Assembly (NCBI RefSeq): GCF_002902905.1
Contig: NZ_CP026124.1
Span: forward strand, 5,828,001-5,892,000
Direction: 5' to 3'
DNA: 64,000 bases
Source of the DNA: Achromobacter sp. AONIH1
Lineage (GTDB): Bacteria > Pseudomonadota > Gammaproteobacteria > Burkholderiales > Burkholderiaceae_B
In this document: positions 1-64,000 of the stretch, in pieces
Numbering within the stretch: the first letter of the stretch is position 1
Layout of the letters: each line of letters opens with the position of its first letter
Notes under the pieces: generated by a model
What the model was told of the DNA's origin: nothing
The model's input: the letters and a program-made list of their open reading frames with translations, nothing else
Database searches by the model: none
Program-made: the position numbers and the translations under genes

Positions 1-492
1 GCGATCCTTGTCTGGGCAGCCTTCAGCATCACCGCCGCGATCCAGCTAGAGCCGATCAAAGCAGCCCTTGGCTTGGGCGCCCTGATCTGCGCCTGCGGCC
101 TCGCCTGGCACTCCTGGAAGGGCTATGCGCCCAAAGCTACGCCCCGTACCGCCCGCCTTCAGGCCGCCCCCGTGGAGCGCGACAGCGACGGCTATTGGAC
201 CCACCCGGCGCACCCTGCGTTCGAAGAAGGTCAGCACGCCGAGGCCTTCGAATGGCTCGACGCTCAGCAACTCGAAACGGATATCGCCTACCTGGAAAGC
301 GAAGCCGAGGATCACCCGGCCGTTGTCGCGTACTGGGGCGATGCCGGCGATTCCAATATCAGCGCCTGGGAACCGCCCCGCCCCGAGGGCGAAGGCTGGT
401 TTGTCCTGTCCGTCCATGACACCGAAGACTGGGGGCCGGTATGCGTCTGGGTCCGCCATGCAGCCCAGCAGGGCAAAGGCGGTGCAGCATGA
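1..492 (+). CDS. Phage-type hypothetical membrane-anchored protein (5' end outside window)
   Basis: The frame is open from the first base, so the start lies upstream of the window. The visible N-terminal part is hydrophobic (roughly residues 1-40, probably one or two membrane spans). A soluble domain follows, rich in aromatic and acidic residues, that ends in the motif LSVHDTEDWGPVCVWVR. Proteins with this tail and a DGYW..HP segment are common in prophages and integrative elements of Proteobacteria, but I know of no assigned function. The stop overlaps the next start as ATGA, placing it in the element's cargo operon. The opposite-strand frame over the same bases lacks protein character. Confidence 0.7.
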   Translation, partial: AILVWAAFSITAAIQLEPIKAALGLGALICACGLAWHSWKGYAPKATPRTARLQAAPVERDSDGYWTHPAHPAFEEGQHAEAFEWLDAQQLETDIAYLESEAEDHPAVVAYWGDAGDSNISAWEPPRPEGEGWFVLSVHDTEDWGPVCVWVRHAAQQGKGGAA

Positions 493-761
493 GCCGCGCA
501 ACGATGCCCATCATGGGCGCCACCCTCTTGAGCGAAATTCCCTTCGCCATGATCGAGCCCCACGAAGCACAGGCCAAGCGCAACCACGGCCAATCCCTGA
601 ACCGTCTCGCTGATCGCGGCGGGCTGGCCGTTCCGGAAGCGCTCGACATTCTTGAAGGGCGCCCGGGGGCCTCATCCAAGAACTGCCTCAACAATGAACG
701 GTACTTGATTCATCTCGTTCGTGAATGGCGCGCCACCCAGCGCGAGGCAGATGCGTCATGA
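489..761 (+). CDS. Phage-type hypothetical protein, 90 aa
   Basis: The start ATG overlaps the upstream stop as ATGA, indicating translational coupling. The product is a small soluble protein. Its middle section (HEAQAKRNHGQSLNRLADRG) resembles a family of unknown function found beside small genes in prophages and integrative elements. No catalytic motif or membrane segment is visible. The stop in turn overlaps the next start as ATGA. Function unknown. Confidence 0.65.
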   Translation: MSRATMPIMGATLLSEIPFAMIEPHEAQAKRNHGQSLNRLADRGGLAVPEALDILEGRPGASSKNCLNNERYLIHLVREWRATQREADAS

Positions 762-880
762 ACTGGATCGAACTCGCCATAGGCTTTGCCGCGGGGTGCG
801 GCTACAGCACCGCAGTCACCTTCGTTCTCGCCTATCTGGACCGGCGGGACGAACTGCGGTGCCAGGTTGCGGGGAGGTGA
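758..880 (+). CDS. Tiny membrane protein, 40 aa
   Basis: This short frame starts at an ATG that overlaps the upstream stop (ATGA) and ends just before the next ATG. It encodes one predicted hydrophobic span (about residues 5-27, beginning MNWIELAIGFAAG) followed by a charged tail (DRRDELR). The coupling on both sides and the membrane-anchor composition support a real gene. It may be a phage accessory or lysis-associated peptide, but nothing in the sequence proves that. Confidence 0.55.
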   Translation: MNWIELAIGFAAGCGYSTAVTFVLAYLDRRDELRCQVAGR

Positions 881-882
881 GC

Positions 883-1125
883 ATGGGCTACATCAACCCG
901 CTGCTGCGACTTCCCGCCGGTCAAGCTCTCCAGCAACTGCCCAAGGCCGACCGCGAACGTATCGAAGCGGTCATGCGTGCCTTGCGCGACCAGGCGAACG
1001 CGGAGGCCGAAACGGCTTGGCGCCGCCGCAAAGCACCCATGGCCGCGTACTGGCGCGCCGTCAGCACTTATGCGCGCCACGTCGCCCACGCGCTCGCCGC
1101 CAAACCCGACGAAGGCGCAAGGTGA
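883..1125 (+). CDS. Phage-type hypothetical protein, 80 aa
   Basis: The ATG lies 2 bp after the previous stop, with GGGGAGGTGAGC just upstream acting as the ribosome binding site (the AGG-rich tail of the previous gene). The product is small, helical and rich in Arg/Ala, with a charged centre (KADRERIEAVMRALRDQ) suggesting an amphipathic or coiled helix. It belongs to the same chain of coupled genes. Function unknown. Confidence 0.6.
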   Translation: MGYINPLLRLPAGQALQQLPKADRERIEAVMRALRDQANAEAETAWRRRKAPMAAYWRAVSTYARHVAHALAAKPDEGAR

Positions 1126-1129
1126 GCCG

Positions 1130-1396
1130 TCAGACCTTTCGCGCCGATTTATTCAATTTATCGATGTAATTGCATATCTCGCCGGCGGCGTCCCGAATCG
1201 CTCTATCCGGATCGACCGACGCGGCTTGGAGACCACGATCAAAGCGAGCCCAAAGACGCTTAGGCGTTCCCGGCGGCTGCCCCGTGAACTCCACATCGGC
1301 CAGATAGAGTCCCTGGCCATCATTCGTAGTGGGATGTCGGACCTCGATTCGAACCCACATTCCGCAGTATTCAAACTCTTTGGTTGCGATAGGCAT
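1130..1396 (-). CDS. Hypothetical protein, 88 aa, opposite strand to its neighbours
   Basis: This is the only minus-strand gene inside the small-gene chain. A strong Shine-Dalgarno sequence (CAGGAGG) sits 6 bp before the ATG, which favours a real gene over a shadow. The protein begins MPIATKEFEYCGMWVRIEV and looks like a compact beta-rich N-terminus followed by helices. Its 3' end abuts the end of the preceding plus-strand gene, 4 bp apart. Being divergent from 1447-2031, it may be expressed separately from the rest of the element, for example in the lysogenic or quiescent state. That is inference. Confidence 0.5.
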   Translation of the reverse strand: MPIATKEFEYCGMWVRIEVRHPTTNDGQGLYLADVEFTGQPPGTPKRLWARFDRGLQAASVDPDRAIRDAAGEICNYIDKLNKSARKV

Positions 1397-1446
1397 GGCG
1401 CCCTCCTGTGCGCCAAATCCTACCCCATCCTCCCCGGAGTGTCAGT

Positions 1447-2031
1447 ATGACAAACCAGTACGCCGCCGCCCAGGCGGCCAAATCTCAAACCGTGCTGTCG
1501 TTCGATGAGCGTGAGCGCATCCTATGCCAGTACATCCGCGAGCCGATCAACCACGACCGGGAAATGGCCATCGCCATCGAAGCCGCCGTACTGTCCAATC
1601 TGCGCGCCCCCGTAACCGGGGAGGCGCAGCCGGCGGCCTACCTAACGCTGGACGAGGAAGGCTCACCCCGCATGTTGTTCTTCGATGTGGTCGAGGCACG
1701 CAGCTACTGCGCACTCGGCGAAGAGCCGGAGCCGCTATTCCGGAACGCAGCCCGCCAGGCCAGCGCCGACGACGTGCACAATGCGGCGCTGGAAGCCTTG
1801 GAGGCCGCCCGGCGCTTTATCCGCAACGGCATCGAGTTTGGCTACATCCGCATGCCGGACGCCGACAAGCCCGACCCTGCACACCGCACGCCGGGCATGA
1901 TCGACGCCGCAATCCGCGCCCTCAAGCAGCTCCGGGCGGACAAAGCCGCCCGCTGTACCTGCCCCAGCGGTGACGGCTCCCTGCGCCATCCGTGCCCGGC
2001 ACCCCCCCAGACCAACAAGGGACGAGCATGA
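1447..2031 (+). CDS. Phage-type hypothetical protein, 194 aa
   Basis: The ATG is preceded by CCCCGGAGTGTCAGT, giving a usable GGAG ribosome binding site. The protein is mostly helical and acidic, with a central YLTLDEEGSPRMLFF segment and a C-terminal cysteine-containing tail (CTCPSGDGSLRHPC) that could bind a metal. Its stop overlaps the next ATG (ATGA). I recognise no family beyond a general resemblance to prophage accessory proteins. Confidence 0.65.
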   Translation: MTNQYAAAQAAKSQTVLSFDERERILCQYIREPINHDREMAIAIEAAVLSNLRAPVTGEAQPAAYLTLDEEGSPRMLFFDVVEARSYCALGEEPEPLFRNAARQASADDVHNAALEALEAARRFIRNGIEFGYIRMPDADKPDPAHRTPGMIDAAIRALKQLRADKAARCTCPSGDGSLRHPCPAPPQTNKGRA

Positions 2032-2135
2032 CCGCCCTTTACCTACTCGCCCTGGCGGCGGCGCTCGCTGTCGGCGCCGTCGCCGGCCTGGTGCTGTCTC
2101 CGCACCGAGTCAGGCGCCCCCGCGGCTACCGCTAA
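2028..2135 (+). CDS. Tiny membrane protein, 35 aa
   Basis: The start overlaps the preceding stop (ATGA). The peptide has a single hydrophobic helix (about residues 3-24, Ala/Leu/Val rich) and a basic end (HRVRRPRGYR), the usual topology of a cytoplasm-facing positive tail. It resembles the 40-aa peptide at 758-880 in architecture but not in sequence. Function unknown; coupling supports expression. Confidence 0.5.
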   Translation: MTALYLLALAAALAVGAVAGLVLSPHRVRRPRGYR

Positions 2136-2191
2136 GCCCTCGTCCAAATCAACTGACCACACGAACGGCGCCCGCTGCAAAGCGGCCGCCG

Positions 2192-2206
2192 TTCTCCGTT
2201 GGAGAA
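2192..2206 (+). promoter_or_regulatory. Small hairpin sequestering the alpA ribosome binding site
   Basis: TTCTCC (2192-2197) and GGAGAA (2201-2206) are perfectly complementary around a GTT loop. The 3' arm is the Shine-Dalgarno sequence for the ATG at 2214. If it forms in mRNA it would dampen translation of the excisionase-like protein. It is only 6 bp, so this is a suggestion. Confidence 0.3.
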
Positions 2207-2213
2207 ACAAAAC

Positions 2214-2462
2214 ATGGAGCTTCGAATTGAGCCTGTGTACGTCGACCTGCCCACGGCGGCGTCCATCACCACCCTCGCAGAATCGACCATTCAAAGCATG
2301 GTCACCAAGGGCGAATTCCCCGCCCCTCGCGAGTTGTCCGGCCGGCGTGTCGGCTACCTTTACTCAGAAATCATGGACTGGGCGCTCAGCCGCCCTCGCT
2401 CCGAACTGCTGCCCCCGAAGAACACCGGAGCCCGCAAGGCCAAGACCGTCGAAGCCAGTTAG
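2214..2462 (+). CDS. AlpA/MerR-like winged-helix excisionase or regulator
   Basis: This 82-residue protein has the AlpA-type arrangement. A helix-turn-helix (about residues 12-45: PTAASITTLAESTIQSMV) is followed by GEFPAPRELSGRRVGYLYSE, the wing that in this family carries the P.P..L..R...W-type signature, and a basic C-terminus. AlpA-like proteins activate or assist the excision of P4-type elements. The gene converges on the integrase, and their stop codons overlap by 4 bp, which could couple their levels. A TTG at 2199 is an in-frame alternative start, but ATG 2214 has GGAG at the correct distance. Confidence 0.75.
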   Translation: MELRIEPVYVDLPTAASITTLAESTIQSMVTKGEFPAPRELSGRRVGYLYSEIMDWALSRPRSELLPPKNTGARKAKTVEAS

Positions 2463-3748
2463 GCGCGACCGGCAGCCAACTCTTCCAGATACGTCGACAG
2501 CCGGCCGAGCCAATCACGCCTTTCCTTGTCGTAGGCGTGCCGGTTATAAACCCCTTCCACGCCGGGCAGCATGTGCCCCAATATCACCTCGCCCACCTCA
2601 CGCGGGCACCCCAGCGAAGCCAGGAACGTGCGCGACGTGCGCCGCAAGTCGTGGGGCGACCAGTGGGTTACCGTCAAGCGGACGCGCTTCCTGTGCGACG
2701 ACGTTTCGCTATAGGGCTGGTGGTAGTAAACCCGCGTCTGGACCGACTTTTGCTCCCAGTGGCCGGATTTTCCGTAGGACGGAAACAGGTAGCCGCTCCC
2801 GTAAGCCGCTTTCCGACGCCTGACTATCTGCTCGGCGCGGCCAACCAGCGGGACGCGGAAATCCGTGGCCTCTGCGCGCTTCGCATTCTTCGTTTTCTCT
2901 TTTGGCACGGTCCACCACAGACCATCAGCTTCTTCCGAGATTTCCTCGGCCTCCATCGCTCCGATCTCGGCCCCTCTGGCGCAAGTCCAGAGATATAGCG
3001 TCAAGAAATCCTCCACGTCGCGCGAAAAGTTAGGCAACCAGGGGATCAACTCCCCTGCCTCTGCCGGCGACAACACGCGCTTCTTGACGCCACTCTTCTT
3101 GCCGTTGATCGCCTTCCCTTTCGATTTCAGCTTTCCCCGAAGGATCGCCCTCCACCAGTTCGGCACGGTTTCGGGCAGCTTGCCCGCGTCGTGGCAATAG
3201 TCCCAGGCCGCCCCCAGTTCGCGGCGCAGGATCTGAGCCTGCACCGGGGTGTGGGCGAACGATTCAATCAGGGCGAACGCGTCGGCGCGCGTGACGGCCT
3301 CGGCGGGCTTGTCGGCAAGCGGGCCCAACATGGTTCGGAACGTCCGCTCGATTTCAACCTGCCCCTTCATGCTCCGATGCTGCTTTATATGCCCGGCGTG
3401 GTACAGGTCGCAGGCACCCTTCACTGTCAACGCCCCCTTGGCCTTCTCCTGGGCCGCCACAGCGGCCGCCTTAGCGGCCTGGCGCTGCTGCTTGGCTTCT
3501 ACCGCCACGTCGACGCCTGCCTCGCGTTGCTGGCGTAGCTTTTCCCACTCGACAACAGCCCCGGCAATTGACATGGCTGGCCACCGCCCCAGCTTCTTCT
3601 GGCGCATCTTTCCGTTCACCGGACTCTTGTATCGGTAGATCCAGGTTCTTGTGGTCGCGGAGGCCTCCAGGCGCAGCCCCGGGTAGCCATCAATGGTAAG
3701 GTGTCGGCCTGGTTCAAGCAGCTTGGCGGCGCGGGCGTCGAATTGCAT
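2459..3748 (-). CDS. P4-type tyrosine recombinase (integrase)
   Basis: This 429-residue site-specific recombinase would integrate and excise the element. The N-terminal DUF4102-like arm-binding domain (about 1-90) contains GYPGLRLEASATTRTWIYRY and KKLGRWP. The core-binding domain covers about 105-205 and the catalytic domain about 225-425. Visible catalytic residues are Arg258 (in TCARGAEIGAM), His366 and Arg369 (HDLRRT), His392 (GHMLPG) and the likely nucleophile Tyr401 (VYNRHAY). All are present, so it looks active. It starts 212 bp from mutS and reads into the element, the usual position for an integrase next to its attachment site. Confidence 0.93.
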   Translation of the reverse strand: MQFDARAAKLLEPGRHLTIDGYPGLRLEASATTRTWIYRYKSPVNGKMRQKKLGRWPAMSIAGAVVEWEKLRQQREAGVDVAVEAKQQRQAAKAAAVAAQEKAKGALTVKGACDLYHAGHIKQHRSMKGQVEIERTFRTMLGPLADKPAEAVTRADAFALIESFAHTPVQAQILRRELGAAWDYCHDAGKLPETVPNWWRAILRGKLKSKGKAINGKKSGVKKRVLSPAEAGELIPWLPNFSRDVEDFLTLYLWTCARGAEIGAMEAEEISEEADGLWWTVPKEKTKNAKRAEATDFRVPLVGRAEQIVRRRKAAYGSGYLFPSYGKSGHWEQKSVQTRVYYHQPYSETSSHRKRVRLTVTHWSPHDLRRTSRTFLASLGCPREVGEVILGHMLPGVEGVYNRHAYDKERRDWLGRLSTYLEELAAGRA

Positions 3749-3765
3749 AGGGCGGTGGATTCTCT

Positions 3766-3807
3766 GGCGTAACTTTTGCGAGAATCCTATCCCAACCGGC
3801 GTAACTT
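3766..3807. repeat. Direct repeat GGCGTAACTT x2, upstream of the integrase
   Basis: The 10-mer GGCGTAACTT occurs at 3766-3775 and 3798-3807, 32 bp apart (about three helical turns), in the interval between the integrase start and mutS. Same-face spacing beside an integrase gene is typical of arm-type or excisionase binding sites. Function inferred from position only. Confidence 0.4.
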
Positions 3808-3824
3808 CTCAATTCGACCCCTCC

Positions 3825-3861
3825 AAAACCTACGCCAAACCGGCAAGTGTTGGCGGGTTTT
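3825..3861. other. Imperfect hairpin between integrase and mutS (candidate attachment region)
   Basis: AAAACC-TA-CGCCAA (3825-3838) pairs with TTGGCG-GGTTTT (3850-3861), leaving a 2-nt bulge and an 11-nt loop. It ends in TTTT, so it could terminate rightward transcription leaving the element. Equally, it could be part of the attachment core at the element-mutS junction. The sequence does not decide between these. Confidence 0.35.
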
Positions 3862-3959
3862 GATGGGCGTTGCTGGGCCATATAAGCAACACGATTCACC
3901 CAACTTTCCCCTTGGAAATGCAAGTAGCACAAGGCAAGAAGCCCAAATCACAGGCCGAA

Positions 3960-6590
3960 ATGGACGATCAGCTTTCAGGCCACACCCCCATGATGCAACA
4001 GTACCTGCGCCTCAAGAATGAGGCCGGACCGCTGCTGCTGTTCTACCGCATGGGCGACTTCTATGAGATGTTCTACGAAGACGCAGAGCGCGGCGCCCGG
4101 CTGCTGAACCTGACGCTGACCAAGCGCGGCTCGTCCAACGGCACGCCGATACCCATGGCCGGCATCCCGGTGCACGCCATGGAACAGTACCTGGCGCGGC
4201 TGGTGGCGCTGGGCGAGTCGATCGCCATCTGCGAACAGATCGGCGACCCGGCCACGTCCAAGGGACCGGTCGAGCGCCGCATCGTGCGCATCGTCACGCC
4301 CGGCACACTGACCGACGACGCGCTGCTGCCGGCCAAGGCCGACCGCGCGCTGGCCTCGGTCTTCATCGGCGGCAACGCGCGCGCGCCACGCGCCGGCCTG
4401 GCCTGGCTGAACCTGGCCAGCGGCGACTTCCGCGTCACCGAATGCGCGCCGGCCCAACTGGAATCCGAGCTGCACCGCGTCGCGCCGGCCGAGATCATCT
4501 GCGCCGAGAGCGCCGAGCTGCCCTTCTCGTTCGACGGCGCCCGCGCCCGCGTGCCCGACTGGCACTTCGAGGGCGACAGCGCGCGCGCCCACCTGCTGGC
4601 GCATTTCAAGACCGACACGCTGGCCGGCTTCGATGTCGAGGACATGCCGGCCGGTGTCTGCGCCGCCGGCGCGCTGCTGCGCTACGCCGCGCGTACCCAG
4701 TCACAGGCGCTGGCGCACGTGCAGAGCCTGTCGGCCGAGCGCCCCGGCCAATACGTGCTGCTGGACCCGGTCACGCGCCGCAACCTGGAACTGACCCAGA
4801 CCCTGTCGGGCGAGGACGCGCCCACGCTGTTCTCGCTGCTGGACGGCTGCCGCACGCCCATGGGCAGCCGGCTGCTGCGGCGCTGGCTGCATCACCCGCT
4901 GCGCGAGAACGCGCCGGCGCTGGCGCGCCAGCACGCCATCTCGGCGCTGCTGGCCGGCCGCATGGACGTGGAACAGACCTTCGGCGCCGCCGGCCTGCTG
5001 GAAACACTGCGCGCCACGCTCAACGCCTTTCCTGACATCGAACGCATCGCCGCGCGGTTGGCGCTGCGCTCGGTGCGCCCGCGCGAGCTGGCCAGCCTGC
5101 GCGACGCGCTGCACGCGCTGCCCGCGTTGCGCGAGCTGGTCGCCCCTATGTCGTCCTCGCCGCGCCTGGGCGAGCTGCTGGCCCAACTGTCCGTCGACCC
5201 CGACCTGGCCGGCCTGCTGACCCGCGCCATCGCGCCCGAGCCGGCCGTGGCCATCCGCGACGGCGGCGTGCTGGCGGCGGGCTTCGATGCCGAACTGGAC
5301 GAGCTGCGCGGCCTGGCCGCCGACGGCGGCGACTTCCTGCTGCAGCTGGAAGCCCGCGAGCGCGAGCGCACCGGCATCAGCAACCTGCGCGTGGAATTCA
5401 ACCGCGTCCACGGCTTCTATATCGAAGTGACCAAGGGCCAGACCGCCAAGGTGCCCGAGGACTACCGCCGCCGCCAGACGCTGAAGAACGCCGAGCGCTA
5501 CATCACGCCCGAGCTCAAGACCTGGGAAGACAAGGTGCTGTCGGCGCAGGACCGCTCGCTGGCGCGCGAGAAATGGCTGTTCGAGCAGCTGCTGGACGTG
5601 CTGGCCGAACACGTACGCCCGCTGTCCGACTGCGCCGCGGCGCTGGCCGAACTGGACACGCTGGCCGCGCTGGCCGAGCACGCGCGCCGCCACGACTGGG
5701 TGGCGCCCGAGCTGTCCGAGCAGGCCGACATCGATATCGACGCGGGCCGCCATCCGGTGGTCGAGAACGCCATCGAACGCTTCACACCCAACGGCTGTCG
5801 GTTGGACCCGGCGCGCCGCATGCTGCTCATCACCGGCCCCAACATGGGCGGTAAATCGACCTATATGCGGCAGGTCGCGCTGATCGCGCTGCTGGCGCGC
5901 ACCGGCAGCTTCGTGCCGGCGGCCAGCGCGCGCGTCGGCAAGATCGACCGCATCTTCACCCGCATCGGCGCGGCCGACGATCTGGCGGGCGGCCGCTCCA
6001 CCTTCATGATGGAAATGACCGAAGCCGCCGCCATTCTCTCGGCCAGCACGCCCAACAGCCTGGTGCTGATGGACGAGATCGGCCGCGGCACCTCGACCTA
6101 CGACGGCCTGGCGCTGGCCTGGGCCATCGCCTGCCGCCTGCTGGCGCACAACCGCGCGCTGACGCTGTTCGCCACGCACTACTTCGAACTGACCCGCCTG
6201 CCGTCCGAACAGCCTTCGGCGGCCAACGTGCACCTGGCGGCGGCGGAATCCGCCGGCGGCATCGTATTCCTGCACGAAGTCCGCGAAGGCCCGGCCAGCC
6301 GCAGCTACGGCATCCAGGTCGCGCAGCGCGCCGGCGTGCCGGCCGCCGTGATCCGGCAGGCCACCCGCGAGCTGGAACGCCTGGAATCCCAGGGCGCGCC
6401 CACGCCGCAGCTCGGCCTGTTCGCCGCCGCGGCCGACGCCGACGCGCAGGCCGAGGCCGCCGCCGAACGCTCCGGCGCCTTCGAGGCGCTGGATGCGCTG
6501 CGCGACGAACTCGCCGCCATCGATCCCGACAGCCTGACCCCGCGCGAAGCGCTGGACGCCCTCTACCGTCTCAAGAAGCATCTGCAATGA
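3960..6590 (+). CDS. mutS: DNA mismatch repair protein MutS
   Basis: MutS recognises base-base mismatches and small loops and recruits MutL. The protein (876 aa from ATG 3960) has the N-terminal mismatch-binding FYE motif at residues 34-36 (DFYEMFY), preceded by TPMMQQYL as in all MutS1. It then has connector and lever domains, the clamp, and the ATPase with Walker [10 protein letters not shown] near residue 626, Walker [13 protein letters not shown] and ATHYFEL. The C-terminus [16 protein letters not shown] is the usual dimer/tetramer tail. Earlier in-frame starts at 3870 and 3918 would add residues without homology; none has a strong ribosome binding site, so the start is uncertain. Sequence is very close to Bordetella MutS as I recall it. 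It is coupled to the next gene by ATGA. Confidence 0.97.
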
Positions 6591-7780
6591 ACCTCGATCA
6601 TCCCCTGCCGCTGCTGGGCAACCAGAGCCCCAACGACTTCATGCGCCGCTACTGGCAGAAGAAGCCCCTGCTGATCCGCCAGGCGATTCCCGGCTTCAAG
6701 CCGCCCGTCGCCATCGCCGCGATCAAGAAGCTGGCGCGCCGCGACGACGTGGAATCGCGCCTGATCTGGCGCGAGAACGGCGAATGGCAGATGGAGAACG
6801 GCCCCTTCGCCCGCCTGCCCAAGGACAACGAGGGCGACTGGACGCTGCTGGTGCAGAGCGTGGACCTGCACAGCGACGCCGCGGCCGAACTGATGCAGCA
6901 GTTCCGCTTCATCCCCGATGCGCGCCTGGACGACGTGATGATCAGCATCGCCAGCCACGGCGGCGGCGTCGGTCCGCACTTCGACAGCTATGACGTGTTC
7001 CTGCTGCAGGCCGCCGGCCAGCGCGAATGGCGCTACGGCCGCCAGAAGGATCTGTCGCTGGAGCCCGGCCTGCCGCTGAAGATCCTGAGCCGCTTCGAGC
7101 CCGAGGCCAGCGCCGTGCTGTCGCCCGGCGACATGCTCTACCTGCCGCCGCAGGCCGCGCACGACGGCATCGCGGTGGGCGACGGCTGCATGACCATCTC
7201 GATCGGTTTTCGCGCGCCCACGCAGGCCACGCTGGCGCGCGGGCTGCTGGAAGCGGCCGCCGACCAGGTCATGGCGCGCGTCGGCCTGCTGGGCGGTCCT
7301 TACGGCGAACCGGCGCTGCCCGGCCCGAAGCTGTCGGCCGTCTACCGCGATCCGGCGCAGCCGGCTGTCGCCACACCGGCGGAACTGCCCGACGGCCTGA
7401 TCGCCGCCACGCTGGAAACCGTGGACAAACTGCGCTTCGACGAGGCTCTGGCCTCGCGCTTCCTGGGCTGCTGGCTGACCGAGCCCAGCAACCTCAGCGT
7501 GTTCGATGCGCCCGAGGACATGGATGTGGACCTGGAAGAAGACTGGCCCGCATCCGGCAGCCTGCTGCTGGACCGCCGCAGCCGCATGCTCTATCGCGGC
7601 AAGCAGCTCTTCATCAACGGCGAGACCGCGATGGTTCCGACCGACGCCGCGCTGCGCAAACTGGCCGACACCCGCCGCCTGGACTGCGCCGATCCGCTCT
7701 GCACCAGGCTGTCGGACGAGGCCCGGTCCTGCCTGGCCGACTGGCTGGATTCCGGCTGGATCCGCTACGTAGCGGCCTAG
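6587..7780 (+). CDS. roxA: Ribosomal protein L16 arginine 3-hydroxylase (RoxA/YcfD family, JmjC/cupin)
   Basis: This Fe(II)/2-oxoglutarate dioxygenase of the bacterial ribosomal-oxygenase family hydroxylates an arginine of L16 in E. coli (YcfD). The 397-aa protein shows [14 protein letters not shown] at its start. The iron ligands His131 and Asp133 (GPHFDSYD) and His192 (QAAHDG) sit in a double-stranded beta-helix, followed by the C-terminal dimerisation and winged-helix region typical of the family. The start codon overlaps the mutS stop, so the two are translationally coupled. No other 2OG-oxygenase family fits the N-terminus as well. Confidence 0.88.
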
Positions 7781-7909
7781 TGTTCGCCGGGCCGGATCCC
7801 GCGGCACGCTGTAGGATCCGGACACCTGCGCGTATCCATCGCGCACAGAACGCAATGAGGTCTGTGCACGGGGACACATAAGGAAAGACATCACACCGCG
7901 CGGAAAGGT

Positions 7910-7939
7910 TTGTTGCCTTTGGGATGCCACCGCTTTAAT
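7910..7939 (+). promoter_or_regulatory. Candidate sigma-70 promoter for the small lipoprotein
   Basis: TTGTTG (7910-7915) and TTTAAT (7934-7939) are separated by 18 bp and lie about 90 bp before the lipoprotein start. This is an AT-rich patch in a 250-bp gap otherwise rich in GC. It is weak by consensus and proposed by position only. Confidence 0.3.
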
Positions 7940-8031
7940 TTGAAAACCGGCGCGCGCAGCGAGTTCCTGTAGCCTGACTCCTGGTTTCCCCTGAGTGGGT
8001 TTCAAGAGTCATCATCTACAGGAGTCCAAAA

Positions 8032-8247
8032 ATGATGAGCAAAACCTTGATCGTTGCCTCGGTGCTGGCCGTCGCGCTGAGCGCGTGCAACAAGAAGGAC
8101 GAGACGGCGCCGCCCGCTTCCAACCCGGCTCCGGCCACCAGCGCGCCCGCGCCCTCGGGCACGCCGCCCGCCAGTTCGCCGGCACCCAACACCGCGCCCG
8201 GCGGCGGCTCCACCACGCCCAGCGGCTCGACCACTCCGGCGTCTTAA
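8032..8247 (+). CDS. Small Pro/Ala/Ser/Thr-rich lipoprotein, 71 aa
   Basis: A clear type II signal (KTLIVASVLAVALSAC) puts the lipidated cysteine at about residue 19. A short charged stretch (NKKDE) follows, then an unstructured tail of Pro, Ala, Ser, Thr and Gly with no folded domain. AGGAG lies 7 bp before the ATG. The gene stands alone, ending at a 12-bp stem hairpin. It is probably an envelope lipoprotein with a flexible tail. Similar Ala/Pro-rich 'entericidin-like' or spacer lipoproteins are common in Alcaligenaceae, but I cannot name a function. Confidence 0.75.
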   Translation: MMSKTLIVASVLAVALSACNKKDETAPPASNPAPATSAPAPSGTPPASSPAPNTAPGGGSTTPSGSTTPAS

Positions 8248-8284
8248 TCCGCCGCAGCGCAGAACCCCCGCTCTGTGGTTGAAG

Positions 8285-8311
8285 AATAGCCCCGGCATGG
8301 CCGGGGCTATT
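8285..8311. terminator. Perfect 12-bp stem terminator-like hairpin
   Basis: AATAGCCCCGGC (8285-8296) and GCCGGGGCTATT (8300-8311) form a perfect stem with a 3-nt loop (ATG), about 40 bp after the lipoprotein stop. A short run TTTG follows (8310-8313). It is likely the terminator of that gene. Confidence 0.7.
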
Positions 8312-8352
8312 TGCTGTCCGCGCGGAAAACACGGTCAGGCACGTGGCCCGCC

Positions 8353-8386
8353 CGAAAAAGAAAAGGCCCCGGAAAAACCGGGGCCT
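8353..8386 (-). terminator. Rho-independent terminator of the dapA-bamC operon
   Basis: Read on the minus strand, AGGCCCCGG-TTTTT-CCGGGGCCT is followed by TTTTCTTTTTC. The stem is 9 bp, at 8364-8372 and 8378-8386. It lies about 50 bp downstream of the bamC stop. Confidence 0.85.
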
Positions 8387-8433
8387 GGACCTGATGCCTG
8401 ACGGCGGGCGCAATGCCCGCCGCGATGCCAGGT

Positions 8434-9558
8434 TTACATCTTGTCCTTCAGCACGCTCAGCAGGCGCTGGGCGGTGGCGCTGCTGTCGCGCTGGCCGTTC
8501 GCGTCCAGGACCGTGACGTTGGTCTGGTTGCCCGAACCGGCCACATGGATGCGGTACTGCGGCGCCTGCGCCTTCTTGTCGCCCGAGAACATGCGGCTGA
8601 AGAAGCCCGGCTGTTCGTTCTTCTCGCCGGTGTCGGTGTCGACGTAGCGCACGAAGTAGTCGCCGGCGGAGCGGTCGCGGTCTTCCACGGCGAAGCCGCC
8701 GCTGTCCAGCGCCACGCCAACGCGACGCCATGCGCGGTCGAAGGACTCGTCGACGACCAGCTGCGCGCCCTGGGCGCGGACGTCCTGCTGCACGGCAGGC
8801 TTCTGCGGCGCGGCCTCGGCCTGCTGCACCAGCTTGCGGGCATTGTCGACATCGGTGCCCAGGAACACCAGCATGCGGGCCAGCATGGCGGCGTTCAGGC
8901 CCGGATCTTCCTTGCCGTTCTGCCACTGGACCTGCGAGCCGTCGGAGCCGACGCGCTTCTCCAGCATCTGGCGATGGCTGACGTAGATCTCGGTGTGGCC
9001 GTTGACGCGCTCGACACGGGTGCGGAATTTCTCGCGCTCGCCGCTATCCCAGGCCTGTTCCAGCACGCTGCCCAGCGCCTGGCGCAGCCAGCTTTCCGGG
9101 ATCTTGGCGCGGTTCTCGGCCCAGTCGGTCTCGATCAGGCCGGCCTTGGGGTTGTTGCTCTGGATCGTGAAGCCGCTCTCGGTCCAGAAGTCCACGACGC
9201 GCGGGAAGATGTCTTCGGGCGGACGGTTGATGACCAGCCAGCGCAGGTCGCCGTCGCGCTCGACGCGCATGTCCTGGCGGTCGGGCAGCACATTGGTGGA
9301 CTTGGGCGCGGTGGCCTGGGTCTGCCCTTGTTGCTGGAACTGCGAATAAGTGGTCGAGCCGGACACCGGCGCGCGATAGCGCGGATCGCTGGCGGCCTGG
9401 GTCAGGTCGGGCGGAATGCTCAGAGGCTCGCCGCGCTGGCTGACCGCGCTCTTGTAGTTGACGGATTCTTCTTTGCCCAGGAACTGATTGACCTCGCTGC
9501 AGCCGGCCAACAGTACCAGAGACATCAATGCCGACAGGCCGGCATGACGCTTGTTCAT
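8434..9558 (-). CDS. bamC: Outer membrane assembly lipoprotein BamC (NlpB)
   Basis: This lipoprotein subunit of the BAM complex helps insert beta-barrel proteins into the outer membrane. The 374-aa product has a lipobox LLAGC after a short signal. An unstructured N-terminal segment that in E. coli binds BamD is followed by two helix-grip domains (around 100-210 and 265-370), with typical runs DLRWLVINRPPEDIFPRVVDFW and VDESFDRAWRRVGVAL. Start ATG 9558 was chosen because GAGG lies 7 bp upstream; the GTG at 9570 overlaps that ribosome binding site. It follows dapA by 17 bp, the conserved dapA-bamC order. Confidence 0.93.
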   Translation of the reverse strand: MNKRHAGLSALMSLVLLAGCSEVNQFLGKEESVNYKSAVSQRGEPLSIPPDLTQAASDPRYRAPVSGSTTYSQFQQQGQTQATAPKSTNVLPDRQDMRVERDGDLRWLVINRPPEDIFPRVVDFWTESGFTIQSNNPKAGLIETDWAENRAKIPESWLRQALGSVLEQAWDSGEREKFRTRVERVNGHTEIYVSHRQMLEKRVGSDGSQVQWQNGKEDPGLNAAMLARMLVFLGTDVDNARKLVQQAEAAPQKPAVQQDVRAQGAQLVVDESFDRAWRRVGVALDSGGFAVEDRDRSAGDYFVRYVDTDTGEKNEQPGFFSRMFSGDKKAQAPQYRIHVAGSGNQTNVTVLDANGQRDSSATAQRLLSVLKDKM

Positions 9559-9575
9559 ACTTATCCTCACGATAT

Positions 9576-10511
9576 TTAGAGCAGGCCCACTTCCTGGAGG
9601 GCGCGGCGCACCGTCTCATGGTGCTGCGCACCGAGCTCGACCAGCGGCAGCCGGTAGCCCAGCTCGCTGCGGCCCATCTGGGCCAGCGCCCACTTGACGG
9701 GAATGGGATTGGCCTCGACGAACAAGGCCTTGTTCAGACGCGCCAGGCGGGCGTTAAGTTCACGCACCTGGGGCACGTCGCCAGCCAGGGCGGCCGCGCA
9801 TAGCTCGCGCATCAGGCGCGGCGCCACGTTGGCGGTCACGGAAATATTGCCGCGCGCGCCCAGCAGGATCAGTGCGGCCGCGGTGGGATCGTCGCCGCTG
9901 AAGACCTGGAAGCTGGCCGGCGCCTCGCGCAACAGCAGGCCGCCGCGCGCGATGTCGCCGGTGGCGTCCTTGATGCCGATGATGCCGGGCACCTGCGCCA
10001 GGCGCAGGACCGTCTCGTTGCTCATGTCGGCAACGGTGCGGCCCGGCACGTTGTAGAGAATGGTCGGCAGATCCACCGCTTCGGCGATGGCGCGGAAGTG
10101 GCGGTACAGGCCTTCCTGCGAGGGCTTGTTGTAGTACGGCACGACCGACAGGCCGGCCTGCGCGCCCACGGCCTTGGCGTGGCGGGTCAGGTGGATGGCT
10201 TCGTCGGTGGAGTTGGCGCCCACGCCGGCGATGACCGGGATGCGGCCGGCGGCGTGTTCGACGGCGACGCGGATCAGCTCGGCGTGCTCTTCCATCGAGA
10301 CGGTGGGAGACTCCCCGGTGGTGCCGACCACCACGAGCGCGTCCGTGCCTTCCTGGACGTGCCAGTCGATCAGCGACCGGTAGGCGGCGTAATCAAGACT
10401 GCCGTCGGCCCGCATGGGGGTGACCAGGGCCACCATGCTGCCTTGGAACGAATTGCCCTGGGACGAACTGCCCTGGGAACCAACGCCTGCGGCGGTTGCA
10501 GGGGATGCCAT
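9576..10511 (-). CDS. dapA: 4-hydroxy-tetrahydrodipicolinate synthase (DapA)
   Basis: DapA condenses pyruvate with aspartate semialdehyde, the first committed step of lysine and diaminopimelate synthesis. The TIM-barrel protein (about 311 aa) shows GTTGES (substrate-binding threonines), YNVPGRT (catalytic Tyr) and the Schiff-base lysine in GIKDATGD. The N-terminus is unusual: about 20 residues ([19 protein letters not shown]) precede the normal start of the fold ([12 protein letters not shown]). They are encoded partly by a 16-bp tandem repeat at 10445-10476. The most plausible start is ATG 10511; an upstream in-frame start at 10559 would lengthen the tail. It is cotranscribed with bamC. Confidence 0.94.
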
Positions 10512-10599
10512 AGATGAGAGGCTCCATAGCCCCATGGCGGGATTGCCCCGGGGCCACAATCGATTAAACCGACGAGTTTAACGGAATTTGGCGGGAATC

Positions 10600-11250
10600 C
10601 TATAGCAGAAACCACTGGACGATCGAGGTACCCAGCCCGATTATGGGACGCATCAAGGTCCACAGCACGCCGGTGGCCAGCAGCACCACCACGATCATCA
10701 GCCCGTAGGGCTCGATTTTCGAATATTGCCAGGCCAGCCGGTTGGGGAGCAGGCTGAAAACGATCCGTCCCCCGTCCAGCGGCGGCAGCGGCAGCAGGTT
10801 CAGCGCCATCAATACCAGATTGACGTTGACGCCGGCCACGCCCATCTCGAACCAGAAGCTCTCCTGCATGCCCGATTCCAGGAACAGCCGCAGCGCCAGG
10901 GCCCACAGCACGGCCATCAGCATGTTGGCCGCCGGTCCGGCCAGCGCCACCCACAGCATGTCCTGCTTGGGCCGGCGCAGGCGCCCGAAATCGACCGGCA
11001 CGGGCTTGGCCCAGCCGAAAAGCATGCCCGGGCTGCCCAGCAGCTTGGACGCCAAGAGGATCGCCACCGGCACCAGCAGCGTGCCCACCGGGTCGATGTG
11101 GCGCGCGGGGTTCAGGCTGATGCGACCGGCCTGGTAAGCCGTGGGATCGCCGAACAGGCGCGCCACATAGCCGTGGGCCGCCTCGTGCAGCGTGATCGCG
11201 AAGATGACCGGCAGCGCGTAGACCGCGATGGTTTGGATGATGTCGTTCAT
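10600..11250 (-). CDS. Site-2 protease family (M50) membrane metalloprotease
   Basis: This polytopic intramembrane zinc protease of the M50 family has 216 aa. The zinc site HEAAH is at residues 22-26 in the first helix, and NLLPLPPLDGGRI at about 151-163 supplies the third ligand, Asp159. There is no PDZ domain, so this is the compact group found beside dapA and trpS in many Burkholderiales rather than RseP. The physiological substrate is unknown. It lies between yciO and dapA on the same strand, with short gaps, so probably one operon. Confidence 0.88.
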   Translation of the reverse strand: MNDIIQTIAVYALPVIFAITLHEAAHGYVARLFGDPTAYQAGRISLNPARHIDPVGTLLVPVAILLASKLLGSPGMLFGWAKPVPVDFGRLRRPKQDMLWVALAGPAANMLMAVLWALALRLFLESGMQESFWFEMGVAGVNVNLVLMALNLLPLPPLDGGRIVFSLLPNRLAWQYSKIEPYGLMIVVVLLATGVLWTLMRPIIGLGTSIVQWFLL

Positions 11251-11333
11251 GGCGAACCGGATTGTAAAGTGCCGAAGCCGGCGCGCCGCAAGGCAGCGGA
11301 GATTCTTTTTGGATCAGCCCGCGAGCCCGGCGC

Positions 11334-11960
11334 TCAGGCCAGGCCCAGGCTGGCGGGATCGCCGCGCCCGACGCGCACGACGACGGGTTCGTCGCTGGTC
11401 AGGTCAATGACAGTGGTGGGCGATTGCGGGCAGGCGCCCGCGTCGAGAATGGCCGCGAGTTCATGGTCGTAGCGCGCGCGGATGTCCTCGGCGTCGTTGA
11501 GCGCGTCGGACTCGTCCTTGGGAATCAGCGTGGTCGACAGCAGCGGCCCGTCCGTCTGCTCCAGCAGGCCAAGCATGACGACGTGGTCCGGCACACGAAT
11601 GCCGATGGTCTTGCGCGAGGGATGCGAAACACGCCGCGGCACTTCCTTCGTGGCTTCCAGGATGAAAGTCCAGGGGCCGGGCGTGGCGGCCTTGAGCAGC
11701 CGGTACTGGCGGTTGTCGACCCGGGCGAAATGGCCGATCTCGGCCAGGTCGCGGCACAGCACGGTCAGGTGATGGCGATCGTCGAGGCCGCGCAGCCGGC
11801 GCAGGCGGTCGGCGGCGTTCTTGTCGTCGAGCCGCGCCACCACCGCGTAGCTGGAATCGGTGGGCACCGCCACCAGGCCCCCTTCGCCCAGCCATTGGGC
11901 CGCCTGCTTGAGCAGGCGCGGTTGGGGATTCTCGGGATGAATGGATAGAAACAGAGCCAT
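11334..11960 (-). CDS. Sua5/YciO/YrdC-family protein (YciO-type)
   Basis: This 208-aa protein belongs to the YrdC/Sua5 fold that makes threonylcarbamoyl-AMP for tRNA t6A. It follows the YciO pattern closely: N-terminal IHPENPQPRLLKQAA, VAVPTDSSYAVV in the active site, KEVPRRV and SRKTIGIRVPDHV. YciO paralogs are much less active than TsaC in t6A synthesis in E. coli, so the exact role is uncertain. It is the first gene of the yciO-M50-dapA-bamC block. Confidence 0.88.
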   Translation of the reverse strand: MALFLSIHPENPQPRLLKQAAQWLGEGGLVAVPTDSSYAVVARLDDKNAADRLRRLRGLDDRHHLTVLCRDLAEIGHFARVDNRQYRLLKAATPGPWTFILEATKEVPRRVSHPSRKTIGIRVPDHVVMLGLLEQTDGPLLSTTLIPKDESDALNDAEDIRARYDHELAAILDAGACPQSPTTVIDLTSDEPVVVRVGRGDPASLGLA

Positions 11961-12044
11961 GGGTTTATCCTAACACTCCTGAAGGCCGCGCAGGCAAGCG
12001 CGGTAATGCAATATGGCGGGCCTGTGGCCCGCCCGGAGAAGAAA

Positions 12045-12899
12045 ATGCGTTTGGACGATTCGCGCGAAAGCGACAATGTGGAAGACCGCCGCGCGAGCGG
12101 CCCGCGCATCGGCGGCCGCGGCACCATCGGCATCGGCACCATCGTGCTGGCGCTGGTGGCCATGTATTTCGGCGTGGATCCCAACGTCGTGCTGCAGATG
12201 GCCGAAGGCCCGACCGCGCAGCAACAGCAGGCGCCGGCGCAGCGCCCGCCGGCGGACGATCCGCAGGCCCGTTTCGTGGCCAAGGTGCTCGGCGAGACCG
12301 AGGACACCTGGGCCGCGATCTTCCAGAACGACCTGAACCGCCGCTACGCGCCGCCCAAGCTGGTGCTGTTCCGCGGCGCCACCCCCACCGCCTGCGGCAC
12401 CGGCCAGTCCGCCATGGGGCCGTTCTACTGTCCTGGCGACAGCAAGGTGTACATCGACCTGGCCTTCTTCGACGAGCTGAAGAACCGCTTCAAGGCGCCG
12501 GGCGATTTCGCCCAGGCCTACGTGATCGCGCACGAGGTCGGCCATCACGTGCAGCACCTGCTGGGCATCTCGGACCAGGTCGACAACCTGCGCCGCCGCA
12601 ACCCGTCGCAGGCCAACGCGCTGTCGGTGCGCATGGAACTGCAGGCCGACTGCTTCGCCGGCCTGTGGGCGCAACGCGCCAACGCCGCCCGCCACATCCT
12701 GGAAAGCGGCGACGTGGAAGAAGCGCTGGCCGCCGCCACCGCCATCGGCGACGACCGGCTGCAGAAGCAGAGCCAGGGCTATGTCGTCCCCGACACGTTC
12801 ACCCACGGCTCCTCGGAACAGCGCGTGCGCTGGTTCAAGCGCGGCCTGGAAGGCGGCAGCCTCAAGCAGTGCGATACCTTCTCGGCCGGCCAGCTGTAG
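12045..12899 (+). CDS. Neutral zinc metallopeptidase family protein (YpfJ type)
   Basis: This single-pass membrane protein has 284 aa. An N-terminal cytoplasmic tail (MRLDDSRESDNVEDRR) and one span (about 24-45, GIGTIVLALVAMYF) are followed by a large periplasmic domain with the zinc-binding HEVGHH at residues 163-168. Cysteines in TACGTGQSAMGPFYC and QADCFAGLWA are typical of PF04228. Peptidase activity is assumed from the motif; the cellular substrate is unknown. ATG 12045 was chosen for the GGAG 6 bp before it, in preference to the upstream in-frame start at 12006. Confidence 0.9.
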   Translation: MRLDDSRESDNVEDRRASGPRIGGRGTIGIGTIVLALVAMYFGVDPNVVLQMAEGPTAQQQQAPAQRPPADDPQARFVAKVLGETEDTWAAIFQNDLNRRYAPPKLVLFRGATPTACGTGQSAMGPFYCPGDSKVYIDLAFFDELKNRFKAPGDFAQAYVIAHEVGHHVQHLLGISDQVDNLRRRNPSQANALSVRMELQADCFAGLWAQRANAARHILESGDVEEALAAATAIGDDRLQKQSQGYVVPDTFTHGSSEQRVRWFKRGLEGGSLKQCDTFSAGQL

Positions 12900-12915
12900 G
12901 CCGGCGGACGCCGCG

Positions 12916-12943
12916 CTCACGCTGTATGGATACACAGCGTGAG
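12916..12943. terminator. Hairpin downstream of the zinc peptidase
   Basis: CTCACGCTGT (12916-12925) and ACAGCGTGAG (12934-12943) form a perfect 10-bp stem with an 8-nt loop, 17 bp after the stop. There is no T-run, so it may act as a weak or Rho-assisted terminator or an mRNA-stabilising hairpin. Confidence 0.45.
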
Positions 12944-13126
12944 TACGTGATCGCGCCGCTTCTTGTAAGATTACGCCCCCTCGCAATGTTGCACGCGTGA
13001 GTCTCCCGCCGCTGCCCGCGAGCGGCGCGGTGTATCTACGACAAAGCAGCGACGACAACGCATCGACGGCAAGGCGTCAACGACAACGCCTCCTCGACAG
13101 CGCGACCCAGACCCGATATCCGTTTC

Positions 13127-13663
13127 ATGGCCAACAAGTCCGAACCCTTAATCACCGTTGATGAGGTGCAAGAGATCCTTGCCGAACCCAAGGAAACCGT
13201 AAAGCCGGTTGCCTGGGTGCCGAAGCCGGCGGCCAACAATGTGCAATGGATGGAGTTCTCCAGCCCCTGCAAGGTCAAGGGCGAAGTGCGCGAGGACGTG
13301 ATCTTCCGCGTGACCTACCGCGCGGCGCGCACCGATGTGCATGGCCAGGCCACGATCTTCCTGGCCGAGACTTTCTGCGCCAGCCTGTTCGTGGGCCCGC
13401 ACCGCGTGTACGGCGTGGATACCGACGACTCTTTCCATACCAGCCTGGTGGGCGAAGGCCGGCCGCTGTTCCGCAAGCCGCTGGCCGACCGCAGCCACGA
13501 GCATCTGTGGGTGGACGCGGGCGAAGGCTATGCCGAGCCGGTGACGCCGCCGCTGCAGACCATCGCCGCGCTGATGCAGCATTTCCTGCCGCGCGCGAAT
13601 CTCACGCTGACCGGCGGCTTCGCGCATCCGCTCAAAGGCCGCCAAATCGAATTGATCCTATGA
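13127..13663 (+). CDS. Hypothetical protein, 178 aa, coupled to a DUF1828-like gene
   Basis: The function is not recognised. The protein has no signal peptide or membrane span. It starts with an acidic helix (SEPLITVDEVQEILAEP) and then a beta-rich body (VKGEVREDVIFRVTYRAAR; LFVGPHRVYGVDTDD; HEHLWVDAGEGY). The stop and the next start overlap as ATGA, so it and the following gene form a fixed pair. The start ATG lacks a good ribosome binding site. Nothing in the flanks suggests a phage. A paired-module role such as toxin-antitoxin is possible but unproven. Confidence 0.7.
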   Translation: MANKSEPLITVDEVQEILAEPKETVKPVAWVPKPAANNVQWMEFSSPCKVKGEVREDVIFRVTYRAARTDVHGQATIFLAETFCASLFVGPHRVYGVDTDDSFHTSLVGEGRPLFRKPLADRSHEHLWVDAGEGYAEPVTPPLQTIAALMQHFLPRANLTLTGGFAHPLKGRQIELIL

Positions 13664-14424
13664 GCACTTTCCTGGAAGCCTCGGGCTGGACCGTCCTGCC
13701 CGCGGGCGAACATGCCATTCGCGCCGTATCGCCCATGACGCTGGGCCTGGACGGACAGCACGCCGCCTTCTTCATCGCGCGCCCCGACGACGCCTCGTTC
13801 TACCTGACCGACGCCTGTGAAACCGCCATGCACGCGGCCAGCTACGGCATCGACGTGGCGGCCAAGCGCATCGATATCCTGAACGAGACGCCCGGCGTGA
13901 GCCTGGCGCATTTCGACAAGTCCGGCGCCATCGTCGCCTCCGGTCCCAACGAACAGTTGCAGGAAGCGCTGTGGGACGCGGTGAAGCTGGCCATGGCGCT
14001 GTCGTTCCAGTGCGCCAAGTGGATGCCCAGGTTCAGCCAGCTGCGCTTTCGCGCGCAGGTCGGCCGCGCGCTGGCCGAGGCCGTGGGCGCGAACCGCATG
14101 GTCAAGGGCGCCCGCGCCAAGGGCAGCAGCGGCCACACCGCGGATTTCGCCTACGCCGTGCGGGCCGCGGGCAGCACCGCGCTGACCTATATCGAGCCGA
14201 TCGCGCTCAAGGCCGGCAAGAAGATGGACTGGACCCAGGTCTACCAGACCCACGGCAAGATGTCGGATGTGAAGATGGCCGATGCGCGCAATTCGCGCAT
14301 GGTCATCCTGGAGGACGGCGCCTCGGCCGAGGAGTTCAAGAAGGCGGTGGCGATCCTGGAACAGTCCGCCACCGTGCAGACGCTAGCCAAGACGCGCGAC
14401 TGGCGCGAGGTCTTCGCGGACTGA
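13660..14424 (+). CDS. DUF1828/DUF1829-like protein, 254 aa
   Basis: The N-terminal half (LYLTDACETAMHAASYGIDVAAKRIDIL through LQEALWDAVKLAMALSF) resembles DUF1828, and the C-terminal half (TALTYIEPIALKAGKK...) resembles DUF1829, as far as I can judge by eye. Proteins of this class are small cytoplasmic proteins of unknown function that often sit in variable regions. It is translationally coupled to the 178-aa protein upstream and ends 13 bp from a convergent gene. Confidence 0.7.
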   Translation: MSTFLEASGWTVLPAGEHAIRAVSPMTLGLDGQHAAFFIARPDDASFYLTDACETAMHAASYGIDVAAKRIDILNETPGVSLAHFDKSGAIVASGPNEQLQEALWDAVKLAMALSFQCAKWMPRFSQLRFRAQVGRALAEAVGANRMVKGARAKGSSGHTADFAYAVRAAGSTALTYIEPIALKAGKKMDWTQVYQTHGKMSDVKMADARNSRMVILEDGASAEEFKKAVAILEQSATVQTLAKTRDWREVFAD

Positions 14425-14437
14425 GCGCGGCGCGCCG

Positions 14438-14710
14438 TCAGGAAGGAACGCTGGTCAGGCCGTCGACGATTTCGCGGCCATGCAGTATCGCGGCGTGCAC
14501 CGCCTCGCGCGGGCTGTAGACATAGCCGCCGTCGGCGAAGCGCGGTACCGGATATTCGTCGCCGCCATCCTGCACGGCGCCCGCCTGGACCACGGTGATC
14601 GATGCGATGAAGATGGGGCCGCTGGACAGCGCCTGGACCTCGGCGCCCGCGCCCCGGGATACTCTGGCCGTCAGGCGGTATCCCTTGTAGATCAAGTTGT
14701 TCTGATGCAC
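14438..14710 (-). CDS. Conserved hypothetical protein, 90 aa
   Basis: This small protein starts at GTG (RBS-like AGAGGG about 10 bp upstream) with YKGYRLTARVSRGAGAEVQA. An ATG is absent nearby. The layout, a short beta-strand pair followed by SPREAVHAAILHGREIVDG, occurs in small Burkholderiales proteins of unknown function. No catalytic motif is seen. It converges on the DUF1828-like gene. Confidence 0.6.
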   Translation of the reverse strand: MHQNNLIYKGYRLTARVSRGAGAEVQALSSGPIFIASITVVQAGAVQDGGDEYPVPRFADGGYVYSPREAVHAAILHGREIVDGLTSVPS

Positions 14711-14941
14711 TTCGGATGCCCTCTATCTGCGGTCCAGCATACCGCGCCTGTTCATGACAGTTCGGATATGTTTTGTAACGACGGCAGAAGACAGAAACAC
14801 TGTTGCATCGAACATGGCTCGTCCCCGTTTTCATCGACCGCTACACGGCGTCCGGTCGATTGGCGTATCGATAGGCCTGACGCGGCCTGCGGGTCAATGG
14901 CAAGGTTCGCCGCGACGACCGCGCAGGCATCGATTACGGGA

Positions 14942-15598
14942 TTACCCTAGCTCCTGTTGCGTGCGCGCACCTTCGGACCAAGTCATGCCCGTCGCCTGCA
15001 TGTGCCGCTCCAGGGTCCAGCCCCGGCCCAGCAGGACCATGCGCGTGTGCAGATCGCCCAGCACGGCCGCGTCCACCGCGCGGCCCAGGTAGCTCAGTCG
15101 CTTGCGCCGCAGGTCCACATAGCCCAGCTCGTAGTCGCGCGCCAGCCCCAGCCACAGCCGATGCGCCCCTTCCGACTGGCGCGCTCCGCTCATGATGCAC
15201 AGTCCCGCGTCCAGCCCCCAGCGGTACACGGCCGTCGCCAGCCCCATGCGCTGGTAGGGCGCGGCGTACTTCGAATGCGGCGCGCGCAGATAGGGATCGG
15301 CGCGCCGTCCGACTTCGATCAACCGGTTGAACACCGTGTAGCCCGCCACCCGGTCGCGCCGCAGATCCACCACGTAGACGTAGTACTCGCCATCCGCCTC
15401 GCGGTGGCGCAGCACCAGGCCAGGGATGTCGGTGCGGACCTCCGGCAGCCCATACAGCCGGTCCGAAGAACGGCTCATGCGATTGCGGATGGCGTCCAGT
15501 TCGGACCCCACTTCGTCCGGCGTGTGATTCACGTCGATGCGCAGTTCCGTCACCAGGCCCAAGGCCAGACGGATTGCGGGCAGCGCCAGCGTAGGCAC
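14942..15598 (-). CDS. GNAT-like acetyltransferase-fold protein, 218 aa
   Basis: GTG 15598 is chosen as the start because CAGGAG lies about 7 bp upstream; in-frame extension to 15742 adds residues with no protein character. The middle (YYVYVVDLRRDRVAGYTVF) gives the central beta strands. MGLATAVYRWGLDAGL corresponds to the acetyl-CoA-binding loop and helix, and ARQSEGAHRLWLGLA is typical of GNAT-like proteins from phages and Burkholderiales. The substrate is unknown. It is the first gene downstream of the ArsR gene's terminator. Confidence 0.6.
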   Translation of the reverse strand: MPTLALPAIRLALGLVTELRIDVNHTPDEVGSELDAIRNRMSRSSDRLYGLPEVRTDIPGLVLRHREADGEYYVYVVDLRRDRVAGYTVFNRLIEVGRRADPYLRAPHSKYAAPYQRMGLATAVYRWGLDAGLCIMSGARQSEGAHRLWLGLARDYELGYVDLRRKRLSYLGRAVDAAVLGDLHTRMVLLGRGWTLERHMQATGMTWSEGARTQQELG

Positions 15599-15661
15599 GG
15601 CAAACTCCTGTAGCAGGTTGAGAAAGGAAAGATCATGGGCGCGGCCAGTCCGCGTCCATGT

Positions 15662-15684
15662 GAAAAGGGCCGCATCCGCGGCCC
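15662..15684 (-). terminator. Terminator of the ArsR-family gene
   Basis: On the minus strand, GGGCCGC-GGAT-GCGGCCC is followed by TTTTC. The 7-bp GC stem is at 15667-15673 and 15678-15684, starting 25 bp after the regulator's stop codon. Confidence 0.75.
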
Positions 15685-15708
15685 GAATGTCGAAGTCTGG
15701 ACAGCGCG

Positions 15709-16452
15709 CTAAGCCGCGGCCGGACGGGACGCGATGTCCCAATCCTTGCCGGCGACGGCCTGCGCGCCGGCATCGCCGAAGAACGCCGGAAACTGGCGCT
15801 CGCCCTTGCGCGTGAGGCGCACCGCGCGTGAATCCAGGTCGCGGCTGACCCAGCCGCGTTCGGTCAGCGCGTCCAGCAAGGCCGCGCCCAGCGCGCCGCC
15901 CAGGTGCGGACGGCGCTCGCTCCAGTCCAGGCAGGGGCAGGCGAAGCGGCGACGGCGGCGGCGCGCCTCAGCCGCGTCCACGCCGATCTGCGCGAGCGAG
16001 GCTTCGCCCAGCGGGGTCAGCGCGTAGTCCTTGCCGTCGGCCGCCAGCCACTGGCGCGTCAGCATCGCGTCGTGCATGCGCACCGCCAGGGTGCCGGCCA
16101 TGTGGTCGTAGCAGGTGCGCGCCTCGCGCAGCGCCGATGGCGTGCTGGGCTTGAACGGCGTGCGCTCGGCGCCGGCCACCACCAGCAGGGCCTCCAGCGC
16201 GCGCGCCACTTCGCCATTGGCCAGCCGGTAATAGCGATGCTTGCCCTGCGCCGCCTGTTCGACCAGCCCCTGGTCGCGCAGGCGCTGGAAATGGCTGCTG
16301 GCCGTGGACGCGCCGATCTCGGCGGCCGCGGCCAGCTCGGTGGCGGTGCGCGCGCGACCGTCCAGAAGCAGGCACAGCATGCGCGCGCGCGCCGGATCGG
16401 CGATGGCGCCGGCGACGGAAGAAAGCTGGCTGTCGGCGAAGTCGGAATCCAT
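15709..16452 (-). CDS. ArsR-family winged-helix transcriptional regulator
   Basis: This 247-aa regulator has an N-terminal ArsR helix-turn-helix: VAGAIADPARARMLCLLL, TATELAAAAEIGASTASSHFQRL (recognition helix) and GLVEQAAQGKHRYYRL (wing). A longer C-terminal half contains a second winged-helix-like segment (WLAADGKDYALTPLGEASL) and a Cys/Arg-rich stretch RRRRRFACPCLDWSERRPH that could bind a ligand or metal. It is divergent from the MFS gene 76 bp away, so it most likely represses that transporter and itself. Confidence 0.87.
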   Translation of the reverse strand: MDSDFADSQLSSVAGAIADPARARMLCLLLDGRARTATELAAAAEIGASTASSHFQRLRDQGLVEQAAQGKHRYYRLANGEVARALEALLVVAGAERTPFKPSTPSALREARTCYDHMAGTLAVRMHDAMLTRQWLAADGKDYALTPLGEASLAQIGVDAAEARRRRRRFACPCLDWSERRPHLGGALGAALLDALTERGWVSRDLDSRAVRLTRKGERQFPAFFGDAGAQAVAGKDWDIASRPAAA

Positions 16453-16528
16453 ATTTCGGCCTTGATCGAAGTGTAGTGCGCAGCCCCAAGCATACTGCGG
16501 CTCATCGAAACAAGACACCCGCAACGCC

Positions 16529-17791
16529 ATGCGCAGCCCCCCGAAGTTCTTTGGCTGGACCGTTGTTTACGCCGCCTTCGCGCTGGCCATTTTCGGCTGG
16601 GGCGTGGGTTTTTATGGCCCCCCGGTGTTTCTGCACGCGGTCGCGCAACGCAGCGGCTGGAGCCTCGCGCTGGTGTCCGGCGCGGTAACGCTGCACTTTC
16701 TCACCGGCGCGGCGGTGGTGGCCAACCTGCCCCGCATCTATCGGCGCGTCGGCGTTCCCGCGACCACCGCGACCGGCGCGGTGCTGCTGGCGCTGGGCGT
16801 ATGCGGCTGGTCGCTGGCGCAAGCGCCTTGGCAGCTGTACGGCGCGGCGCTGGTCAGCGGCTGCGGCTGGGTGGCGCTGGGTCCGGCGGCTGTCAACGCG
16901 CTGATCGCGCCATGGTTCGCGCGCCGGCGTCCGGCCGCGCTGAGCATGGCGTACAACGGCGCCAGCCTGGGCGGCGTGCTGTTCTCGCCCTTGTGGGTCT
17001 TCCTGATCGCCCAGGCCGGCTTTCCCCTGGCCGCGCTAGGGATCGGACTGATCATGGTGACGCTGATCGCGGCCCTGTCGCGCTGGGTATTCACCGCGAC
17101 CCCGCAGCGCCTGGGCCAGCATCCCGATGGCGAAACCGCCGCGGCGTCCGCAAGCGCGCCCCCCGGCGTGCCCGAACGCGTGCCCAGCCTGCGGCGCGAC
17201 CGCGCCTTTCTGAGCCTGGCCGCCGGCATGGCGCTGGGGCTGGTGGCGCAGATCGGCCTGATCGCCCATCTTCTGTCCGCGCTGGCGCCCTTGCTGGGCG
17301 CGCAGACCGCCGGCATCGCGATGGGGCTGGCCACCGCCGCCGCCATCGCGGGCCGCACGCTGGTGGGCTGGCTGATGCCGGCCGGCGCCGACCGGCGCGT
17401 GGTGGCCTGCATGGCCTATGGCGTGCAGCTTTGCGGCTCGCTGGTGCTGGCGCTGGCGCCGGGCCAGCTCTGGGCAGCGTGGCTGGGCGTGCTGCTGTTC
17501 GGCTCCGGCATCGGCAACGCCACCTCGCTGCCGCCGCTCATCGCCCAGACCGAGTTTTCACGCGAGGATGCGCTGCGCGTCGTGCCCTTGATCACCGCGC
17601 TCTCGCAAGCCGCCTATGCCTTCGCCCCGGTGCTGTTCGGCCTGCTGCGCGCGCAGCTAGAGCAGGCCGGGCAGCAGCCGTTGCGCTTCGCGGCCGCCGC
17701 CGCGCTGCTGCAGGCGGCCGCGATAGGCAGCCTGGCCTGGGGCCGGGGCGCGCGCGGCGTCGCGCGCAACGCCGCGCAACCGACCGCGTGA
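16529..17791 (+). CDS. Major facilitator superfamily transporter
   Basis: This 420-aa protein has about 12 membrane spans and no signal peptide. The TM1 region FFGWTVVYAAFALAIFGWGVGFYGPPVF and the loop FARRRPAALSMAYNGASLGGVLFSPLW are typical of the OFA/monocarboxylate-like MFS group. The charged central loop (about 190-220) separates two six-helix halves. The substrate is unknown. Divergence from an ArsR-type regulator with a Cys-containing C-terminus suggests an inducible efflux or uptake pair. Confidence 0.87.
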   Translation: MRSPPKFFGWTVVYAAFALAIFGWGVGFYGPPVFLHAVAQRSGWSLALVSGAVTLHFLTGAAVVANLPRIYRRVGVPATTATGAVLLALGVCGWSLAQAPWQLYGAALVSGCGWVALGPAAVNALIAPWFARRRPAALSMAYNGASLGGVLFSPLWVFLIAQAGFPLAALGIGLIMVTLIAALSRWVFTATPQRLGQHPDGETAAASASAPPGVPERVPSLRRDRAFLSLAAGMALGLVAQIGLIAHLLSALAPLLGAQTAGIAMGLATAAAIAGRTLVGWLMPAGADRRVVACMAYGVQLCGSLVLALAPGQLWAAWLGVLLFGSGIGNATSLPPLIAQTEFSREDALRVVPLITALSQAAYAFAPVLFGLLRAQLEQAGQQPLRFAAAAALLQAAAIGSLAWGRGARGVARNAAQPTA

Positions 17792-17844
17792 CAGTCGCGC
17801 GAAATGGCCGGAGCCCAGCCGACGCCACGCGCGGATGTGAAGTC

Positions 17845-18474
17845 TCAGCCCAGTCCGCCGCGCCGCGCCACCAGTCCCGCCATGACCGCGTCGCCCTCTT
17901 CCGCCAGGCCTTGCGCCACGCCCTGCCGATCGGCAGGGGTGCGGTTCTGGCTGGCTTTCCACTTGCCTTCGATACGCGCGATGGGAATCTCGACGCCCAC
18001 GATGGCGCGCATCTGCGCGGCGATGAAATCGGCCGGCGCGTCCGCCACGCGCCAGGGCAGGACGCGGGCCTTCTCCTGGCTCTCGGTCAGGGCCTCGAGC
18101 TGCGCGCGCAACCATGCCGGATCGTCCTGGATCACCGGCTTGCCCCACGCATGCACGGCAACGAAATTCCAGGTCGGCACGACCTTGTGCGTCTCTGCCT
18201 TGGTGGCGTACCAGGACGGCGTGACATAGGCCTGCGGACCATGAAAAGCCACCAGGCATTCGGCGCCCGAGGCCAGCTCGGCCAATTGCGGATTCGCCCT
18301 GGCCATATGCAGGCGCAGCACGCCGCGCTCGCCTTCGGGATACAGCAGACAGGGAATATGGTTGGCCATCAATCCGCCCGGCCCGGCCGTCATGACCACG
18401 CCCAGCGGATGGGCGCGGATGAAATCATGCTGGACGTCGAGGGCATCCTCGCGGAAGGCGGAAGGCAGATACAT
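17845..18474 (-). CDS. FMN-binding negative transcriptional regulator-like protein (PaiB family)
   Basis: This 209-aa split-barrel protein of the PaiB family begins MYLPSAFREDALDVQHDFIRAH. It carries the family signatures PLGVVMTA, ANHIPCLLYP, LHMARANPQ, VAFHGPQAYVTPSWY and VPTWNFVAVHAWG, which build the flavin/nucleotide pocket. C-terminal EGKWKASQNRTPADRQGV is also conserved. Named after a Bacillus repressor of sporulation and protease genes; most proteobacterial members lack a tested role. ATG 18474 fits the family start better than the in-frame 18534. Confidence 0.88.
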   Translation of the reverse strand: MYLPSAFREDALDVQHDFIRAHPLGVVMTAGPGGLMANHIPCLLYPEGERGVLRLHMARANPQLAELASGAECLVAFHGPQAYVTPSWYATKAETHKVVPTWNFVAVHAWGKPVIQDDPAWLRAQLEALTESQEKARVLPWRVADAPADFIAAQMRAIVGVEIPIARIEGKWKASQNRTPADRQGVAQGLAEEGDAVMAGLVARRGGLG

Positions 18475-18607
18475 GGCGGCGGTCGAATCGGTACGTGGAA
18501 AACCCGACGATAGCGCCGCCGTGGCTCCACTCAAAGAGCCAGAAAACCCTGGATTTATGGAGCCAGAACCCGGCCGCAGACATGCGCCAGGCCGCCCGGC
18601 GCAGGTC

Positions 18608-19096
18608 TCAGCCCGCCAGCCGCTTGCTCAACAACACCGTCGTGAAACCGCTGTCCCACTCCTCGTCGGGATAGGTATCGATTTCCTGATAGCCATTGCG
18701 GGCGTAGAAGGCGCGGCTGCGCACATTGAAGTCGTCCGTTTCCAGGCGCGCCTCGCGCACGCCGGCCTGGCGCATGGCGGCCTCGGCCAGCGCCAGCAGC
18801 GCGGCGCCCACGCCGCGTCGCTGCATGTCGGGCTGCACGTGCAAGGCCCAGATGAAATTGCCTTCCCAATCGACCATGCCGGCGACCGTTCCGTCCAGTT
18901 CGCAGACATGGAACAGGAGCCCGCGTTCGGCGACATACGCGGCCGTCTTGCCGCTGGCGCGAAAGCGCGCATCGGTCTGCGCCGACATCTGCGGCATCCA
19001 GGTGGTTTCGTAGGTGCGCATCAACAGGTCCACGAGCGCGGGCGCGTCTTCGCGCCGCGCCGGCCTGATGTGCAAAGCGCTGCTGGAATTTTTCAT
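18608..19096 (-). CDS. GNAT family N-acetyltransferase
   Basis: This 162-aa protein starts IRPARREDAPALVDLL. The acetyl-CoA pyrophosphate loop is visible at ALHVQPDMQRRGVGAALLAL (Q/RxxGxG/A), followed by RLETDDFNVRSRAFYARNGY, the usual beta5-alpha4 of GNATs. The acceptor substrate is unknown. A clear stand-alone gene. Confidence 0.85.
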   Translation of the reverse strand: MKNSSSALHIRPARREDAPALVDLLMRTYETTWMPQMSAQTDARFRASGKTAAYVAERGLLFHVCELDGTVAGMVDWEGNFIWALHVQPDMQRRGVGAALLALAEAAMRQAGVREARLETDDFNVRSRAFYARNGYQEIDTYPDEEWDSGFTTVLLSKRLAG

Positions 19097-19144
19097 GCGC
19101 GGCAGTGTAGCAATACCGCCGCGTCCGCGCGCCGGGCCAGCGCG

Positions 19145-19339
19145 CTAGCGCCGCACGCGCTCGTAAGCCTGGTTCATGCGTTCGCGGGCCGCCGTTTCAT
19201 GCGCATAGGCGCGGTCATAGCTTTCCAGGCAACCCATCGTGGGGTTGGGCCATTTGATCGCGGCGATCGCGGCGGTGAGTTCGTCGCGCGCGCGCTGCCA
19301 TTCCTTGACCGCTGCATACCATTCCTTGGCGGTGTCCAT
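19145..19339 (-). CDS. Hypothetical helical protein, 64 aa
   Basis: GGGGAG lies 7 bp before the ATG. The protein is predicted all-helical (EWYAAVKEWQRARDELTAAI; ETAARERMNQAYERVRR) with a central PNPTMGCLESYD turn. There is no membrane span. It is probably a small cytoplasmic protein; no family is recognised. It sits 48 bp downstream of the GNAT gene. Confidence 0.6.
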   Translation of the reverse strand: MDTAKEWYAAVKEWQRARDELTAAIAAIKWPNPTMGCLESYDRAYAHETAARERMNQAYERVRR

Positions 19340-19652
19340 AGAACGTCTCCCCTATGTGCACAGCCCCATCGTATTCCTGCGCAACGCGTTTGCATCTAGG
19401 TAATTCGCACTAGCTCGCCCCGCTTGCGGCATGCCTGCCACAACCTGCTTTCGACCGCTCCGATTCCCGAGAGGGTTAACCCGGAACATGCCGCCCGCCC
19501 CGGCATCCGGTCACGGAACCCGGGGCGCAAACGCATGTCGAACCACGCGATTCCAACGGTCACATCACGTTGTGACGCATATTGACGTCAACCCGTACTG
19601 ACTCGCGGCCCCGGCAAATGCTACTGTTCCGCCTATGCAAGGAGTTCATGCA
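19340..19652. other. Intergenic region with divergent promoters and a 10-bp palindrome
   Basis: No gene is seen here. The stretch separates the minus-strand 64-aa gene from a plus-strand small gene. It includes a perfect palindrome TTGACGTCAA at 19582-19591, about 60 bp before the plus-strand start, in a locally AT-richer patch (GTGACGCATATTGACG). The palindrome could be an operator or simply the -35 (TTGACG) of the small gene. Confidence 0.4.
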
Positions 19653-19820
19653 ATGGATCAGAAAACCAAGCCCTGGGCTTTTCCCAAGCCTCACCCGGAA
19701 AACACCCCTCGCGGCGAACGCAACAAGCAAGAGTTCGATGTTGCGCCAGACACCCGGAAACCCGCGCCCAAGGCGCGTCTGAAGGAAAGCGCCCAGCGCG
19801 CAGGCACCGCACGCTCATAG
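19653..19820 (+). CDS. Small basic protein, 55 aa
   Basis: AAGGAG is placed 8 bp before ATG 19653, which is preferred over the in-frame ATG at 19635. The peptide (MDQKTKPWAFPKPHPENTPR...) is hydrophilic, basic and proline-rich with no predicted fold or membrane span. It may be a small nucleic-acid-associated or stress protein, but no function can be assigned. Confidence 0.5.
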   Translation: MDQKTKPWAFPKPHPENTPRGERNKQEFDVAPDTRKPAPKARLKESAQRAGTARS

Positions 19821-19941
19821 TCCGCGCACGTCACCACGCCAGCCGCGCCGGCCGCGGCATCCGCAGTCCTGGATCCCATCCGCCACGGCGCCCCGCCGTC
19901 CGGCAAGCTCCACGTACAAGGCCCCATCTTCCTTCTTCCGA

Positions 19942-19977
19942 CGCGCAGGCGCGCGTCGGTTGGCGCGCGCCTGCGCG
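19942..19977. repeat. Perfect 14-bp inverted repeat in a region without a clear gene
   Basis: CGCGCAGGCGCGCG (19942-19955) and CGCGCGCCTGCGCG (19964-19977) flank an 8-nt loop TCGGTTGG. It lies in a roughly 300-bp interval (19821-20116) where one weak minus-strand frame exists (about 19815-20087, with AGGAG 6 bp from its ATG) but has poor protein character. There is no T-run, so it is probably not a standard terminator. Confidence 0.5.
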
Positions 19978-20116
19978 CTTGCCCCGTCGCCGACAACAAG
20001 GGAAAACGACGCGGCTGATCCGGCGCGGCGTATAGATCTCGGGCGCGAGCGGCGTCCAGGCGCCGCGGCGGCGGATTGCGTGCTCATGCAAAGCTCCTAT
20101 CTGGATGGCCTGGCGT

Positions 20117-20713
20117 TCAGGCGATGAAACCGGCCGCGCGGAACACGCGGTCGTAGATGTCGCGCACCACGTCCTGCTTGCGCTGGTTGTACTGCGTCAT
20201 GTCCTGCGTATCGCTGGCCGCGCCCTGCTTGGCCTGTGCATACCGCTGCCGATCCTCGGCGCTGCCGCGCAGCCAGTCGCGGAACATGCGATGACGGATT
20301 GCCTCGGGGCAGTCAGGGCCGAACACGTGCAGGTTCACGCGCGGCAAGGCCAATTGCAGGCAGCGGTGCTGATGCCAGGACGGCTCGCGCACGCGCAGCT
20401 CGTAGCCCAGCGCCTCCAGGGCCGGCACGTACAGGTCCTCGCGCGTGGGGTCGGCCACGGCCACGTCGATATCGATGACCGGCTTGGCCGGCAGACCGGG
20501 CACCGCGGTGGAGCCTATATGCTGGATGTCCAGGGCAACCGGGCCCAGCGCGCGGCGCAGGTCGGCCGCCAGCCCGTCATAGCGCGCCGGCCATTCCGGG
20601 TCATAGGCCACGATGACGATGGATTCCGGCGCGGGCTTGCCGCGGACCCAGGGGTTCTCGTCCGGGTCGGAATCATAGTGGCGCATGATGGCTTCGGGGG
20701 TGGGCATGGGCAT
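20117..20713 (-). CDS. GrpB family nucleotidyltransferase-fold protein (UPF0157)
   Basis: This 198-aa protein of the GrpB family shows the signature IVIVAYDPEWPARYDGLAADL, the nucleotidyltransferase-like core HIGSTAVPGLPAKPVIDIDVAV (with GS and D.D), and RVNLHVFGPDCPEAIRHRMFRDWLR. The family adopts a nucleotidyltransferase fold, but its substrate is not established. The start is ATG 20713, with CAGGAG about 7 bp upstream. Confidence 0.9.
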   Translation of the reverse strand: MPMPTPEAIMRHYDSDPDENPWVRGKPAPESIVIVAYDPEWPARYDGLAADLRRALGPVALDIQHIGSTAVPGLPAKPVIDIDVAVADPTREDLYVPALEALGYELRVREPSWHQHRCLQLALPRVNLHVFGPDCPEAIRHRMFRDWLRGSAEDRQRYAQAKQGAASDTQDMTQYNQRKQDVVRDIYDRVFRAAGFIA

Positions 20714-20771
20714 CGCGAACTCCTGGGAAGCACGCCAGCATACCCGAGCCCAGCCGCCCGTCAGGCGCGCA

Positions 20772-21008
20772 TCAGCCCCTGGTGTGCTCCCGCGCGGGCT
20801 GCACGCGGCGCCAGCCCGCGGTTTCGTCACGCTTGTCGTGGGTGTACTCCCACTCCGTATCGCAACGCGCGCAGACGAACAGCTCCTGGCGCGCGCCCTT
20901 GCGAGCCGCCTCCATGCTGCGCACTTCGCCCAGGCTGACCAGGTGTGGATGGCCCGCCGCGCCGCGCTTGTCGGGTTCGATCGCCGAGCAATCATTGCAG
21001 GTTGCCAT
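20772..21008 (-). CDS. Zinc-ribbon-like small protein, 78 aa
   Basis: The protein has a CxxC pair at the N-terminus (CNDC) and another in the middle (CARC), consistent with one zinc-binding ribbon, and a tail TEWEYTHDKRDETAGWRRV. AAGGAG lies 8 bp before the ATG. No enzyme motif is seen. It is 58 bp upstream of grpB in the same direction, so the two may be cotranscribed. Function unknown. Confidence 0.65.
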   Translation of the reverse strand: MATCNDCSAIEPDKRGAAGHPHLVSLGEVRSMEAARKGARQELFVCARCDTEWEYTHDKRDETAGWRRVQPAREHTRG

Positions 21009-21218
21009 GCTCCACTCCTTTCATTTTTCTTTCATTGAGAGGACATGCTAGGAAATCGAAGCGGGACGATGTTCAGCAATTCTCACCAAAAAGTGAACGG
21101 CGTCCACCCCAATGCGCCTGGCCCCGCTCGGGGTTTCTTGCCATCGAGGCCCCCTCCATGACGCCACGGCATGCTTGTGCTAGCGTAGTCTCCCCTCAAT
21201 TCCCGCTACCCACCCGCC

Positions 21219-21530
21219 ATGGCCCTGTTCAACCTGGCCGATGCCGCCGACCGCCTTCCCCACGCATGGAAATCGGCCATCCTCGCCCGCTCCGGTGACT
21301 GCAACATCAAGATCCTGAAAATGGACCGGCAGCCCTATCCGGACGAAACGCATGACTACAACGAGGCGCTGATCGTCGTCAGCGGCATGCTGCGCCTGTC
21401 GGTCGCGGGCGAGACAATCGAGGTGAAGGCGGGCGACATGTACGTGGCGCAGGCGGGCGTGCCCCATGCGGTGTTGGAGGGCAGCCATGGGGTGCTGATG
21501 ATCGTGGATCCGGTCGAGGATGAATGCTGA
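21219..21530 (+). CDS. Cupin-domain protein, 103 aa
   Basis: This single small cupin barrel carries motif 1 (HDYNEALIVVSGMLRLSV) and motif 2 (GDMYVAQAGVPHAVL). The His/Glu of motif 1 and His of motif 2 are retained as likely metal ligands. The length matches stand-alone cupins of unknown substrate. It overlaps the next frame by about 10 bp. Confidence 0.8.
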   Translation: MALFNLADAADRLPHAWKSAILARSGDCNIKILKMDRQPYPDETHDYNEALIVVSGMLRLSVAGETIEVKAGDMYVAQAGVPHAVLEGSHGVLMIVDPVEDEC

Positions 21531-21537
21531 CGACGCC

Positions 21538-22110
21538 ATGGTGGACCCACAACAACTGAACAAGCGCATCGACCTCATGAAAAATGAGGCGCAAGCGTAC
21601 ATATTGGCGCAAAAGCAGGATTTCGATGCCGCTTTTTCGTCGGACAGCTGCTTGCCTCCGAAGAAGCAGAAGGACTTTGAGAAAACCCTGAGTTCAGTAG
21701 CTGATCGCCTGGTTCGATGTCACCGGCGCGCCTCAACGATCCGATTACATCGGCCGATATCTTGCTGGCTTGAGCGACATCCCGGATAAAGCGAAATATC
21801 TGGAGCATTCCGACACAGGCAAGCTGATGACTCAGCGATGGTGAAGAACCGGTCCGTCGATATCGACCCCACGCACAGCTTGCGTGCGTTTCTGAGAGCC
21901 GAGCATGGCTACGCCGACATCGTCGAAAACCTGTACACGAAAGACGTTGCGCCCTTCTCTGCCCTGCTCGAACGCGCCCTGCATTACCGGGTTGGCTCGT
22001 CGATTACCGAGAACGGAGAATTCAGGACCGCTATCGCCTTTCACCTCATTCCCAGATAGAAAAAGCGATAGCGCAAGAATGGCTGGATCGCAAGACGGCT
22101 GAGGAAATGA
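21538..22110 (+). pseudogene. Decayed gene(s): protein-like segments in several frames
   Basis: Protein-like text shifts frame here. One frame carries MVDPQQLNKRIDLMKNEAQ until about 21700. A second carries LIAWFDVTGAPQRSDYIGR until a stop at about 21840. A short ORF at 21838-22059 begins MVKNRSVDIDPTHSLRAFL. A third frame ends IEKAIAQEWLDRKTAEEM at about 22110. The base composition is clearly less GC-rich than in the flanks. This looks like one or two acquired genes broken by frameshifts. An alternative is two or three genuine short genes. I recognise no family. Confidence 0.4.
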
Positions 22111-22191
22111 TGTGAAGCTGCGCGGCAGCTGTCCGCCGTGATTAGAATACCCGCACCCCCCAATACCGTTGGGCCATTGCACGGAATCTTC

Positions 22192-22704
22192 ATGAAAGAC
22201 GTTCGCACCTTCACATTCGCGCTCGCGGTCGTTGCCGTCATGCTTGCCCTGGCCAATCCCGCCGCGGCGGAACAGGGATGCGCAGATGGCTACAAGCCCA
22301 CGCCCACGCAGAACGGCGTTGAATGCCGACCGGTTCCCGGTCTGTACAGAGGATCGGGCGCAGGGGCCGCCCCCCAGGTCCGCTGGGAGGAACGCTGGGG
22401 TGCGATCGTCATGGATGCCGCTTCCGGCATGACCGGCATCGGCGGCAGCCAGCCCACCGAGGAAGCCGCCATCCAGGCCGCCACGGCCATGTGCCAGCGC
22501 AAGGGCGGCAAGAACTGCCGCGTCGACATCACCTATTCCAATCAATGCGGCGCACTCGCCTGGGGCAGCAGCCATGCCGTCTCGGCCCGTGGGCGGACGC
22601 TGGAAATCGCGTCCAAGTTCGCCATCGACGCCTGCGAGAAAACGACCGGCAAGAAGTGCGAGGTCTTTTTCTCCGATTGCAGCTTGCCGGTGCGGGCCCA
22701 GTAG
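22192..22704 (+). CDS. Secreted DUF4189 domain protein, 170 aa
   Basis: An N-terminal signal peptide (TFTFALAVVAVMLALANPAAA) leads to a mature domain containing WGAIVMDAASGMTGIGGS, an alternating small-residue pattern and paired cysteines in KGGKNCRVDITYSNQCGAL and ACEKTTGKKCEVFFSDC. This is the DUF4189 arrangement of disulfide-bonded secreted proteins, whose function is unknown. ATG 22192 was chosen since the earlier in-frame start adds a segment in front of the signal. Confidence 0.8.
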   Translation: MKDVRTFTFALAVVAVMLALANPAAAEQGCADGYKPTPTQNGVECRPVPGLYRGSGAGAAPQVRWEERWGAIVMDAASGMTGIGGSQPTEEAAIQAATAMCQRKGGKNCRVDITYSNQCGALAWGSSHAVSARGRTLEIASKFAIDACEKTTGKKCEVFFSDCSLPVRAQ

Positions 22705-22777
22705 TCAGGACGCGCTTCGATCCTTCACGCTTCGATCTTTCAAGATCCCGCTCGATTTTTCTTCTTATGGCGGCGGA

Positions 22778-22810
22778 ATAAAAAAGGCGCTTAGAGTGAT
22801 CTAAGCGCCT
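22778..22810 (-). terminator. Rho-independent terminator of tRNA-His
   Basis: On the minus strand, AGGCGCTTAGA-TCAC-TCTAAGCGCCT (perfect 11-bp stem, 22785-22810) is followed by TTTTTTAT. It lies 17 bp past the tRNA 3' end. Confidence 0.9.
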
Positions 22811-22826
22811 GATTTCACTGAATTCT

Positions 22827-22902
22827 TGGGGTGGCTGATGGGACTCGAACCCACGACAACCGGAATCACAATCCGGGACTCTACCAACTGAGCTACAGCC
22901 AC
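22827..22902 (-). tRNA. tRNA-His (anticodon GTG)
   Basis: The gene folds into a full cloverleaf: acceptor GTGGCTG/CAGCCAC, D-stem GCTC/GAGT, anticodon stem CCGGA/TCCGG with loop TTGTGAT (GTG), and T-stem GTGGG/CCCAT. The discriminator is C and the 3' CCA is encoded. The base before G1 (22903 on this strand) is G, as expected for the extra G-1 of tRNA-His pairing with C73. A terminator follows. Confidence 0.98.
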
Positions 22903-23119
22903 CACTGGTACTGCTTTTTTTCCTGCCTTTTTTCTTCCACCGCCCCAGTGATTTTCATCACCCGGCAGCAAAGAAGCGAAATTCTAGCACAGTTTTTTCC
23001 GCGCGCGTAAGCCCTCTCCCCGACTCGCCGCAATCCGACATCTTGCTATCCTTGCGGCTGGCCCATTTTCGGGTTGGTCCATCGTGGGCCGGCCCATCTC
23101 GGAGACACGCTGACCGCCC

Positions 23120-24571
23120 ATGGACCTGCACGCCATCCTGCTCGAATACTGGCCGCATATCGTGTTCGTCGTCAGCCTGGCGGCCGGCGCCGGCGCCGCC
23201 GTGCATGCGGCCATGACCAAGCAGGACGTGCGCTCTGCCATCGGCTGGGTGGGCCTGACGCTGCTGTCGCCGCTGTTCGGCGCGCTGATCTATGTCGTGG
23301 CGGGCATCAACCGCATCCGCAAGACGCGACTGTCGCAGCAGCGCGACGAGGCCATGCTGGAGGACGCGGCGCAGGTCGAGACCGCGCCTGTCGACGTCGC
23401 GCCGATCTCCGGCTCGCAATTCGCCTCGCTCAAGGTGCTGGGCGACCAGGTCAGCCGTTTCCGGCTGCTGGGGGGCAACGCGGTCCTGCCGCTGGCCGGC
23501 GGCGACGAAGCCTACCCGGCCATGCTGCAGGCGATCCGTGACGCCAGCCACGCGGTGGCGATGCAGAGCTATATCTTCGACAACGACCCCATCGGCCGCG
23601 AGATGGCGCAGGCGCTGATCGAAGCGCATGAGCGCGGCGTGCAGGTACGCGTGCTGATCGACGCCATCGGCTCGCGCTATTCGCGCCCGCCCATCGTGCG
23701 CATGCTGGCGCGCGGCGGCGTGCCGGTGGCGCGCTTCATGACCAATCCGCTGGGCGTGCTGCGCATGCCCTACGCCAACCTGCGCAGCCACCGCAAGATA
23801 CTGGTGGTGGACGGGCGGGTGGGCTTCACCGGCGGCATGAACGTGCGCGCCGCCTTCGTCACCGCGCTGTCCGGCGCGGACACCAATGCCGACACGCATT
23901 TCCGTCTGGAAGGCCCCATCGTCACGCAGCTGATGTCGGTGTTCGCGCATGACTGGAACTTCACCACGCACGAATCGCTGCCGCAGCGCCCCTGGTTCGA
24001 TCCTGACGCCGCGCCCGCCGGTTCGATTCCGGTGCGCTGCGTGCCCTCGGGCCCCGACCGCGCGCTGGGCAGCACGCACAACATGCTGCTGGGCGCGCTG
24101 GCGGTGGCCCAGCGCCACGTGCGCATCCAGTCGCCCTACTTCTTGCCGGACCAGACCCTGATCGGCGCGCTGGCCACGGCGGCGCGGCGCGGCGTGGTAG
24201 TGGACATCGTGATTCCCGGCAAGAACAACCTGCGGCTGGTCGACTACGCCATGACCGCCCAGCTGGATCAGGTGGTGCGCACCGGCTGCCGCGTCTGGCG
24301 CTCGCATGGCGCCTTCGACCACTCCAAGCTGATGACGGTGGACGACGCCTGGACCTATGCCGGCTCGTCCAACCTGGACCCGCGCAGCCTGCGGCTGAAC
24401 TTCGAGCTGGACACCGAGATCTACGATCCCGGCGTGTCGCACGGCCTGGGCGCGCGCATCGACGGCATCATCGGACAGGCCCGCCGCGTGACGCTGGAAG
24501 ACCTGCAGCAGGCGCCCTTCGCCAAGCGCCTGCGCAACAAGGTGATCTGGCTGGCCACGCCTTATCTCTGA
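23120..24571 (+). CDS. cls: Cardiolipin synthase (phospholipase D superfamily)
   Basis: This 483-aa membrane enzyme condenses two phosphatidylglycerols, or PG with another phospholipid, to form cardiolipin. Two N-terminal spans (about 10-30 and 38-62) precede two HKD motifs: H224-x-K226 in LRSHRKILVVDG and H401-x-K403 in FDHSKLMTVDD. Both have the downstream Asp, and GGMN and GSSNLDPRSL also match. Length and motifs fit ClsA-type synthases. It lies divergent from tRNA-His and 168 bp before a dehydrogenase gene. Confidence 0.92.
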   Translation: MDLHAILLEYWPHIVFVVSLAAGAGAAVHAAMTKQDVRSAIGWVGLTLLSPLFGALIYVVAGINRIRKTRLSQQRDEAMLEDAAQVETAPVDVAPISGSQFASLKVLGDQVSRFRLLGGNAVLPLAGGDEAYPAMLQAIRDASHAVAMQSYIFDNDPIGREMAQALIEAHERGVQVRVLIDAIGSRYSRPPIVRMLARGGVPVARFMTNPLGVLRMPYANLRSHRKILVVDGRVGFTGGMNVRAAFVTALSGADTNADTHFRLEGPIVTQLMSVFAHDWNFTTHESLPQRPWFDPDAAPAGSIPVRCVPSGPDRALGSTHNMLLGALAVAQRHVRIQSPYFLPDQTLIGALATAARRGVVVDIVIPGKNNLRLVDYAMTAQLDQVVRTGCRVWRSHGAFDHSKLMTVDDAWTYAGSSNLDPRSLRLNFELDTEIYDPGVSHGLGARIDGIIGQARRVTLEDLQQAPFAKRLRNKVIWLATPYL

Positions 24572-24739
24572 CACGGCCCGCGCAAGCGGTCCCAACTCTC
24601 TGACGCATTCCTCGCGGGCCGTCCCGCCAAGCGCCGGCGCGCCGGCCGCGGGCCGGACGGTTCCCGCGCGCAGGCCGCGACGCTGGGAGTAAGATCTACG
24701 CCACAACAAACACCCTATAAATGGCAGGAGCAGTGGAAG

Positions 24740-25621
24740 ATGGCGAAAGTCGGCATGGTTGGAATCGGCCTCATGGGCCATGGCATCGCGAGCAATCTGG
24801 TCAAGCATGGCCACGAACTGACGGTGCTTGAGCATCCGGGGAACCAGCCCCTGGACGCATTGAAGGCCGCGGGCGCGACCAGCTGCGCCGACGGCGCCAC
24901 GCTGGCGGCGCGTTCCGACGTGATCATCCTGTGCGTCACGGGCAGCCCGCAAGTCGAGGCCGTGCTGTTGTCGCCGGGCGGCGTGCTCGAGGGCCTGCGC
25001 CCCGGCGCCGTCGTCATCGACTGCTCCACCGCGATCCCCTCGTCCACCCAGAAGGTCGCGCAAGCGGTGGCCGACAAGGGCGGACGCTTCCTCGACGCGC
25101 CCATGACCCGCACGCCCAAGGAAGCCGCCGAAGGCCGGCTGAACCTGCTGGTCGGCGGCGACGCCGCGCTGTTCGCCGAATGCAGGCCGCTGCTGGCCTG
25201 CTTCGCCGAGAACATCAGCCACGCCGGCCCGGTCGGCGCCGGGCATCGCATGAAGCTGCTGCACAACTACGTGTCGCTGGGCGTGATCGCGCTGCTGTCC
25301 GAGGCCGCCGCCTGCGCGCTGCGCGCCGACATCGACCCGGCCGTGTTCGCGGACGTGCTGGGCAAGGGCGGCGGCGGCGGCGTGGCGCTGGAACGCCTCA
25401 AGCCCTATCTGCTGGAACAGGATCCCTCGTCGCTGAAGTTCTTCATGTCGAACGCGGAAAAAGACCTGTCCTACTACAACACCATGGCGCAGGAAACCGG
25501 CGCGGCGCGCGACATCGGCCAGGCCGTGCTGGACACCTATGCGCAGGCCGTCAAGCAGGGCGGCGGCGAGCGCTACGTGCCCGAGCTGGTGTCGCTGCTG
25601 CAGGAAGGCGCGGCGCGCTGA
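24740..25621 (+). CDS. NAD(P)-dependent oxidoreductase, 3-hydroxyisobutyrate dehydrogenase family
   Basis: This 293-aa beta-hydroxyacid dehydrogenase has the N-terminal Rossmann motif MVGIGLMGHGIASNL and the substrate-binding DAPMTRTPKEAAEGRLNLLVGG. The catalytic lysine, Lys172, is in GAGHRMKLLHNY. The absence of the usual GG.G after DAPV (here TRTPK) means the substrate could differ from hydroxyisobutyrate, for example tartronate semialdehyde or a succinic semialdehyde. AGGAG lies before the ATG, and TATAAA about 20 bp upstream may be part of a -10. Confidence 0.87.
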   Translation: MAKVGMVGIGLMGHGIASNLVKHGHELTVLEHPGNQPLDALKAAGATSCADGATLAARSDVIILCVTGSPQVEAVLLSPGGVLEGLRPGAVVIDCSTAIPSSTQKVAQAVADKGGRFLDAPMTRTPKEAAEGRLNLLVGGDAALFAECRPLLACFAENISHAGPVGAGHRMKLLHNYVSLGVIALLSEAAACALRADIDPAVFADVLGKGGGGGVALERLKPYLLEQDPSSLKFFMSNAEKDLSYYNTMAQETGAARDIGQAVLDTYAQAVKQGGGERYVPELVSLLQEGAAR

Positions 25622-25637
25622 CAGGAGGCGGGAACGC

Positions 25638-26909
25638 TCAGCCGCCCGCCGCGGCCGGCGCCAGCGGCGCGCCGCGCTGCGGCAGCCGCAGCGCGATTCC
25701 CGCCGCCAGCAGCAGCAACACGCCCGCCGCGCCGAAGGCGATCCAGTGCGTGCCATAGCGCTCGAAGGCCCAGCCGCCCAGCCATGAGCTGATCATGCCG
25801 CCCACCTGGTGTCCCAGGTAGGCCAGGCCGTACAGCAGTCCCACCAGCCGCACCCCGTACACGTCCGCCAGGATGGCCGAGGACAGCGCGATGCTGCCGG
25901 CCCAGACGATGCCGCCCACGGACGCCGCCAGGTACAGCTCCCAGTGCGTGCCCACCATCACCAGCGCGAAAAAGCCCAGGCCGCGCACGCAATAGATCAC
26001 CGCCAGGATGTTGCGCCGTTCCAGCTGGTCCGACAGCCGCCCCAGCACCAGTGTGCTGAAGATCGCCACCAGGCCGATCAGGCCGATGCCCAGCGCGCTG
26101 GTGGACGCGTCGAAGCCGTGGTCCATCAGCATGGGCATGCCGTGCGTGCCCAGCAGGTTCATGCTGAAGCCGCAGGCGAACAGCCCCAGTGCGATCTGCC
26201 AGAACGGCACCGAGGCCAGCGCGTCGCTCGCCTTGACGGTGGATGACGCGCGCGCCGCCGGACGCGCCTGCGCGCCGGCGGGCCGGTCGATGATCTGGTG
26301 CGGCAGCAGGTCGGTATGCGCGGGCGCCTGGTCGCGCATCACGAACAGCGCCGAGGGCACGGTCACCAGCGCGAACAGCGCGGCGAAACCCAGCATGGTC
26401 TCGCGCCAGCCGACGGCGGCGATCGCGTGAGTGAGCAAGGGCGTCATCAGCGCGATGCCGGCCATGGAACCGGTGGACAGGAAGAACAGCGCCATGCCGC
26501 GCTGGCGCGTGAACCAGCGGCTGATGACTGGCGTCAGCGCCACCGGGCTGGTGAAGCCCAGCCCCACCGACAGCGCCACGCCGAAAGCCAGCAGGAACTC
26601 GACCGGGCCGCGCGCGTTGACGGTCCAGACACAGGACGCGACGACGATGGCCGCGCCGGTCAGCAGCACGAAGCGCGTGCCGCGCGTGCCGGCCAGGTAG
26701 CCGGCCACCGGCATGGCCAGGCCGTAGCACAGCATGCCCACCGCCACGATGCCCGACAGCTCGCTGCGCGAGAATCCCAGCGTCTGGGTCATGGGCAGGA
26801 AGAAGGGTCCGATGCCCATGCGCAATCCCACGGTGAGCAGCGTCAGCACGGTGGCCGCGCCCACGATGTTCCAGCCGAAATACCAGCTCCCCGGCCCTTG
26901 CTTGTCCAC
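25638..26909 (-). CDS. Major facilitator superfamily transporter
   Basis: This 423-aa, 12-span MFS protein begins WYFGWNIVGAATVLTLLTVGLRMGIGPFF. It has a hydrophilic central loop (about 195-225) and the pairs WFTRQRGMALFFLSTGSMAGIALMTPLL and YGLAYLGHQVGGMISSWLGG. The pattern fits the OFA/oxalate-formate-type MFS, often annotated as dicarboxylate or aromatic acid carriers. The substrate is unknown. It ends only 17 bp from the convergent dehydrogenase gene and may transport its substrate. Confidence 0.87.
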   Translation of the reverse strand: MDKQGPGSWYFGWNIVGAATVLTLLTVGLRMGIGPFFLPMTQTLGFSRSELSGIVAVGMLCYGLAMPVAGYLAGTRGTRFVLLTGAAIVVASCVWTVNARGPVEFLLAFGVALSVGLGFTSPVALTPVISRWFTRQRGMALFFLSTGSMAGIALMTPLLTHAIAAVGWRETMLGFAALFALVTVPSALFVMRDQAPAHTDLLPHQIIDRPAGAQARPAARASSTVKASDALASVPFWQIALGLFACGFSMNLLGTHGMPMLMDHGFDASTSALGIGLIGLVAIFSTLVLGRLSDQLERRNILAVIYCVRGLGFFALVMVGTHWELYLAASVGGIVWAGSIALSSAILADVYGVRLVGLLYGLAYLGHQVGGMISSWLGGWAFERYGTHWIAFGAAGVLLLLAAGIALRLPQRGAPLAPAAAGG

Positions 26910-27162
26910 GTGATCGTCTCCTCGGCGGATTTTTCTTGTATGCCGTGGGCGCGGTCTGGCGCTTGCGTTTCAGGGCGGGCGCGCAAGGCGCCGCGGACGA
27001 TTCGGGCGGGAGGCCGGCGGACGGCAGTCGCGTCCGCCAAACGCGGACGGACCATATTACTCCGGGCTATATCCGTGCCGACGCGTACCGCGCGCGATCC
27101 TGTACACCCAGCGGCCACTGTGACGGCGCGGCGTCAGCGGCGCGCCGACGCCGAGGCAACGC

Positions 27163-27576
27163 TCAAGCGCGCGTGGCGGCGACCAGCCTGATTTCCACCG
27201 CCAGCGCCGGCCGCGCCAGCTCGGCTACGCCCAGGATGGTCCAGGCCGGGAAATCCGCGCGCATGTAGCGCGACTTCACCTCGCGGAAATCGGACAGCTG
27301 GGCGCCGACGTCCACGTGATAGGACACCATCTCGACCACGTCGGAGAAATCCAGACCCAGGCGCCGCAGGATGGCCTCGGCGCGCTTGAAGGCCCATTCG
27401 ATCTGCTCGCGCACCGTGTCCGGCACCGTGCCGTCGGGCCGCAATCCGATCTGGCCGGAGATGTAAGCCATGCCCCGGGCCACCACGGCCGGCGCGTATT
27501 CAAAGGCGTCGAAAACGCGATTGCCGCCGAACATGGCGTCGTCCTCGGGCAGTCGCAGGCGCACGATGGCGGTCAT
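27163..27576 (-). CDS. RidA/YjgF family protein, 137 aa
   Basis: RidA-fold trimer subunit. The family hydrolyses reactive enamine/imine intermediates or acts as a related deaminase. The sequence has AFEYAPAVVARGMAYISGQIG, FKRAEAILRRLGLDFSDVVEMVSYHVDV and a C-terminal VAELARPALAVEIRLVA. The archetypal arginine of the RidA motif (R in GxxxRxxxxVxxLP) appears replaced here (LARPALAVEIR), so it may be a Rid2-7-type paralog rather than canonical RidA. ATG 27576 excludes a low-quality upstream extension. Confidence 0.85.
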   Translation of the reverse strand: MTAIVRLRLPEDDAMFGGNRVFDAFEYAPAVVARGMAYISGQIGLRPDGTVPDTVREQIEWAFKRAEAILRRLGLDFSDVVEMVSYHVDVGAQLSDFREVKSRYMRADFPAWTILGVAELARPALAVEIRLVAATRA

Positions 27577-27665
27577 GGAGGTTCCTGGTAACGGAGAGTG
27601 GGCCGCCAGTGTATCGACCCCCGCCCGGTCCCGCAGTCCAGGTTTGCCCGTAGTGGGCGAGCACG

Positions 27666-27831
27666 CTAGTGTGCTGTCCCGTGGATGCGTCCGCATGACG
27701 AAATTCATCCATAGACGTCAGGGCTAGGCGCAAACCGCAGTGATACCCGTAGGTATCGCGAGGATTTGCAACGACGCCATGGCGGCTAGGGGTGGATTTC
27801 GTGCGGGCGTATCTGCGGGACAGCACACTAG
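27666..27831. mobile_element. 166-bp foldback element (MITE-like) with 16-bp perfect terminal inverted repeats
   Basis: CTAGTGTGCTGTCCCG (27666-27681) is an exact inverted copy of 27816-27831. Homology continues inward about 45 bp with a few mismatches. The centre is a hairpin GATACC-CGTA-GGTATC (27742-27757), so the whole unit is nearly one palindrome. Both ends are CTAG, compatible with a 4-bp (or central TA) target duplication seen in IS5- or IS630-type families. No transposase is encoded. The stop codon of the adjacent TonB-C-like gene (27828-27830) lies inside its end. Confidence 0.75.
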
Positions 27832-28319
27832 GCGCCGCCCGCCGCCGGTTCCAGCTTCAGTTGCAGCACCAGCGGCTGGCGCATGTCGGCCGGCGGCGCC
27901 TCGGCCAGCGAGCGGTTGGCCAGCACCTCGGTCAGCGCGTCGCGCACGCGGGTATCGATCAGCGTCGGAAACTCGACCCGCTCGACGCGGCCCGTGGCAT
28001 CCACCCAGACCTTGGCCACCACCGGCTGCGCGGCGGCGGCCACGGCGTCGCCGGCGTCCTTCGGCCCGCCCATCAGTTCGTGCACGCGCACGACCGCTGG
28101 ATTGGCGTCGTCGCCCAGCCAGGCCTGGAACTGGTTGCCCAGCAGCTGCGCATAGCTGACCCAGTGCTGCGGCACGGCGGCCGGCTGGGCGGCCACGGCG
28201 GTCGCGCCGGACAGCGCCAGGCCCATGAACGTGGCCACGGCGCGGCGCAGGCGGGCGAAACGCCCAGGCCTGGCGGACTGCGAACTGGCGGACGCGCCGC
28301 CGGAAACCGTCTGCTTCAT
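27828..28319 (-). CDS. TonB C-terminal-like periplasmic protein, 163 aa
   Basis: An N-terminal signal-anchor (AVATFMGLALSGATAVAA) is followed by a domain with VAKVWVDATGRVERVEFPTLIDTRVRDALTEVLANRS. This matches the TonB C-terminal fold, where a conserved strand pair follows a helix. There is no proline-rich arm, so it is not a complete TonB. It ends EPAAGGA with the stop inside a MITE-like element, so the C-terminus may have been shortened or altered. It is followed upstream by a protease-like gene in the same direction, suggesting a functional pair. Confidence 0.6.
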   Translation of the reverse strand: MKQTVSGGASASSQSARPGRFARLRRAVATFMGLALSGATAVAAQPAAVPQHWVSYAQLLGNQFQAWLGDDANPAVVRVHELMGGPKDAGDAVAAAAQPVVAKVWVDATGRVERVEFPTLIDTRVRDALTEVLANRSLAEAPPADMRQPLVLQLKLEPAAGGA

Positions 28320-28376
28320 GTCGATCTTCCTATTCCCGTTCAAACGGCGGACAGGCAGGCTCGCAACGCTCGCCCC

Positions 28377-29165
28377 TCATCCGCAAATAATGCCGGCCGA
28401 CAGCGTCGCCGCGCGTGGCGCCTGCGCCTGCATGGCGCCCAGCTGGGGCCGGTCGCTGACCGCATGGACCGCGCCCTGCTCGCGCAGGAAACCGGTGATG
28501 CTGTCCACCGGCACCGCCTTGACCCGCGTGGCGCCCGCCCCGGGCGCGGAACCGCCGCGCCGGCTCAATGCCACCGTGCCCGACAGCCGGCCGTCCACCG
28601 CCACGCGCTCGACCACCATGCCGAGCACCAGCCCTGCCCCGCCCAGCACGGGACTGCCGCTGGCGCCCGGCTTGACCGGCGAGAACAGCAACAGCTCGGT
28701 CGCGGAACCGCCGCCGTGCGGGGCCGTCATGCCATTGAACACGGTGCTGGCGCGCGCGGGCATGCGCTGCAATTCGCCATACGCCTCGGTGAACACAGGC
28801 CGGCCGCCGCTGCTCTCGGGCGTGGCCGCGAAGGTCGCGCTCAGATAGGGCTTGAAACCGGTATCCAGCAAGGCCAGGTCGCGCGCGTCGTCGCGCGCCA
28901 CCACGGTGGCCCGGCGCACCTGCCCGTCCTTCAGCGCATACAGGGACGCGCAGCCCGTCACCGCGTGCGCGGCGGTCAGGACCTGGCCGGCCGCGTTGAT
29001 GAACAGACCGCTGGCCTGGGACTCGAACGGCGCGCCGGCCTGGGCGGCGGCCGCGCCGGGCAGCGCCAGCAAGGCGGCCAGCATCGCGCCGCAACGCCAC
29101 AAGGGCGCGCGACATGCGCCCGGCGCCCTGGCGCGGCCGCGCGGCAATGGCCTGGCTGCATTCAT
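28377..29165 (-). CDS. Secreted trypsin-like serine protease (S1 fold), 262 aa
   Basis: A signal peptide (AMLAALLALPGAAAAQA) leads into a trypsin-like domain. The triad residues are visible: His67 in VLTAAHAVTG, Asp96 in RDLALLD and Ser169 in VKPGASGSPV. The GASGSP motif is typical of the Do/trypsin-like group. No PDZ domain is present; the C-terminus is a short tail after VPVDSITGFL. It is probably exported to the periplasm. Its neighbours are a TonB-C-like protein and, divergently, a DegQ-type protease. Confidence 0.75.
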   Translation of the reverse strand: MNAARPLPRGRARAPGACRAPLWRCGAMLAALLALPGAAAAQAGAPFESQASGLFINAAGQVLTAAHAVTGCASLYALKDGQVRRATVVARDDARDLALLDTGFKPYLSATFAATPESSGGRPVFTEAYGELQRMPARASTVFNGMTAPHGGGSATELLLFSPVKPGASGSPVLGGAGLVLGMVVERVAVDGRLSGTVALSRRGGSAPGAGATRVKAVPVDSITGFLREQGAVHAVSDRPQLGAMQAQAPRAATLSAGIICG

Positions 29166-29378
29166 CCTCGATCCCGACTGAAGCGCGCCGGGCGGACCCG
29201 GCTGAGAAATCGCGCAAATGTAGCGATAATTTGCGGCGGCTTGATGACGCTCTTGCGCCCAGGGCGCCGACGCCTGACGCGGAAACGTCATCCACCGCGC
29301 CGGCGTGCGCGCCCGTGGCGTCATACCCGTGAAGTCCCGCCGGCCCATACTGCCGCGCCCACAGTCCAAGGATCCGAT

Positions 29379-30812
29379 ATGCCCAGGACGGCCCCCGCCG
29401 CCACCCTTCCCTCCACGCTCCCCCAGGCCGCCCGCCACGGGTCCGTCCGCGCCGGATCCGTGACCCGCAACAGGCCCGCGCGATTCGCGCGCGCCGGCAT
29501 CCGCGCCGCCTTGGCGCTGGCGCTGGGCGCCGCGCTCGTCCTGCCCGCGCCCTCCCTCGCCGCGCTGCCCATGGCCGTCGACGGCCAGCAGCTGCCCTCG
29601 CTGGCGCCGATGCTGGAACGGGTCACGCCCGCCGTGGTGAATATTTCCGCGCAGGACGAGCCCGACCCGCAGGCGCGCATGGCCGGCGGCGGACGCCAGA
29701 ACGTGGGCTCGGGCGTGATCGTGGACGCCGCGCAAGGCAACATCCTGACCAATCACCATGTGGTGCGCGGCGCCTCGGCCATCCGCGTCTCGCTGCAGGA
29801 CGGCCGCAGCTTCAGCGCCAAGGTCGTGGGCAGCGACCCCGATACCGACCTGGCCGTGCTGCGCATTCCCGCCGAGAACCTGCAGGCCCTGGCGCTGTCC
29901 GATTCCAGCGATCTGCGCGTGGGCGATTTCGTGGTGGCCATCGGCGATCCCTTCGGCCTGGGGCAGTCCGCCTCGTCGGGCATCGTTTCGGCGCTGGACC
30001 GCTCGAACCTGCGCGCGGCCGGCTACCAGAACTTCATCCAGACCGACGCTTCCATCAATCCCGGCAACTCGGGCGGCGCGCTGGTCAACCTGAACGGCGA
30101 GCTGGTCGGCATCAACACCATGATCTACACGCCCTCGGGCGGCAACGTGGGCATCGGCTTCGCGATTCCGTCCAACCTGGCCGCCGAGGTCATGCACCAG
30201 CTGCTGCAGCACGGCCAGGTGCAACGCGGCGGCCTGGGCCTGGACACGCTGGACATCACGCCGCGCAACGCCCGCCAGCTGGGCCTGGCGCCGGGCTCCA
30301 GCGGCGTGGCGGTGGCGCGCGTGGCCGACGGTTCGCCGGCGCAGCAGGCCGGTGTGCAGGCGCGCGACCAGATCGTGGCGGTGGACGGCAAGCCGGTTTC
30401 CACCAGCGCCCAGCTACGCAACGCCGAGGGCCTGTTGCCGGTGGGCAAGCAGGTGCGCCTGAGCCTGCTGCGCGGCGGTCAGCGGGTGGAGGCGACGCTG
30501 CGCATCGAGCCCGAGAAGAACGAACGCTTTCACGGCGGCTCGCTGGACGCGCGGCTCAACGGCGTGGAGTTCGCCGAGATGGCGCGCGAGCAACGACTCA
30601 AGGGCAATGACGGCGTGGTCGTCAGCGCCGCCTATCCGGACCGGGGCGCGGTCGCGGCGCGCGTGCAGCGCGGCGACATCATCATCGGCCTGAACCGGCG
30701 TCCGGTCAGCAAGCTCGCCGACCTGCGCGGCCTGCTGGCCGATACCGCCGGGCGGCCGCTGCTGCTGACGCTGATCCGGGGCCGGGCCATGTATCACCTG
30801 CAGGTGAACTGA
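29379..30812 (+). CDS. DegQ/DegP-family periplasmic serine endoprotease
   Basis: This 477-aa HtrA-type protease and chaperone is exported by an N-terminal signal (ALALALGAALVLPAPSLAA). The catalytic triad is His127 (TNHHVV), Asp157 (DTDLAV) and Ser231 (GNSGGA). Two PDZ domains follow at about 270-360 and 385-470, with RGGLGLDTLDITPRNARQLGL and DGVVVSAAYPDRGAVAARV. ATG 29379 is chosen for AAGGA upstream. The frame stays open far upstream to 27792, but that part overlaps minus-strand genes and has no protein character. Confidence 0.92.
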   Translation: MPRTAPAATLPSTLPQAARHGSVRAGSVTRNRPARFARAGIRAALALALGAALVLPAPSLAALPMAVDGQQLPSLAPMLERVTPAVVNISAQDEPDPQARMAGGGRQNVGSGVIVDAAQGNILTNHHVVRGASAIRVSLQDGRSFSAKVVGSDPDTDLAVLRIPAENLQALALSDSSDLRVGDFVVAIGDPFGLGQSASSGIVSALDRSNLRAAGYQNFIQTDASINPGNSGGALVNLNGELVGINTMIYTPSGGNVGIGFAIPSNLAAEVMHQLLQHGQVQRGGLGLDTLDITPRNARQLGLAPGSSGVAVARVADGSPAQQAGVQARDQIVAVDGKPVSTSAQLRNAEGLLPVGKQVRLSLLRGGQRVEATLRIEPEKNERFHGGSLDARLNGVEFAEMAREQRLKGNDGVVVSAAYPDRGAVAARVQRGDIIIGLNRRPVSKLADLRGLLADTAGRPLLLTLIRGRAMYHLQVN

Positions 30813-30921
30813 GAGCGGCGGCTATCATGGCCCGCGCGCCGGCCGTCATCGCCATCCTGGCCGGCGCCACGCGGCTCGAATGACCTGCGTGGCGCCGTCA
30901 GGACTGCCGTCGCCGCGCAGC

Positions 30922-32319
30922 TCAGACCACCGCGACGCGCGGCGGCTGCGGCCGGCTGCGCATCAGCCCGGCCAGCGTTCCCAGCGCCTGTTCCAGCTGC
31001 GCGCGATCGGCCTCGGCGCCCAGCGACACGCGGATGGCGTTGGGCGCGTCCACGCCTGCGCGGAAGGCATCGGAAGATGCCACGCTCAGCCCCTGGTCGC
31101 GCGCCGCGCGCGCCAGCGCGTTCGCCGTCCACGGCGCCGGCAGCGACAGCCATTGATGGATGCCTTCGGCCGGCGCGTCCTGCGCCATGACGGCCGCGCC
31201 CTGCAGCACGCGCCGCGCCATCAACTGGCGCGCCTGGGCCTCGGCGCGCACGCCGTCCAGGATGTCCTGGGCGGCGCCGCTGGCGATCCACTGCGCGGCC
31301 AGCGCGCTCATCAGCGGCGTGGCCATCAGCGCGAAGGAACGCATCGACGCCAGCACGTGCGCGCGGCTGTCCAGGTCCGGCGCCAGCACATAGGCGGTGC
31401 GCAGCCCCGGCGTCAGGCACTTGGCCAGCGTCGAGATGTGAAAGACCGAGGCGGGCGCCAGGCTGGCCATGGTCGGCGGCGCGGCGTCCAGGAACAGGCG
31501 ATAGGGATCGTCCTCGATCACCTGCGCGCCGCAGGCGGCGGCTGCGCGCAGCAGGTCGCACCGACGCGATTCGGTCAACGTGCGGGTGGTGGGATTCTGC
31601 AGCGTGGGATTCAGGTAGACCAGGCGGCTGCCGCTTTCGCGACAGGCCCGCTCCAGGCCGGTAGGCGTCATGCCTTCGTCGTCGGTCTCGGCCACGACGA
31701 CGCGGCGGCCCAGCTGTTCAGCGGCGGCCAGCAGGCCGGGATAGACCAGCGGCTCGGAAACGATGGCGTCGCCGGCCCGGCCGCAGGCCAGGATCACGGC
31801 GGCCAGCGCCGCCTGCGCTCCCGGCGTCACCAGCACATGCTCGGCGTCGGCCGGCTCGGCCGCCTCCGACAGCCACTGCGCGCCGGCCGCGCGCTCGGCG
31901 GCGCTGCCGCCGGCCAGCTGGTAGGTCATCAGCACATGCACGTCCTGGCGCTCCATGACGCGCACCAATCCCCGCCGCAGCAGCTCCTGCATATCGCAGC
32001 CCAGCGGCGGCGGCGGCAGGTTCATGCCCAGGTCCAGCACCAGCGCCGCCGGCTCGGCGCGGCGTGAAATAAAGGTGCCGGCCGCGCCGCGCGGATCCAG
32101 CAGGCCGCGCAAGCCGGCTTCGTTATAGCCCCGCGTGACCGTGGTCAGGTCGATGCCCAGACGCTGCGCCAGTCCGCGCTGCGGCGGCAGGCGGTCGCCC
32201 GGCTGAAGCCGGTTTTCCGCGACGGCCCGCTCGATCAGGTCCGCGATCTGCCGGTAGCGGGGACCGCTGCCGCGCGCCAGCCGCAAGGGCCAGATTGCAT
32301 ATAAATCGTCGTCTTGCAT
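30922..32319 (-). CDS. MocR/PdxR-type GntR-family regulator with aminotransferase domain
   Basis: This 465-aa protein has an N-terminal GntR winged helix: YRQIADLIERAVAENRLQPGDRLPPQRGLAQRLGIDLTTVTRGYNE. A fold-type I aminotransferase domain follows with HVLVTPGAQAALAAVI, VYLNPTLQNPTTRTL and the PLP lysine in STLAKCLTPGLR. MocR proteins respond to PLP or an amine ligand and often control amine, vitamin B6 or transport genes. The target is not evident: the neighbours are an HtrA protease and an intergenic region that could hold its operator. Confidence 0.9.
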   Translation of the reverse strand: MQDDDLYAIWPLRLARGSGPRYRQIADLIERAVAENRLQPGDRLPPQRGLAQRLGIDLTTVTRGYNEAGLRGLLDPRGAAGTFISRRAEPAALVLDLGMNLPPPPLGCDMQELLRRGLVRVMERQDVHVLMTYQLAGGSAAERAAGAQWLSEAAEPADAEHVLVTPGAQAALAAVILACGRAGDAIVSEPLVYPGLLAAAEQLGRRVVVAETDDEGMTPTGLERACRESGSRLVYLNPTLQNPTTRTLTESRRCDLLRAAAACGAQVIEDDPYRLFLDAAPPTMASLAPASVFHISTLAKCLTPGLRTAYVLAPDLDSRAHVLASMRSFALMATPLMSALAAQWIASGAAQDILDGVRAEAQARQLMARRVLQGAAVMAQDAPAEGIHQWLSLPAPWTANALARAARDQGLSVASSDAFRAGVDAPNAIRVSLGAEADRAQLEQALGTLAGLMRSRPQPPRVAVV

Positions 32320-32637
32320 GGGTCTTTCTGCACCGAAAGTCGCAATGTATGGATGATATTGATCAATTAGTAGGGTAACAAACTTAGATTAAATACATAC
32401 ATTAATATTCTTGCATGGATTTTAAACCTGCAGACGCGATACCTTCCGCAGCCGGTCCCTGACAGGTGCATGGACTCAAGTCCGCAAGCAAGGGCTATCC
32501 CATGTCCCACTCACCCGCCCGTCGCCGCGCCGGCGGTCCTCGGGCCTCCCGCGTCCGGCCCGCTGGCGCGGATGCTGGCTCTCCACAAAGGTTTGCTATA
32601 AGAATGCCTGTAGCAGCTTTTTTGTGGGACGAAGATA
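32320..32637. other. AT-rich intergenic region upstream of the MocR regulator
   Basis: No gene is seen. The 90 bases at about 32330-32420 are strikingly AT-rich for this genome (GATTAAATACATACATTAAT). They include TTGATCAATTAG with a TTGATCAA palindrome at about 32360, reasonable for divergent promoters and an operator of the MocR regulator. Farther right, GC rises again; the small plus-strand frame at 32466-32756 has poor protein character. Confidence 0.35.
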
Positions 32638-32880
32638 GTGACCATTCAAACCTTGCGCCGTTGCGGCATCGTGCTCGGCCTGGCCGCGCTGGCGTCCGGA
32701 TGCTCCATGGTGGGCCTGGGCGACCGGCATTACGGCGCCACGCCAGTCACCAATGAATGCCGCTGGAATCGCAGCGGTTGTCTGTATGACGGGAAGTACG
32801 AAGCCGGCGAAAAGGAATACGCGGAAGAGGAAGCGGCGCGCCTGAACCGCCAGCAGCTGGAGCGGCTGCGCGGCCGATAG
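32638..32880 (+). CDS. Small lipoprotein, 80 aa
   Basis: GTG start. The signal TLRRCGIVLGLAALASGC has the lipobox LASGC. The mature part has CRWNRSGCLYDGKYEAGEKEYAEEEAARLNRQQLERLRGR: two extra cysteines and an alpha-helical charged tail, reminiscent of small Alcaligenaceae outer-membrane lipoproteins. Function unknown. The ribosome binding site is weak. Confidence 0.65.
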   Translation: MTIQTLRRCGIVLGLAALASGCSMVGLGDRHYGATPVTNECRWNRSGCLYDGKYEAGEKEYAEEEAARLNRQQLERLRGR

Positions 32881-33470
32881 ACCAAAGACCGCGACGCATT
32901 GCCGTGCGACACGGCCGTCAGGCGACGGCGCGGCAATGCGGAATGGCTTGACGCGCATCGCGCGCTTGCTGGCGTAGTCCTGCGCCAGCGCCAACACCGT
33001 GTCTGCTTGGCCTTGTCGCAGGCCTTCCCCCAGTTCTCGTCGGAGGTTTCGGCGAAGCACAATTGAACGGCATCCGCCGGCGGTTGAGACACCTCTTCAA
33101 ACACCTCGGTAATCCGCTAAGCCTGTTCCCGCTTGAGTTCAACGGAACGCGGCGAGAGCCCTCTTCAACGGCCATACCGGACCGAGACGCTGCCCGTCTC
33201 TTCCAGAAGCGCCTGAATCTCCGACTCAATTACCCCTGTCACTGCTGCGTGATCTGCGTGCCATGCCTGCTAGATTGATTGGCGACGAACGGGCTTGGCT
33301 GATCGGACACCCGGGAGCCGGACTGCCGGCGACGGTAGCTTGGTCATCGTCACCCGCAACGTCCAAAGCCCTCCCGGTGGCAACACCCAGTCGGACTCCG
33401 CATGGCCACGGCCTGCGCGCGATCCGATTGACAAAGATTCGGACAACCCCATTGTGTATGGTTGTGTAGA
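32881..33470 (-). pseudogene. Decayed region; protein-like minus-strand fragments, no intact gene
   Basis: Read on the minus strand, protein-like fragments appear in different frames: HAAVTGVIESEIQALLEETG (about 33180-33250), VFEEVSQPPADAVQLCFAE (about 33040-33100) and VLALAQDYASKRAMRVKPF (about 32930-33000). Stop codons separate them. I see no complete gene or known family. The fragments look like one frameshifted gene left at the edge of an insertion, next to HicAB. A candidate promoter element, TTGACA at 33428-33433, precedes hicA. Confidence 0.35.
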
Positions 33471-33486
33471 ATTCATGATTGCACGG

Positions 33487-33669
33487 ATGAACAGCGCAGA
33501 CCTCCTCAAGCAACTGAAAGCCGATGGCTGGTACCTGGTTCATACCGTGGGTTCCCATCATCAGTTCAAGCACCCCACCAAGCCCGGCAGGGTTACGGTG
33601 CCGCATCCCAAGAAGGACTTGCCGATGGCGACTCAGCGCTCCATCCTCAAGCAAGCCGGCCTGCGATAG
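33487..33669 (+). CDS. hicA: HicA-type mRNA interferase toxin
   Basis: This 60-aa double-stranded-RNA-binding-fold toxin cleaves mRNA when freed from HicB. The sequence NSADLLKQLKADGWYLVHTVGSHHQFKHP includes the catalytic-type histidine in GSHHQF, and VPHPKKDLPMATQRSILKQAGL is the family C-terminus. ATG 33487 matches the family start; ATG 33475 in the same frame would add four residues. It precedes HicB by 22 bp, the usual toxin-first order. Confidence 0.9.
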   Translation: MNSADLLKQLKADGWYLVHTVGSHHQFKHPTKPGRVTVPHPKKDLPMATQRSILKQAGLR

Positions 33670-33691
33670 GCGGACGGCACAGGAGAACCTC

Positions 33692-34081
33692 ATGTTCTAC
33701 CCGATCCACGTGCATAAAGAAAAAGGTAGCGCCTACGGGGCTTCCTTCCCCGACTTCCCCGGCTGCTTTGCCGCAGCCGACGACTGGCAAGACCTGCCGC
33801 GCGCAGCCCAGGAAGCCGTTGAGGCGCACTTCCACGGCGAGGCCGAGACAATTCCCGCGCCGTCCGCCCCCGAAGCATGGGTCAGCCACGAGGACTTCCA
33901 GGGGGGCTACTGGATGATGGTCGATATCGATCTGTCGAAGGTCAGCACAAAGGCGGTAAGGCTCAATATCAGCTTGCCCGAGAACCTGGTCCATCGCATC
34001 GACGAGGCCGCGCAAACCCGGCGCATGTCGCGGTCGGCATTCCTGGCCATGGCCGCAGAACATGAAATGACCGCCGCCTGA
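33692..34081 (+). CDS. hicB: HicB-type antitoxin with ribbon-helix-helix domain
   Basis: This 129-aa antitoxin neutralises HicA and represses the operon. The N-terminal RNase H-like HicB fold reads YGASFPDFPGCFAAADDWQDLPRAAQEAVEAH. A C-terminal ribbon-helix-helix domain, AVRLNISLPENLVHRIDEAA plus TRRMSRSAFLAMAAEHEM, would bind DNA as an autorepressor. AGGAG is 6 bp before the ATG. Confidence 0.92.
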   Translation: MFYPIHVHKEKGSAYGASFPDFPGCFAAADDWQDLPRAAQEAVEAHFHGEAETIPAPSAPEAWVSHEDFQGGYWMMVDIDLSKVSTKAVRLNISLPENLVHRIDEAAQTRRMSRSAFLAMAAEHEMTAA

Positions 34082-34288
34082 CATGACCTGCCGGATTTCC
34101 TCGTACCGCCAATAACTTGGAAAACGGCTTGGGTTGAGCAGCCTTCAATCCCTCTGCAACCGTGACACCCAATCGAAGAACGGCCATCGCAATCGCGCAT
34201 CCCCCCCTGCGCAATCACCTATTAAGAAAAGCGCGCCGCCTGCCGTAGCAGCCCGAAAGCACATCGCATCCATTCGGGGGGAGTTGCC

Positions 34289-36997
34289 GTGGTCGAGCGC
34301 AATCGCCAACAAGCAAAGTGGCTGCTGAAAGCAGTTTTCATCTCATGCGCGGCCAGCTTCCCGCATTCCGCCAGCGCTCAATTGGTCTCCAGTACCGGAG
34401 AGGTGCTGCCCGGGTCGGTCCAGACGCCCAACTGGACGGTCGGCGGCGACCTGACCGTCGGCGACACGACCACGGGCAGCTTGACCATCGACGCCGGCGC
34501 CACGGTCTCCAACGATCTGGCCACCATCGGCAATCTCAATGGGGCCGTGGGCACCCTGACGGTGTCCGGCAGGAACGGCGGCGCGGCATCGACCTGGACC
34601 AGCACCGGCCTGGTGTCCGTCGGGGTCGAATCGGGCAGCCAAGGCACGCTCAAGGTGCAGGCCGGCGGCCAGGCACGCAGCGATGCGGGCATCATCGGCC
34701 GCGATAGCGGCAGCGTTGGCACCGTTACCGTGTCGGGCGTCGGATCCGTCTGGGAGCTTTCCACGATCAACTCGTTCCAGATCGGCACCGCCGGCAGCGG
34801 CACGCTGCGGATCGACGATGGCGGCGCGTTGCACAGCGGCCAGGGCATCATAGGCTGGCAACCCGGCGGCAACGGGCGCGTTACCGTGACGGGCGCCCGA
34901 TCGGTCTGGGATCCGCTGAACAACATCTATGTCGGTTTTGAAGGAACCGGCGAGCTGCAGGTCCAGGACGGCGCCGCCGTCCACACCCAGGGGCCGAGCG
35001 GGCCGACTTCCGCCGCGTCGATCTATATCGGGCTCCAGCCGGGCGGCGTGGGCACGGTCAACGTGTCCAGCACGACGGCCAACGCCTCGACCCTGAAGGC
35101 GAGCGACCGCATCGAGATCGGCTCGGCGGGCACGGGCACGCTGACCATCGACAAGGGCGGGATCGCGGGCGCCGCCGCCGATACCTGGATCGCCGTCGCC
35201 GGCGGCTCCACCGGCACGTTGCACCTGCTCGGCGATGCCGGCGGTCGTGGCGCGCTGGAGACCGGCTCCGTCGTCAAGGGGGCTGGCACCACGTCCTTCG
35301 ACTGGAATGGCGGCATCCTGCGCGCCATTCGCGACCAGAACGACTTCCTGAACGGCTTCGCCACGCAGGCGATCGGCGCCAACGGCGCCTGGTTCGACAC
35401 GAATACCTACGACGTGGTCATGGGCACCGCCTTCTCGGGCGCGTCCAGCTTCAACAAGCTGGGCGCCGGCACGCTGACGCTGTCGGGCAACAGCGCGGCG
35501 TTCACGGGGAACACCGCCATCCGCGCCGGCACGCTGCAGGTGGACGGCATCCTGGGCGGGCCCGTGAATGTGCTGGCGGGCGCGCGGCTGACCGGAACGG
35601 GACGCGTCGGCGCGACGACCAACCAGGGCGTCATCGCGCCGGGACCGCGCAGCGGCTTCGGCACGCTGACGATCGCCGGCGACTATGCCGGCCAGGGCGG
35701 CGGCCTGGAAGTCCGCACGCGGCTTGGCGCCGACAACTCGCCGACCGACAAGCTGGTGATCACCGGCGCGACCGCTGGCGCGACGCCGGTCACGGTGAAG
35801 AACATCGGCGGCGCGGGCGCGGCGACCCAGCGGGGCATACAGATCGTGCAGGTCAATGGCGTCTCGGCGGGCCAGTTCAACCTGGCCAACGGCGATTACG
35901 TCATCGACGGGCGTCCGGCCCTGGTGGCCGGCGCCTACGGCTATGTGCTGCAACAGGATCCGGCCGACGGCGGCTGGTATCTGAGATCGTCCCTGACCGA
36001 TCCCGGCACGCCCCAGCCCGGAGGCGGCGACCCGGGCGCACAGCCGCCTTTGCGCTATCAGCCCGGCGTGCCGGTCTATGAGGCCTACGCCAACACCCTG
36101 CTCCAGCTGAGCAAGCTTCCTACGCTGCGCCAGCGGGTCGGCAATCGTCTCTATGACCCGGCGGACGTCGGCCGCAATGGCGTGTGGAGCCGCGTGGAAG
36201 GGACGGCGAGCCGCTACGACCCCGCGACGTCCGCGACCGGCGCGCGCCAGGACATCGACAGCTGGAAGGCGCAATTCGGCGTGGACCGCATCCTGAACGG
36301 CGAGCGCGACGGCTCCCGCCTGGTGGCCGGCCTGGCGTTTCACTATGGCAAGGCCGACACGCGTTTGTCGTCGGCCTATGGCAAGGGCAACGTCGACACC
36401 ACCGTCTACGGCCTGACGCCCACGCTGACCTGGTATGGCGCGAACGGCGTGTATGTCGACGTCCAGGCGCAGGCGAACTGGTTCGACAGCGACCTGAAAT
36501 CACGCTCGGCGGGCACGCTCAGGAATGGCGCGAAGGCGCACGGCTACGGGCTGGGCATCGAGGCGGGCAAGGCCTGGGACCTGAGGCAAGGACTCGCCCT
36601 GATCCCGCAGGCGCAGCTGACGTACCTGTCGACCCGCTTCGGCAGCTTCAACGACCGATTCGACGCGCGCATCGAAAGCGACAAGGGCGACAGCCTGCAG
36701 GGCCGCGTCGGCATCGCGCTGGACTACAAGCGCGACTGGCAGTCGGGCGGCGTGCACCGGGAAGCCAGCGTCTATGGCGTGGCCAACGTCAAGCATGAAT
36801 TCCTGGACGGGACGCGCGTGCGCGTGGCCAATGTGCCGGTGGCCAGCCGGATGGCGCGCACCTGGGGCGGCCTGGGCCTGGGCGTGAATTACGGCTGGGG
36901 CGGACGCTATGCCCTCTACGGCCAGATCGACGCGGATGCCGATTTCTCCGGCAGCCATGTCGTCACCGCGACCGCCGGATTCCGGATGATGTTCTAG
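34289..36997 (+). CDS. Classical autotransporter (type Va) with T5SS repeat passenger
   Basis: This 902-aa secreted protein starts at GTG 34289, with GGGGAG 7 bp upstream. The signal peptide is KAVFISCAASFPHSASAQ. The passenger contains T5SS-associated repeats of the type GTxTVSGxGSxW...IGxxGxGTLxIxxGG (about residues 60-310), then an autotransporter-associated beta-strand repeat (KLGAGTLTLSGNSAAFTGNT, about 390-470). A short linker follows (QQDPADGGWYLRSSL). The beta-barrel is about 640-902, ending in AGFRMMF with the terminal Phe needed by BAM. There is no peptidase motif, so the passenger is probably a beta-helix adhesin. It is convergent with the catabolic operon. Confidence 0.9.
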   Translation: MVERNRQQAKWLLKAVFISCAASFPHSASAQLVSSTGEVLPGSVQTPNWTVGGDLTVGDTTTGSLTIDAGATVSNDLATIGNLNGAVGTLTVSGRNGGAASTWTSTGLVSVGVESGSQGTLKVQAGGQARSDAGIIGRDSGSVGTVTVSGVGSVWELSTINSFQIGTAGSGTLRIDDGGALHSGQGIIGWQPGGNGRVTVTGARSVWDPLNNIYVGFEGTGELQVQDGAAVHTQGPSGPTSAASIYIGLQPGGVGTVNVSSTTANASTLKASDRIEIGSAGTGTLTIDKGGIAGAAADTWIAVAGGSTGTLHLLGDAGGRGALETGSVVKGAGTTSFDWNGGILRAIRDQNDFLNGFATQAIGANGAWFDTNTYDVVMGTAFSGASSFNKLGAGTLTLSGNSAAFTGNTAIRAGTLQVDGILGGPVNVLAGARLTGTGRVGATTNQGVIAPGPRSGFGTLTIAGDYAGQGGGLEVRTRLGADNSPTDKLVITGATAGATPVTVKNIGGAGAATQRGIQIVQVNGVSAGQFNLANGDYVIDGRPALVAGAYGYVLQQDPADGGWYLRSSLTDPGTPQPGGGDPGAQPPLRYQPGVPVYEAYANTLLQLSKLPTLRQRVGNRLYDPADVGRNGVWSRVEGTASRYDPATSATGARQDIDSWKAQFGVDRILNGERDGSRLVAGLAFHYGKADTRLSSAYGKGNVDTTVYGLTPTLTWYGANGVYVDVQAQANWFDSDLKSRSAGTLRNGAKAHGYGLGIEAGKAWDLRQGLALIPQAQLTYLSTRFGSFNDRFDARIESDKGDSLQGRVGIALDYKRDWQSGGVHREASVYGVANVKHEFLDGTRVRVANVPVASRMARTWGGLGLGVNYGWGGRYALYGQIDADADFSGSHVVTATAGFRMMF

Positions 36998-37019
36998 CGG
37001 CGGCGGGCCGGTGACGACG

Positions 37020-37054
37020 ACCGCCGCCGCCCCGGGCGACGCTCAGGCGGCGGT
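37020..37054. terminator. Possible hairpin between autotransporter and patD-like gene
   Basis: ACCGCCGCC (37020-37028) and GGCGGCGGT (37046-37054) pair with a 17-nt loop and are followed by TGTT. This is a weak candidate terminator for the two convergent genes. Confidence 0.35.
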
Positions 37055-37065
37055 TGTTCCGGCTC

Positions 37066-38496
37066 TCATCCCATCCTGACCATGACGTGCCGCGCGACGG
37101 TGTAGTCCTCCAGGGCGTACATGGAAAGATCCTTGCCGTAGCCCGAGGACTTCAGGCCGCCGTGCGGCATTTCGCTGGTCAACATGAAGTGCGTATTGAC
37201 CCAGGTGCAGCCGTATTGCAACCGGGCGGCCGTCGCCATACCGCGCGAAATGTCGCGGGTCCAGACCGATGAGGCCAGACCGTATTCGGAGTCGTTGGCC
37301 CAGCGCACCGCCTCGTCGGCGTCGTCGAACCGCGTCACCGAAACGACGGGCCCGAAGACTTCATGCTGGACGATTTCGTCGCCTTGCAGCGCGCCGGCCA
37401 CCACGGTTGGCTCGTAGAAAAAGCCGCCGCCGTCTCCCGCGCGACCGCCCGCCGTGATCTCGATGTGCCTGTTTTCAGCGGCCCGCCGGACAAAGGACTC
37501 GACGCGGGACTGCTGTCTGGCCGAGATCAGCGGCCCCAGGTCATTGTCGTCATCGTTGGGCTGATTGAACTTGAGGCGCTTGACCGCGTCCGAAAGGTCG
37601 GCAACAAGCTTGTCATAGATTTTCCTGCCGGCATAGATGCGGCAGGCGGCGGTGCAGTCCTGGCCGGCGTTGTAGTAGCCGTAGACCTTGACGCCTTCCA
37701 CGACGCTGGCCAGGTCGGCGTCGTCGAAGACGATGACCGGCGCCTTGCCGCCCAGCTCAAGATGGGTTCGCTTGACGATCTTGGACGCGGCCTGCAGCAC
37801 CTTCTTGCCCGTGCCGATATCGCCGGTGAGCGAGACCATCGCCACCTTCGGATGATGGATCAGCGCGTCGCCCACGCTCGCGCCGCGCCCCGTGACCACG
37901 TTGACGACCCCGGCGGGAAAGATGCCCGCGATGATCTTCGCGAGTTTCAGCAAGGTCAGCGGCGTCTGCTCCGATGGCTTGATCACGACGGTATTGCCGC
38001 CGGCAAGCGCGGGGGCCAGTTTCCAGGCCGCCATCATCAGGGGGTAGTTCCACGGCGCGATGGACGCGACGACGCCGATCGGATCGCGACGGATCATCGA
38101 CGTGTGGTTGGCGACATACTCGCCGGACGCAGCGCCGTGCATCGTTCTCGCGGCGCCGGCGAAAAAGCGGAAGCAATCGGCGATCGCCGGGATCTCGTCC
38201 TCCAGCACGCGGATACGCGGCTTGCCGCAGTTGAGCGCCTCGAGCGTCGCGAAGTCCTCGCCCGCGCTCTCGATGGCGTCGGCCAGCTTCAACAGCAGGC
38301 GCGAGCGCTCGGCGGGCGTGGTCCGCGCCCAGGCGTCGAAGGCCTTCGACGCCGCTTCGACCGCCGCGTCGACCTGCTCGACCGAGGCTTCGGCCAATTC
38401 AGTCAGCAGCGCCCCGGTCTTCGGATTCAGGATCTTCTCTTTGGCTTCCGCGCCCGCGACAAAGGCGGAACCGATCAGCAGTTCATGGTCAAACAC
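37066..38496 (-). CDS. Gamma-aminobutyraldehyde dehydrogenase-like ALDH (PatD/YdcW type)
   Basis: This 476-aa NAD-dependent aldehyde dehydrogenase closely follows E. coli PatD (YdcW). Catalytic Cys281 ([12 protein letters not shown]) and Glu247 (LELGGKAP) are present, with [20 protein letters not shown] and the C-terminal [26 protein letters not shown]. PatD oxidises 4-aminobutyraldehyde. In this operon the substrate is likely an amino- or other aldehyde produced by the GMC enzyme or aminotransferase. It is the last gene of the seven-gene operon, 47 bp after the GMC gene. Confidence 0.9.
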
Positions 38497-38543
38497 GCGA
38501 CTCTCCTGTTTACGAAATTAGCTTGCGGACGGGCCATGGGCCA

Positions 38544-40184
38544 TCAGGCCGGAACGGCGGCCACCGCGTCCACGGCCCCGGCGCCCCGGACGCCCGCGGC
38601 AAGAATGAAATCCGCCGCCTTCTCGGCGATCATGATCGTGGGCGCATTGGTATTGCCACTCACGATGGTCGGCATGATGGAGGCGTCGATGACGCGCAGG
38701 CCGCTCACGCCCCACACACGCAGCCGGTCGTCCACGACGGCCATCTCGTCGCTGCCCATCTTGCAAGTCCCCACCGGGTGGTAGACGGATTCGACGTTCT
38801 CCCTCAGGTACTGGTCGATCTGGGCATCGGTCGTGGCCTGCGGGCCGGGGGCATACTCCACGCCTCGATAGGGGTCGAACGCCTTTTGCGCCAGGACTTC
38901 CCGGCCTATGCGTATCCCCTCGCGATACACACGGATGTCATCCGGATCCGAGAAATAGTTTGGCTGAATGCGCGGGTGCTGCGTGGGATCCGCCGACTGG
39001 ATCTTCAACCAGCCCCGACTCTTGGGGCGCGAAATATTGAACAGCGGCGTGAAGCCGTGCTCGGGAATGACGACCCGACCGTTTTCGCGGTACATGATCA
39101 TCTCGAAGTGGTACTGGATGTCCGGGGCGATCAGATCGGGCTGGCTTTTGACGAAGGCCAGCGCTTCCACGCCGTGATACGCGCCCGGGCCTCCCTTGTC
39201 CCACATATAGCGCGCCAGGGCAGCGGCGGCGCGAACGGGACGGATGTAGGTCAGGAGCGAGTTCGGCAGCGTCGAGCGGCATTGCACGCCCACGGACAGG
39301 TGATCGTGCAGGTTCTGGCCCACGCCCGGCAGCGCCGCCGTGACCTCGATGCCCAGCGAGCGCAGATGCGCCGGATCGCCAATGCCGGACAACTGAAGCA
39401 GCTGCGGCGAGTTGATCGCGCCGCCCGACAGCAGCACCTCCTGATGCGCGCGGAGCACTTCCTTGCGGCCACGGCGAAGGAACTCGACGCCGACCGCGCG
39501 GCCGCGCTCGACGATGACGCGCGTGGCCAAGGCCTTGGTGATGATCCTGAGGTTCTTCCGCTCCTTCACCGGATGCAGGTAAGCGAAAGCCGTGCTCGCG
39601 CGTACTCTCTTGTCTCCGGAGGCCTTGATCGTACTGTCACAAGGGCCGAATCCCTCCTGCTCCCCATCATTGAAGTCATCGCGGTACGGGTATCCGGCCT
39701 GAATGCCCGCCTCGACGAACGCCTTCGACAAGGGGTGATGAACACCGTAGCGGCTCGTGTGCAACGGTCCATCGTGCCCATGGATCGGACTGCGCGGTCC
39801 GTTCCAGTTCTCGGCGCGAAGAAAATAGGGCAGGCAATCCCGGAAGGACCAACCGCTGTTTCCCAACGCCGCCCAATGATCGTAGTCCGTGGCGCTGCCT
39901 CGGATGTAGATCATGCCGTTGACACAGCTGCATCCGCCCAGGACCTTCGCCCGTGGCCAGAACAGCCGTCTGCCGGCCAGGTGCTCCTGGGGCTCGGTGT
40001 GGTAGCCCCAGTCGATCTGCCCGGTTTTCATCAATTGGAAATAGCCGGCCGGCATGCCGATGAAGGGGCTGCGGTCCCAGCCGCCGGCCTCGATCAGCGT
40101 GACGTCGACGGCCGGATTCGCGGATAGTCGATTCGCCAGGACACAACCCGCGGACCCGCCGCCGACAATGATGTAGTCCGTCAC
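38544..40184 (-). CDS. GMC-family alcohol (choline-type) dehydrogenase
   Basis: This 546-aa FAD-dependent GMC oxidoreductase has the N-terminal dinucleotide motif [17 protein letters not shown], the GMC signatures [23 protein letters not shown] (signature 1) and [15 protein letters not shown] (signature 2), and the C-terminal active-site segment [11 protein letters not shown]. It oxidises a primary alcohol to an aldehyde, as choline dehydrogenase does. Here the substrate is unknown. It is 34 bp downstream of the aminotransferase and 47 bp upstream of the aldehyde dehydrogenase that would take its product. Confidence 0.9.
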
Positions 40185-40218
40185 AGTGCTGCCCTCGCTC
40201 GCAGGTTATGGGGGAAAG

Positions 40219-41556
40219 TCATGACACCAGACCCGCGCTCATCGGCTCGAGCCGCGCATCGACGATGCGGTTGACGGCGTCGATGAAGCTATCGATGTCC
40301 TCGTCGGTCATCGGGGTCGACAGGAATGCCTTGCCGGTGCGGGCGATATGGAAGCCCGCCAAGGTCAAGGCGCGCTGAAGCGCGACAACGCGCCTGGTTT
40401 CCTCGGGGGTGGAATAGCCCGAGCGGTAGTCGGTCACTTTGCGGCCATGGCCGAACACCATGAAGCTGGACCCGAAGCCGGTGACCTGTCCTGGAAAGCC
40501 GGACCGCGCGAACGCCTGGTTCAGCGCCGCCATCAGCCGGGAATTGAGCTGCGTCATGCGATCAATCGCGGCGTCGTCAAGCAGATCCAGCGTGACCTTG
40601 CCCGCGGTCATCGTGACCGGATTGGCCGTGAAGGTGCCGCTCCACGGCAAGCCGGGCTTGCCCTGGCGATGGTCGTAGATCCGCATGAACTCGCGCCGCC
40701 CCGCCACCGCGCCGACGGGAAAGCCGCCGCCGATGATCTTGCCCAGGGTAGTCAGATCCGGCTGGATGCCCAGCAGCGTCTGGACGCCGCCGGTGTGACA
40801 CCTGAACGAGATGACTTCATCCAGGATGAAAAGCGCCCCGATCTCGCGAGTCACGCGTTCAATCATGTTGGTGAAGCGCTGGGTCGCCTGCACGAACCCC
40901 AGATAGCTGGGCACCGCGTCGAGCAGGACGGCCGCGATGTCCGCGGCATTCGCCCGGATGATCCGCTCGGCGGCTTCAACGTCGTTGAAGGGGATGACCA
41001 CCACGTCGTCCGTCACCCCTTTGGGCACCCCTTTTGAATAGCCGATCGAGTTCGGATCCTCGCCCCAGTTCGACGGGGAAGAATCCAGGCTGACCTCGGC
41101 GTAGTCATAAGCGCCGTGGTAAACGCCTTCCGCCTTGACGATCTTGGATCGGCCCGTGATCGCGCGGGCGGCTTTGATCGCGCTCATGACGGCTTCCGAG
41201 CCAGAGTTGCAGAATCTCACCTGTTCGAAGCTCTCGGCCCTCGCGCATATCGTTTCCGCCAGCGCGACCTCCTGCTCCGTGGGAAGCGTAAAGGCGGTTC
41301 CATTGCCGACCTGGCGCCGAACGGCCTGCACGACGCCCGGATGCGCGTGGCCGTGGATCAGCGAGGCGAAGTTGTTCAACAGGTCAAGGCGGCGCGTGCC
41401 GTCCACATCGACCACGTAAGCCCCTTGGCCATGCGAGGCGTAGACCGGGAAAGGCTCCTGCCATGGCAATGTGCGCGTGATACCGCCGGGCAGCACTTTC
41501 AAACCGCGTTCATACAGGTCCCGGGAACGGGAAGCCAGGTCTGGCCATTGAGCCAT
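40219..41556 (-). CDS. PLP-dependent class III aminotransferase (glutamate-1-semialdehyde-aminomutase-like)
   Basis: This 445-aa class III fold has the N-terminus LYERGLKVLPGGITRTLP and the substrate-binding LLNNFASLIHGHAHPGVVQAV. PLP binding uses FCNSGSEAVMSAIKAARA, DEVISFRCHTGG and the lysine in TLGKIIGGGFPVGAV. It resembles HemL and omega-aminotransferases but belongs to a subfamily often found in catabolic loci, so it probably removes or adds an omega or beta amino group of the pathway substrate. ATG 41556 has GGAG 7 bp upstream. Confidence 0.88.
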   Translation of the reverse strand: MAQWPDLASRSRDLYERGLKVLPGGITRTLPWQEPFPVYASHGQGAYVVDVDGTRRLDLLNNFASLIHGHAHPGVVQAVRRQVGNGTAFTLPTEQEVALAETICARAESFEQVRFCNSGSEAVMSAIKAARAITGRSKIVKAEGVYHGAYDYAEVSLDSSPSNWGEDPNSIGYSKGVPKGVTDDVVVIPFNDVEAAERIIRANAADIAAVLLDAVPSYLGFVQATQRFTNMIERVTREIGALFILDEVISFRCHTGGVQTLLGIQPDLTTLGKIIGGGFPVGAVAGRREFMRIYDHRQGKPGLPWSGTFTANPVTMTAGKVTLDLLDDAAIDRMTQLNSRLMAALNQAFARSGFPGQVTGFGSSFMVFGHGRKVTDYRSGYSTPEETRRVVALQRALTLAGFHIARTGKAFLSTPMTDEDIDSFIDAVNRIVDARLEPMSAGLVS

Positions 41557-41602
41557 GATTGCACTCCAAAGGGTTGAAGAACGATGAGGACGTCGCGCGC
41601 CG

Positions 41603-42301
41603 TCAGGCGTGACGGCGCACACGGGTATTGGCGATCGGCTCGCTGGAATAGACGCCGAACCGCGGCTGCGTGGCGCGTTCCAGCGCGCTGTAGCCGTAGT
41701 ACAGCTCGGCCATCATGAACGTCCAGGTGAACAAGGCCGCGGTGTAGAACAGCGTGCGGTCCGCGTCATCGCCGGGCAACGGGACATAGTCGTACAAGAC
41801 GGCGATGGCCAGGCCGCTCAGCGCCACGACAGCCGTGCCCATCGCATGCAGCGTCTCGCCCGCCTTCTGCAGCCGCCAGGCGAAGTACGCCAGAAAGACC
41901 AGGAAGACCAGGCCCATCAGCAGGTAGAACGGCGGTTTGTAGACCGCCAACGCCGGCGCATGGTCGGCCGCCACCAGCGCGGCGGCGCCCGCGAAGCCGA
42001 GCAGGAAATAGAGGACATCCGCGAGGCGCGACGGCTGGTAGTTATGGGTCACCGCCATCATGCCGGCGACCGCGACCACCGGAAAGCCGAAGGACCGCGA
42101 GAACGCATCGAAGAAATGCGCGACGCTGTAGCCGGACTCCCACCCGAAGAGCGCCCACAGCAGGAAATGAGAGCCCGAAAGGGCCATGATGAACCATTCG
42201 ATCCCGCACAGATAATTGCGCTTCCTGAGGAACTTCACGCCATAGATGACCCCGGCAAGAATCAGCAGGACATCGGCCAGCAAAAGGAAAATCGCATTCA
42301 T
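41603..42301 (-). CDS. Unknown integral membrane protein, about 7 spans, 232 aa
   Basis: No known family is recognised. Seven hydrophobic segments (starting NAIFLLLADVLLILAGVIYGV) are separated by short loops; SYNTHETIC-type transporter motifs are absent. A notable loop WESGYSVAHFFDAFSRSFGFP follows TM2, and a conserved-looking NYQPSRLADVLYFL starts TM4. The C-terminus (ELYYGYSALERATQPRFGV) is cytoplasmic-looking and basic. It is placed between the esterase and the aminotransferase with small gaps on each side (68 and 46 bp), so it should act in the pathway, as a permease, anchor or membrane enzyme. Confidence 0.75.
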   Translation of the reverse strand: MNAIFLLLADVLLILAGVIYGVKFLRKRNYLCGIEWFIMALSGSHFLLWALFGWESGYSVAHFFDAFSRSFGFPVVAVAGMMAVTHNYQPSRLADVLYFLLGFAGAAALVAADHAPALAVYKPPFYLLMGLVFLVFLAYFAWRLQKAGETLHAMGTAVVALSGLAIAVLYDYVPLPGDDADRTLFYTAALFTWTFMMAELYYGYSALERATQPRFGVYSSEPIANTRVRRHA

Positions 42302-42369
42302 GATGAAGGGGCCTCGGTGAGAGTCGAGCTGATTGATCCCGAGCCGGCAGCGGCGTGCCGGCCCCGGAC

Positions 42370-43308
42370 TCATTCGTGCAGCATGGCGCCGAATCGCTTG
42401 ATGCCGCGCCGCATCAGCTGTTGCGCGCCGGGCGACCACGGTCCCATTTCGAAGAAGCCATGGATCATTCCCGGACCTGGCATATGCTCCGCCGGGCTGC
42501 CGGCCGCGTTCATGGCCGAGGCGTAGGCAGCGCCCGAGTCGCGCAACGGATCGAATTGCGCCGTCATCACCAGCGCCGGCGCCAGCCGGCTCAGATCCTT
42601 GGCCCGCAGCGGCGCCAGGCGCGGATCCGTCGGGTCCAGATAGGCGCCCGCGTAATGGCGGTAGAACCAGTTGATGGTGGCCACATCGAGCAGGTATCCC
42701 TCGCCGTTCTCCACGACGCTGGGGTACTGCGCCGTCACATGATCCACGGCGGGATAGATGAGGAACTGCGCGGTCAGCGCGATACCTTCATCGCGCAACC
42801 GCTGCGCGACGACGGCCGAGAAATTGCCGCCCGCGCTGTCGCCGGCGACGCCGACATTGTGGTTTCCGCCCAGCTCGTGCGCATGCGCCACGATCCACTT
42901 CGTGGCCGCGACGGCATCTTCAACGCCGGCGGGAAATGCATGCTCGGGCGCCAGCCGGTAGTCCACCGCCACCACCACGGCCATCGCGCCGCGACAGATC
43001 TCGCGGCAGATGTTGTCGTGCGTGTCCAGGTCGCCAATGACGAATCCGCCGCCGTGGAAGTAGGCCACGGTCGGAAACGGCCCGTCGCCTTCGGGCCAGT
43101 ACACGCGGGCCTTCAATGGCCCGGCGGCGCCGCCGACGGTCGTGTCCCGCACGCGGGCCACGGGTACGACCTGCTCGGGCGTCAGCGCGCCGGCCGTCGT
43201 TGCCAGATAGAAGGCCCGGCCTTCCTCCGGCGTGCCTTCGTGCAGCGGCTTCGCGCCGGCCTCGGCCAGCAGCTGCATGGCGCCGGCTATATGGGGATCG
43301 AGAGACAT
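42370..43308 (-). CDS. Alpha/beta hydrolase of the hormone-sensitive-lipase family (esterase)
   Basis: This 312-aa HSL-type (GDXG) esterase has the oxyanion-hole HGGG at residues 85-88 (YFHGGGFVIGD), nucleophile Ser158 in GDSAGG, Asp253 in QFDPLRD and His283 in MIHGF. The typical N-terminal cap helices are included. The family hydrolyses short-chain esters and lactones. Following a Baeyer-Villiger-type enzyme in the same operon, it would be the natural step for opening the ester or lactone that enzyme makes. Confidence 0.9.
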   Translation of the reverse strand: MSLDPHIAGAMQLLAEAGAKPLHEGTPEEGRAFYLATTAGALTPEQVVPVARVRDTTVGGAAGPLKARVYWPEGDGPFPTVAYFHGGGFVIGDLDTHDNICREICRGAMAVVVAVDYRLAPEHAFPAGVEDAVAATKWIVAHAHELGGNHNVGVAGDSAGGNFSAVVAQRLRDEGIALTAQFLIYPAVDHVTAQYPSVVENGEGYLLDVATINWFYRHYAGAYLDPTDPRLAPLRAKDLSRLAPALVMTAQFDPLRDSGAAYASAMNAAGSPAEHMPGPGMIHGFFEMGPWSPGAQQLMRRGIKRFGAMLHE

Positions 43309-43359
43309 GGAATGACTTCCTTTGTTCAGGGATGAGGGGGTCGCCAGCGCGCCGGGTGC

Positions 43360-44856
43360 TCAGCGGTAGGCCAGGGCCGCTTCGTCGGGCCGTGCCGCGG
43401 GGAACGAGACCCGCTCCTCTTCGTACTCCAGGCCTTGCTTCCAGGGATGACGATCGCCCTGGCGAGGCAGCAGGTGCAGCGCCCGCATGATGTAGCCCGA
43501 GTTGACGTTCTCCGGATCGATCCAGGGCAGGCGCGGCATGTCTGCGTCCGCGACAGGCACGGTGGGAACCACCATGTCGTGGCCCGCCTGCGCCATGTGC
43601 TCGACGATGCGGCACGCCAGATCGGTGACCAGATCCGCGCGCAGCGTCCAGCTTGAGCGGAAGTAGCCCATGACGTAGGCCATGTTGGGAACGCCTTCGA
43701 TCATCATGCCGCGATAGCTGACGCGCTTGGCGAAGTCCACCGATTCGCCATCAACGAAAAATGGCACGCCGCCGAATATCCGCATGTTGAAACCCGTCGC
43801 GGTGACGATGATGTCGGCGTCAAGATGCGCGCCGCTGACCAACCGGACGCCCGTGGCGTCGAAGCGCTCGATGCCGTCGGTGACCACTGACGCCTTGCCG
43901 GAGCGGATGGCGGCGAACAGGTCGCCGTCGGGAACCAGCGCGATGCGTTGCTGCCATGGGCGATAGCTCGGGTTGAAATGCTTCTCCACGTCGAAGCCCT
44001 CGGGCAGGAGCGCGCGCGCCTGCTCGACGATCCACGCGCGCATTTCCTCGGGATGTTCGAAGGACATGCGAACTTCGCCGTCCACCTTGGCGACGAAGGC
44101 GCGCCGCATGATCTCGTGCACCCAGTCGGGGCGCACGCCCAGTTCGCGCAGCTGGGTCTCCAGCGGATGGATGGGAGAATCCGCCGCGAAAAACGTGGGC
44201 GAACGCTGCAGCATTGTCACGTGCGCCACGGCGTCCGCCAAGGACGGGATCAAGGTGGCGGCCGTGGCGCCCGAGCCGATGACGACCACGCGCTTGCCCG
44301 TGCAGTCGAGTTCTTGCGGCCAGTGCTGCGGATGCACCCACTGCCCCTTGAAATCACGCATGCCAGGCCACTCGGGCGTATAGCCCTTGGCGTGATCGTA
44401 GTAGCCCGAGCACATCCAGAGAAAACCCGTCGTCAGCGTCAGCGTCTCGCCCGAATGCGTGCGCGTGACCTCCAGCGTCCAGCGCCTGTCCCGGGACGAC
44501 CACCGGGCGGCCGTGATCTTGTGCCCGTAATGGATATGTCGCGCCAGATCATTTTCCTCGATCAGCTCCCCCAGGTAGGCGCGGATCTCGTCGGCCGTGC
44601 CGATGGCGCGTCCGGTTTCCCAAGGCTTGAAGCTGTAGCCGTAGGTGTAGCAATCGCTGTCCGAACGCGCGCCGGGGTAGCGATGCGTCCACCAGGTGCC
44701 CCCGAAGCCGTCCATCGCTTCGAGCACGGCGAATGAGTGATCGGGAAATCGCTTGTGCGTGTTGTATGTGGCGCCAAGACCCGAAATGCCGGCGCCCACA
44801 ACGATAAAGTCAAGATGCTGGCCGTTCACGAGCGCGGCCTGAGGTTGCTTGATCAC
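43360..44856 (-). CDS. FAD/NADPH monooxygenase, Baeyer-Villiger type
   Basis: This 498-aa flavin monooxygenase has an FAD-binding motif (GAGISG, about residues 21-26). The BVMO fingerprint FKGQWVHPQHWP at residues 169-180 fits FxGxxxHxxxW(P/D). A second dinucleotide motif for NADPH (VVIGSGATAA, about 191-200) follows, then TATGFN. Enzymes of this class insert oxygen next to a ketone to make an ester or lactone; some also oxidise amines or sulfides. It sits between PhyH and the esterase, so a ketone substrate is most plausible. Confidence 0.9.
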   Translation of the reverse strand: MIKQPQAALVNGQHLDFIVVGAGISGLGATYNTHKRFPDHSFAVLEAMDGFGGTWWTHRYPGARSDSDCYTYGYSFKPWETGRAIGTADEIRAYLGELIEENDLARHIHYGHKITAARWSSRDRRWTLEVTRTHSGETLTLTTGFLWMCSGYYDHAKGYTPEWPGMRDFKGQWVHPQHWPQELDCTGKRVVVIGSGATAATLIPSLADAVAHVTMLQRSPTFFAADSPIHPLETQLRELGVRPDWVHEIMRRAFVAKVDGEVRMSFEHPEEMRAWIVEQARALLPEGFDVEKHFNPSYRPWQQRIALVPDGDLFAAIRSGKASVVTDGIERFDATGVRLVSGAHLDADIIVTATGFNMRIFGGVPFFVDGESVDFAKRVSYRGMMIEGVPNMAYVMGYFRSSWTLRADLVTDLACRIVEHMAQAGHDMVVPTVPVADADMPRLPWIDPENVNSGYIMRALHLLPRQGDRHPWKQGLEYEEERVSFPAARPDEAALAYR

Positions 44857-44886
44857 GGTTCTCTCCAGGTTGCCTGCAATTGGAAA

Positions 44887-45747
44887 TCAGAGCTTGAGGT
44901 AGTCGCCCAGTTCGCTGTAGTTGACCTGCCAGAGGCCGGGCGAACCGATGGGGTACTGCGAGCGGAATCCGAGCAGGCGCTGGACGCGCGGCGAAAGCTG
45001 TCGAACGATGTCCATGCTGACCAGGAAGGGGTAGGCCTCTTCGCCGGTGAGAAAGCCGGGGTTGAAGGCGAAGGCCACGCCTCGGCGGTACTGGTCCGTG
45101 GTCAGGTTGGCGCCGCCGCCATGAGCGGTCTTGCCGCTGTACAGGAGCACATCTCCAGCCTTCATCCTGGCGGCGATGGTCTGCTCCGGCGTGCCGCGAT
45201 CCTCGAAATCCTCCCAGTGGTTGCTGCCGGGGATGATCCGGGTGGCGCCGTTCTCTTCGGTGTAGTCGGTGAAGGCGATCATGAAATTCAGGGCGGCCTC
45301 GGGCCCCTTGGGTCCCATGCCGATGAACGGATACCAGTTCTCCAGGTCGCGGTGCAGCATCTGCGCCTTGTTGCCGGGGCCGATTTCAATCACCTGCGCG
45401 GTGGTCATCCAGTACGAACCGGATTCCTCAAGGAAGATCGCGTCGAGCAGGTCATGCACCAGATCACAGTCGAGGATTTCCTCGCGGAAGGTCTTGCTGT
45501 ACGTGACCAGATTTGTCAGACGCTTGGTGTTTGCGCCGTGGAATTCGGCAATCAACTCGATTTCGTGCGTCGATCCCGGCGCAAGGGCGTCCATCGGCCC
45601 CTGGATTTCGGCGTTGAAGCTGTCGATCTGTGCCTTGGCGAGGAAGTTCTTGATGATGACGCCGCCATCTTGCTTGAGGATCTGGAGGATCTCCGCGATG
45701 GGCGTCGAGGTCGTGACGGTGCGCAAAGCGCTGGTGGGCCGGGTCAT
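44887..45747 (-). CDS. PhyH-family Fe(II)/2-oxoglutarate dioxygenase
   Basis: This 286-aa cupin-fold oxygenase is first in the operon. The metal-binding triad is His132-x-Asp134 (QMLHRDLENWYP) and His209 (GKTAHGGGAN); Arg221 or Arg222 would hold 2-oxoglutarate. It is in the phytanoyl-CoA dioxygenase family, which hydroxylates carbon atoms in many small molecules besides phytanoyl-CoA. No acyl-CoA ligase is nearby, so its substrate is probably free or ester-linked. ATG 45747 has AAGGAG 8 bp upstream. An operator lies 40-60 bp before the start. Confidence 0.88.
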   Translation of the reverse strand: MTRPTSALRTVTTSTPIAEILQILKQDGGVIIKNFLAKAQIDSFNAEIQGPMDALAPGSTHEIELIAEFHGANTKRLTNLVTYSKTFREEILDCDLVHDLLDAIFLEESGSYWMTTAQVIEIGPGNKAQMLHRDLENWYPFIGMGPKGPEAALNFMIAFTDYTEENGATRIIPGSNHWEDFEDRGTPEQTIAARMKAGDVLLYSGKTAHGGGANLTTDQYRRGVAFAFNPGFLTGEEAYPFLVSMDIVRQLSPRVQRLLGFRSQYPIGSPGLWQVNYSELGDYLKL

Positions 45748-45786
45748 GAAGCATCTCCTTTGTGTCGGATAGCGTTGACTTATTTT

Positions 45787-45804
45787 GTTGGTCAAATGAC
45801 CAAC
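45787..45804. promoter_or_regulatory. Operator 1: perfect 8-bp dyad GTTGGTCA-AA-TGACCAAC
   Basis: GTTGGTCA and TGACCAAC are exact inverted copies with a 2-bp spacer, 40-57 bp upstream of the PhyH start. It lies just after a -10-like element on the minus strand. It shares TTGGTCA-NN-TGACC with operator 2. It is probably the binding site of the TetR regulator at 46533; that assignment is inferred. Confidence 0.75.
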
Positions 45805-45811
45805 TGAATGC

Positions 45812-45841
45812 ATCATGAAATATGCCAAGCCATACCGTCAA
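45812..45841 (-). promoter_or_regulatory. Candidate promoter of the PhyH-BVMO operon
   Basis: On the minus strand, TTGACG (45836-45841) and CATGAT (45812-45817) are separated by 18 bp. Operator 1 lies at the expected transcription start, so a bound repressor would block it. The -10 matches 4 of 6 consensus bases. Confidence 0.45.
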
Positions 45842-45967
45842 GGTCGGGAAAACCCGTCCTCCGGAAATAGAATTTCGCGTTTATTCAGCTGTTTTAAACA
45901 TATTTTTCGATCGCGACCTGGAAAGAAATGCCCGAAATCGCCATAAGAAATAGCCCGCCATTTAATT

Positions 45968-45979
45968 GGTCAATTGACC
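45968..45979. promoter_or_regulatory. Operator 2: 12-bp palindrome GGTCAATTGACC
   Basis: GGTCAATTGACC is a perfect palindrome. With its 5' flank it reads TTGGTCA-AT-TGACC, the same half-sites and spacing as operator 1, 181 bp away (centre to centre about 178). It lies on the regulator side of the intergenic region and overlaps a TTGACC -35-like hexamer, so it fits autoregulation of the TetR gene or DNA looping. Confidence 0.6.
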
Positions 45980-46532
45980 TTTAATTATTCAGGACGTCTA
46001 CATGGCGCCGCAGGGCTGAGCCGACCGTTCCCGCAACGGGAAACGCGAGGTCGCCACGCCGATGGCCAGCCTGATCGCTCATGGGCGTGACGCGATGACC
46101 GCTCCAGGCCGATGTATTCGTCCCTTGCGACTGGCGCGGCGGGCGGCCCGGCGAAGAAATGCGCCTGTTACGATACGAATTTCCGACATCGTCAGCGCTT
46201 CCTCATTCCAGGCGCGCGTCAGTCGCCCGTCATGCCGACCCCGCAAGCCCCTTTCATCCACGAAGGGATCGCGGTCGCTGGGGAGCAGCTGGAGCGCATC
46301 GGGCCTGGGCTCCCTCGGTCTGGGGCGCGATGGATTCGATGGCCGCCCGCCACGATGCGTACTCCCCTCGCGCCGCCTGCCCCAGTCGAGGGCTCACTCG
46401 CCTCGGGCGAGAACTTGGTTGACAGCCTCATGGCGCCATCCTCGCTCTTTGCGAAACCCGGGACGGTCCACCGGATTCACTGATTGCATGCCGCCAGAAT
46501 CACCAGGGATCCGACAGACTTCCATCCGTGCC
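45980..46532. other. 550-bp stretch without a convincing gene upstream of TetR
   Basis: Both strands show only frames of poor protein character, such as Arg/Ser-rich shadow text. The plus-strand frame continuous with TetR back to 46062 is rejected for the same reason. This may be a long leader or the remains of a gene. An AT-rich patch at 45900-46000 includes operator 2. Confidence 0.5.
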
Positions 46533-47201
46533 ATGACCAAACACCAAAGCGAAAACACGTCGTCCGCCGCCGCCAGGACAAGCGCGCAGGGCGTGCGAGC
46601 CGAGCAGTCCGAGCGCAAGCGCGCGGCCATCCTGAAAGCGTCGAAAGAGGTGCTGGCGCAAGGCTATGCAGAATTTTCGCTGCGCAAAGTGGCCGCCGCC
46701 GCCGGCGTGCGACTCAGCACCGTACAGCATCATTTCGGCGATCTGGAGTCGCTCATTCTTGCAACGATCGACTCCTCGACCGAGGAGTTCATGCGCTATT
46801 CCAGACAACTGGCGCAAGGCCAGTACGAGTCCCCGACCGATGACCTGAAGGTCTTCCTCGACGACGCCTGGACGTTTGTCCGTAACGTCAACGTGCGAAA
46901 CCTCTACCTGGAAGTGTGGGCAATGGGCCGCCACCGTCCCGTCGTCGCGGACTCGATCAAGCGGATCTACACCGAATACATCCAGGCGTTGATCCTCATC
47001 CTGCGCAGGATCAACCCGAACCTGACGCAAACCGAAGCCCACACCACCGCCACGTTGATCTCCTGCCTGACCGAAGGCGCCATCGTGATGGCCCACTGGG
47101 GCAGCCAGGACGCCCCCGCCCTGGGCCTTCTTGGCATACGCCTGAAAGCCGCATGTCTTGCCCTTGTGGAACCGTCTGATGGATGTCGTGGCTCCATCTG
47201 A
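46533..47201 (+). CDS. TetR-family transcriptional regulator
   Basis: This 222-aa regulator has the helix-turn-helix of TetR/AcrR proteins at residues 30-75: KRAAILKASKEVLAQGYAEFSLRKVAAAAGVRLSTVQHHF. The ligand-binding C-terminal domain follows (VNVRNLYLEVWAMGRHRPVVADS, SCLTEGAIVMAHWG). The HTH sits on a 25-residue polar leader. It is divergent from the seven-gene operon and next to two identical dyads, so it likely represses that operon until an inducer, possibly the pathway substrate, binds. The start is ambiguous, with ATG 46488 upstream in frame. Confidence 0.88.
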   Translation: MTKHQSENTSSAAARTSAQGVRAEQSERKRAAILKASKEVLAQGYAEFSLRKVAAAAGVRLSTVQHHFGDLESLILATIDSSTEEFMRYSRQLAQGQYESPTDDLKVFLDDAWTFVRNVNVRNLYLEVWAMGRHRPVVADSIKRIYTEYIQALILILRRINPNLTQTEAHTTATLISCLTEGAIVMAHWGSQDAPALGLLGIRLKAACLALVEPSDGCRGSI

Positions 47202-48547
47202 ATCGATGCGTCGATCGGATTTTGCCACCGATGACAAGGCGGGCTCGACAGAGAACATTGCAGAAGGTCGGCACCAAGTTGACGGCTTTGTTGCCTGCAA
47301 CGGACCAGCTGCCCCGTTGCAGCCCAAACCAAAATGGAGACTTGCGCCGGTCTCCGCGCTCGGGGCACAAACTGCTTAGTTGTTGTGCCGCGTGGTTGCC
47401 ATGCGACGCCTCCCGACAGAAACCCGCCCTTCACAAGGGAGCGAGTTTTGCATTGCCATGGGCATGCTCACGGTGAACCGGCTGCCTGCCAAGCCGCGCG
47501 GCGAAGGTTCGATTCCCTCAGTTCACTCCACATGGTGCCGCAGCTCAGTGGACAGATCGCAGCGCGCCGGATTCATGCCCTGATATCCTCGCTCCGCTTC
47601 ACCCGAGCCTTGATTGTGCATCGCAAAATGTTCAGCTAGAATTCAGGATCCTCATCTTCTGAAAAGGCGGCTTCGTGAGTTTGGATTCAGGCACCCGCTG
47701 TCGATTGCGCATCGACATGCATCACGTCTAACCGGATCGCAGCACGAACTCGCCCCGCTGGATCCTGTAGGACAGGATTCGGCACCCCTTCGAGCTTCGT
47801 CAAGAAGCCTCGGAAAGCCCCAACATCCCTGCCTTGATCGGCGGCACACGCTTCATGTGTGCATGCCACCCATGCCCACGAGCGCCCGGCATCTACCAAT
47901 TGGAGGTGGCGATGCGCTTTTTGAAGTTTTTCCTGCAGTTTGTCAGCCCTCGCGGCGCCGTCGCTCGCCAGGCGTTGGCGCTTCGCCCTGCTCCTTCGGG
48001 ACACAAAGATCGTCAAACGCGATGCTCTATCCAATGCACGATCGAACACGCAGGCGCGCCGAGAAGACGCGTGCATGCGTACCTGGTCGGCGCGGGATCT
48101 GACATACCCCACACCAAAGTCACTTGCACGACGGCTGAATTGAGCGCCGGCGCCCCGCTATAGCTGGCCCGATGTCGATACCCATCACTCGTCGAGCGGC
48201 TCGCCGGCCGCCTCGATCGCCTTATAAGCCGGGCCAAGGGCATTCTTCCGTGGCGCACCAAAAGTGGTTGTTGAAGAATCAGCGATTCCGATGCCGATAC
48301 GCCGCGAGCGCGCAATAGCGCGCGCGCTTTACGTGCCGACCTGACGCCAGGCTTGGTGACGCCTCGGACATCACGCGTCTCTACCCAGAGACAGGCGGCA
48401 AGCCATGTCGGCTCAGGAAGCTGTGGACATACCAGGTCTTGCGCGGCGCCGCTCCCGCGCACAGAACCATGTGATCTTCAGTTTTGTCCTTGTGAAGCAG
48501 GCAGTTTCCGTGACTGCCTGCAAGCGTGTCGATTTCGCAGGCCTACG
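47202..48547. other. 1.3-kb gene-poor region with decayed sequence
   Basis: No intact gene is convincing. The longest frame with some protein character is on the minus strand at 47687-48112, around KLQEKLQKAHRHLQLVDAG; its start and frame context are weak. At 47470-47600 the plus strand resembles tRNA gene fragments (listed separately). GC content varies more than in the neighbours. This looks like relic DNA between the TetR gene and tRNA-Arg. Confidence 0.45.
47470..47600 (+). other. tRNA-like fragments (degenerate)
   Basis: GAAGGTTCGATTCCCTC (47502-47518) looks like a T-arm and is followed by AGTTCAC-T-CCA (47520-47530). This pairs with GTGAACC at 47473-47479 except at the last base, but no D-arm or normal spacing is present. 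A second tRNA-like 5' half starts GGTGCCGCAGCTCAGTGGACAG at about 47534. These may be eroded tRNA genes or phage tRNA relics; no functional tRNA is claimed. Confidence 0.2.
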
Positions 48548-48694
48548 ATGATTCAAATAATGAAAGACATTGCATTCATCGCAATTACGTTTGGTATTTT
48601 GTGCGCAACTATCCGTGCATCGCTAAAGCGGGAACAACGACGGAGAAGGAAGGATGAATCGAATGCACGCAGAAAGAAACCGACTCAGGTTTAA
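48548..48694 (+). CDS. Possible tiny membrane protein, 48 aa
   Basis: A short frame begins MIQIMKDIAFIAITFGILCATIRASL: one hydrophobic helix with a positively charged C-terminus (KREQRRRRKDESNARRKK). The region is AT-richer than its surroundings. The ribosome binding site is weak. The composition fits a small inner-membrane protein, but random occurrence cannot be excluded. It lies in a gene-poor interval before tRNA-Arg. Confidence 0.3.
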   Translation: MIQIMKDIAFIAITFGILCATIRASLKREQRRRRKDESNARRKKPTQV

Positions 48695-48705
48695 GTCATT
48701 AAACG

Positions 48706-48726
48706 CGCCGGGGCATCGCCCCGGCG
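48706..48726 (-). terminator. Hairpin downstream of tRNA-Arg
   Basis: CGCCGGGGC-ATC-GCCCCGGCG, a perfect 9-bp stem (48706-48714 and 48718-48726), is followed on the minus strand by CGTTTAATGACTT. It is about 97 bp past the tRNA-Arg 3' end and is its most likely terminator. Confidence 0.55.
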
Positions 48727-48822
48727 TCGTGGGGATTGCAATCTGCCCCTGGCTAAGCTCAACGCCAACGCCAGTCCAAATGGATAAGTGCTCGCTAAGC
48801 GCGCCATAGCGAGAGGAGAATG

Positions 48823-48896
48823 CGCGACGTAGAGGATTCGAACCTCTGACCTATTGCTTAGAAGGCAATTGCTCTATCCAACTGAGCTAACGTCGC
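48823..48896 (-). tRNA. tRNA-Arg (anticodon TCT)
   Basis: A complete cloverleaf is present: acceptor GCGACGT/ACGTCGC, D-stem GCTC/GAGC, anticodon stem ATTGC/GCAAT with loop CTTCTAA (anticodon TCT, reading AGA), and T-stem AGAGG/CCTCT. The discriminator is G. CCA is not encoded (CAT follows), unlike tRNA-His in this window. AGA is a rare codon in such a genome, so this is the minor arginine isoacceptor. Confidence 0.96.
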
Positions 48897-49072
48897 CCTG
48901 AAACCCGCCCCTCCCGACCACGCGCCGGGAGGATCCGCGCCCTATGCGACCAAGTTGCGGTCACGTTGCGGCCAAACTGCCGCCGCGCGATGGGTTTGAT
49001 GCCCGGAAAGGCTCCGGGCGGGCGCATTTTACCTTGTTGCGCGAAGCAAGGGAAAAAGACGGGAAGGCTCCC

Positions 49073-49657
49073 CTATTCCTCGCCCAGGTCCGTGTGCGTG
49101 GACACCCAAAGCACCAGCGCGTCTTCCTTGCTGACGCTGATGACGCGGTGTCCCATGCGGCTGTCGATGTAGAAGCTTTCGCCCGCGCGCAGCCGGGCCG
49201 GCTCGTAGAACTCGGTGTACAGCTCGACCTCGCCGCTCAGCACGTAGACGAATTCCTCGCCATGGTGGCGGCTCCAATCCTGGAATTCCTCGAACGAGCG
49301 CGCTTTGACCCGGGTGTGGAAGGGCATCATGCGCTTGTGCGACAGCGCGGTGCATAGCAGGCGGTGGTCGTAGTACGGGGTTTCGTACTGGCGCCCTTCC
49401 CCCTGTCGGCCCAGGCTGCGGCGGCCGGTGCCCATGTGGGCGTCGGACGGGGTGAACAGCTCGGCCACGTCCAGATCCAGGCCGGCGGCGATCTTGATCA
49501 GGTTGTCATAGGTGGGCGACAGCAGGCCGTTCTCGATCTTGGACAGAGCGGACGCGGACACGCCGGTGGCCGCCGCCGCCTGCTTCAGCGTCCAGTCCCG
49601 CGCCTGGCGCAGGGCTCGCAGCCGTTGTGCCAACACGCTCTGTTTGTTGCCTTGCAT
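49073..49657 (-). CDS. XRE-family regulator with C-terminal cupin domain
   Basis: This 194-aa regulator has an N-terminal XRE helix-turn-helix (LAQRLRALRQARDWTLKQAAAATGVSASALSKIENGLLSP, about residues 9-48). A cupin sensor follows (about 110-190) with HHGEEFVYVLSGEVELYTEF and SFYIDSRMGHRVISVS. It is the PuuR/ClcR-like architecture common beside polyamine or amino acid catabolic genes. The gene is 12 bp downstream of the FAD oxidase, last in the minus-strand transport/oxidase operon. It likely controls that operon and possibly the divergent ALDH. Confidence 0.9.
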   Translation of the reverse strand: MQGNKQSVLAQRLRALRQARDWTLKQAAAATGVSASALSKIENGLLSPTYDNLIKIAAGLDLDVAELFTPSDAHMGTGRRSLGRQGEGRQYETPYYDHRLLCTALSHKRMMPFHTRVKARSFEEFQDWSRHHGEEFVYVLSGEVELYTEFYEPARLRAGESFYIDSRMGHRVISVSKEDALVLWVSTHTDLGEE

Positions 49658-49669
49658 CTGTACACCCTG

Positions 49670-50959
49670 TCAGCGCGACCGGCGCTCCCGCCACCAGTCG
49701 CGCGCTTGATAAGACCAATATGTGAGCTGGACCGCCGCCCGGCCCAGCGCGCCGCCGTTCCAGGCCAGTCCGAAGGGCTGGAACAGCTGATAGCGGTGGC
49801 TGTCGCCGGTGATGCCCTCGGCCACCACGCGGCCGCCGATGGAGGCGGTGTTCATGCCATGCCCGCCAAAGGCCGTGCAGTACCAGACGTCCGGCGCCAG
49901 CAGGCCGATCTGCGGCATCAGGTGGCGCGCGTAGGCCATGCGTCCCGACCAGGCGGTTTCCACGCGCAGGCCCTGCAATTGCGGGTAAACCGACAGCAGT
50001 TCGCGGCGCAGCGTCTCGGCCAGGTCGGGCGGGTCGTCGATCCGGGTGGTGATTCTACTGCCCCAGCCGATGCGCCCGCCATCGAGCACCCGGTAGTAGT
50101 TGCCGGCGCGGCGGTCGTCGCCGATGGCGGCGTCGCTGCGGATGGCTTCGCGCACGCGCTCGCCCAGCGGCTCGGTCAGCATGATGTAGGTGGCGATGGG
50201 CAGCATGGCCCGTCGCAGCGCGGGTTGCAGCGCGCAGGTGTAGCCGCCCGTGGCCAGCACCACGGTGCGCGCCTCGACCCGGCCGCCGGCGGTGGCGACC
50301 TGCTTGACCGCGCCGTCCAGCGCCAACTGCTGCGCCGGCGTATCCTCGTGGATGCGCACGCCCAGCCTCGCGCACTCCCGCGCCAGGGCGCGCGCGTAGT
50401 TGAGCGGATGGAAATGGAAGGACGTGGGATCGTCCACGCCCTGGAAATAGGCCTCGGTCACCAGCCGCTCGCGCAGCTGGGCGCGCGACAGCACGCGCAC
50501 GTCGCGTTCGAAAACGCGCTGCTGTTCCTCGCACCAGCGCTGCAGCGCGTCGCCGGCGTCGTAGCGCACCACGCGCAGGCGGCCGTCGACCTTGTGGGCG
50601 TCGCGGATGTCCAGGTCGCGGATGTTGGCGCGGATGATCTCCACGCCCTCCATCGACAGCCGGTAAAGCGCGCGGTAATGATCCTCGTCCACATGGCGGC
50701 GGATGGCGTCGGCGCCGGCCGAGAACGCGGGCGAGACCGAGCCGCCGTTGCGGCCCGAGGCGCCCCAGGCGATGCGGCTGCCTTCCAGCAGCGTGACCTG
50801 CCGGCCGCGCCGGGCCAGTTCCAGCGCGACCGACAGGCCGGCCAGGCCGCCGCCCACCACGCAGACCTCGGCGCTTTCCGGGCCTGCCAGGGCCGGATAG
50901 CGGGTTTGCGGGTCGGACAGCGTGCGCTTGTAGTAGGTGTCGGCGTACTCGGTGGGCAT
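49670..50959 (-). CDS. FAD-dependent amino acid oxidase (AmaA/L-pipecolate-oxidase-like)
   Basis: This 429-aa DAO-fold flavoprotein has an FAD-binding VVGGGLAGLSVALELARRG and the downstream IAWGASGRNGGSVSPAF. TYIMLTEPLGERVREAI and AFGGHGMNTASIGGRVVAEG also match the family. It resembles PuuB/OrdL and AmaA. AmaA in Pseudomonas putida oxidises L-pipecolate to piperideine-6-carboxylate. The neighbouring ALDH7 (AmaB type) would oxidise the product, so pipecolate oxidase is the best guess; gamma-glutamylputrescine oxidase is an alternative. Confidence 0.83.
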   Translation of the reverse strand: MPTEYADTYYKRTLSDPQTRYPALAGPESAEVCVVGGGLAGLSVALELARRGRQVTLLEGSRIAWGASGRNGGSVSPAFSAGADAIRRHVDEDHYRALYRLSMEGVEIIRANIRDLDIRDAHKVDGRLRVVRYDAGDALQRWCEEQQRVFERDVRVLSRAQLRERLVTEAYFQGVDDPTSFHFHPLNYARALARECARLGVRIHEDTPAQQLALDGAVKQVATAGGRVEARTVVLATGGYTCALQPALRRAMLPIATYIMLTEPLGERVREAIRSDAAIGDDRRAGNYYRVLDGGRIGWGSRITTRIDDPPDLAETLRRELLSVYPQLQGLRVETAWSGRMAYARHLMPQIGLLAPDVWYCTAFGGHGMNTASIGGRVVAEGITGDSHRYQLFQPFGLAWNGGALGRAAVQLTYWSYQARDWWRERRSR

Positions 50960-50979
50960 GGTGCTCGGCGGCGTCCGTT

Positions 50980-51669
50980 CTAGTTGAGGCTGGCGCCTTG
51001 CAGGCCGCCGGCCAGCCGCTTTTCCAGCCAGTTGGCCAGGCGCAGCAGCGGATAGCAGTACAGGAAATAGATGGCCGCGATCATGGCGTAGATGAACAGC
51101 GACTTGGCCGGGAAGGTGATGATGAAGACCTCGCCCTGGCGCGTCAGCTCGGTGATGCCGACCACGGACAGAATGGCCGTGCTCTTGATCAGCATGACGT
51201 ACACCCCGCTCATGGGCTGCACGATCAGCCGCAGCGCCTGCGGCAGGATCACCAGCCGCAGGATCTGCAAGGGCTTCAGGCCCAGCGTCATGGCGCCCTC
51301 GGTCTGGCCGCGCGGCACGGCCTCGATGGCGCCCCGGATGATCTCGGCCACGTAGCAGGAAGTGTAGACCGACAGCGACACGAAGGCCGCCGTGGCCGAG
51401 TCCCAGTGCAGCCAGGCGATGCCGGAGCTGGGCAGCACGAAGTAGAAGATATAGAGCTGCACCAGGAACGGCGTGCCGCGCAGCACGTGGATATACAGCC
51501 CCAGCAGCTGGTGCAGGCCGCGGATGCGGTAGCTGCGAACCACGCCGATGACGAAGCCCAGCAGCGAGCCGGCGATGATGGCGAAGAACGAGATCTTCAG
51601 CGTTTCCCAGAAGCCCTTGAGCAGGAAGGGCAGCACCACGCCGGCGGTCGAAAGGTAAGATTCCAGCAT
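50980..51669 (-). CDS. Polar amino acid ABC transporter permease
   Basis: This 229-aa inner membrane permease of the HisMQ group has the N-terminal pattern GVVLPFLLKGFWETLKISFFAIIAG. The EAA loop AVPRGQTEGAMTLGLKPLQILRLVILPQALR contacts the ATPase. There are five or six spans. It pairs with the permease at 51672, with which it nearly overlaps (2 bp apart). Confidence 0.92.
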   Translation of the reverse strand: MLESYLSTAGVVLPFLLKGFWETLKISFFAIIAGSLLGFVIGVVRSYRIRGLHQLLGLYIHVLRGTPFLVQLYIFYFVLPSSGIAWLHWDSATAAFVSLSVYTSCYVAEIIRGAIEAVPRGQTEGAMTLGLKPLQILRLVILPQALRLIVQPMSGVYVMLIKSTAILSVVGITELTRQGEVFIITFPAKSLFIYAMIAAIYFLYCYPLLRLANWLEKRLAGGLQGASLN

Positions 51670-51671
51670 GC

Positions 51672-52364
51672 TCACCTCGCGTTCCAGGCCGGGCCGGCCA
51701 GCCACAAGCTGACGCCGCGCGACAGCAGCAGCATGACGCCGTAGATCAGCAGATAGCCCGCGGCGATGGTCAGGAAGCTCTCGTTGGGAACGATGCGCTC
51801 GCTGTTCATCTGCACGCCGGCGGCCACCAGCTCGAACACGGTGATCAGCGACAGCAGCGAGGTGTCCTTGATCAGCACTGCCGTCTGGCCCAGCAGCGGC
51901 GGCAGCGTGTTGGCGAAGGCCTGCGGCAGCACCACGTAGCGCAGGCGCTGGCCGTAGTTCATGCCGCAGGCCTTGGCGCCCTCGACCTGGCCGCGCGGCA
52001 CCGACTCGATGCCGACGCGGATGATCTCGCTCATATAGGCCGCGTGGTGCAGCGTCATCGCCATGATGCCCAGCGCCATCTCGCTCCAGCCCTTGGCGCC
52101 GGGTATCAGCATGGGCACCGCGTAATAGACCAGATAGATCTGCACCAGCAGCGGCGTGGCGCGCACGAACTGCACATAGCCGGCCACCGGCCGCCAGCAG
52201 GGCGCGCGCGGCGACATGCGCGCCAGCGCCAGCGGGATGCCGGCAAGCACGGACAGCGCCAGGCTGGCGCCGGCCGCGATCAGCGTGTTGGCCAGGCCGG
52301 CGGCGAACTGGCCCGCGTACTGGCTGACGATGCGCCAGTTGTAGTAGTCGATCAACCAATCCAT
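51672..52364 (-). CDS. Polar amino acid ABC transporter permease
   Basis: This second HisMQ-type permease (230 aa) has GLANTLIAAGASLALSVLAGIPLALAR and the EAA loop SVPRGQVEGAKACGMNYGQRLRYVVLPQAF. The two permeases form the heterodimeric channel. It lies 24 bp downstream of the substrate-binding protein gene. Confidence 0.92.
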   Translation of the reverse strand: MDWLIDYYNWRIVSQYAGQFAAGLANTLIAAGASLALSVLAGIPLALARMSPRAPCWRPVAGYVQFVRATPLLVQIYLVYYAVPMLIPGAKGWSEMALGIMAMTLHHAAYMSEIIRVGIESVPRGQVEGAKACGMNYGQRLRYVVLPQAFANTLPPLLGQTAVLIKDTSLLSLITVFELVAAGVQMNSERIVPNESFLTIAAGYLLIYGVMLLLSRGVSLWLAGPAWNAR

Positions 52365-52388
52365 GCGCGCTGCCCCTGGCGGACGGCC

Positions 52389-53180
52389 TCAGTGCTCTTT
52401 CTTCCAGTCAGTGGAGTACCAGTACTTCACCTGCTCGGGCAGCGTGTTGTCGGCGGTCTTGAGCGTCTGCCAGTTGTCGAGCCAGAACTTCAGGCGGAAG
52501 GCGTTGGGCGCCACCGCGAAGGCCAGCGGCTCGCGCACCATGATGCCGTCCAGCACGCGCAGGTTGCCGAAGTCCATCAGGAACTGGTTGGCGGTCGACA
52601 TGGACATGATGCCGGCGTCCAGCCGCCCGCTGGACAGCGCCTGGCCGACCGGCGCGCTGCCGCCGGAGAATTCCTTGAGCGTGGCCTTGGGCAGCATCTT
52701 CTTGCCCACTTCAGCGTAGGTGCTGGCGCCCAGCGCGCCCACCGTGACGCCGGCCTTGTCCAGCTCGGCGTAGCGCTTGTAGGGCGAATCCTTCGGCACC
52801 ACGGCCACCGTCTCGGCGTAGAACATCGGCGCCGAGAACAGCACCTGGGCCGCGCGCTGCGGCGTGGGCGTCATGTCCGCCGCCACCATGTCGGCCTTGC
52901 CCGACAGCAACGCGGGGATCAGGCCCTTCCACTCGTAGTCCTGCAGCACCAGCTTCACGCCCAGGTCGTCGGCCATGCGCTGGGCCACCTCGACCGCCAG
53001 GCCGGTGCGCTTGCCGTTCTTGTCCATGAAGCTCATCAGCGGTCCGGAGGTCTGCACCGCCACCCGCAGCTCGCCGCGCTTGATGATGTCGCCCAGCTCG
53101 TCGGCCTGCGCCGGCAGCGCCGCCGACGCCGCCGCCCAGGCCACGCAGGCCGTGCCCAGCCATTGCTTGATCTTGAACAT
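52389..53180 (-). CDS. Periplasmic amino acid-binding protein (ABC transporter)
   Basis: This 263-aa family 3 solute-binding protein has a Sec signal (GTACVAWAAASAALPAQA). The mature type-II binding fold follows, with IIKRGELRVAVQTSGPLMSFMDKNGKRTGLAVEVAQRMADDL and the family's WKGLIPALLSGKADMVAADMT. The ligand is probably a basic or cyclic amino acid such as lysine, arginine or pipecolate, given the linked oxidase and ALDH7. Specificity cannot be read from the sequence. Confidence 0.9.
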   Translation of the reverse strand: MFKIKQWLGTACVAWAAASAALPAQADELGDIIKRGELRVAVQTSGPLMSFMDKNGKRTGLAVEVAQRMADDLGVKLVLQDYEWKGLIPALLSGKADMVAADMTPTPQRAAQVLFSAPMFYAETVAVVPKDSPYKRYAELDKAGVTVGALGASTYAEVGKKMLPKATLKEFSGGSAPVGQALSSGRLDAGIMSMSTANQFLMDFGNLRVLDGIMVREPLAFAVAPNAFRLKFWLDNWQTLKTADNTLPEQVKYWYSTDWKKEH

Positions 53181-53309
53181 GCTCTACCCCTTGAATGTGT
53201 GGTCTGACGTCATTCCGGGCCTGCCATCCGCGCGCCGGCGGCGCCCGGTTTCGCCGGGCCGGCGCGCATGCCGCTCGCTGGCGGCGACTGTATCGGCCTT
53301 GCGCCGCCG

Positions 53310-54062
53310 CTACAGGATCTTCTCCAGGAACGCCCGCGTGCGAGCCTCCCGGGGACTGCCGAACACCTCGGCCGGCGTGCCGGCCTCGATCACGCGGCCG
53401 GCGTCCATGAACAGGGCGCGGTCGGCCACGTCGCGGGCGAAACCCATTTCATGGGTCACCACCGCCATGGTCATGCCGTCGCGCGCCAATGCGCGCATCA
53501 GCTCCAGGATGCCGCCCACGGTCTCGGGATCGAGCGCCGACGTGGCCTCGTCGAACAGCATGAGCTTGGGATCCATGGCCAGCGCGCGCGCGATCGCCAC
53601 GCGCTGCTGCTGGCCGCCGGACAGCTGGCTGGGATAGCGGGCGCCGTAGTCGGCCATGCCGACGCGGCCCAGCAGCTCGCGGGCGTAGCGCTCGGCCTGG
53701 GCGCGGTCGCGGCCGCGCACCACGCGCTGCGGCAGCGCCACGTTGTCGAGCGCGTTGCGATGCTGGAACAGATTGAAGTGCTGGAACACCATGCCCACGT
53801 CGGTGCGCCAGCGATTGATGTCGGTGGCGGGATCGGTCAGGGACACGCCGTCCACCGTGATGGCGCCGCTGTCGATGGTCTCCAGGCCGTTGAGCGTGCG
53901 CAGCAGCGTGCTCTTGCCCGAGCCGGACGGGCCGACCACCACCATGACCTCGCCCCGGCGCAGCTCGCAGTCGATGCCGGCCAGCGCCAGGTAGGCGGGC
54001 TGCCCGTCGCGCCGGTAGGTCTTGGTGACTGCCTGGACTCGCAGCAGGGGTTCAACGGCCAT
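53310..54062 (-). CDS. Amino acid ABC transporter ATP-binding protein
   Basis: This 250-aa ATPase has Walker A GPSGSGKST, a Q-loop (MVFQHFNLFQHR), signature LSGGQQQRVAIARAL, Walker B LMLFDEATSALD and the H-loop VVTHEM. The start is ATG 54062, with GGGAG 6 bp upstream; the in-frame extension to 54173 is rejected. It is the first gene of the minus-strand operon, with the SBP, two permeases, oxidase and regulator following. Confidence 0.93.
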   Translation of the reverse strand: MAVEPLLRVQAVTKTYRRDGQPAYLALAGIDCELRRGEVMVVVGPSGSGKSTLLRTLNGLETIDSGAITVDGVSLTDPATDINRWRTDVGMVFQHFNLFQHRNALDNVALPQRVVRGRDRAQAERYARELLGRVGMADYGARYPSQLSGGQQQRVAIARALAMDPKLMLFDEATSALDPETVGGILELMRALARDGMTMAVVTHEMGFARDVADRALFMDAGRVIEAGTPAEVFGSPREARTRAFLEKIL

Positions 54063-54215
54063 CAATGCTCCCGATCGGGTGACGCGGGATGCGGCGCAAG
54101 CGCGCCGGCATCCGGGGGGTTTCGCATTTACAGCTTGAGTTTCGTATAGTAAATTTTTTTCCGAAATCGCCACTTAGGCATAACCCTGCCCCGCACCGCT
54201 ACCCAAGGAACCGGC
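54063..54215. promoter_or_regulatory. Divergent promoter region between ABC operon and ALDH7 gene
   Basis: This 153-bp stretch has an AT-rich core at 54135-54168, TTGAGTTTCGTATAGTAAAT, and CCGAAA at 54161, making TTTCG...CGAAA arms around it. It must hold promoters for both operons. The TTTCG/CGAAA dyad is a candidate operator for the XRE-cupin regulator. Position only; not confirmed. Confidence 0.45.
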
Positions 54216-55718
54216 ATGGACACTTCATCTGACATCCTGCGCGCGCTCGGACTCGATCCGGCCGCGCTCACCGGCGGCACGCTGGCCGCGCGCAGTCCCA
54301 TCGACGGCGCCGAGCTGGCGCGGGTGCGCGAACACAGCGTGGCCCAGGCGCATGCCGCCATCACCCGCGCCCGTCAGGCCAGCCTGGCCTGGCGCGACGT
54401 GCCGGCGCCGCGCCGTGGCGAGCTGCTGCGCCTGTTCGGCGAAACCCTGCGCGGCCACAAGCGCGAGCTGGGCCGGCTGGTGAGCCTGGAGGCCGGCAAG
54501 ATCCTGGCCGAGGGCGAAGGCGAAGTGCAGGAAATGATCGACATCTGCGACTTCGCCGTGGGCCTGTCGCGCCAGCTGTACGGCCTGACCATCGCCTCCG
54601 AGCGTCCCGGCCACCGCATGATGGAGACCTGGCATCCGCTGGGCGTGGTGGGCGTGATCAGCGCCTTCAACTTCCCGGTGGCCGTGTGGTCCTGGAACGC
54701 CGCGCTGGCGCTGGTCTGCGGCAATGCCGTGGTGTGGAAGCCGTCGGAGAAAACGCCCCTGACCGCGCTGGCCTGCCAGGCGCTGTTCGCGCAGGCCGCG
54801 CAGCGCTTCGGCGATGCGCCGGCGGGACTTTCCGAAGTGCTGATCGGCGGCCGCGAGATCGGCGAGGCGCTGGTCGATTCGCATGCCGTCGCCCTGGTGT
54901 CGGCCACCGGCTCGACCCGCATGGGCCGCCAGGTCGGCCCGCGCGTGGCGCAGCGCTTCGGCCGCGTGCTGCTGGAGCTGGGCGGCAACAACGCCATCAT
55001 CGTCGGCCCCAGCGCCGACCTGGACATGGCCGCGCGCGGCATCGTCTTCGGCGCCATCGGCACGGCCGGCCAGCGCTGCACCAGCACGCGCCGCCTGATC
55101 GTGCACGACAGCGTGGCCGACGAGCTGCTGCGCCGCCTGCACCAGGCCTACGCCAGCGCCCCCATCGGCAATCCGCTGGACGCCGGCACGCTGGTCGGCC
55201 CGCTGATCGACCGCGCTTCCTACGACGCGATGCAGTCGGCGCTCAAGGCCGCGGTCGAACAGGGCGGCAAGGTCACCGGCGGCGAGCGCGCGCTGGCCGA
55301 ACAGTATCCCGACGCCTGGTACGTGCGCCCCGCCATCGCCGAGATGCCGGGCCAGACCGACGTGGTCTGCCACGAGACCTTCGCGCCCATCCTCTACGTG
55401 ATCCGCTACACCGACTTCGCCCAGGCCCTGGCGCTGAACAACGCCGTGCCGCAAGGCCTGTCCTCGGCCATCTTCACCAACGACCTGCGCGAAGCCGAGA
55501 CCTTCCTGTCGGCCTCGGGCTCGGACTGCGGCATCGCCAACGTCAACATCGGCACCTCGGGCGCCGAGATCGGCGGCGCGTTCGGCGGCGAGAAGGAAAC
55601 CGGCGGCGGCCGCGAATCGGGCTCGGACGCGTGGCGCAACTACATGCGCCGCGCCACCAACACCATCAACTACTCGCGCCAGCTGCCGCTGGCCCAGGGC
55701 ATCAAGTTCGGCGAATAG
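54216..55718 (+). CDS. amaB: ALDH7-type L-2-aminoadipate semialdehyde dehydrogenase (AmaB-like)
   Basis: This 500-aa NAD-dependent aldehyde dehydrogenase of the ALDH7/antiquitin group has SPIDGAELARVREHS, FNFPVAVWSWNAALALVCGN, catalytic Cys288 (TAGQRCTSTRR) and Glu254 (LELGGNNA). The C-terminal IGGAFGGEKETGGGRESGSDAWRNYM is a hallmark of this group. In P. putida, AmaB converts the semialdehyde in equilibrium with piperideine-6-carboxylate to 2-aminoadipate in lysine breakdown. It is divergent from the ABC transporter/oxidase operon. Confidence 0.9.
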   Translation: MDTSSDILRALGLDPAALTGGTLAARSPIDGAELARVREHSVAQAHAAITRARQASLAWRDVPAPRRGELLRLFGETLRGHKRELGRLVSLEAGKILAEGEGEVQEMIDICDFAVGLSRQLYGLTIASERPGHRMMETWHPLGVVGVISAFNFPVAVWSWNAALALVCGNAVVWKPSEKTPLTALACQALFAQAAQRFGDAPAGLSEVLIGGREIGEALVDSHAVALVSATGSTRMGRQVGPRVAQRFGRVLLELGGNNAIIVGPSADLDMAARGIVFGAIGTAGQRCTSTRRLIVHDSVADELLRRLHQAYASAPIGNPLDAGTLVGPLIDRASYDAMQSALKAAVEQGGKVTGGERALAEQYPDAWYVRPAIAEMPGQTDVVCHETFAPILYVIRYTDFAQALALNNAVPQGLSSAIFTNDLREAETFLSASGSDCGIANVNIGTSGAEIGGAFGGEKETGGGRESGSDAWRNYMRRATNTINYSRQLPLAQGIKFGE

Positions 55719-55796
55719 GGACGGCGCGCCGAACGGGATACGAAAGCCGTGTTGCACTTGCCCATAGTCTTTTACACATGACGCAGGCATCACGCT

Positions 55797-55892
55797 GCGG
55801 GGCCGCGCGGAGCCGGCTTTGCCGGTCCGCGGCGGCGCCCCCTGGAGTGGGCCGCCCAGCTGGGGGAGCGCGTAGCGCTTCGGGGGTGGGCC
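55797..55892. repeat. Intergenic repeat-like GC-rich block with hairpins
   Basis: This 96-bp sequence contains CCGGC-TTT-GCCGG (55813-55825) and AGCGC-GTA-GCGCT (55867-55879), plus the phrase GGGGGAGCGCGTAGCGCTTC, which I recognise as a common interspersed element in Bordetella/Achromobacter-like genomes. Only one copy is in the window, so repetitiveness is from memory, not shown here. It precedes the pldA promoter. Confidence 0.5.
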
Positions 55893-55939
55893 TTTCTCTT
55901 AATGCTACATTGCCTCGTCCCCTCAATCCGTCCCGCCCC

Positions 55940-57226
55940 ATGAGCTTCCACCGCCCGAGCCACGCCCTCCCCGCCCTGCACGTCCTGTCCGCCGCCCTGG
56001 CGCTGGGCATGGCCGGCACGGCCACGGCCGGCGTGTCCTACCGACTGGACCGCCCTTCGGCCGCCCCCGGCGACACCGTCACCATCGAGGCGGTCTACTT
56101 CAACGAAGGCAATGCCCGCGCCACCTGGGAGGCGCCGCCGGAACTGGTGCTGCAATGGCGCGGCCAGGACGGCCAGATCGTGCGCAGCCTGGCCCGCCTG
56201 CAGGGCGGGCAGGCGCGCTACAGCGTGCCGGTGAACAACTTCGCGCGCCTGGCCTGGTCGGCCGAGGTGCCCGCCAGCGCGCGCGGGCTGCAGGCCGTTT
56301 CCATCGAGGGCCAGCCCGCCATGATGGCGCTGGACGCCACCGGCCGCGACAGCGGCACGCTGGCCAGCACGCCTGCTCAGGGTCCGGTGGTGGACGCGCG
56401 CAGCGGCCAGCCCGTGCCCGCGCCCGAAGTCGCCGCCGCCGGCGCCTCGCCGCAGGGCGGCCCCTCGCCCGACGCGTCCGCCGCGCCCGGCCAGGCGGAC
56501 GCCTTCTCGCGCTTTCGCAGCGCGATATCCGAATACAAGCCCGTGTATTTCGACATCGGCACGCGCGGCAAGACCACCGCGCGCTTCCAGATCAGCGCCA
56601 AGTACCGCCTCTTCAGCCCGGCCGCCAACCGGCCCGCGAACTGGTACGAGAATTTCTATCTGGGATACACCCAGACCTCGCTCTGGGATCTGCAGAGCGA
56701 CTCGATGCCCTTCATCGACACCACCTTCAATCCCAGCGTGTTCTGGCTGTCCGACAATCTCTGGTCCTCGGAAAGCCAGAACTGGCGCCTGGGGGTGAAC
56801 GTCGGCGCGGAGCACAATTCGAACGGCAAGGACGGCCCCGATTCGCGCTCGGTCAACGACGGCTATGTCGAACCGCGTTTCCACTATCGCCTCGACAGTG
56901 GCAGCACGCTGACCTTCGCGCCCAGGATCAAGGCCTATTTCGGCGTGGCCAGCGAGAACCCGGACTACGCCGACTACGCCGGCCGCATCGACTGGCAGCT
57001 GCGCTGGGCCCAGGACAACGGCGCCGTGGTCACGGCCCTGTACCGGCAGGGCGACCAGCAGCGCCGCACGACCCAGCTGGACTTCGCCTGGCCGCTGCAG
57101 CGCACCTGGCTGAACATGAACGGCTACCTGCACCTGCAGTATTTCAACGGCTACGGCGAAACGCTGCTGGGCTACAACCGGCGCGAGGACTCGCAGTTCC
57201 GCGTGGGCCTGTCCATCGTGCCCTGA
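55940..57226 (+). CDS. pldA: Outer membrane phospholipase A (OMPLA)
   Basis: This Ca2+-dependent outer-membrane phospholipase removes misplaced phospholipids from the outer leaflet. The signal peptide is AALALGMAGTATA. The OMPLA barrel (about residues 190-428) contains YKPVYFDIGTR, SKYRLFSP, WYENFYLGYTQTSLWDL and the catalytic His292-Asn-Ser294 in EHNSNGKDG. Unlike the E. coli enzyme (about 289 aa), this one has an extra roughly 160-residue Pro/Ala-rich and beta-like N-terminal part (PSAAPGDTVTIEAVYFNEG). ATG 55940 is used though its ribosome binding site is weak. Confidence 0.9.
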   Translation: MSFHRPSHALPALHVLSAALALGMAGTATAGVSYRLDRPSAAPGDTVTIEAVYFNEGNARATWEAPPELVLQWRGQDGQIVRSLARLQGGQARYSVPVNNFARLAWSAEVPASARGLQAVSIEGQPAMMALDATGRDSGTLASTPAQGPVVDARSGQPVPAPEVAAAGASPQGGPSPDASAAPGQADAFSRFRSAISEYKPVYFDIGTRGKTTARFQISAKYRLFSPAANRPANWYENFYLGYTQTSLWDLQSDSMPFIDTTFNPSVFWLSDNLWSSESQNWRLGVNVGAEHNSNGKDGPDSRSVNDGYVEPRFHYRLDSGSTLTFAPRIKAYFGVASENPDYADYAGRIDWQLRWAQDNGAVVTALYRQGDQQRRTTQLDFAWPLQRTWLNMNGYLHLQYFNGYGETLLGYNRREDSQFRVGLSIVP

Positions 57227-57250
57227 GGCCCGGCGGCCCATGCCGGCTCG

Positions 57251-57292
57251 CGTTGCGGCCCGCGCGCCCTTCAAGGCGCGCGGGCCGCAACG
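57251..57292. terminator. Perfect 18-bp stem bidirectional terminator
   Basis: The arms 57251-57268 and 57275-57292 are exact inverted copies of an 18-bp GC-rich sequence starting CGTTGCGGCC, with loop CTTCAA. It lies between the convergent pldA and pdxY stops (25 bp after pldA, 4 bp from the pdxY stop). CTTTCATT follows on the plus strand; it probably serves both genes. Confidence 0.75.
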
Positions 57293-57295
57293 CTT

Positions 57296-58156
57296 TCATT
57301 CCACCGCCAGCTCTTCCCAGCCCAGCTCGCGCGTGCGCGCCAGCGCCTCGGTGACTTGCCGCGCCGCATCGCGCGCGGCCTCGGCCAGGGGCTGGCCGGC
57401 CAGCAGCGCGGCGGTGATCGCGGCCATGAATACGTCGCCGGTGCCATGCACCGACGGCGGAATGGCGATCTCCGGATGGCTGACCACCGTGACCTCATCG
57501 CGCGTCACCACGGCCAGGCGCAGCGTGCCGGGCTCGGCCTGGGCCGGCGCGGCGCTGGTGGCCACGATCCAGCGCGGGCCGCGCGCGATCAGTTCGCGGG
57601 CGGCGGCGACCACCTCGTCCAGCGAGCCCAGCTTGCGGCCGACCAGCAGCTCCAGCTCGAAATGATTGGGCGTCATGCCGTCGGCATGCGGCACCAGCAG
57701 GTCGCGGTATTGCGCGACCAGGCCCTCGTTCACGTACAGCCCGTCGTTGCGGTCGCCCATGACCGGATCGATATGCACCTGGATGTCGGGCCGGGCGGCG
57801 CGCAGCGCCGGCAGCCAGCGCGCCAGCGCGTCCGCCTGGGCCGGCTGGCCCAGGTAGCCGCAGACCACGGCCCGCGCCACGCGCGTCACGCCCCGGTCTT
57901 CCAGACCCTGCAACAGGCCGTCGAACCAATCCATGGGCACGGCCCCGCCGTGCAGCGTCGGATAGTGCGGCGTGTTGCTCAGGATCACGGTGGGCACGGC
58001 CAGCGCGCGCCAACCGGCCTTGCGGAACACCGGCATGGCGGCGTTGTTGCCGACGCAGCCATAGACGACCTGGGATTGGATGGAAATGATGTCCACCTGG
58101 ACGGTGGCGGCGGGCAGCGCTGCGCCTGGCGTTGGGGCAGCGGAAGTTGCGGTCAT
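57296..58156 (-). CDS. pdxY: Pyridoxal kinase (PdxY)
   Basis: This 286-aa ribokinase-fold enzyme phosphorylates pyridoxal to PLP in vitamin B6 salvage. Features are VDIISIQSQVVYGCVGNNAA, VPTVILSNTPHYPTLHG, HIDPVMGDRNDGLYVNEG, MTPNHFELELLVG and the anion hole with the catalytic Asp in SVHGTGDVFMA. Length and order match PdxY rather than PdxK. The start, ATG 58156, has GAGGAG about 9 bp upstream. Confidence 0.93.
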   Translation of the reverse strand: MTATSAAPTPGAALPAATVQVDIISIQSQVVYGCVGNNAAMPVFRKAGWRALAVPTVILSNTPHYPTLHGGAVPMDWFDGLLQGLEDRGVTRVARAVVCGYLGQPAQADALARWLPALRAARPDIQVHIDPVMGDRNDGLYVNEGLVAQYRDLLVPHADGMTPNHFELELLVGRKLGSLDEVVAAARELIARGPRWIVATSAAPAQAEPGTLRLAVVTRDEVTVVSHPEIAIPPSVHGTGDVFMAAITAALLAGQPLAEAARDAARQVTEALARTRELGWEELAVE

Positions 58157-58233
58157 GCTGCAAGCTCCTCGGGGGAACGGATAGGGGATCGCCGCCAGCC
58201 GGCGGCGTCCGCTTATTCTAGTCCCGCCCCCGG

Positions 58234-58722
58234 CTACTCTCCCGGCCGGGCCGTGACCAGCCAGCCGGCGCCATCCAGCACGGCGCTGTCCAGCCCCGTC
58301 AGATGCGGCAGATAGGGATAGGCCAGCGCCGACACGATCTGGCATTGCGCCAGCTGCGGGTGCTCGGCATTGAGCAGGTACTGCAGGCCGCCCGCCGCCG
58401 AGGGCACGCGCAGCAGCGCGGTCTCGCCGCGCGCCAGCCAGGCATTGCCCAGCGCGCGCGTGGCCTGCAGGTCGGTGAGCCAGTTGGCCGGCGCATCGCT
58501 GTCCTGTATCGCGCTCTCCGGCGCGACGACCTCCAGCAGGAAGTAATGGCGCGGCAGCGCGCGCGGGTGCGCCACCTCGGCCTGGGCCAGCCGCGCGAAC
58601 ACGGCGGCGGCCGGACTGGCGTCCAGCACCACCACCGGCGCGCCGGGGCCATGCCAGCGGCCTGGCGGCCTCCCGCGGGGCCGCAGGTCCTGGCTGTTGC
58701 TCAAGCGCCAAAGCGCGATCAT
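58234..58722 (-). CDS. RES-domain toxin-like protein (active-site glutamate apparently replaced)
   Basis: This 162-aa RES-family protein, of the group that degrades or modifies NAD+ (MbcT/ParT type), begins WRLSNSQDLRPRG. Its Arg22 is in GRWHGPGAPVVV, and a Ser at 108 is in LLRVPSAAGG followed by NAEHPQ. In the usual pattern S-x-A-L-A-L-L-E the glutamate position is Ala43 here (SPAAAVFARLAQ), so the catalytic Glu appears absent; Glu49 nearby may compensate. It overlaps the upstream DUF2384 gene as ATGA, giving an antitoxin-then-toxin order. Confidence 0.75.
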   Translation of the reverse strand: MIALWRLSNSQDLRPRGRPPGRWHGPGAPVVVLDASPAAAVFARLAQAEVAHPRALPRHYFLLEVVAPESAIQDSDAPANWLTDLQATRALGNAWLARGETALLRVPSAAGGLQYLLNAEHPQLAQCQIVSALAYPYLPHLTGLDSAVLDGAGWLVTARPGE

Positions 58723-59213
58723 GGGCCGTTTCCTTCGTCTATGTTGACCAGCCATTGCTCGATCATCGCCGCATACCGGCCGTACTGGCACAGCAGCAGC
58801 GGCACCCGGCCGTGCAGGCGACGCTTGGGCTGGCACAGCCAGCGGTGCGCCAGCTCGCGCTCGCCGAAGACCAGCTCGGCCAGCCACGCGACCCGCAGCG
58901 CGCGATAAAGCACGCGCAGATCGGCCAGGTCCAGGCTGGCCTCGCGCGCCGCCTCCCGCGCGCGGCCCGGCTCGGCTTCCGGCACCAGCGGGAACCATCG
59001 GCGCATCTCGTCGGAAAAGGTGGCGCGCAGCGCCTGAATCAGGGCCGCCGCGCTCTGGACGCTGACGGGCGGATCAGCCTGGCCCAGCGCCTGCAGCAGC
59101 CTGTCATCCAGGCGCCGCGCCAACGCGGGCACAGGCTCCGGCGCCTCAGGGCTTGGCGCTCGCGACGGCGCCGCCGGTCGCCGGGGCGGCCGCGGTTTGC
59201 TCGAAGGCGGCAT
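58719..59213 (-). CDS. DUF2384 (Xre/MbcA/ParS) antitoxin-like protein
   Basis: The C-terminal 50 residues hold the MbcA/ParS/Xre-antitoxin pattern: LVFGERELAHRWLCQPKRRLHGRVPLLLC. The N-terminal part is Pro/Ala/Ser-rich (KPRPPRRPAAPSRAPSPEAPEP) followed by a helical region, with no clear HTH. The start is uncertain: 59213 (MPPSSKPR) or 59228/59249, all overlapping the 3' end of the isomerase gene by up to about 100 bp; GTG 59132 is a non-overlapping alternative. It is coupled to the RES gene. Confidence 0.65.
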   Translation of the reverse strand: MPPSSKPRPPRRPAAPSRAPSPEAPEPVPALARRLDDRLLQALGQADPPVSVQSAAALIQALRATFSDEMRRWFPLVPEAEPGRAREAAREASLDLADLRVLYRALRVAWLAELVFGERELAHRWLCQPKRRLHGRVPLLLCQYGRYAAMIEQWLVNIDEGNGP

Positions 59214-60192
59214 TGAGGGCCGCGCCATCGATACTGACGGTTCCCGCATTCAGCAAGCCCTCCAGATAAGCGCGCGCGGCAAGTTCCTGACGCTGGCTGC
59301 GCAGCGCGGCGCGCAGTTCGCCCTTGACCTGATCGAACGGAGTCACGCTGGCCGGACGCAGGTCCGCCAGCTTCAGGATATGAAAGCCCGCGGCGGACTG
59401 CACCGGGGCCGACACGTCGCCGGTCTTGAGTTGCTCGACCGCCGGGCGCATCTCCGGCGTCAGCTGGGCCAGCGGCAAAAAGCCGATGTCGCCGCCCTGT
59501 TCGCGGCTGCTGGCATCCTGCGAATTGGCGCGCGCCAGCGCGGCGAAATCGGCCTTGGGAGCCTGGGCCCGCTTGACCAGTTCCTGCGCCTGCTTGCGCG
59601 CGGCGGCCACGGCCTCGGCGTCGCCCAGCGGGGCCGGCAGGAAGATCTGGCTGACGCGGTACAGCGCGGGCTGGGCCAACTGCGGCTTGGCGCGCTCATA
59701 CGCGGAGGCCAGGTCGGCCTCGGTCGGATAGTCGTCGGGCGCGCGGCTGACGGATTCCAGGTAGCTCTGCATCAGGATCTGTTCCTGCGCCGCCTGGAAA
59801 GCGCGCTTGACCTCGGGCTTGTCCTGCCACCCCTGCACCCGCGCCTGTTCGATCAAGGCCTTCTCGGCGAGCCGGGCGCGCAGCCATTGATCCAGGCCCG
59901 CGCGATTGTCCTTGAGCTGCGCGCGCGCCTGCGGCGGCAGCGCCTGCAGCTGGCGCTGCAGCTCGTCCCGATCCACCTGCACCGCGCCCAGCGTGGCCAC
60001 GGCCGGCGGTTTGACGCCGGCGGCGGGCGCGGCGGCCGCCGCCGGCTTGGCGGCGGCTTGCGGCGCGGGCTTGCTTTCGCTGCTCTGGGCGGGACTGCCG
60101 CGCATCAGCGCGACCGCGCCGGCCGCGCCGGCGACCAGCAGCACGGCGGCGGCGATACGGACTTTCGTGGGCTGTTTCAGGATGCTGTTCAT
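59146..60192 (-). CDS. PpiC/parvulin-type peptidyl-prolyl isomerase (EpsD/SurA-like), membrane-anchored
   Basis: This 348-aa protein has an N-terminal membrane anchor (VRIAAAVLLVAGAAGAVALM), an Ala/Pro linker, a SurA-like chaperone helix region (VQVDRDELQRQLQALPPQAR) and a parvulin domain. The latter has YRVSQIFLPAPLGDAEAV, FAALARANSQDASSREQGGDIGFLPL and VSAPVQSAAGFHILKL. It likely assists folding of exported proteins, possibly the porin upstream. Start ATG 60192 has GAGA 7 bp upstream; the GTG at 60204 is rejected. The antitoxin gene begins inside its 3' end. Confidence 0.85.
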   Translation of the reverse strand: MNSILKQPTKVRIAAAVLLVAGAAGAVALMRGSPAQSSESKPAPQAAAKPAAAAAPAAGVKPPAVATLGAVQVDRDELQRQLQALPPQARAQLKDNRAGLDQWLRARLAEKALIEQARVQGWQDKPEVKRAFQAAQEQILMQSYLESVSRAPDDYPTEADLASAYERAKPQLAQPALYRVSQIFLPAPLGDAEAVAAARKQAQELVKRAQAPKADFAALARANSQDASSREQGGDIGFLPLAQLTPEMRPAVEQLKTGDVSAPVQSAAGFHILKLADLRPASVTPFDQVKGELRAALRSQRQELAARAYLEGLLNAGTVSIDGAALNAAFEQTAAAPATGGAVASAKP

Positions 60193-60289
60193 GGTCTGTC
60201 TCACAAGCTGGCAAGCGCTCGCGGCGGGCGGCGGACACGGACCGGATCCGCCATCGCGGACGCCGGCCCGGGGCGCCGCCCCGCGGGCC

Positions 60290-60793
60290 TTAGTGCGTCG
60301 TCGGCTCGGCCGCGGATTCGGCCTGCGCCTCGGACAGCGATTCCTGGGACTGCCCGGCTTCCTCGCCGGCGCCCGGCGTGGCGTTGGCGCGCAGGAACAG
60401 CAGGAATTCCTGCAGCAGGCGGTCCCACAGTTCGGTGGTGGCGAGCAGATAATTCTCGGACACGCCGCCGGCCACGATCACGTCCAGTTCCAGCACCAGG
60501 AAGGCGCCTTGCACGGTCAGCCGGGCGAAGCGCTTTTCCACGTTCCAGCGCTCGGCCAGGCCGGCCGGCAGCTCGCCCTGCACGCGCAGCGCGCAGCTCA
60601 GCGTGTAGTCCAGGAACTGGCCTTCCGGCAGGGCCGGGTTGCCCATGCGCGCGGCAAAGCCCACGCCCTGGCTGGCGCTGAGCAGCTGCACCATGCCGTT
60701 CTGCTCGGACACGGTGACGCGGTAGCCGGCCGATTGCAGCACTTCCTGCAGGCGTTCGGCGCTCACGTCGAGAATCAGGTTGGAGTCGGTCAT
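60290..60793 (-). CDS. YbjN domain-containing protein, 167 aa
   Basis: This small cytoplasmic YbjN-fold protein reads LILDVSAERLQEVLQSAGYRVTVSEQN, GFAARMGN, LAERWNVEKRFARLTVQGAFLVLELDVIVAGGVSENYL and ATTELWDRLLQEFLLFL. YbjN is linked to regulation of motility, stress and membrane-protein processes in E. coli, but its mechanism is unknown. Start ATG 60793 has AAGGA 7 bp upstream; the ATG at 60799 overlaps it. The tail is acidic and unstructured. Confidence 0.8.
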   Translation of the reverse strand: MTDSNLILDVSAERLQEVLQSAGYRVTVSEQNGMVQLLSASQGVGFAARMGNPALPEGQFLDYTLSCALRVQGELPAGLAERWNVEKRFARLTVQGAFLVLELDVIVAGGVSENYLLATTELWDRLLQEFLLFLRANATPGAGEEAGQSQESLSEAQAESAAEPTTH

Positions 60794-60811
60794 CGTCATT
60801 TCCTTGCGGGT

Positions 60812-61516
60812 TTATTTGGTTTGGGCCTGCATCGCTGCCGAGGCCGGGACCTGCGCGTCGTACAGCTTGTCGCCGTACTCCTGCGCCTGTTCCTCGAACT
60901 TCACGCGCGCGCTGCGGGCGAAGGGCTGGCGCATGGCCATCATGTCGCCCGTGCTGACGCGCTCGTAGGCGTTCAGGATGTCCTTGCCGGCCTGGTACAT
61001 CTCGCGGTTCTTGGCGACGCAGCTCTTGACCTGCTCGTCGCGCTGGGCCAGCGCGCCGGCCAGCTTGGCGCGCTCGCTTTCCTTGGTGCGCGCCAGGACC
61101 AGCAGCTCGTCGTAGGCGCCCTTGAACTTGCCCAGCTGGGCGTTGCTGGCGGCGATCTGCGACTGGGCGCTTTCCAGCACGGCGCTCTGCTGCTGCGACA
61201 GCTTCTCGGCCTGGCCCTGGGCGCGGGCAAGCTGACCGCGCAAGGCTTCCAGCTCCTTCTGCGCCGCATCGCGCTGCGCCTCGGCCGCCGCCTTGGCGGC
61301 GTTGACCTGGGCCTGCTCGCTCTGCATCTGCTGCAGCTGCTGCGTGGTGCTGCGCAGCTGCGCGCGCAGCTTCTCTTCCATGCTTTCGGCTTGCGCGGCG
61401 CCGCCCAGCGTCAGGCCCGCGGCGCACAGCGCCGCCATGGCCGCCAGCCGGCGGCCGCGCCCGGCCGACAGCGGCGCGGACCGGCCGGATTCATCCCATA
61501 CGGTGTGCATGTCCAT
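60812..61516 (-). CDS. Periplasmic coiled-coil protein, 234 aa
   Basis: The signal-like segment RLAAMAALCAAGLTLGGAAQAE is followed by about 130 residues of Gln/Ala/Glu-rich heptads (EEKLRAQLRSTTQQLQQMQSEQ onward to about residue 150), a predicted coiled coil. A compact C-terminal portion follows with one Cys and GYDKLYDAQ-like ending (EYGDKLYDAQVPASAAMQ). It may bridge the porin/TonB complex and periplasm. No named family. The start could be 61516 or 61510. Confidence 0.75.
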   Translation of the reverse strand: MDMHTVWDESGRSAPLSAGRGRRLAAMAALCAAGLTLGGAAQAESMEEKLRAQLRSTTQQLQQMQSEQAQVNAAKAAAEAQRDAAQKELEALRGQLARAQGQAEKLSQQQSAVLESAQSQIAASNAQLGKFKGAYDELLVLARTKESERAKLAGALAQRDEQVKSCVAKNREMYQAGKDILNAYERVSTGDMMAMRQPFARSARVKFEEQAQEYGDKLYDAQVPASAAMQAQTK

Positions 61517-61520
61517 GGCC

Positions 61521-63215
61521 TCAGAACCTGGCGTTGATCTCGAACTGCATGGTGTCGATGGCCAGCGGCGCGCCGTAGACTTCCTTGGTGCTCATCCAGC
61601 GCAACACGCCATAGACGTTCTTGTCGAAGGCGTAGCTGCCGCCGATGTAGTAGCCGCGCGCGTTGGTGCCGCCCTGGTGGAACGACGAATCGTTGAAGCC
61701 GTCGGGCAAGGCATCCGGCTGGATGTACTTGTAGCCGACGAAGGCCAGCCAGTCGCCCTTCTCCTTCAGGTCGAACGAACGGCCCAGCGTGGCCTGCAGC
61801 ATCCAGGCGTTCGGACCGCTCTGCACTTCGCCGTTCTCGTTGAAGTTGTTGACCAGATGACCCTGCGAGCGGCTCCAGATCTTGCCCTTGCTGTAGGCCA
61901 GATTGCGGATGTAGTTGCCGTTCAGGCGCAGGCCCAGGCCGTCGAACACGCGCGTATCCCAGCGCAGGTTCACGTCCAGCAGGTCGAACTTGGACGCCAG
62001 GCCCACGAACTGCGGCTGCGGCGTGGCGCCGGGGTTGGCCGGATTGGCCATGATGTCGCGCAGCAGGAACAGCGTGTTGCCCTTCTGCATGAAGGCCGGA
62101 CGCGACCAGTCGGTGTCGCAGTTCTGGTCGCCGTTCCACGGCGAGCAGGGGCTGGAGCGCTTGCCCGCGATATTGTCGAAGTGGTAGTAGGCCAGCGAGC
62201 CGCGCAGCGTGTTCCTGTTGTTGACCTTCCACTCGGCGCCGGCCTGGGCGGCCAGCAGCCATTTGTCCTCGCTCTTGCCTTCCTTGAAGGACGACGAGTT
62301 CCAGCCGTTGGCGCTGTACTCGGTGGAGAAGGCGCCCAGCGTGCCGAACAGCGTCACGTCGCGGCCCTGCAGCGGGTGCTTGAAGATCGCGGCCACGCCG
62401 TCGAAGTTCAGGTCGTTCGAGAACAGCATGTCGGTGGAATCGAACGGATTGCCGATGCGTCCGCCGGTGACGGTGGCCCACTTGGTCGGACGGTAGGTCA
62501 GGTAGGCCTGGTCCAGCCAGATGTCCTTCTTGGACATGCCGCCGCCCAGCGTCTGCGAGGTCGACACCGGGCTGTCGTCGCTGCCCGTGGCCAGGCGGAT
62601 GCCGGCGGTCCAGGACTCGGACAGCTCGGCGCGCACGCCCAGGCGGGCGCGCACGCGCAGCTGGTTGCGGCGGTCTTCGCGCGTGTTCAGCATCGGCGGG
62701 TAGCTGTTGCCGCCTTGCGGATTGACGTCGTACGGCCCCTTGGCGTTCAAGCGCGCGAAATCGGTGATTTCGTTGCTGTTGCTGCCCGAGTACAGGCGCG
62801 ACTCGTCGCGCACGCGCACATCGCCCTCGACCGTGATGCGCGAAACCCAGTCGGGGAAGGTGTTCGGCTGGGCCCAGTTCTCTTCCTTGGCCTGGGTCAT
62901 CACTTCGGCCTTGACCTCGTCGCGGATCTGGTCGCGCACGGTCTGCGGGATGTACGGCACGCGCACGTCGCCAGCCTGCGCCACGGCGGCGCCACGGTCA
63001 TTGCCGGTCGCGCGCGCGCTCTTGGCCTCGGCCTCGGCCTGCGCCACCAGCGCGTCGGCCTGGTCCTGCTTGATCACGCCCTGCTGCACCAGCAGGCGGA
63101 TCAGGTTGACGGTCGCGTTCTCGGACGGGGCCGGCGCGGCCTGCGCCGGCAGCGCCACGGCGCCCGCGGCGGCCAGGGCCAGCGCGGCGGCCAGTCGGTT
63201 GAGTTGGAACTTCAT
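61521..63215 (-). CDS. Putative outer membrane porin (Porin_5 family)
   Basis: This 564-aa protein has a signal peptide (AAALALAAAGAVALPAQAA). An N-terminal coiled helix (LIRLLVQQGVIKQDQADALVAQAEAEAK) is typical of oligomerisation in this family. The barrel begins around RITVEGDVRVRDESRLYSG, has alternating amphipathic strands and ends with NARF, the terminal Phe recognised by BAM. It resembles the Porin_5 'putative porin' family found with TonB systems in Proteobacteria. The transported solute is unknown. It is 37 bp downstream of the tonB-like gene. Confidence 0.88.
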   Translation of the reverse strand: MKFQLNRLAAALALAAAGAVALPAQAAPAPSENATVNLIRLLVQQGVIKQDQADALVAQAEAEAKSARATGNDRGAAVAQAGDVRVPYIPQTVRDQIRDEVKAEVMTQAKEENWAQPNTFPDWVSRITVEGDVRVRDESRLYSGSNSNEITDFARLNAKGPYDVNPQGGNSYPPMLNTREDRRNQLRVRARLGVRAELSESWTAGIRLATGSDDSPVSTSQTLGGGMSKKDIWLDQAYLTYRPTKWATVTGGRIGNPFDSTDMLFSNDLNFDGVAAIFKHPLQGRDVTLFGTLGAFSTEYSANGWNSSSFKEGKSEDKWLLAAQAGAEWKVNNRNTLRGSLAYYHFDNIAGKRSSPCSPWNGDQNCDTDWSRPAFMQKGNTLFLLRDIMANPANPGATPQPQFVGLASKFDLLDVNLRWDTRVFDGLGLRLNGNYIRNLAYSKGKIWSRSQGHLVNNFNENGEVQSGPNAWMLQATLGRSFDLKEKGDWLAFVGYKYIQPDALPDGFNDSSFHQGGTNARGYYIGGSYAFDKNVYGVLRWMSTKEVYGAPLAIDTMQFEINARF

Positions 63216-63252
63216 TGTCTTGACACTCCAGGGATCTGTTCGGTTCGTGATT

Positions 63253-63966
63253 TCAGGAGGGACGGCGGCCGGTCAGCGAGGCGCGGATGGGCATGCTGAC
63301 CGAGGCCGGCGGACGTTCGTCCAGCGCAGGCACCGCGCGCAAGGCCGCCACCACGCGGGCGTCGACGTCCGCATCGCCGCTGGACTTGGTGAGCTCGACG
63401 CGCGTGACCTGCCCGCTCGCCGTCAGCCAGATGTTGGCCTGCAGGCGGAAGGTCAGGTTGCGGGTGCGCTCGTCCTCGCGCAGGATCTTCTGCAGCGCGT
63501 AGGCGAGGTACTGGCTGTACGTGGCGTTGCCGGCGCGGCCGCCGCCGCCGCCCGACATGCCCTTGCCCTGACCGGCGCCGATGTTGAAGGCGTCGTTGCC
63601 GGCCTGCGCGTCGCCATCGATCTGCATCGGGTTGGCGAGGTCGTCGGCCGGCCGAGGCGGCGCCTCGTCCTGCGGCTTGGGCGGCTCGGGCGTGGGCACG
63701 GGCTCAGGCTCGGGCACGGGCTGCTGCTCTTCCTTGGGCTGCTCGGGCTCCGGCGGTTTCTCGGGCTCGGGCGGCGGCGGAGGAGGCGGCGGCAGCGGAA
63801 TGATGGCCGACACCTTCGGCGGCTCGCGCCGCACGCCGGACATGTCATTGGCCCAGCGCCACAGCAGATAGGCCGCGGCGGCCAGCGCCACGGCCACCGC
63901 CGCCAGCTTCAGCCAGCGCAGCGCCGGACGCCGCGCGCGCGGGGAATCGGATTCAGGAAACGACAT
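63253..63966 (-). CDS. TonB-type energy transducer
   Basis: This 237-aa protein has a single N-terminal anchor (LKLAAVAVALAAAAYLLW) and a Pro/Glu-rich periplasmic arm (PPPPPPPPEPEKPPEPEQPK and so on, about 52-115). A Gly-rich hinge precedes a C-terminal TonB domain (NLTFRLQANIWLTASGQVTRVELTKSSGDADVDARVVAALRAV). TonB couples the inner-membrane proton motive force to outer-membrane proteins; this one is likely dedicated to the adjacent porin or another receptor. ExbB/ExbD genes probably lie just beyond the window. Confidence 0.87.
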   Translation of the reverse strand: MSFPESDSPRARRPALRWLKLAAVAVALAAAAYLLWRWANDMSGVRREPPKVSAIIPLPPPPPPPPEPEKPPEPEQPKEEQQPVPEPEPVPTPEPPKPQDEAPPRPADDLANPMQIDGDAQAGNDAFNIGAGQGKGMSGGGGGRAGNATYSQYLAYALQKILREDERTRNLTFRLQANIWLTASGQVTRVELTKSSGDADVDARVVAALRAVPALDERPPASVSMPIRASLTGRRPS

Positions 63967-63983
63967 GACGTTTGCCTCGGCCC

Positions 63984-64000
63984 CTATTGCGGCTTGCCGG
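63984..64000 (-). CDS. 3' end of an upstream gene (perhaps exbD)
   Basis: Only the last few codons lie in the window (GKPQ and a TAG stop at 63984-63986), 17 bp before the tonB-like ATG. The position suggests an ExbB/ExbD gene of the same operon. The sequence is too short to prove it. Confidence 0.25.

Follow-up and report, generated by a model that had tools for sequence, protein, structure and literature searches.

An operon of seven oxidative genes in a 64,000-nucleotide stretch of the Achromobacter sp. AONIH1 genome (the window) appears to be the smallest member found of a TetR-linked family of gene sets that degrade hydrophobic amines, and it would form the oxidative core of the corresponding regulon. 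Judged from sequence, we assign this reading a probability of about 0.55.

Gene content and setting of the operon

ORF calls and profile searches placed seven adjoining genes on the minus strand at 37066-45747 with a TetR gene alongside, which bears out the first-pass annotation, including its gap range of 30-68 bp. From the PhyH to the aldehyde dehydrogenase (ALDH) gene the gaps are 30, 51, 68, 46, 34 and 47 bp, with start codons picked by comparison with relatives and those of PhyH and TetR taken from the Delftia homologues. Pfam families cover six of the seven genes, and the catalytic motifs generally known for such enzymes are intact in the translations.

The PhyH-family Fe(II)/2-oxoglutarate dioxygenase (286 aa, 44887-45747, minus strand) passes the PF05721 cut-off with 123 bits and has the HRD and distal H...R motifs for metal and 2-oxoglutarate. 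Its best solved relative is DhiD (8zyb, 198 bits), and it is rare in the order, where the own genome is one of just two, among 399, that contain it. Type I Baeyer-Villiger monooxygenases (BVMOs) are marked by the signatures FxGxxxHxxxW(P/D) and (A/G)GxWxxxx(F/Y)P(G/M)xxxD and by two dinucleotide-binding motifs. The 498-aa protein encoded at 43360-44856 (minus strand) is of this type, with both fingerprints (FKGQWVHPQHWP at residue 169, GGTWWTHRYPGARSD at 52) and the motifs GAGISG at 21 and GSGATA at 194; its best solved relatives are BVMOs, aligned mostly within residues 7-280. Orthology to the cyclohexanone monooxygenase ChnB was rejected, as full-length similarity is absent and the best match, 5m0z, covers residues 14-234 only (122 bits). 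The HSL-family esterase or lactonase (312 aa, 42370-43308, minus strand; Abhydrolase_3, 237 bits) contains the HGGG, GDSAG and IHGF motifs and scores 345 bits against LipP1, below the cut-off of 350. An assignment as chloramphenicol hydrolase was discarded (NF033149, 250 bits, cut-off 500).

The fourth gene encodes a membrane protein of 232 aa with six hydrophobic segments (41603-42301, minus strand), which matched neither a Pfam nor an NCBIfam family in profile searches and for which a search among solved structures gave no relative. It represents a real family of its own, with 114 matches among proteins searched, a count that takes in the own copy and fragments. Two of the order's 399 genomes have the gene, one of them the own. 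The class III aminotransferase of the HemL-like clade (40219-41556, minus strand; PF00202, 190 bits; PLP lysine motif LGK) has 6k8h (416 bits) and ForI (341 bits) as best solved relatives; the glutamate-1-semialdehyde aminomutase HemL was rejected (TIGR00713, 331.6 bits, cut-off 527.3). The GMC-family alcohol dehydrogenase (38544-40184, minus strand; GMC_oxred_N and GMC_oxred_C) belongs to the PRK02106 subfamily (679.6 bits, cut-off 605), with the choline dehydrogenase 9lq0 as best solved relative (461 bits), and falls short of BetA choline dehydrogenase (TIGR01810, 601.8 bits, cut-off 732.1). The last gene encodes an ALDH (37066-38496, minus strand) of the PatD (gamma-aminobutyraldehyde) subfamily (NF010000, 797.6 bits, cut-off 615), which misses the stricter PatD equivalog TIGR03374 (749.7 bits, cut-off 909.3). 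It matches 4dal with 771 bits and 1wnb, which we take to be E. coli YdcW/PatD, with 677 bits; the next-closest protein in the own genome is 42% identical.

The operon sits in a variable genome segment bordered by tRNA-Arg(tct) (48822-48896, minus strand), and homology with relatives picks up again past this tRNA at 48982-49070. It is probably a horizontally acquired catabolic module.

Conservation in Delftia and other bacteria

Every one of the eight genes has a homologue in Delftia with 82-94% identity, no stops and a low pairwise dN/dS (0.09-0.27), which excludes that the eight genes are open by chance. The DNA matches Delftia at about 90% and is colinear over 37066-45801, and on this sequence evidence the two clusters share a common ancestor. 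Co-conservation of the gene families, which had been proposed as a check, was confirmed: of 54 BVMO loci, three (two from Delftia, one from Pelomonas) combine BVMO, aminotransferase, GMC dehydrogenase and ALDH at 82-94% identity. The exact seven-gene set was found only here and in Delftia. Pelomonas keeps the gene order without the esterase and membrane protein genes, and BVMO and esterase occur together in 22 of the 54 loci.

The clusters of Delftia acidovorans (MAG) and D. tsuruhatensis (L014, L015/L079/L080), for which we know of no function, have the same order from BVMO to ALDH. In contrast to the window operon, they have an additional RND/DUF1302/DUF1329/YCF48 cassette resembling AmeABCD, a second BVMO, a second hydrolase and PhyH on the opposite strand, and in D. 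tsuruhatensis also a PQQ dehydrogenase. AmeABCD-like transport cassettes are also found in Burkholderia and on a Pseudomonas aeruginosa plasmid. DUF1329 is absent from the own genome and the operon lacks any transport-cassette gene, which counts against our reading.

The fullest relative is the Burkholderia lata cluster, which adds genes for (R)-amine-transaminase-like and reductive-aminase (RedAm)-like proteins; the former is a class IV aminotransferase that reaches no NCBIfam cut-off and owes its name to its best solved relatives. A RedAm-like protein is also present in the plasmid cluster L068, a monoamine-oxidase-type flavoprotein together with cytochrome c in L016, L076 and L077, and, in L068 and L070, a DAO-type flavoprotein whose gene adjoins that of the membrane protein. 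These putative amine-converting enzymes strengthen the earlier suggestion of an amine substrate. The additional suggestion of a non-CoA substrate, drawn from missing CoA genes, is not supported, as the B. lata cluster contains a long-chain CoA ligase, an acyl-CoA dehydrogenase and a thiolase.

A predicted palindromic operator linked to the clusters

The TetR-family regulator (222 aa, 46533-47201, plus strand) is divergent from the operon. The gene had been drawn from 46062, 157 codons too early: the TetR_N domain starts at residue 190 of the long ORF (46062-47201), and alignment puts the start of the Delftia homologue at 46533. PF00440 is matched with 29.2 bits, and with 30 bits by the shortened protein (cut-off 24), and the Delftia homologues are 82-85% identical. 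The choline repressor BetI was rejected (NF001978, 38.6 bits, cut-off 118).

The palindrome TGGTCAnnTGACCA is new in this analysis. A predicted operator, TTGGTCAAATGACCAA (45788-45803), is located 40 bp ahead of the PhyH start codon, and a second, degenerate operator-like site (45966-45981) differs in 2 of 14 specified bases. The own genome (6.65 Mb) contains a single exact copy of TGGTCAnnTGACCA, the one ahead of PhyH, and in the genomes of six relatives 14 of 14 exact copies lie in front of genes belonging to related clusters; across the genomes scanned the exact palindrome is confined to the clusters. A reversed control pattern gave no match in all 8 genomes or records scanned. With up to two mismatches, seven operator-pattern matches appear in the own genome versus one for the reversed control, which counts against our reading. 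Among the 54 BVMO loci the exact core is present in 10, namely those with the aminotransferase-GMC-ALDH set or the RND/DUF1302 cassette, and five simulations of the 1.28 Mb locus set produced no exact site. No exact operator was found in the related clusters L017, L068 (whole plasmid scanned), L069, L075, L076 and L077, another point against it. With an exact TGGTCAnnTGACCA before a cluster gene, the window operon falls within the proposed hydrophobic-amine BVMO regulon.

Control by TetR, as the first-pass annotation assumed, is made likely by this conserved operator, with the TetR protein as candidate binder. Operator sites adjoin TetR genes in the window, in Tsukamurella and in Burkholderia. 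However, the Burkholderia and Tsukamurella TetRs apparently belong to another subgroup than the window TetR (alignment, judged by eye) and an AraC-type gene is also close to one operator site, so TetR is no more than a candidate binder.

Proposed pathway and alternative readings

In the order that we propose, PhyH, which is hard to fit into the pathway, would hydroxylate (or N-dealkylate) the substrate, and the aminotransferase would convert an amine on a secondary carbon to a ketone. The BVMO would then place oxygen beside the carbonyl, the esterase would hydrolyse the resulting ester or lactone, and the GMC dehydrogenase and PatD-like ALDH would oxidize the alcohol to the aldehyde and the acid. 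The membrane protein may be an accessory to membrane-linked dehydrogenation, and the TetR-family protein would repress the operon at TTGGTCAnnTGACCAA until it binds the substrate or an intermediate. More tentatively, with chances clearly below even, TGGTCAnnTGACCA defines an unrecognised regulon common to beta-proteobacteria and an actinobacterium, in which a hydrophobic secondary-carbon amine is converted to a ketone for Baeyer-Villiger cleavage and the new membrane-protein family partners membrane-linked dehydrogenases.

Deamination could follow ester hydrolysis, the order assumed earlier, but the gene set is explained more simply if the amine is removed ahead of the BVMO step. If the amine were removed last, BVMO and esterase would cleave an amino-ketone to an omega-amino alcohol (C3-C4), which GMC dehydrogenase and ALDH would oxidize to a beta- or gamma-amino acid for the aminotransferase to deaminate. 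We consider this rather doubtful. Late deamination fits the PatD subfamily membership of the ALDH, with its 677 bits to 1wnb, and the GABA-type genes near two clusters, which count against early deamination: in Rhodococcus L069, a region of about 15 kb around PhyH and BVMO contains genes for glutamine-synthetase-like, GabT, succinate-semialdehyde dehydrogenase and gamma-glutamyl-GABA hydrolase proteins, and Tsukamurella L070 has a hydrolase and a synthetase of these kinds. The aminotransferase also matches beta-phenylalanine (188 bits) and D-phenylglycine (202 bits) aminotransferases. On the other hand, the ALDH stays below the PatD equivalog cut-off (750 vs 909 bits), and Burkholderia has (R)-amine-transaminase-like and RedAm-like proteins, families that interconvert amines and ketones.

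Detoxification or modification of a natural product or antibiotic, and not growth, is improbable. The nearest solved PhyH relatives are named as natural-product oxygenases (among them DhiD, EasH, AusE and PrhA, presumably fungal), and there are similarities to chloramphenicol-inactivating families in the GMC dehydrogenase (8b7s, 348 bits) and the esterase (NF033149, 250 bits), but the esterase misses the NF033149 cut-off of 500, and the CoA ligase, acyl-CoA dehydrogenase and thiolase of B. lata are expected for complete degradation. That unrelated oxidative enzymes became neighbours by accident is very improbable in view of the short gaps, the conserved operator, the low dN/dS and the order kept in Delftia and, apart from the missing esterase and membrane protein genes, in Pelomonas. 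The exact set is nevertheless rare, since PhyH and the membrane protein each occur in only two of the order's 399 genomes (own counted), and in Variovorax, Pseudorhodoferax and Comamonas BVMO and esterase are the only two of the eight genes that lie within the flanks covered.

If the hydrophobic-amine reading is right, a puzzling oxidative gene set becomes a pathway that can be tested and whose switch is defined. The operator is specific enough for genome searches that pick out the regulon and for the construction of a substrate sensor. The nameless membrane protein family would gain its first context, and the clusters would supply linked transaminases and BVMOs that possibly act on a common substrate.

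Comparison with known systems

A similar logic is that of cyclohexylamine and cyclohexanone catabolism (cha/chn), in which an amine is converted to a ketone and passed to a BVMO, an esterase and alcohol and aldehyde dehydrogenases, and in which the amine oxidase adjoins BVMO, lactonase and both dehydrogenases. The operon itself was rejected as a cha/chn pathway: the other enzyme types are present, but an aminotransferase takes the place of the amine oxidase, and the window BVMO matches solved cyclohexanone monooxygenases only in residues 11-256 (104-122 bits). The operon also goes beyond that pathway in having PhyH, the membrane protein and an operator of its own. Fumonisin catabolism, which uses the esterase FumD and the aminotransferase FumI, likewise pairs an esterase and a class III aminotransferase, which act on a hydrophobic amine; the window aminotransferase is distant from the aminopentol aminotransferase 6hbs, which we take to be FumI (94 bits versus 416 for the best match).

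The P. aeruginosa plasmid p12939-PER cluster (L068), which presumably resembles P. putida KT2440 PP_2799-PP_2805, repeats the series of BVMO (43% identity), hydrolase, alcohol dehydrogenase, PatD-like ALDH (61%) and aminotransferase, shares PhyH (59%) and the membrane protein (41%), and carries the transport cassette, as do the Delftia and Burkholderia clusters. It differs from the window operon by an Fe-ADH, of an unrelated family, instead of GMC, distant aminotransferases and the lack of an exact operator.

The accessible text on AmeABCD of Castellaniella defragrans monoterpene metabolism describes DUF1302, DUF1329, photosystem-II-assembly-like (YCF48/COG4447) and RND pump proteins and proposes that they export monoterpenes and do not import them (PMC6394551). 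The Delftia and Burkholderia cassettes contain the same four protein kinds, which are absent from the window operon, and the Delftia cassette, being of a type used in Castellaniella monoterpene metabolism, points to a hydrophobic substrate. A further likeness is to AtuR, a TetR-family repressor of an acyclic-terpene catabolic cluster and thus also of genes for hydrophobic compounds, whose operator, as given in the accessible part of the source, is AGCAAGCGCTTGG/CCAAGCGCTTGCT and unlike TGGTCAnnTGACCA (PMC9973270).

The operon and the adjacent TetR gene

The minus strand between positions 37066 and 45747 carries seven genes separated by intergenic gaps of 30, 51, 68, 46, 34 and 47 bp, and the order of transcription is PhyH, BVMO, HSL esterase, membrane protein, class III aminotransferase, GMC dehydrogenase and PatD-like ALDH. 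The translation of each operon enzyme contains the expected enzyme motifs. The TetR gene is divergent from the operon; its reading frame had been drawn over-long at the 5' end in the first-pass annotation, since the likely start is at 46533. A consensus promoter scan returned one promoter-like site compared to about 1.7 expected, and terminator-like sites were not above chance. The variable segment that holds the operon also encodes a 902-aa autotransporter (34289-36997, plus strand) with PF03797 and T5SS/PEP-CTERM-associated repeats; its gene is convergent with the operon and lies immediately beyond the operon's 3' end.

A rare accessory module beside tRNA-Arg

The window, part of a 6.65 Mb single-contig genome, was compared with eight genus relatives over 19.5 kb of each, a stretch whose right end falls shortly after the DAO gene. 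Homology to the window restarts at 48982-49070 in 8/8 relatives, and all other matches longer than 150 bp lie at or left of position 32413 (2/8 relatives), with zero inside the operon-bearing segment. A tRNA-Arg gene (48822-48896) is located at the right side of this segment. A search for a tRNA-derived att repeat was negative at word lengths from 13 bases upwards. Inspection by eye of the ORFs of 32.4-37.1 and 47.1-48.9 kb, part of which were also family-searched, revealed no obvious integrase. The BVMO was detected at E<=1e-60 in 7/200 genomes with the own genome counted; the own genome alone (1/200) yielded the membrane protein at E<=1e-5. At the level of the order, two of 399 genomes encode PhyH (E<=1e-50) and likewise two the membrane protein (E<=1e-10), again including the own genome. 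Based on the border comparison and these low counts, the operon is a rare accessory module.

Right of the tRNA-Arg gene, the minus strand encodes an HTH/cupin regulator, a DAO-type oxidoreductase and ABC transporter genes (49073-54173). The oxidoreductase has weak similarity to pipecolate and aminophosphonate oxidases, below the cut-offs. A link between the operon and these genes was rejected, as the DAO gene lies beyond the tRNA and is present in 41/41 genomes of the genus sample, and is therefore a core gene outside the island.

Conservation in Delftia, Pelomonas and other BVMO loci

Scanning 84,980 species genomes with a pattern-based method that captures close relatives yielded 54 BVMO loci. 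According to tblastn, BVMO and esterase co-occur in 22 of these, and BVMO, aminotransferase, GMC dehydrogenase and ALDH are found together, with 82-94% identity, in three loci, namely two of Delftia and one of Pelomonas. All eight genes are present in the locus of a Delftia acidovorans MAG (L014), and in D. tsuruhatensis PhyH and TetR are located beyond the locus (L015) on the same contig. The DNA identity between the window and Delftia is about 90% over 37066-44886 as well as over 44887-45801. Nevertheless, the Delftia PhyH gene is inverted and lies 8.2 kb away from the rest of the operon, and the intervening piece contains a weak MFS match together with DUF1329, DUF1302, RND and YCF48 genes. 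In Pelomonas, the esterase and the membrane protein are missing at this place and the alignment of the esterase gene is confined to its 5' part, as if the remainder and the membrane protein gene had been lost by deletion; the retained first bases of the esterase lie between BVMO and aminotransferase (L016, 11549-11680). Pairwise dN/dS values range from 0.09 to 0.27 against Delftia and from 0.10 to 0.18 against Pelomonas; the distant membrane protein of Pelomonas is the exception, with 0.42.

Several of the loci show further peculiarities. A perfect inverted repeat with 17-bp arms and a 5-nt loop is located between PhyH and TetR in Delftia (L014, 701-739; L080, 102-140), and it was not found in the window at 45740-46540. 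On a Polaromonas plasmid, the BVMO matches in two pieces without an annotated gene beneath (L072, 14001-15453), and this may be a broken gene. Bradyrhizobium oropedii (L017, 9926-20697) encodes BVMO and esterase, then two hydantoinase-type genes (PF01968, PF02538), and after these the aminotransferase (78% identity) and a second class III aminotransferase; in Aminobacter (L078), the aminotransferase is likewise paired with annotated hydantoinase genes.

A predicted operator shared across lineages

Upstream of PhyH, we identified an inverted repeat with 13-bp arms and the core TGGTCAnnTGACCA at 45788. Scanning this core in 66 sequences (1,282,062 bases) revealed exact copies in the window, in the Delftia loci L014 and, as one shared site, L015 and L079, in Pelomonas, in seven Burkholderia loci (L032-L038) and on the Tsukamurella plasmid (L070). 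As the Burkholderia loci are close relatives, we counted four lineages: Achromobacter/Delftia, Pelomonas, Burkholderia and Tsukamurella. Five first-order Markov simulations gave a mean of 0 exact and 2.4 one-mismatch sites, compared to 16 one-mismatch sites observed. Within the 54 BVMO loci, the exact operator occurs in 10, and precisely these 10 carry the aminotransferase-GMC-ALDH set or RND/DUF1302 genes; it is absent from the related clusters L017, L068, L069, L075, L076 and L077.

In the own genome, the 16-mer with up to two mismatches is found seven times versus once for the reversed control: the exact site at 45788, one with two mismatches at 45966 and five elsewhere, also with two mismatches. 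Within the window alone, finding a pair of sites at three or fewer mismatches is not unusual (20/100 shuffles); the argument for the operator is therefore built on the exact match and on its conservation. Exact cores number four in the genome of Burkholderia lata, three each in Burkholderia G508 and G509, two in Pelomonas and one in each of two Delftia genomes, and 14/14 of these sites precede cluster genes; the Tsukamurella plasmid has one and the P. aeruginosa plasmid zero. The reversed control gave zero in all eight genomes and records scanned. The second Pelomonas operator precedes a BVMO-hydrolase pair that is 82% and 86% identical to the second pair of Delftia.

One Burkholderia operator immediately precedes a TetR gene, and in Tsukamurella the operator is located between a TetR gene and a DAO-membrane protein pair. 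Owing to this proximity, a TetR protein is the likely binder. When aligned, however, the TetR proteins of Burkholderia, P. aeruginosa, Tsukamurella and Rhodococcus seem to fall into a different subgroup from the window's TetR. Regulation of the AtuR type, known for terpenes, was rejected, as the AtuR operator differs from that of the operon (PMC9973270).

Gene content of the relatives and proposed order of reactions

The B. lata cluster, read over 60 kb, comprises SDR, acyl-CoA dehydrogenase, thiolase, long-chain CoA ligase, two PhyH, MFS, membrane protein, two TetR, ALDH, the transport cassette, GMC, two esterases, two BVMOs, Fe-ADH and another ALDH, whereby several of these names derive from clustering with named relatives and not from a per-protein scan. 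It spans about 44 kb with four exact operators and includes (R)-amine-transaminase-like and RedAm-like genes (L151-L153; G507 C16, 1-60000). The cluster also holds a class III aminotransferase that scores best with HemL models, below every cut-off. The (R)-amine-transaminase-like protein is a class IV aminotransferase; among solved structures its closest matches are amine transaminases (6snl, 234 bits), but it remains below every NCBIfam cut-off. The RedAm-like protein matches PF21761 with 65.7 bits (cut-off 27), and the cluster includes a further protein related to it in which this domain is not matched.

The cluster of the P. aeruginosa plasmid p12939-PER (L068) groups PhyH, the transport cassette, membrane protein, DAO-type flavoprotein, BVMO and hydrolase with Fe-ADH, PatD-like ALDH, two aminotransferases and a RedAm-like protein; symporter, CoA ligase and levulinate (lvaB) genes follow directly (L068, 10011-40001). 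The neighbor of the membrane protein varies: it adjoins the DAO-type flavoprotein on the P. aeruginosa and Tsukamurella plasmids, comes after a monoamine-oxidase-type flavoprotein and cytochrome c in L076 and L077, and in Pelomonas (L016) is no more than 2.7 kb from a pair of this kind. In B. lata it neighbors an MFS gene, and in the window and Delftia it sits between esterase and aminotransferase.

We slightly favor, with a probability of about 0.55, that the amine would be converted to a ketone ahead of the BVMO, and the enzymes would then act as a chain of aminotransferase, BVMO, esterase, GMC dehydrogenase and ALDH. PhyH would act before them, as its gene heads the operon and in Delftia is set apart together with TetR; what it catalyses is a guess. 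The alternative, with deamination as the last step, is less likely in our view; in its favor are the PatD subfamily of the ALDH and the GABA-type genes in Rhodococcus and Tsukamurella.

Comparison with known systems

An inactivation of the chloramphenicol type was considered, since GMC dehydrogenase and esterase match such families, and was rejected because the family cut-off was not reached. The closest plasmid aminotransferases (60-62%), from Sphingobium "Tom" strains, a series presumably linked to tomatine, suggested degradation of steroidal glycoalkaloids. This was rejected, as aminotransferase and BVMO of Sphingobium TomMM15 are on separate plasmids and the aminotransferase neighborhood is unlike that of the window.

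The Delftia cassette consists of the same four kinds of protein (DUF1329, DUF1302, RND and YCF48) as AmeABCD of Castellaniella defragrans, which is expressed on monoterpenes and proposed by the authors to be an exporter (PMC6394551). For this reason, we do not interpret it as an uptake system and use the neutral name transport cassette. Whether it exports or imports leaves the odds of the readings unaltered.

Searches of the open-licence literature found no published pathway of this kind, and a description elsewhere may exist; nothing found there matches the set of genes, the operator or the membrane family. The reaction logic and the cassette of the relatives have known counterparts. A route from amine via ketone to a Baeyer-Villiger ester, as proposed for the operon, also operates in the catabolism of cyclohexylamine.
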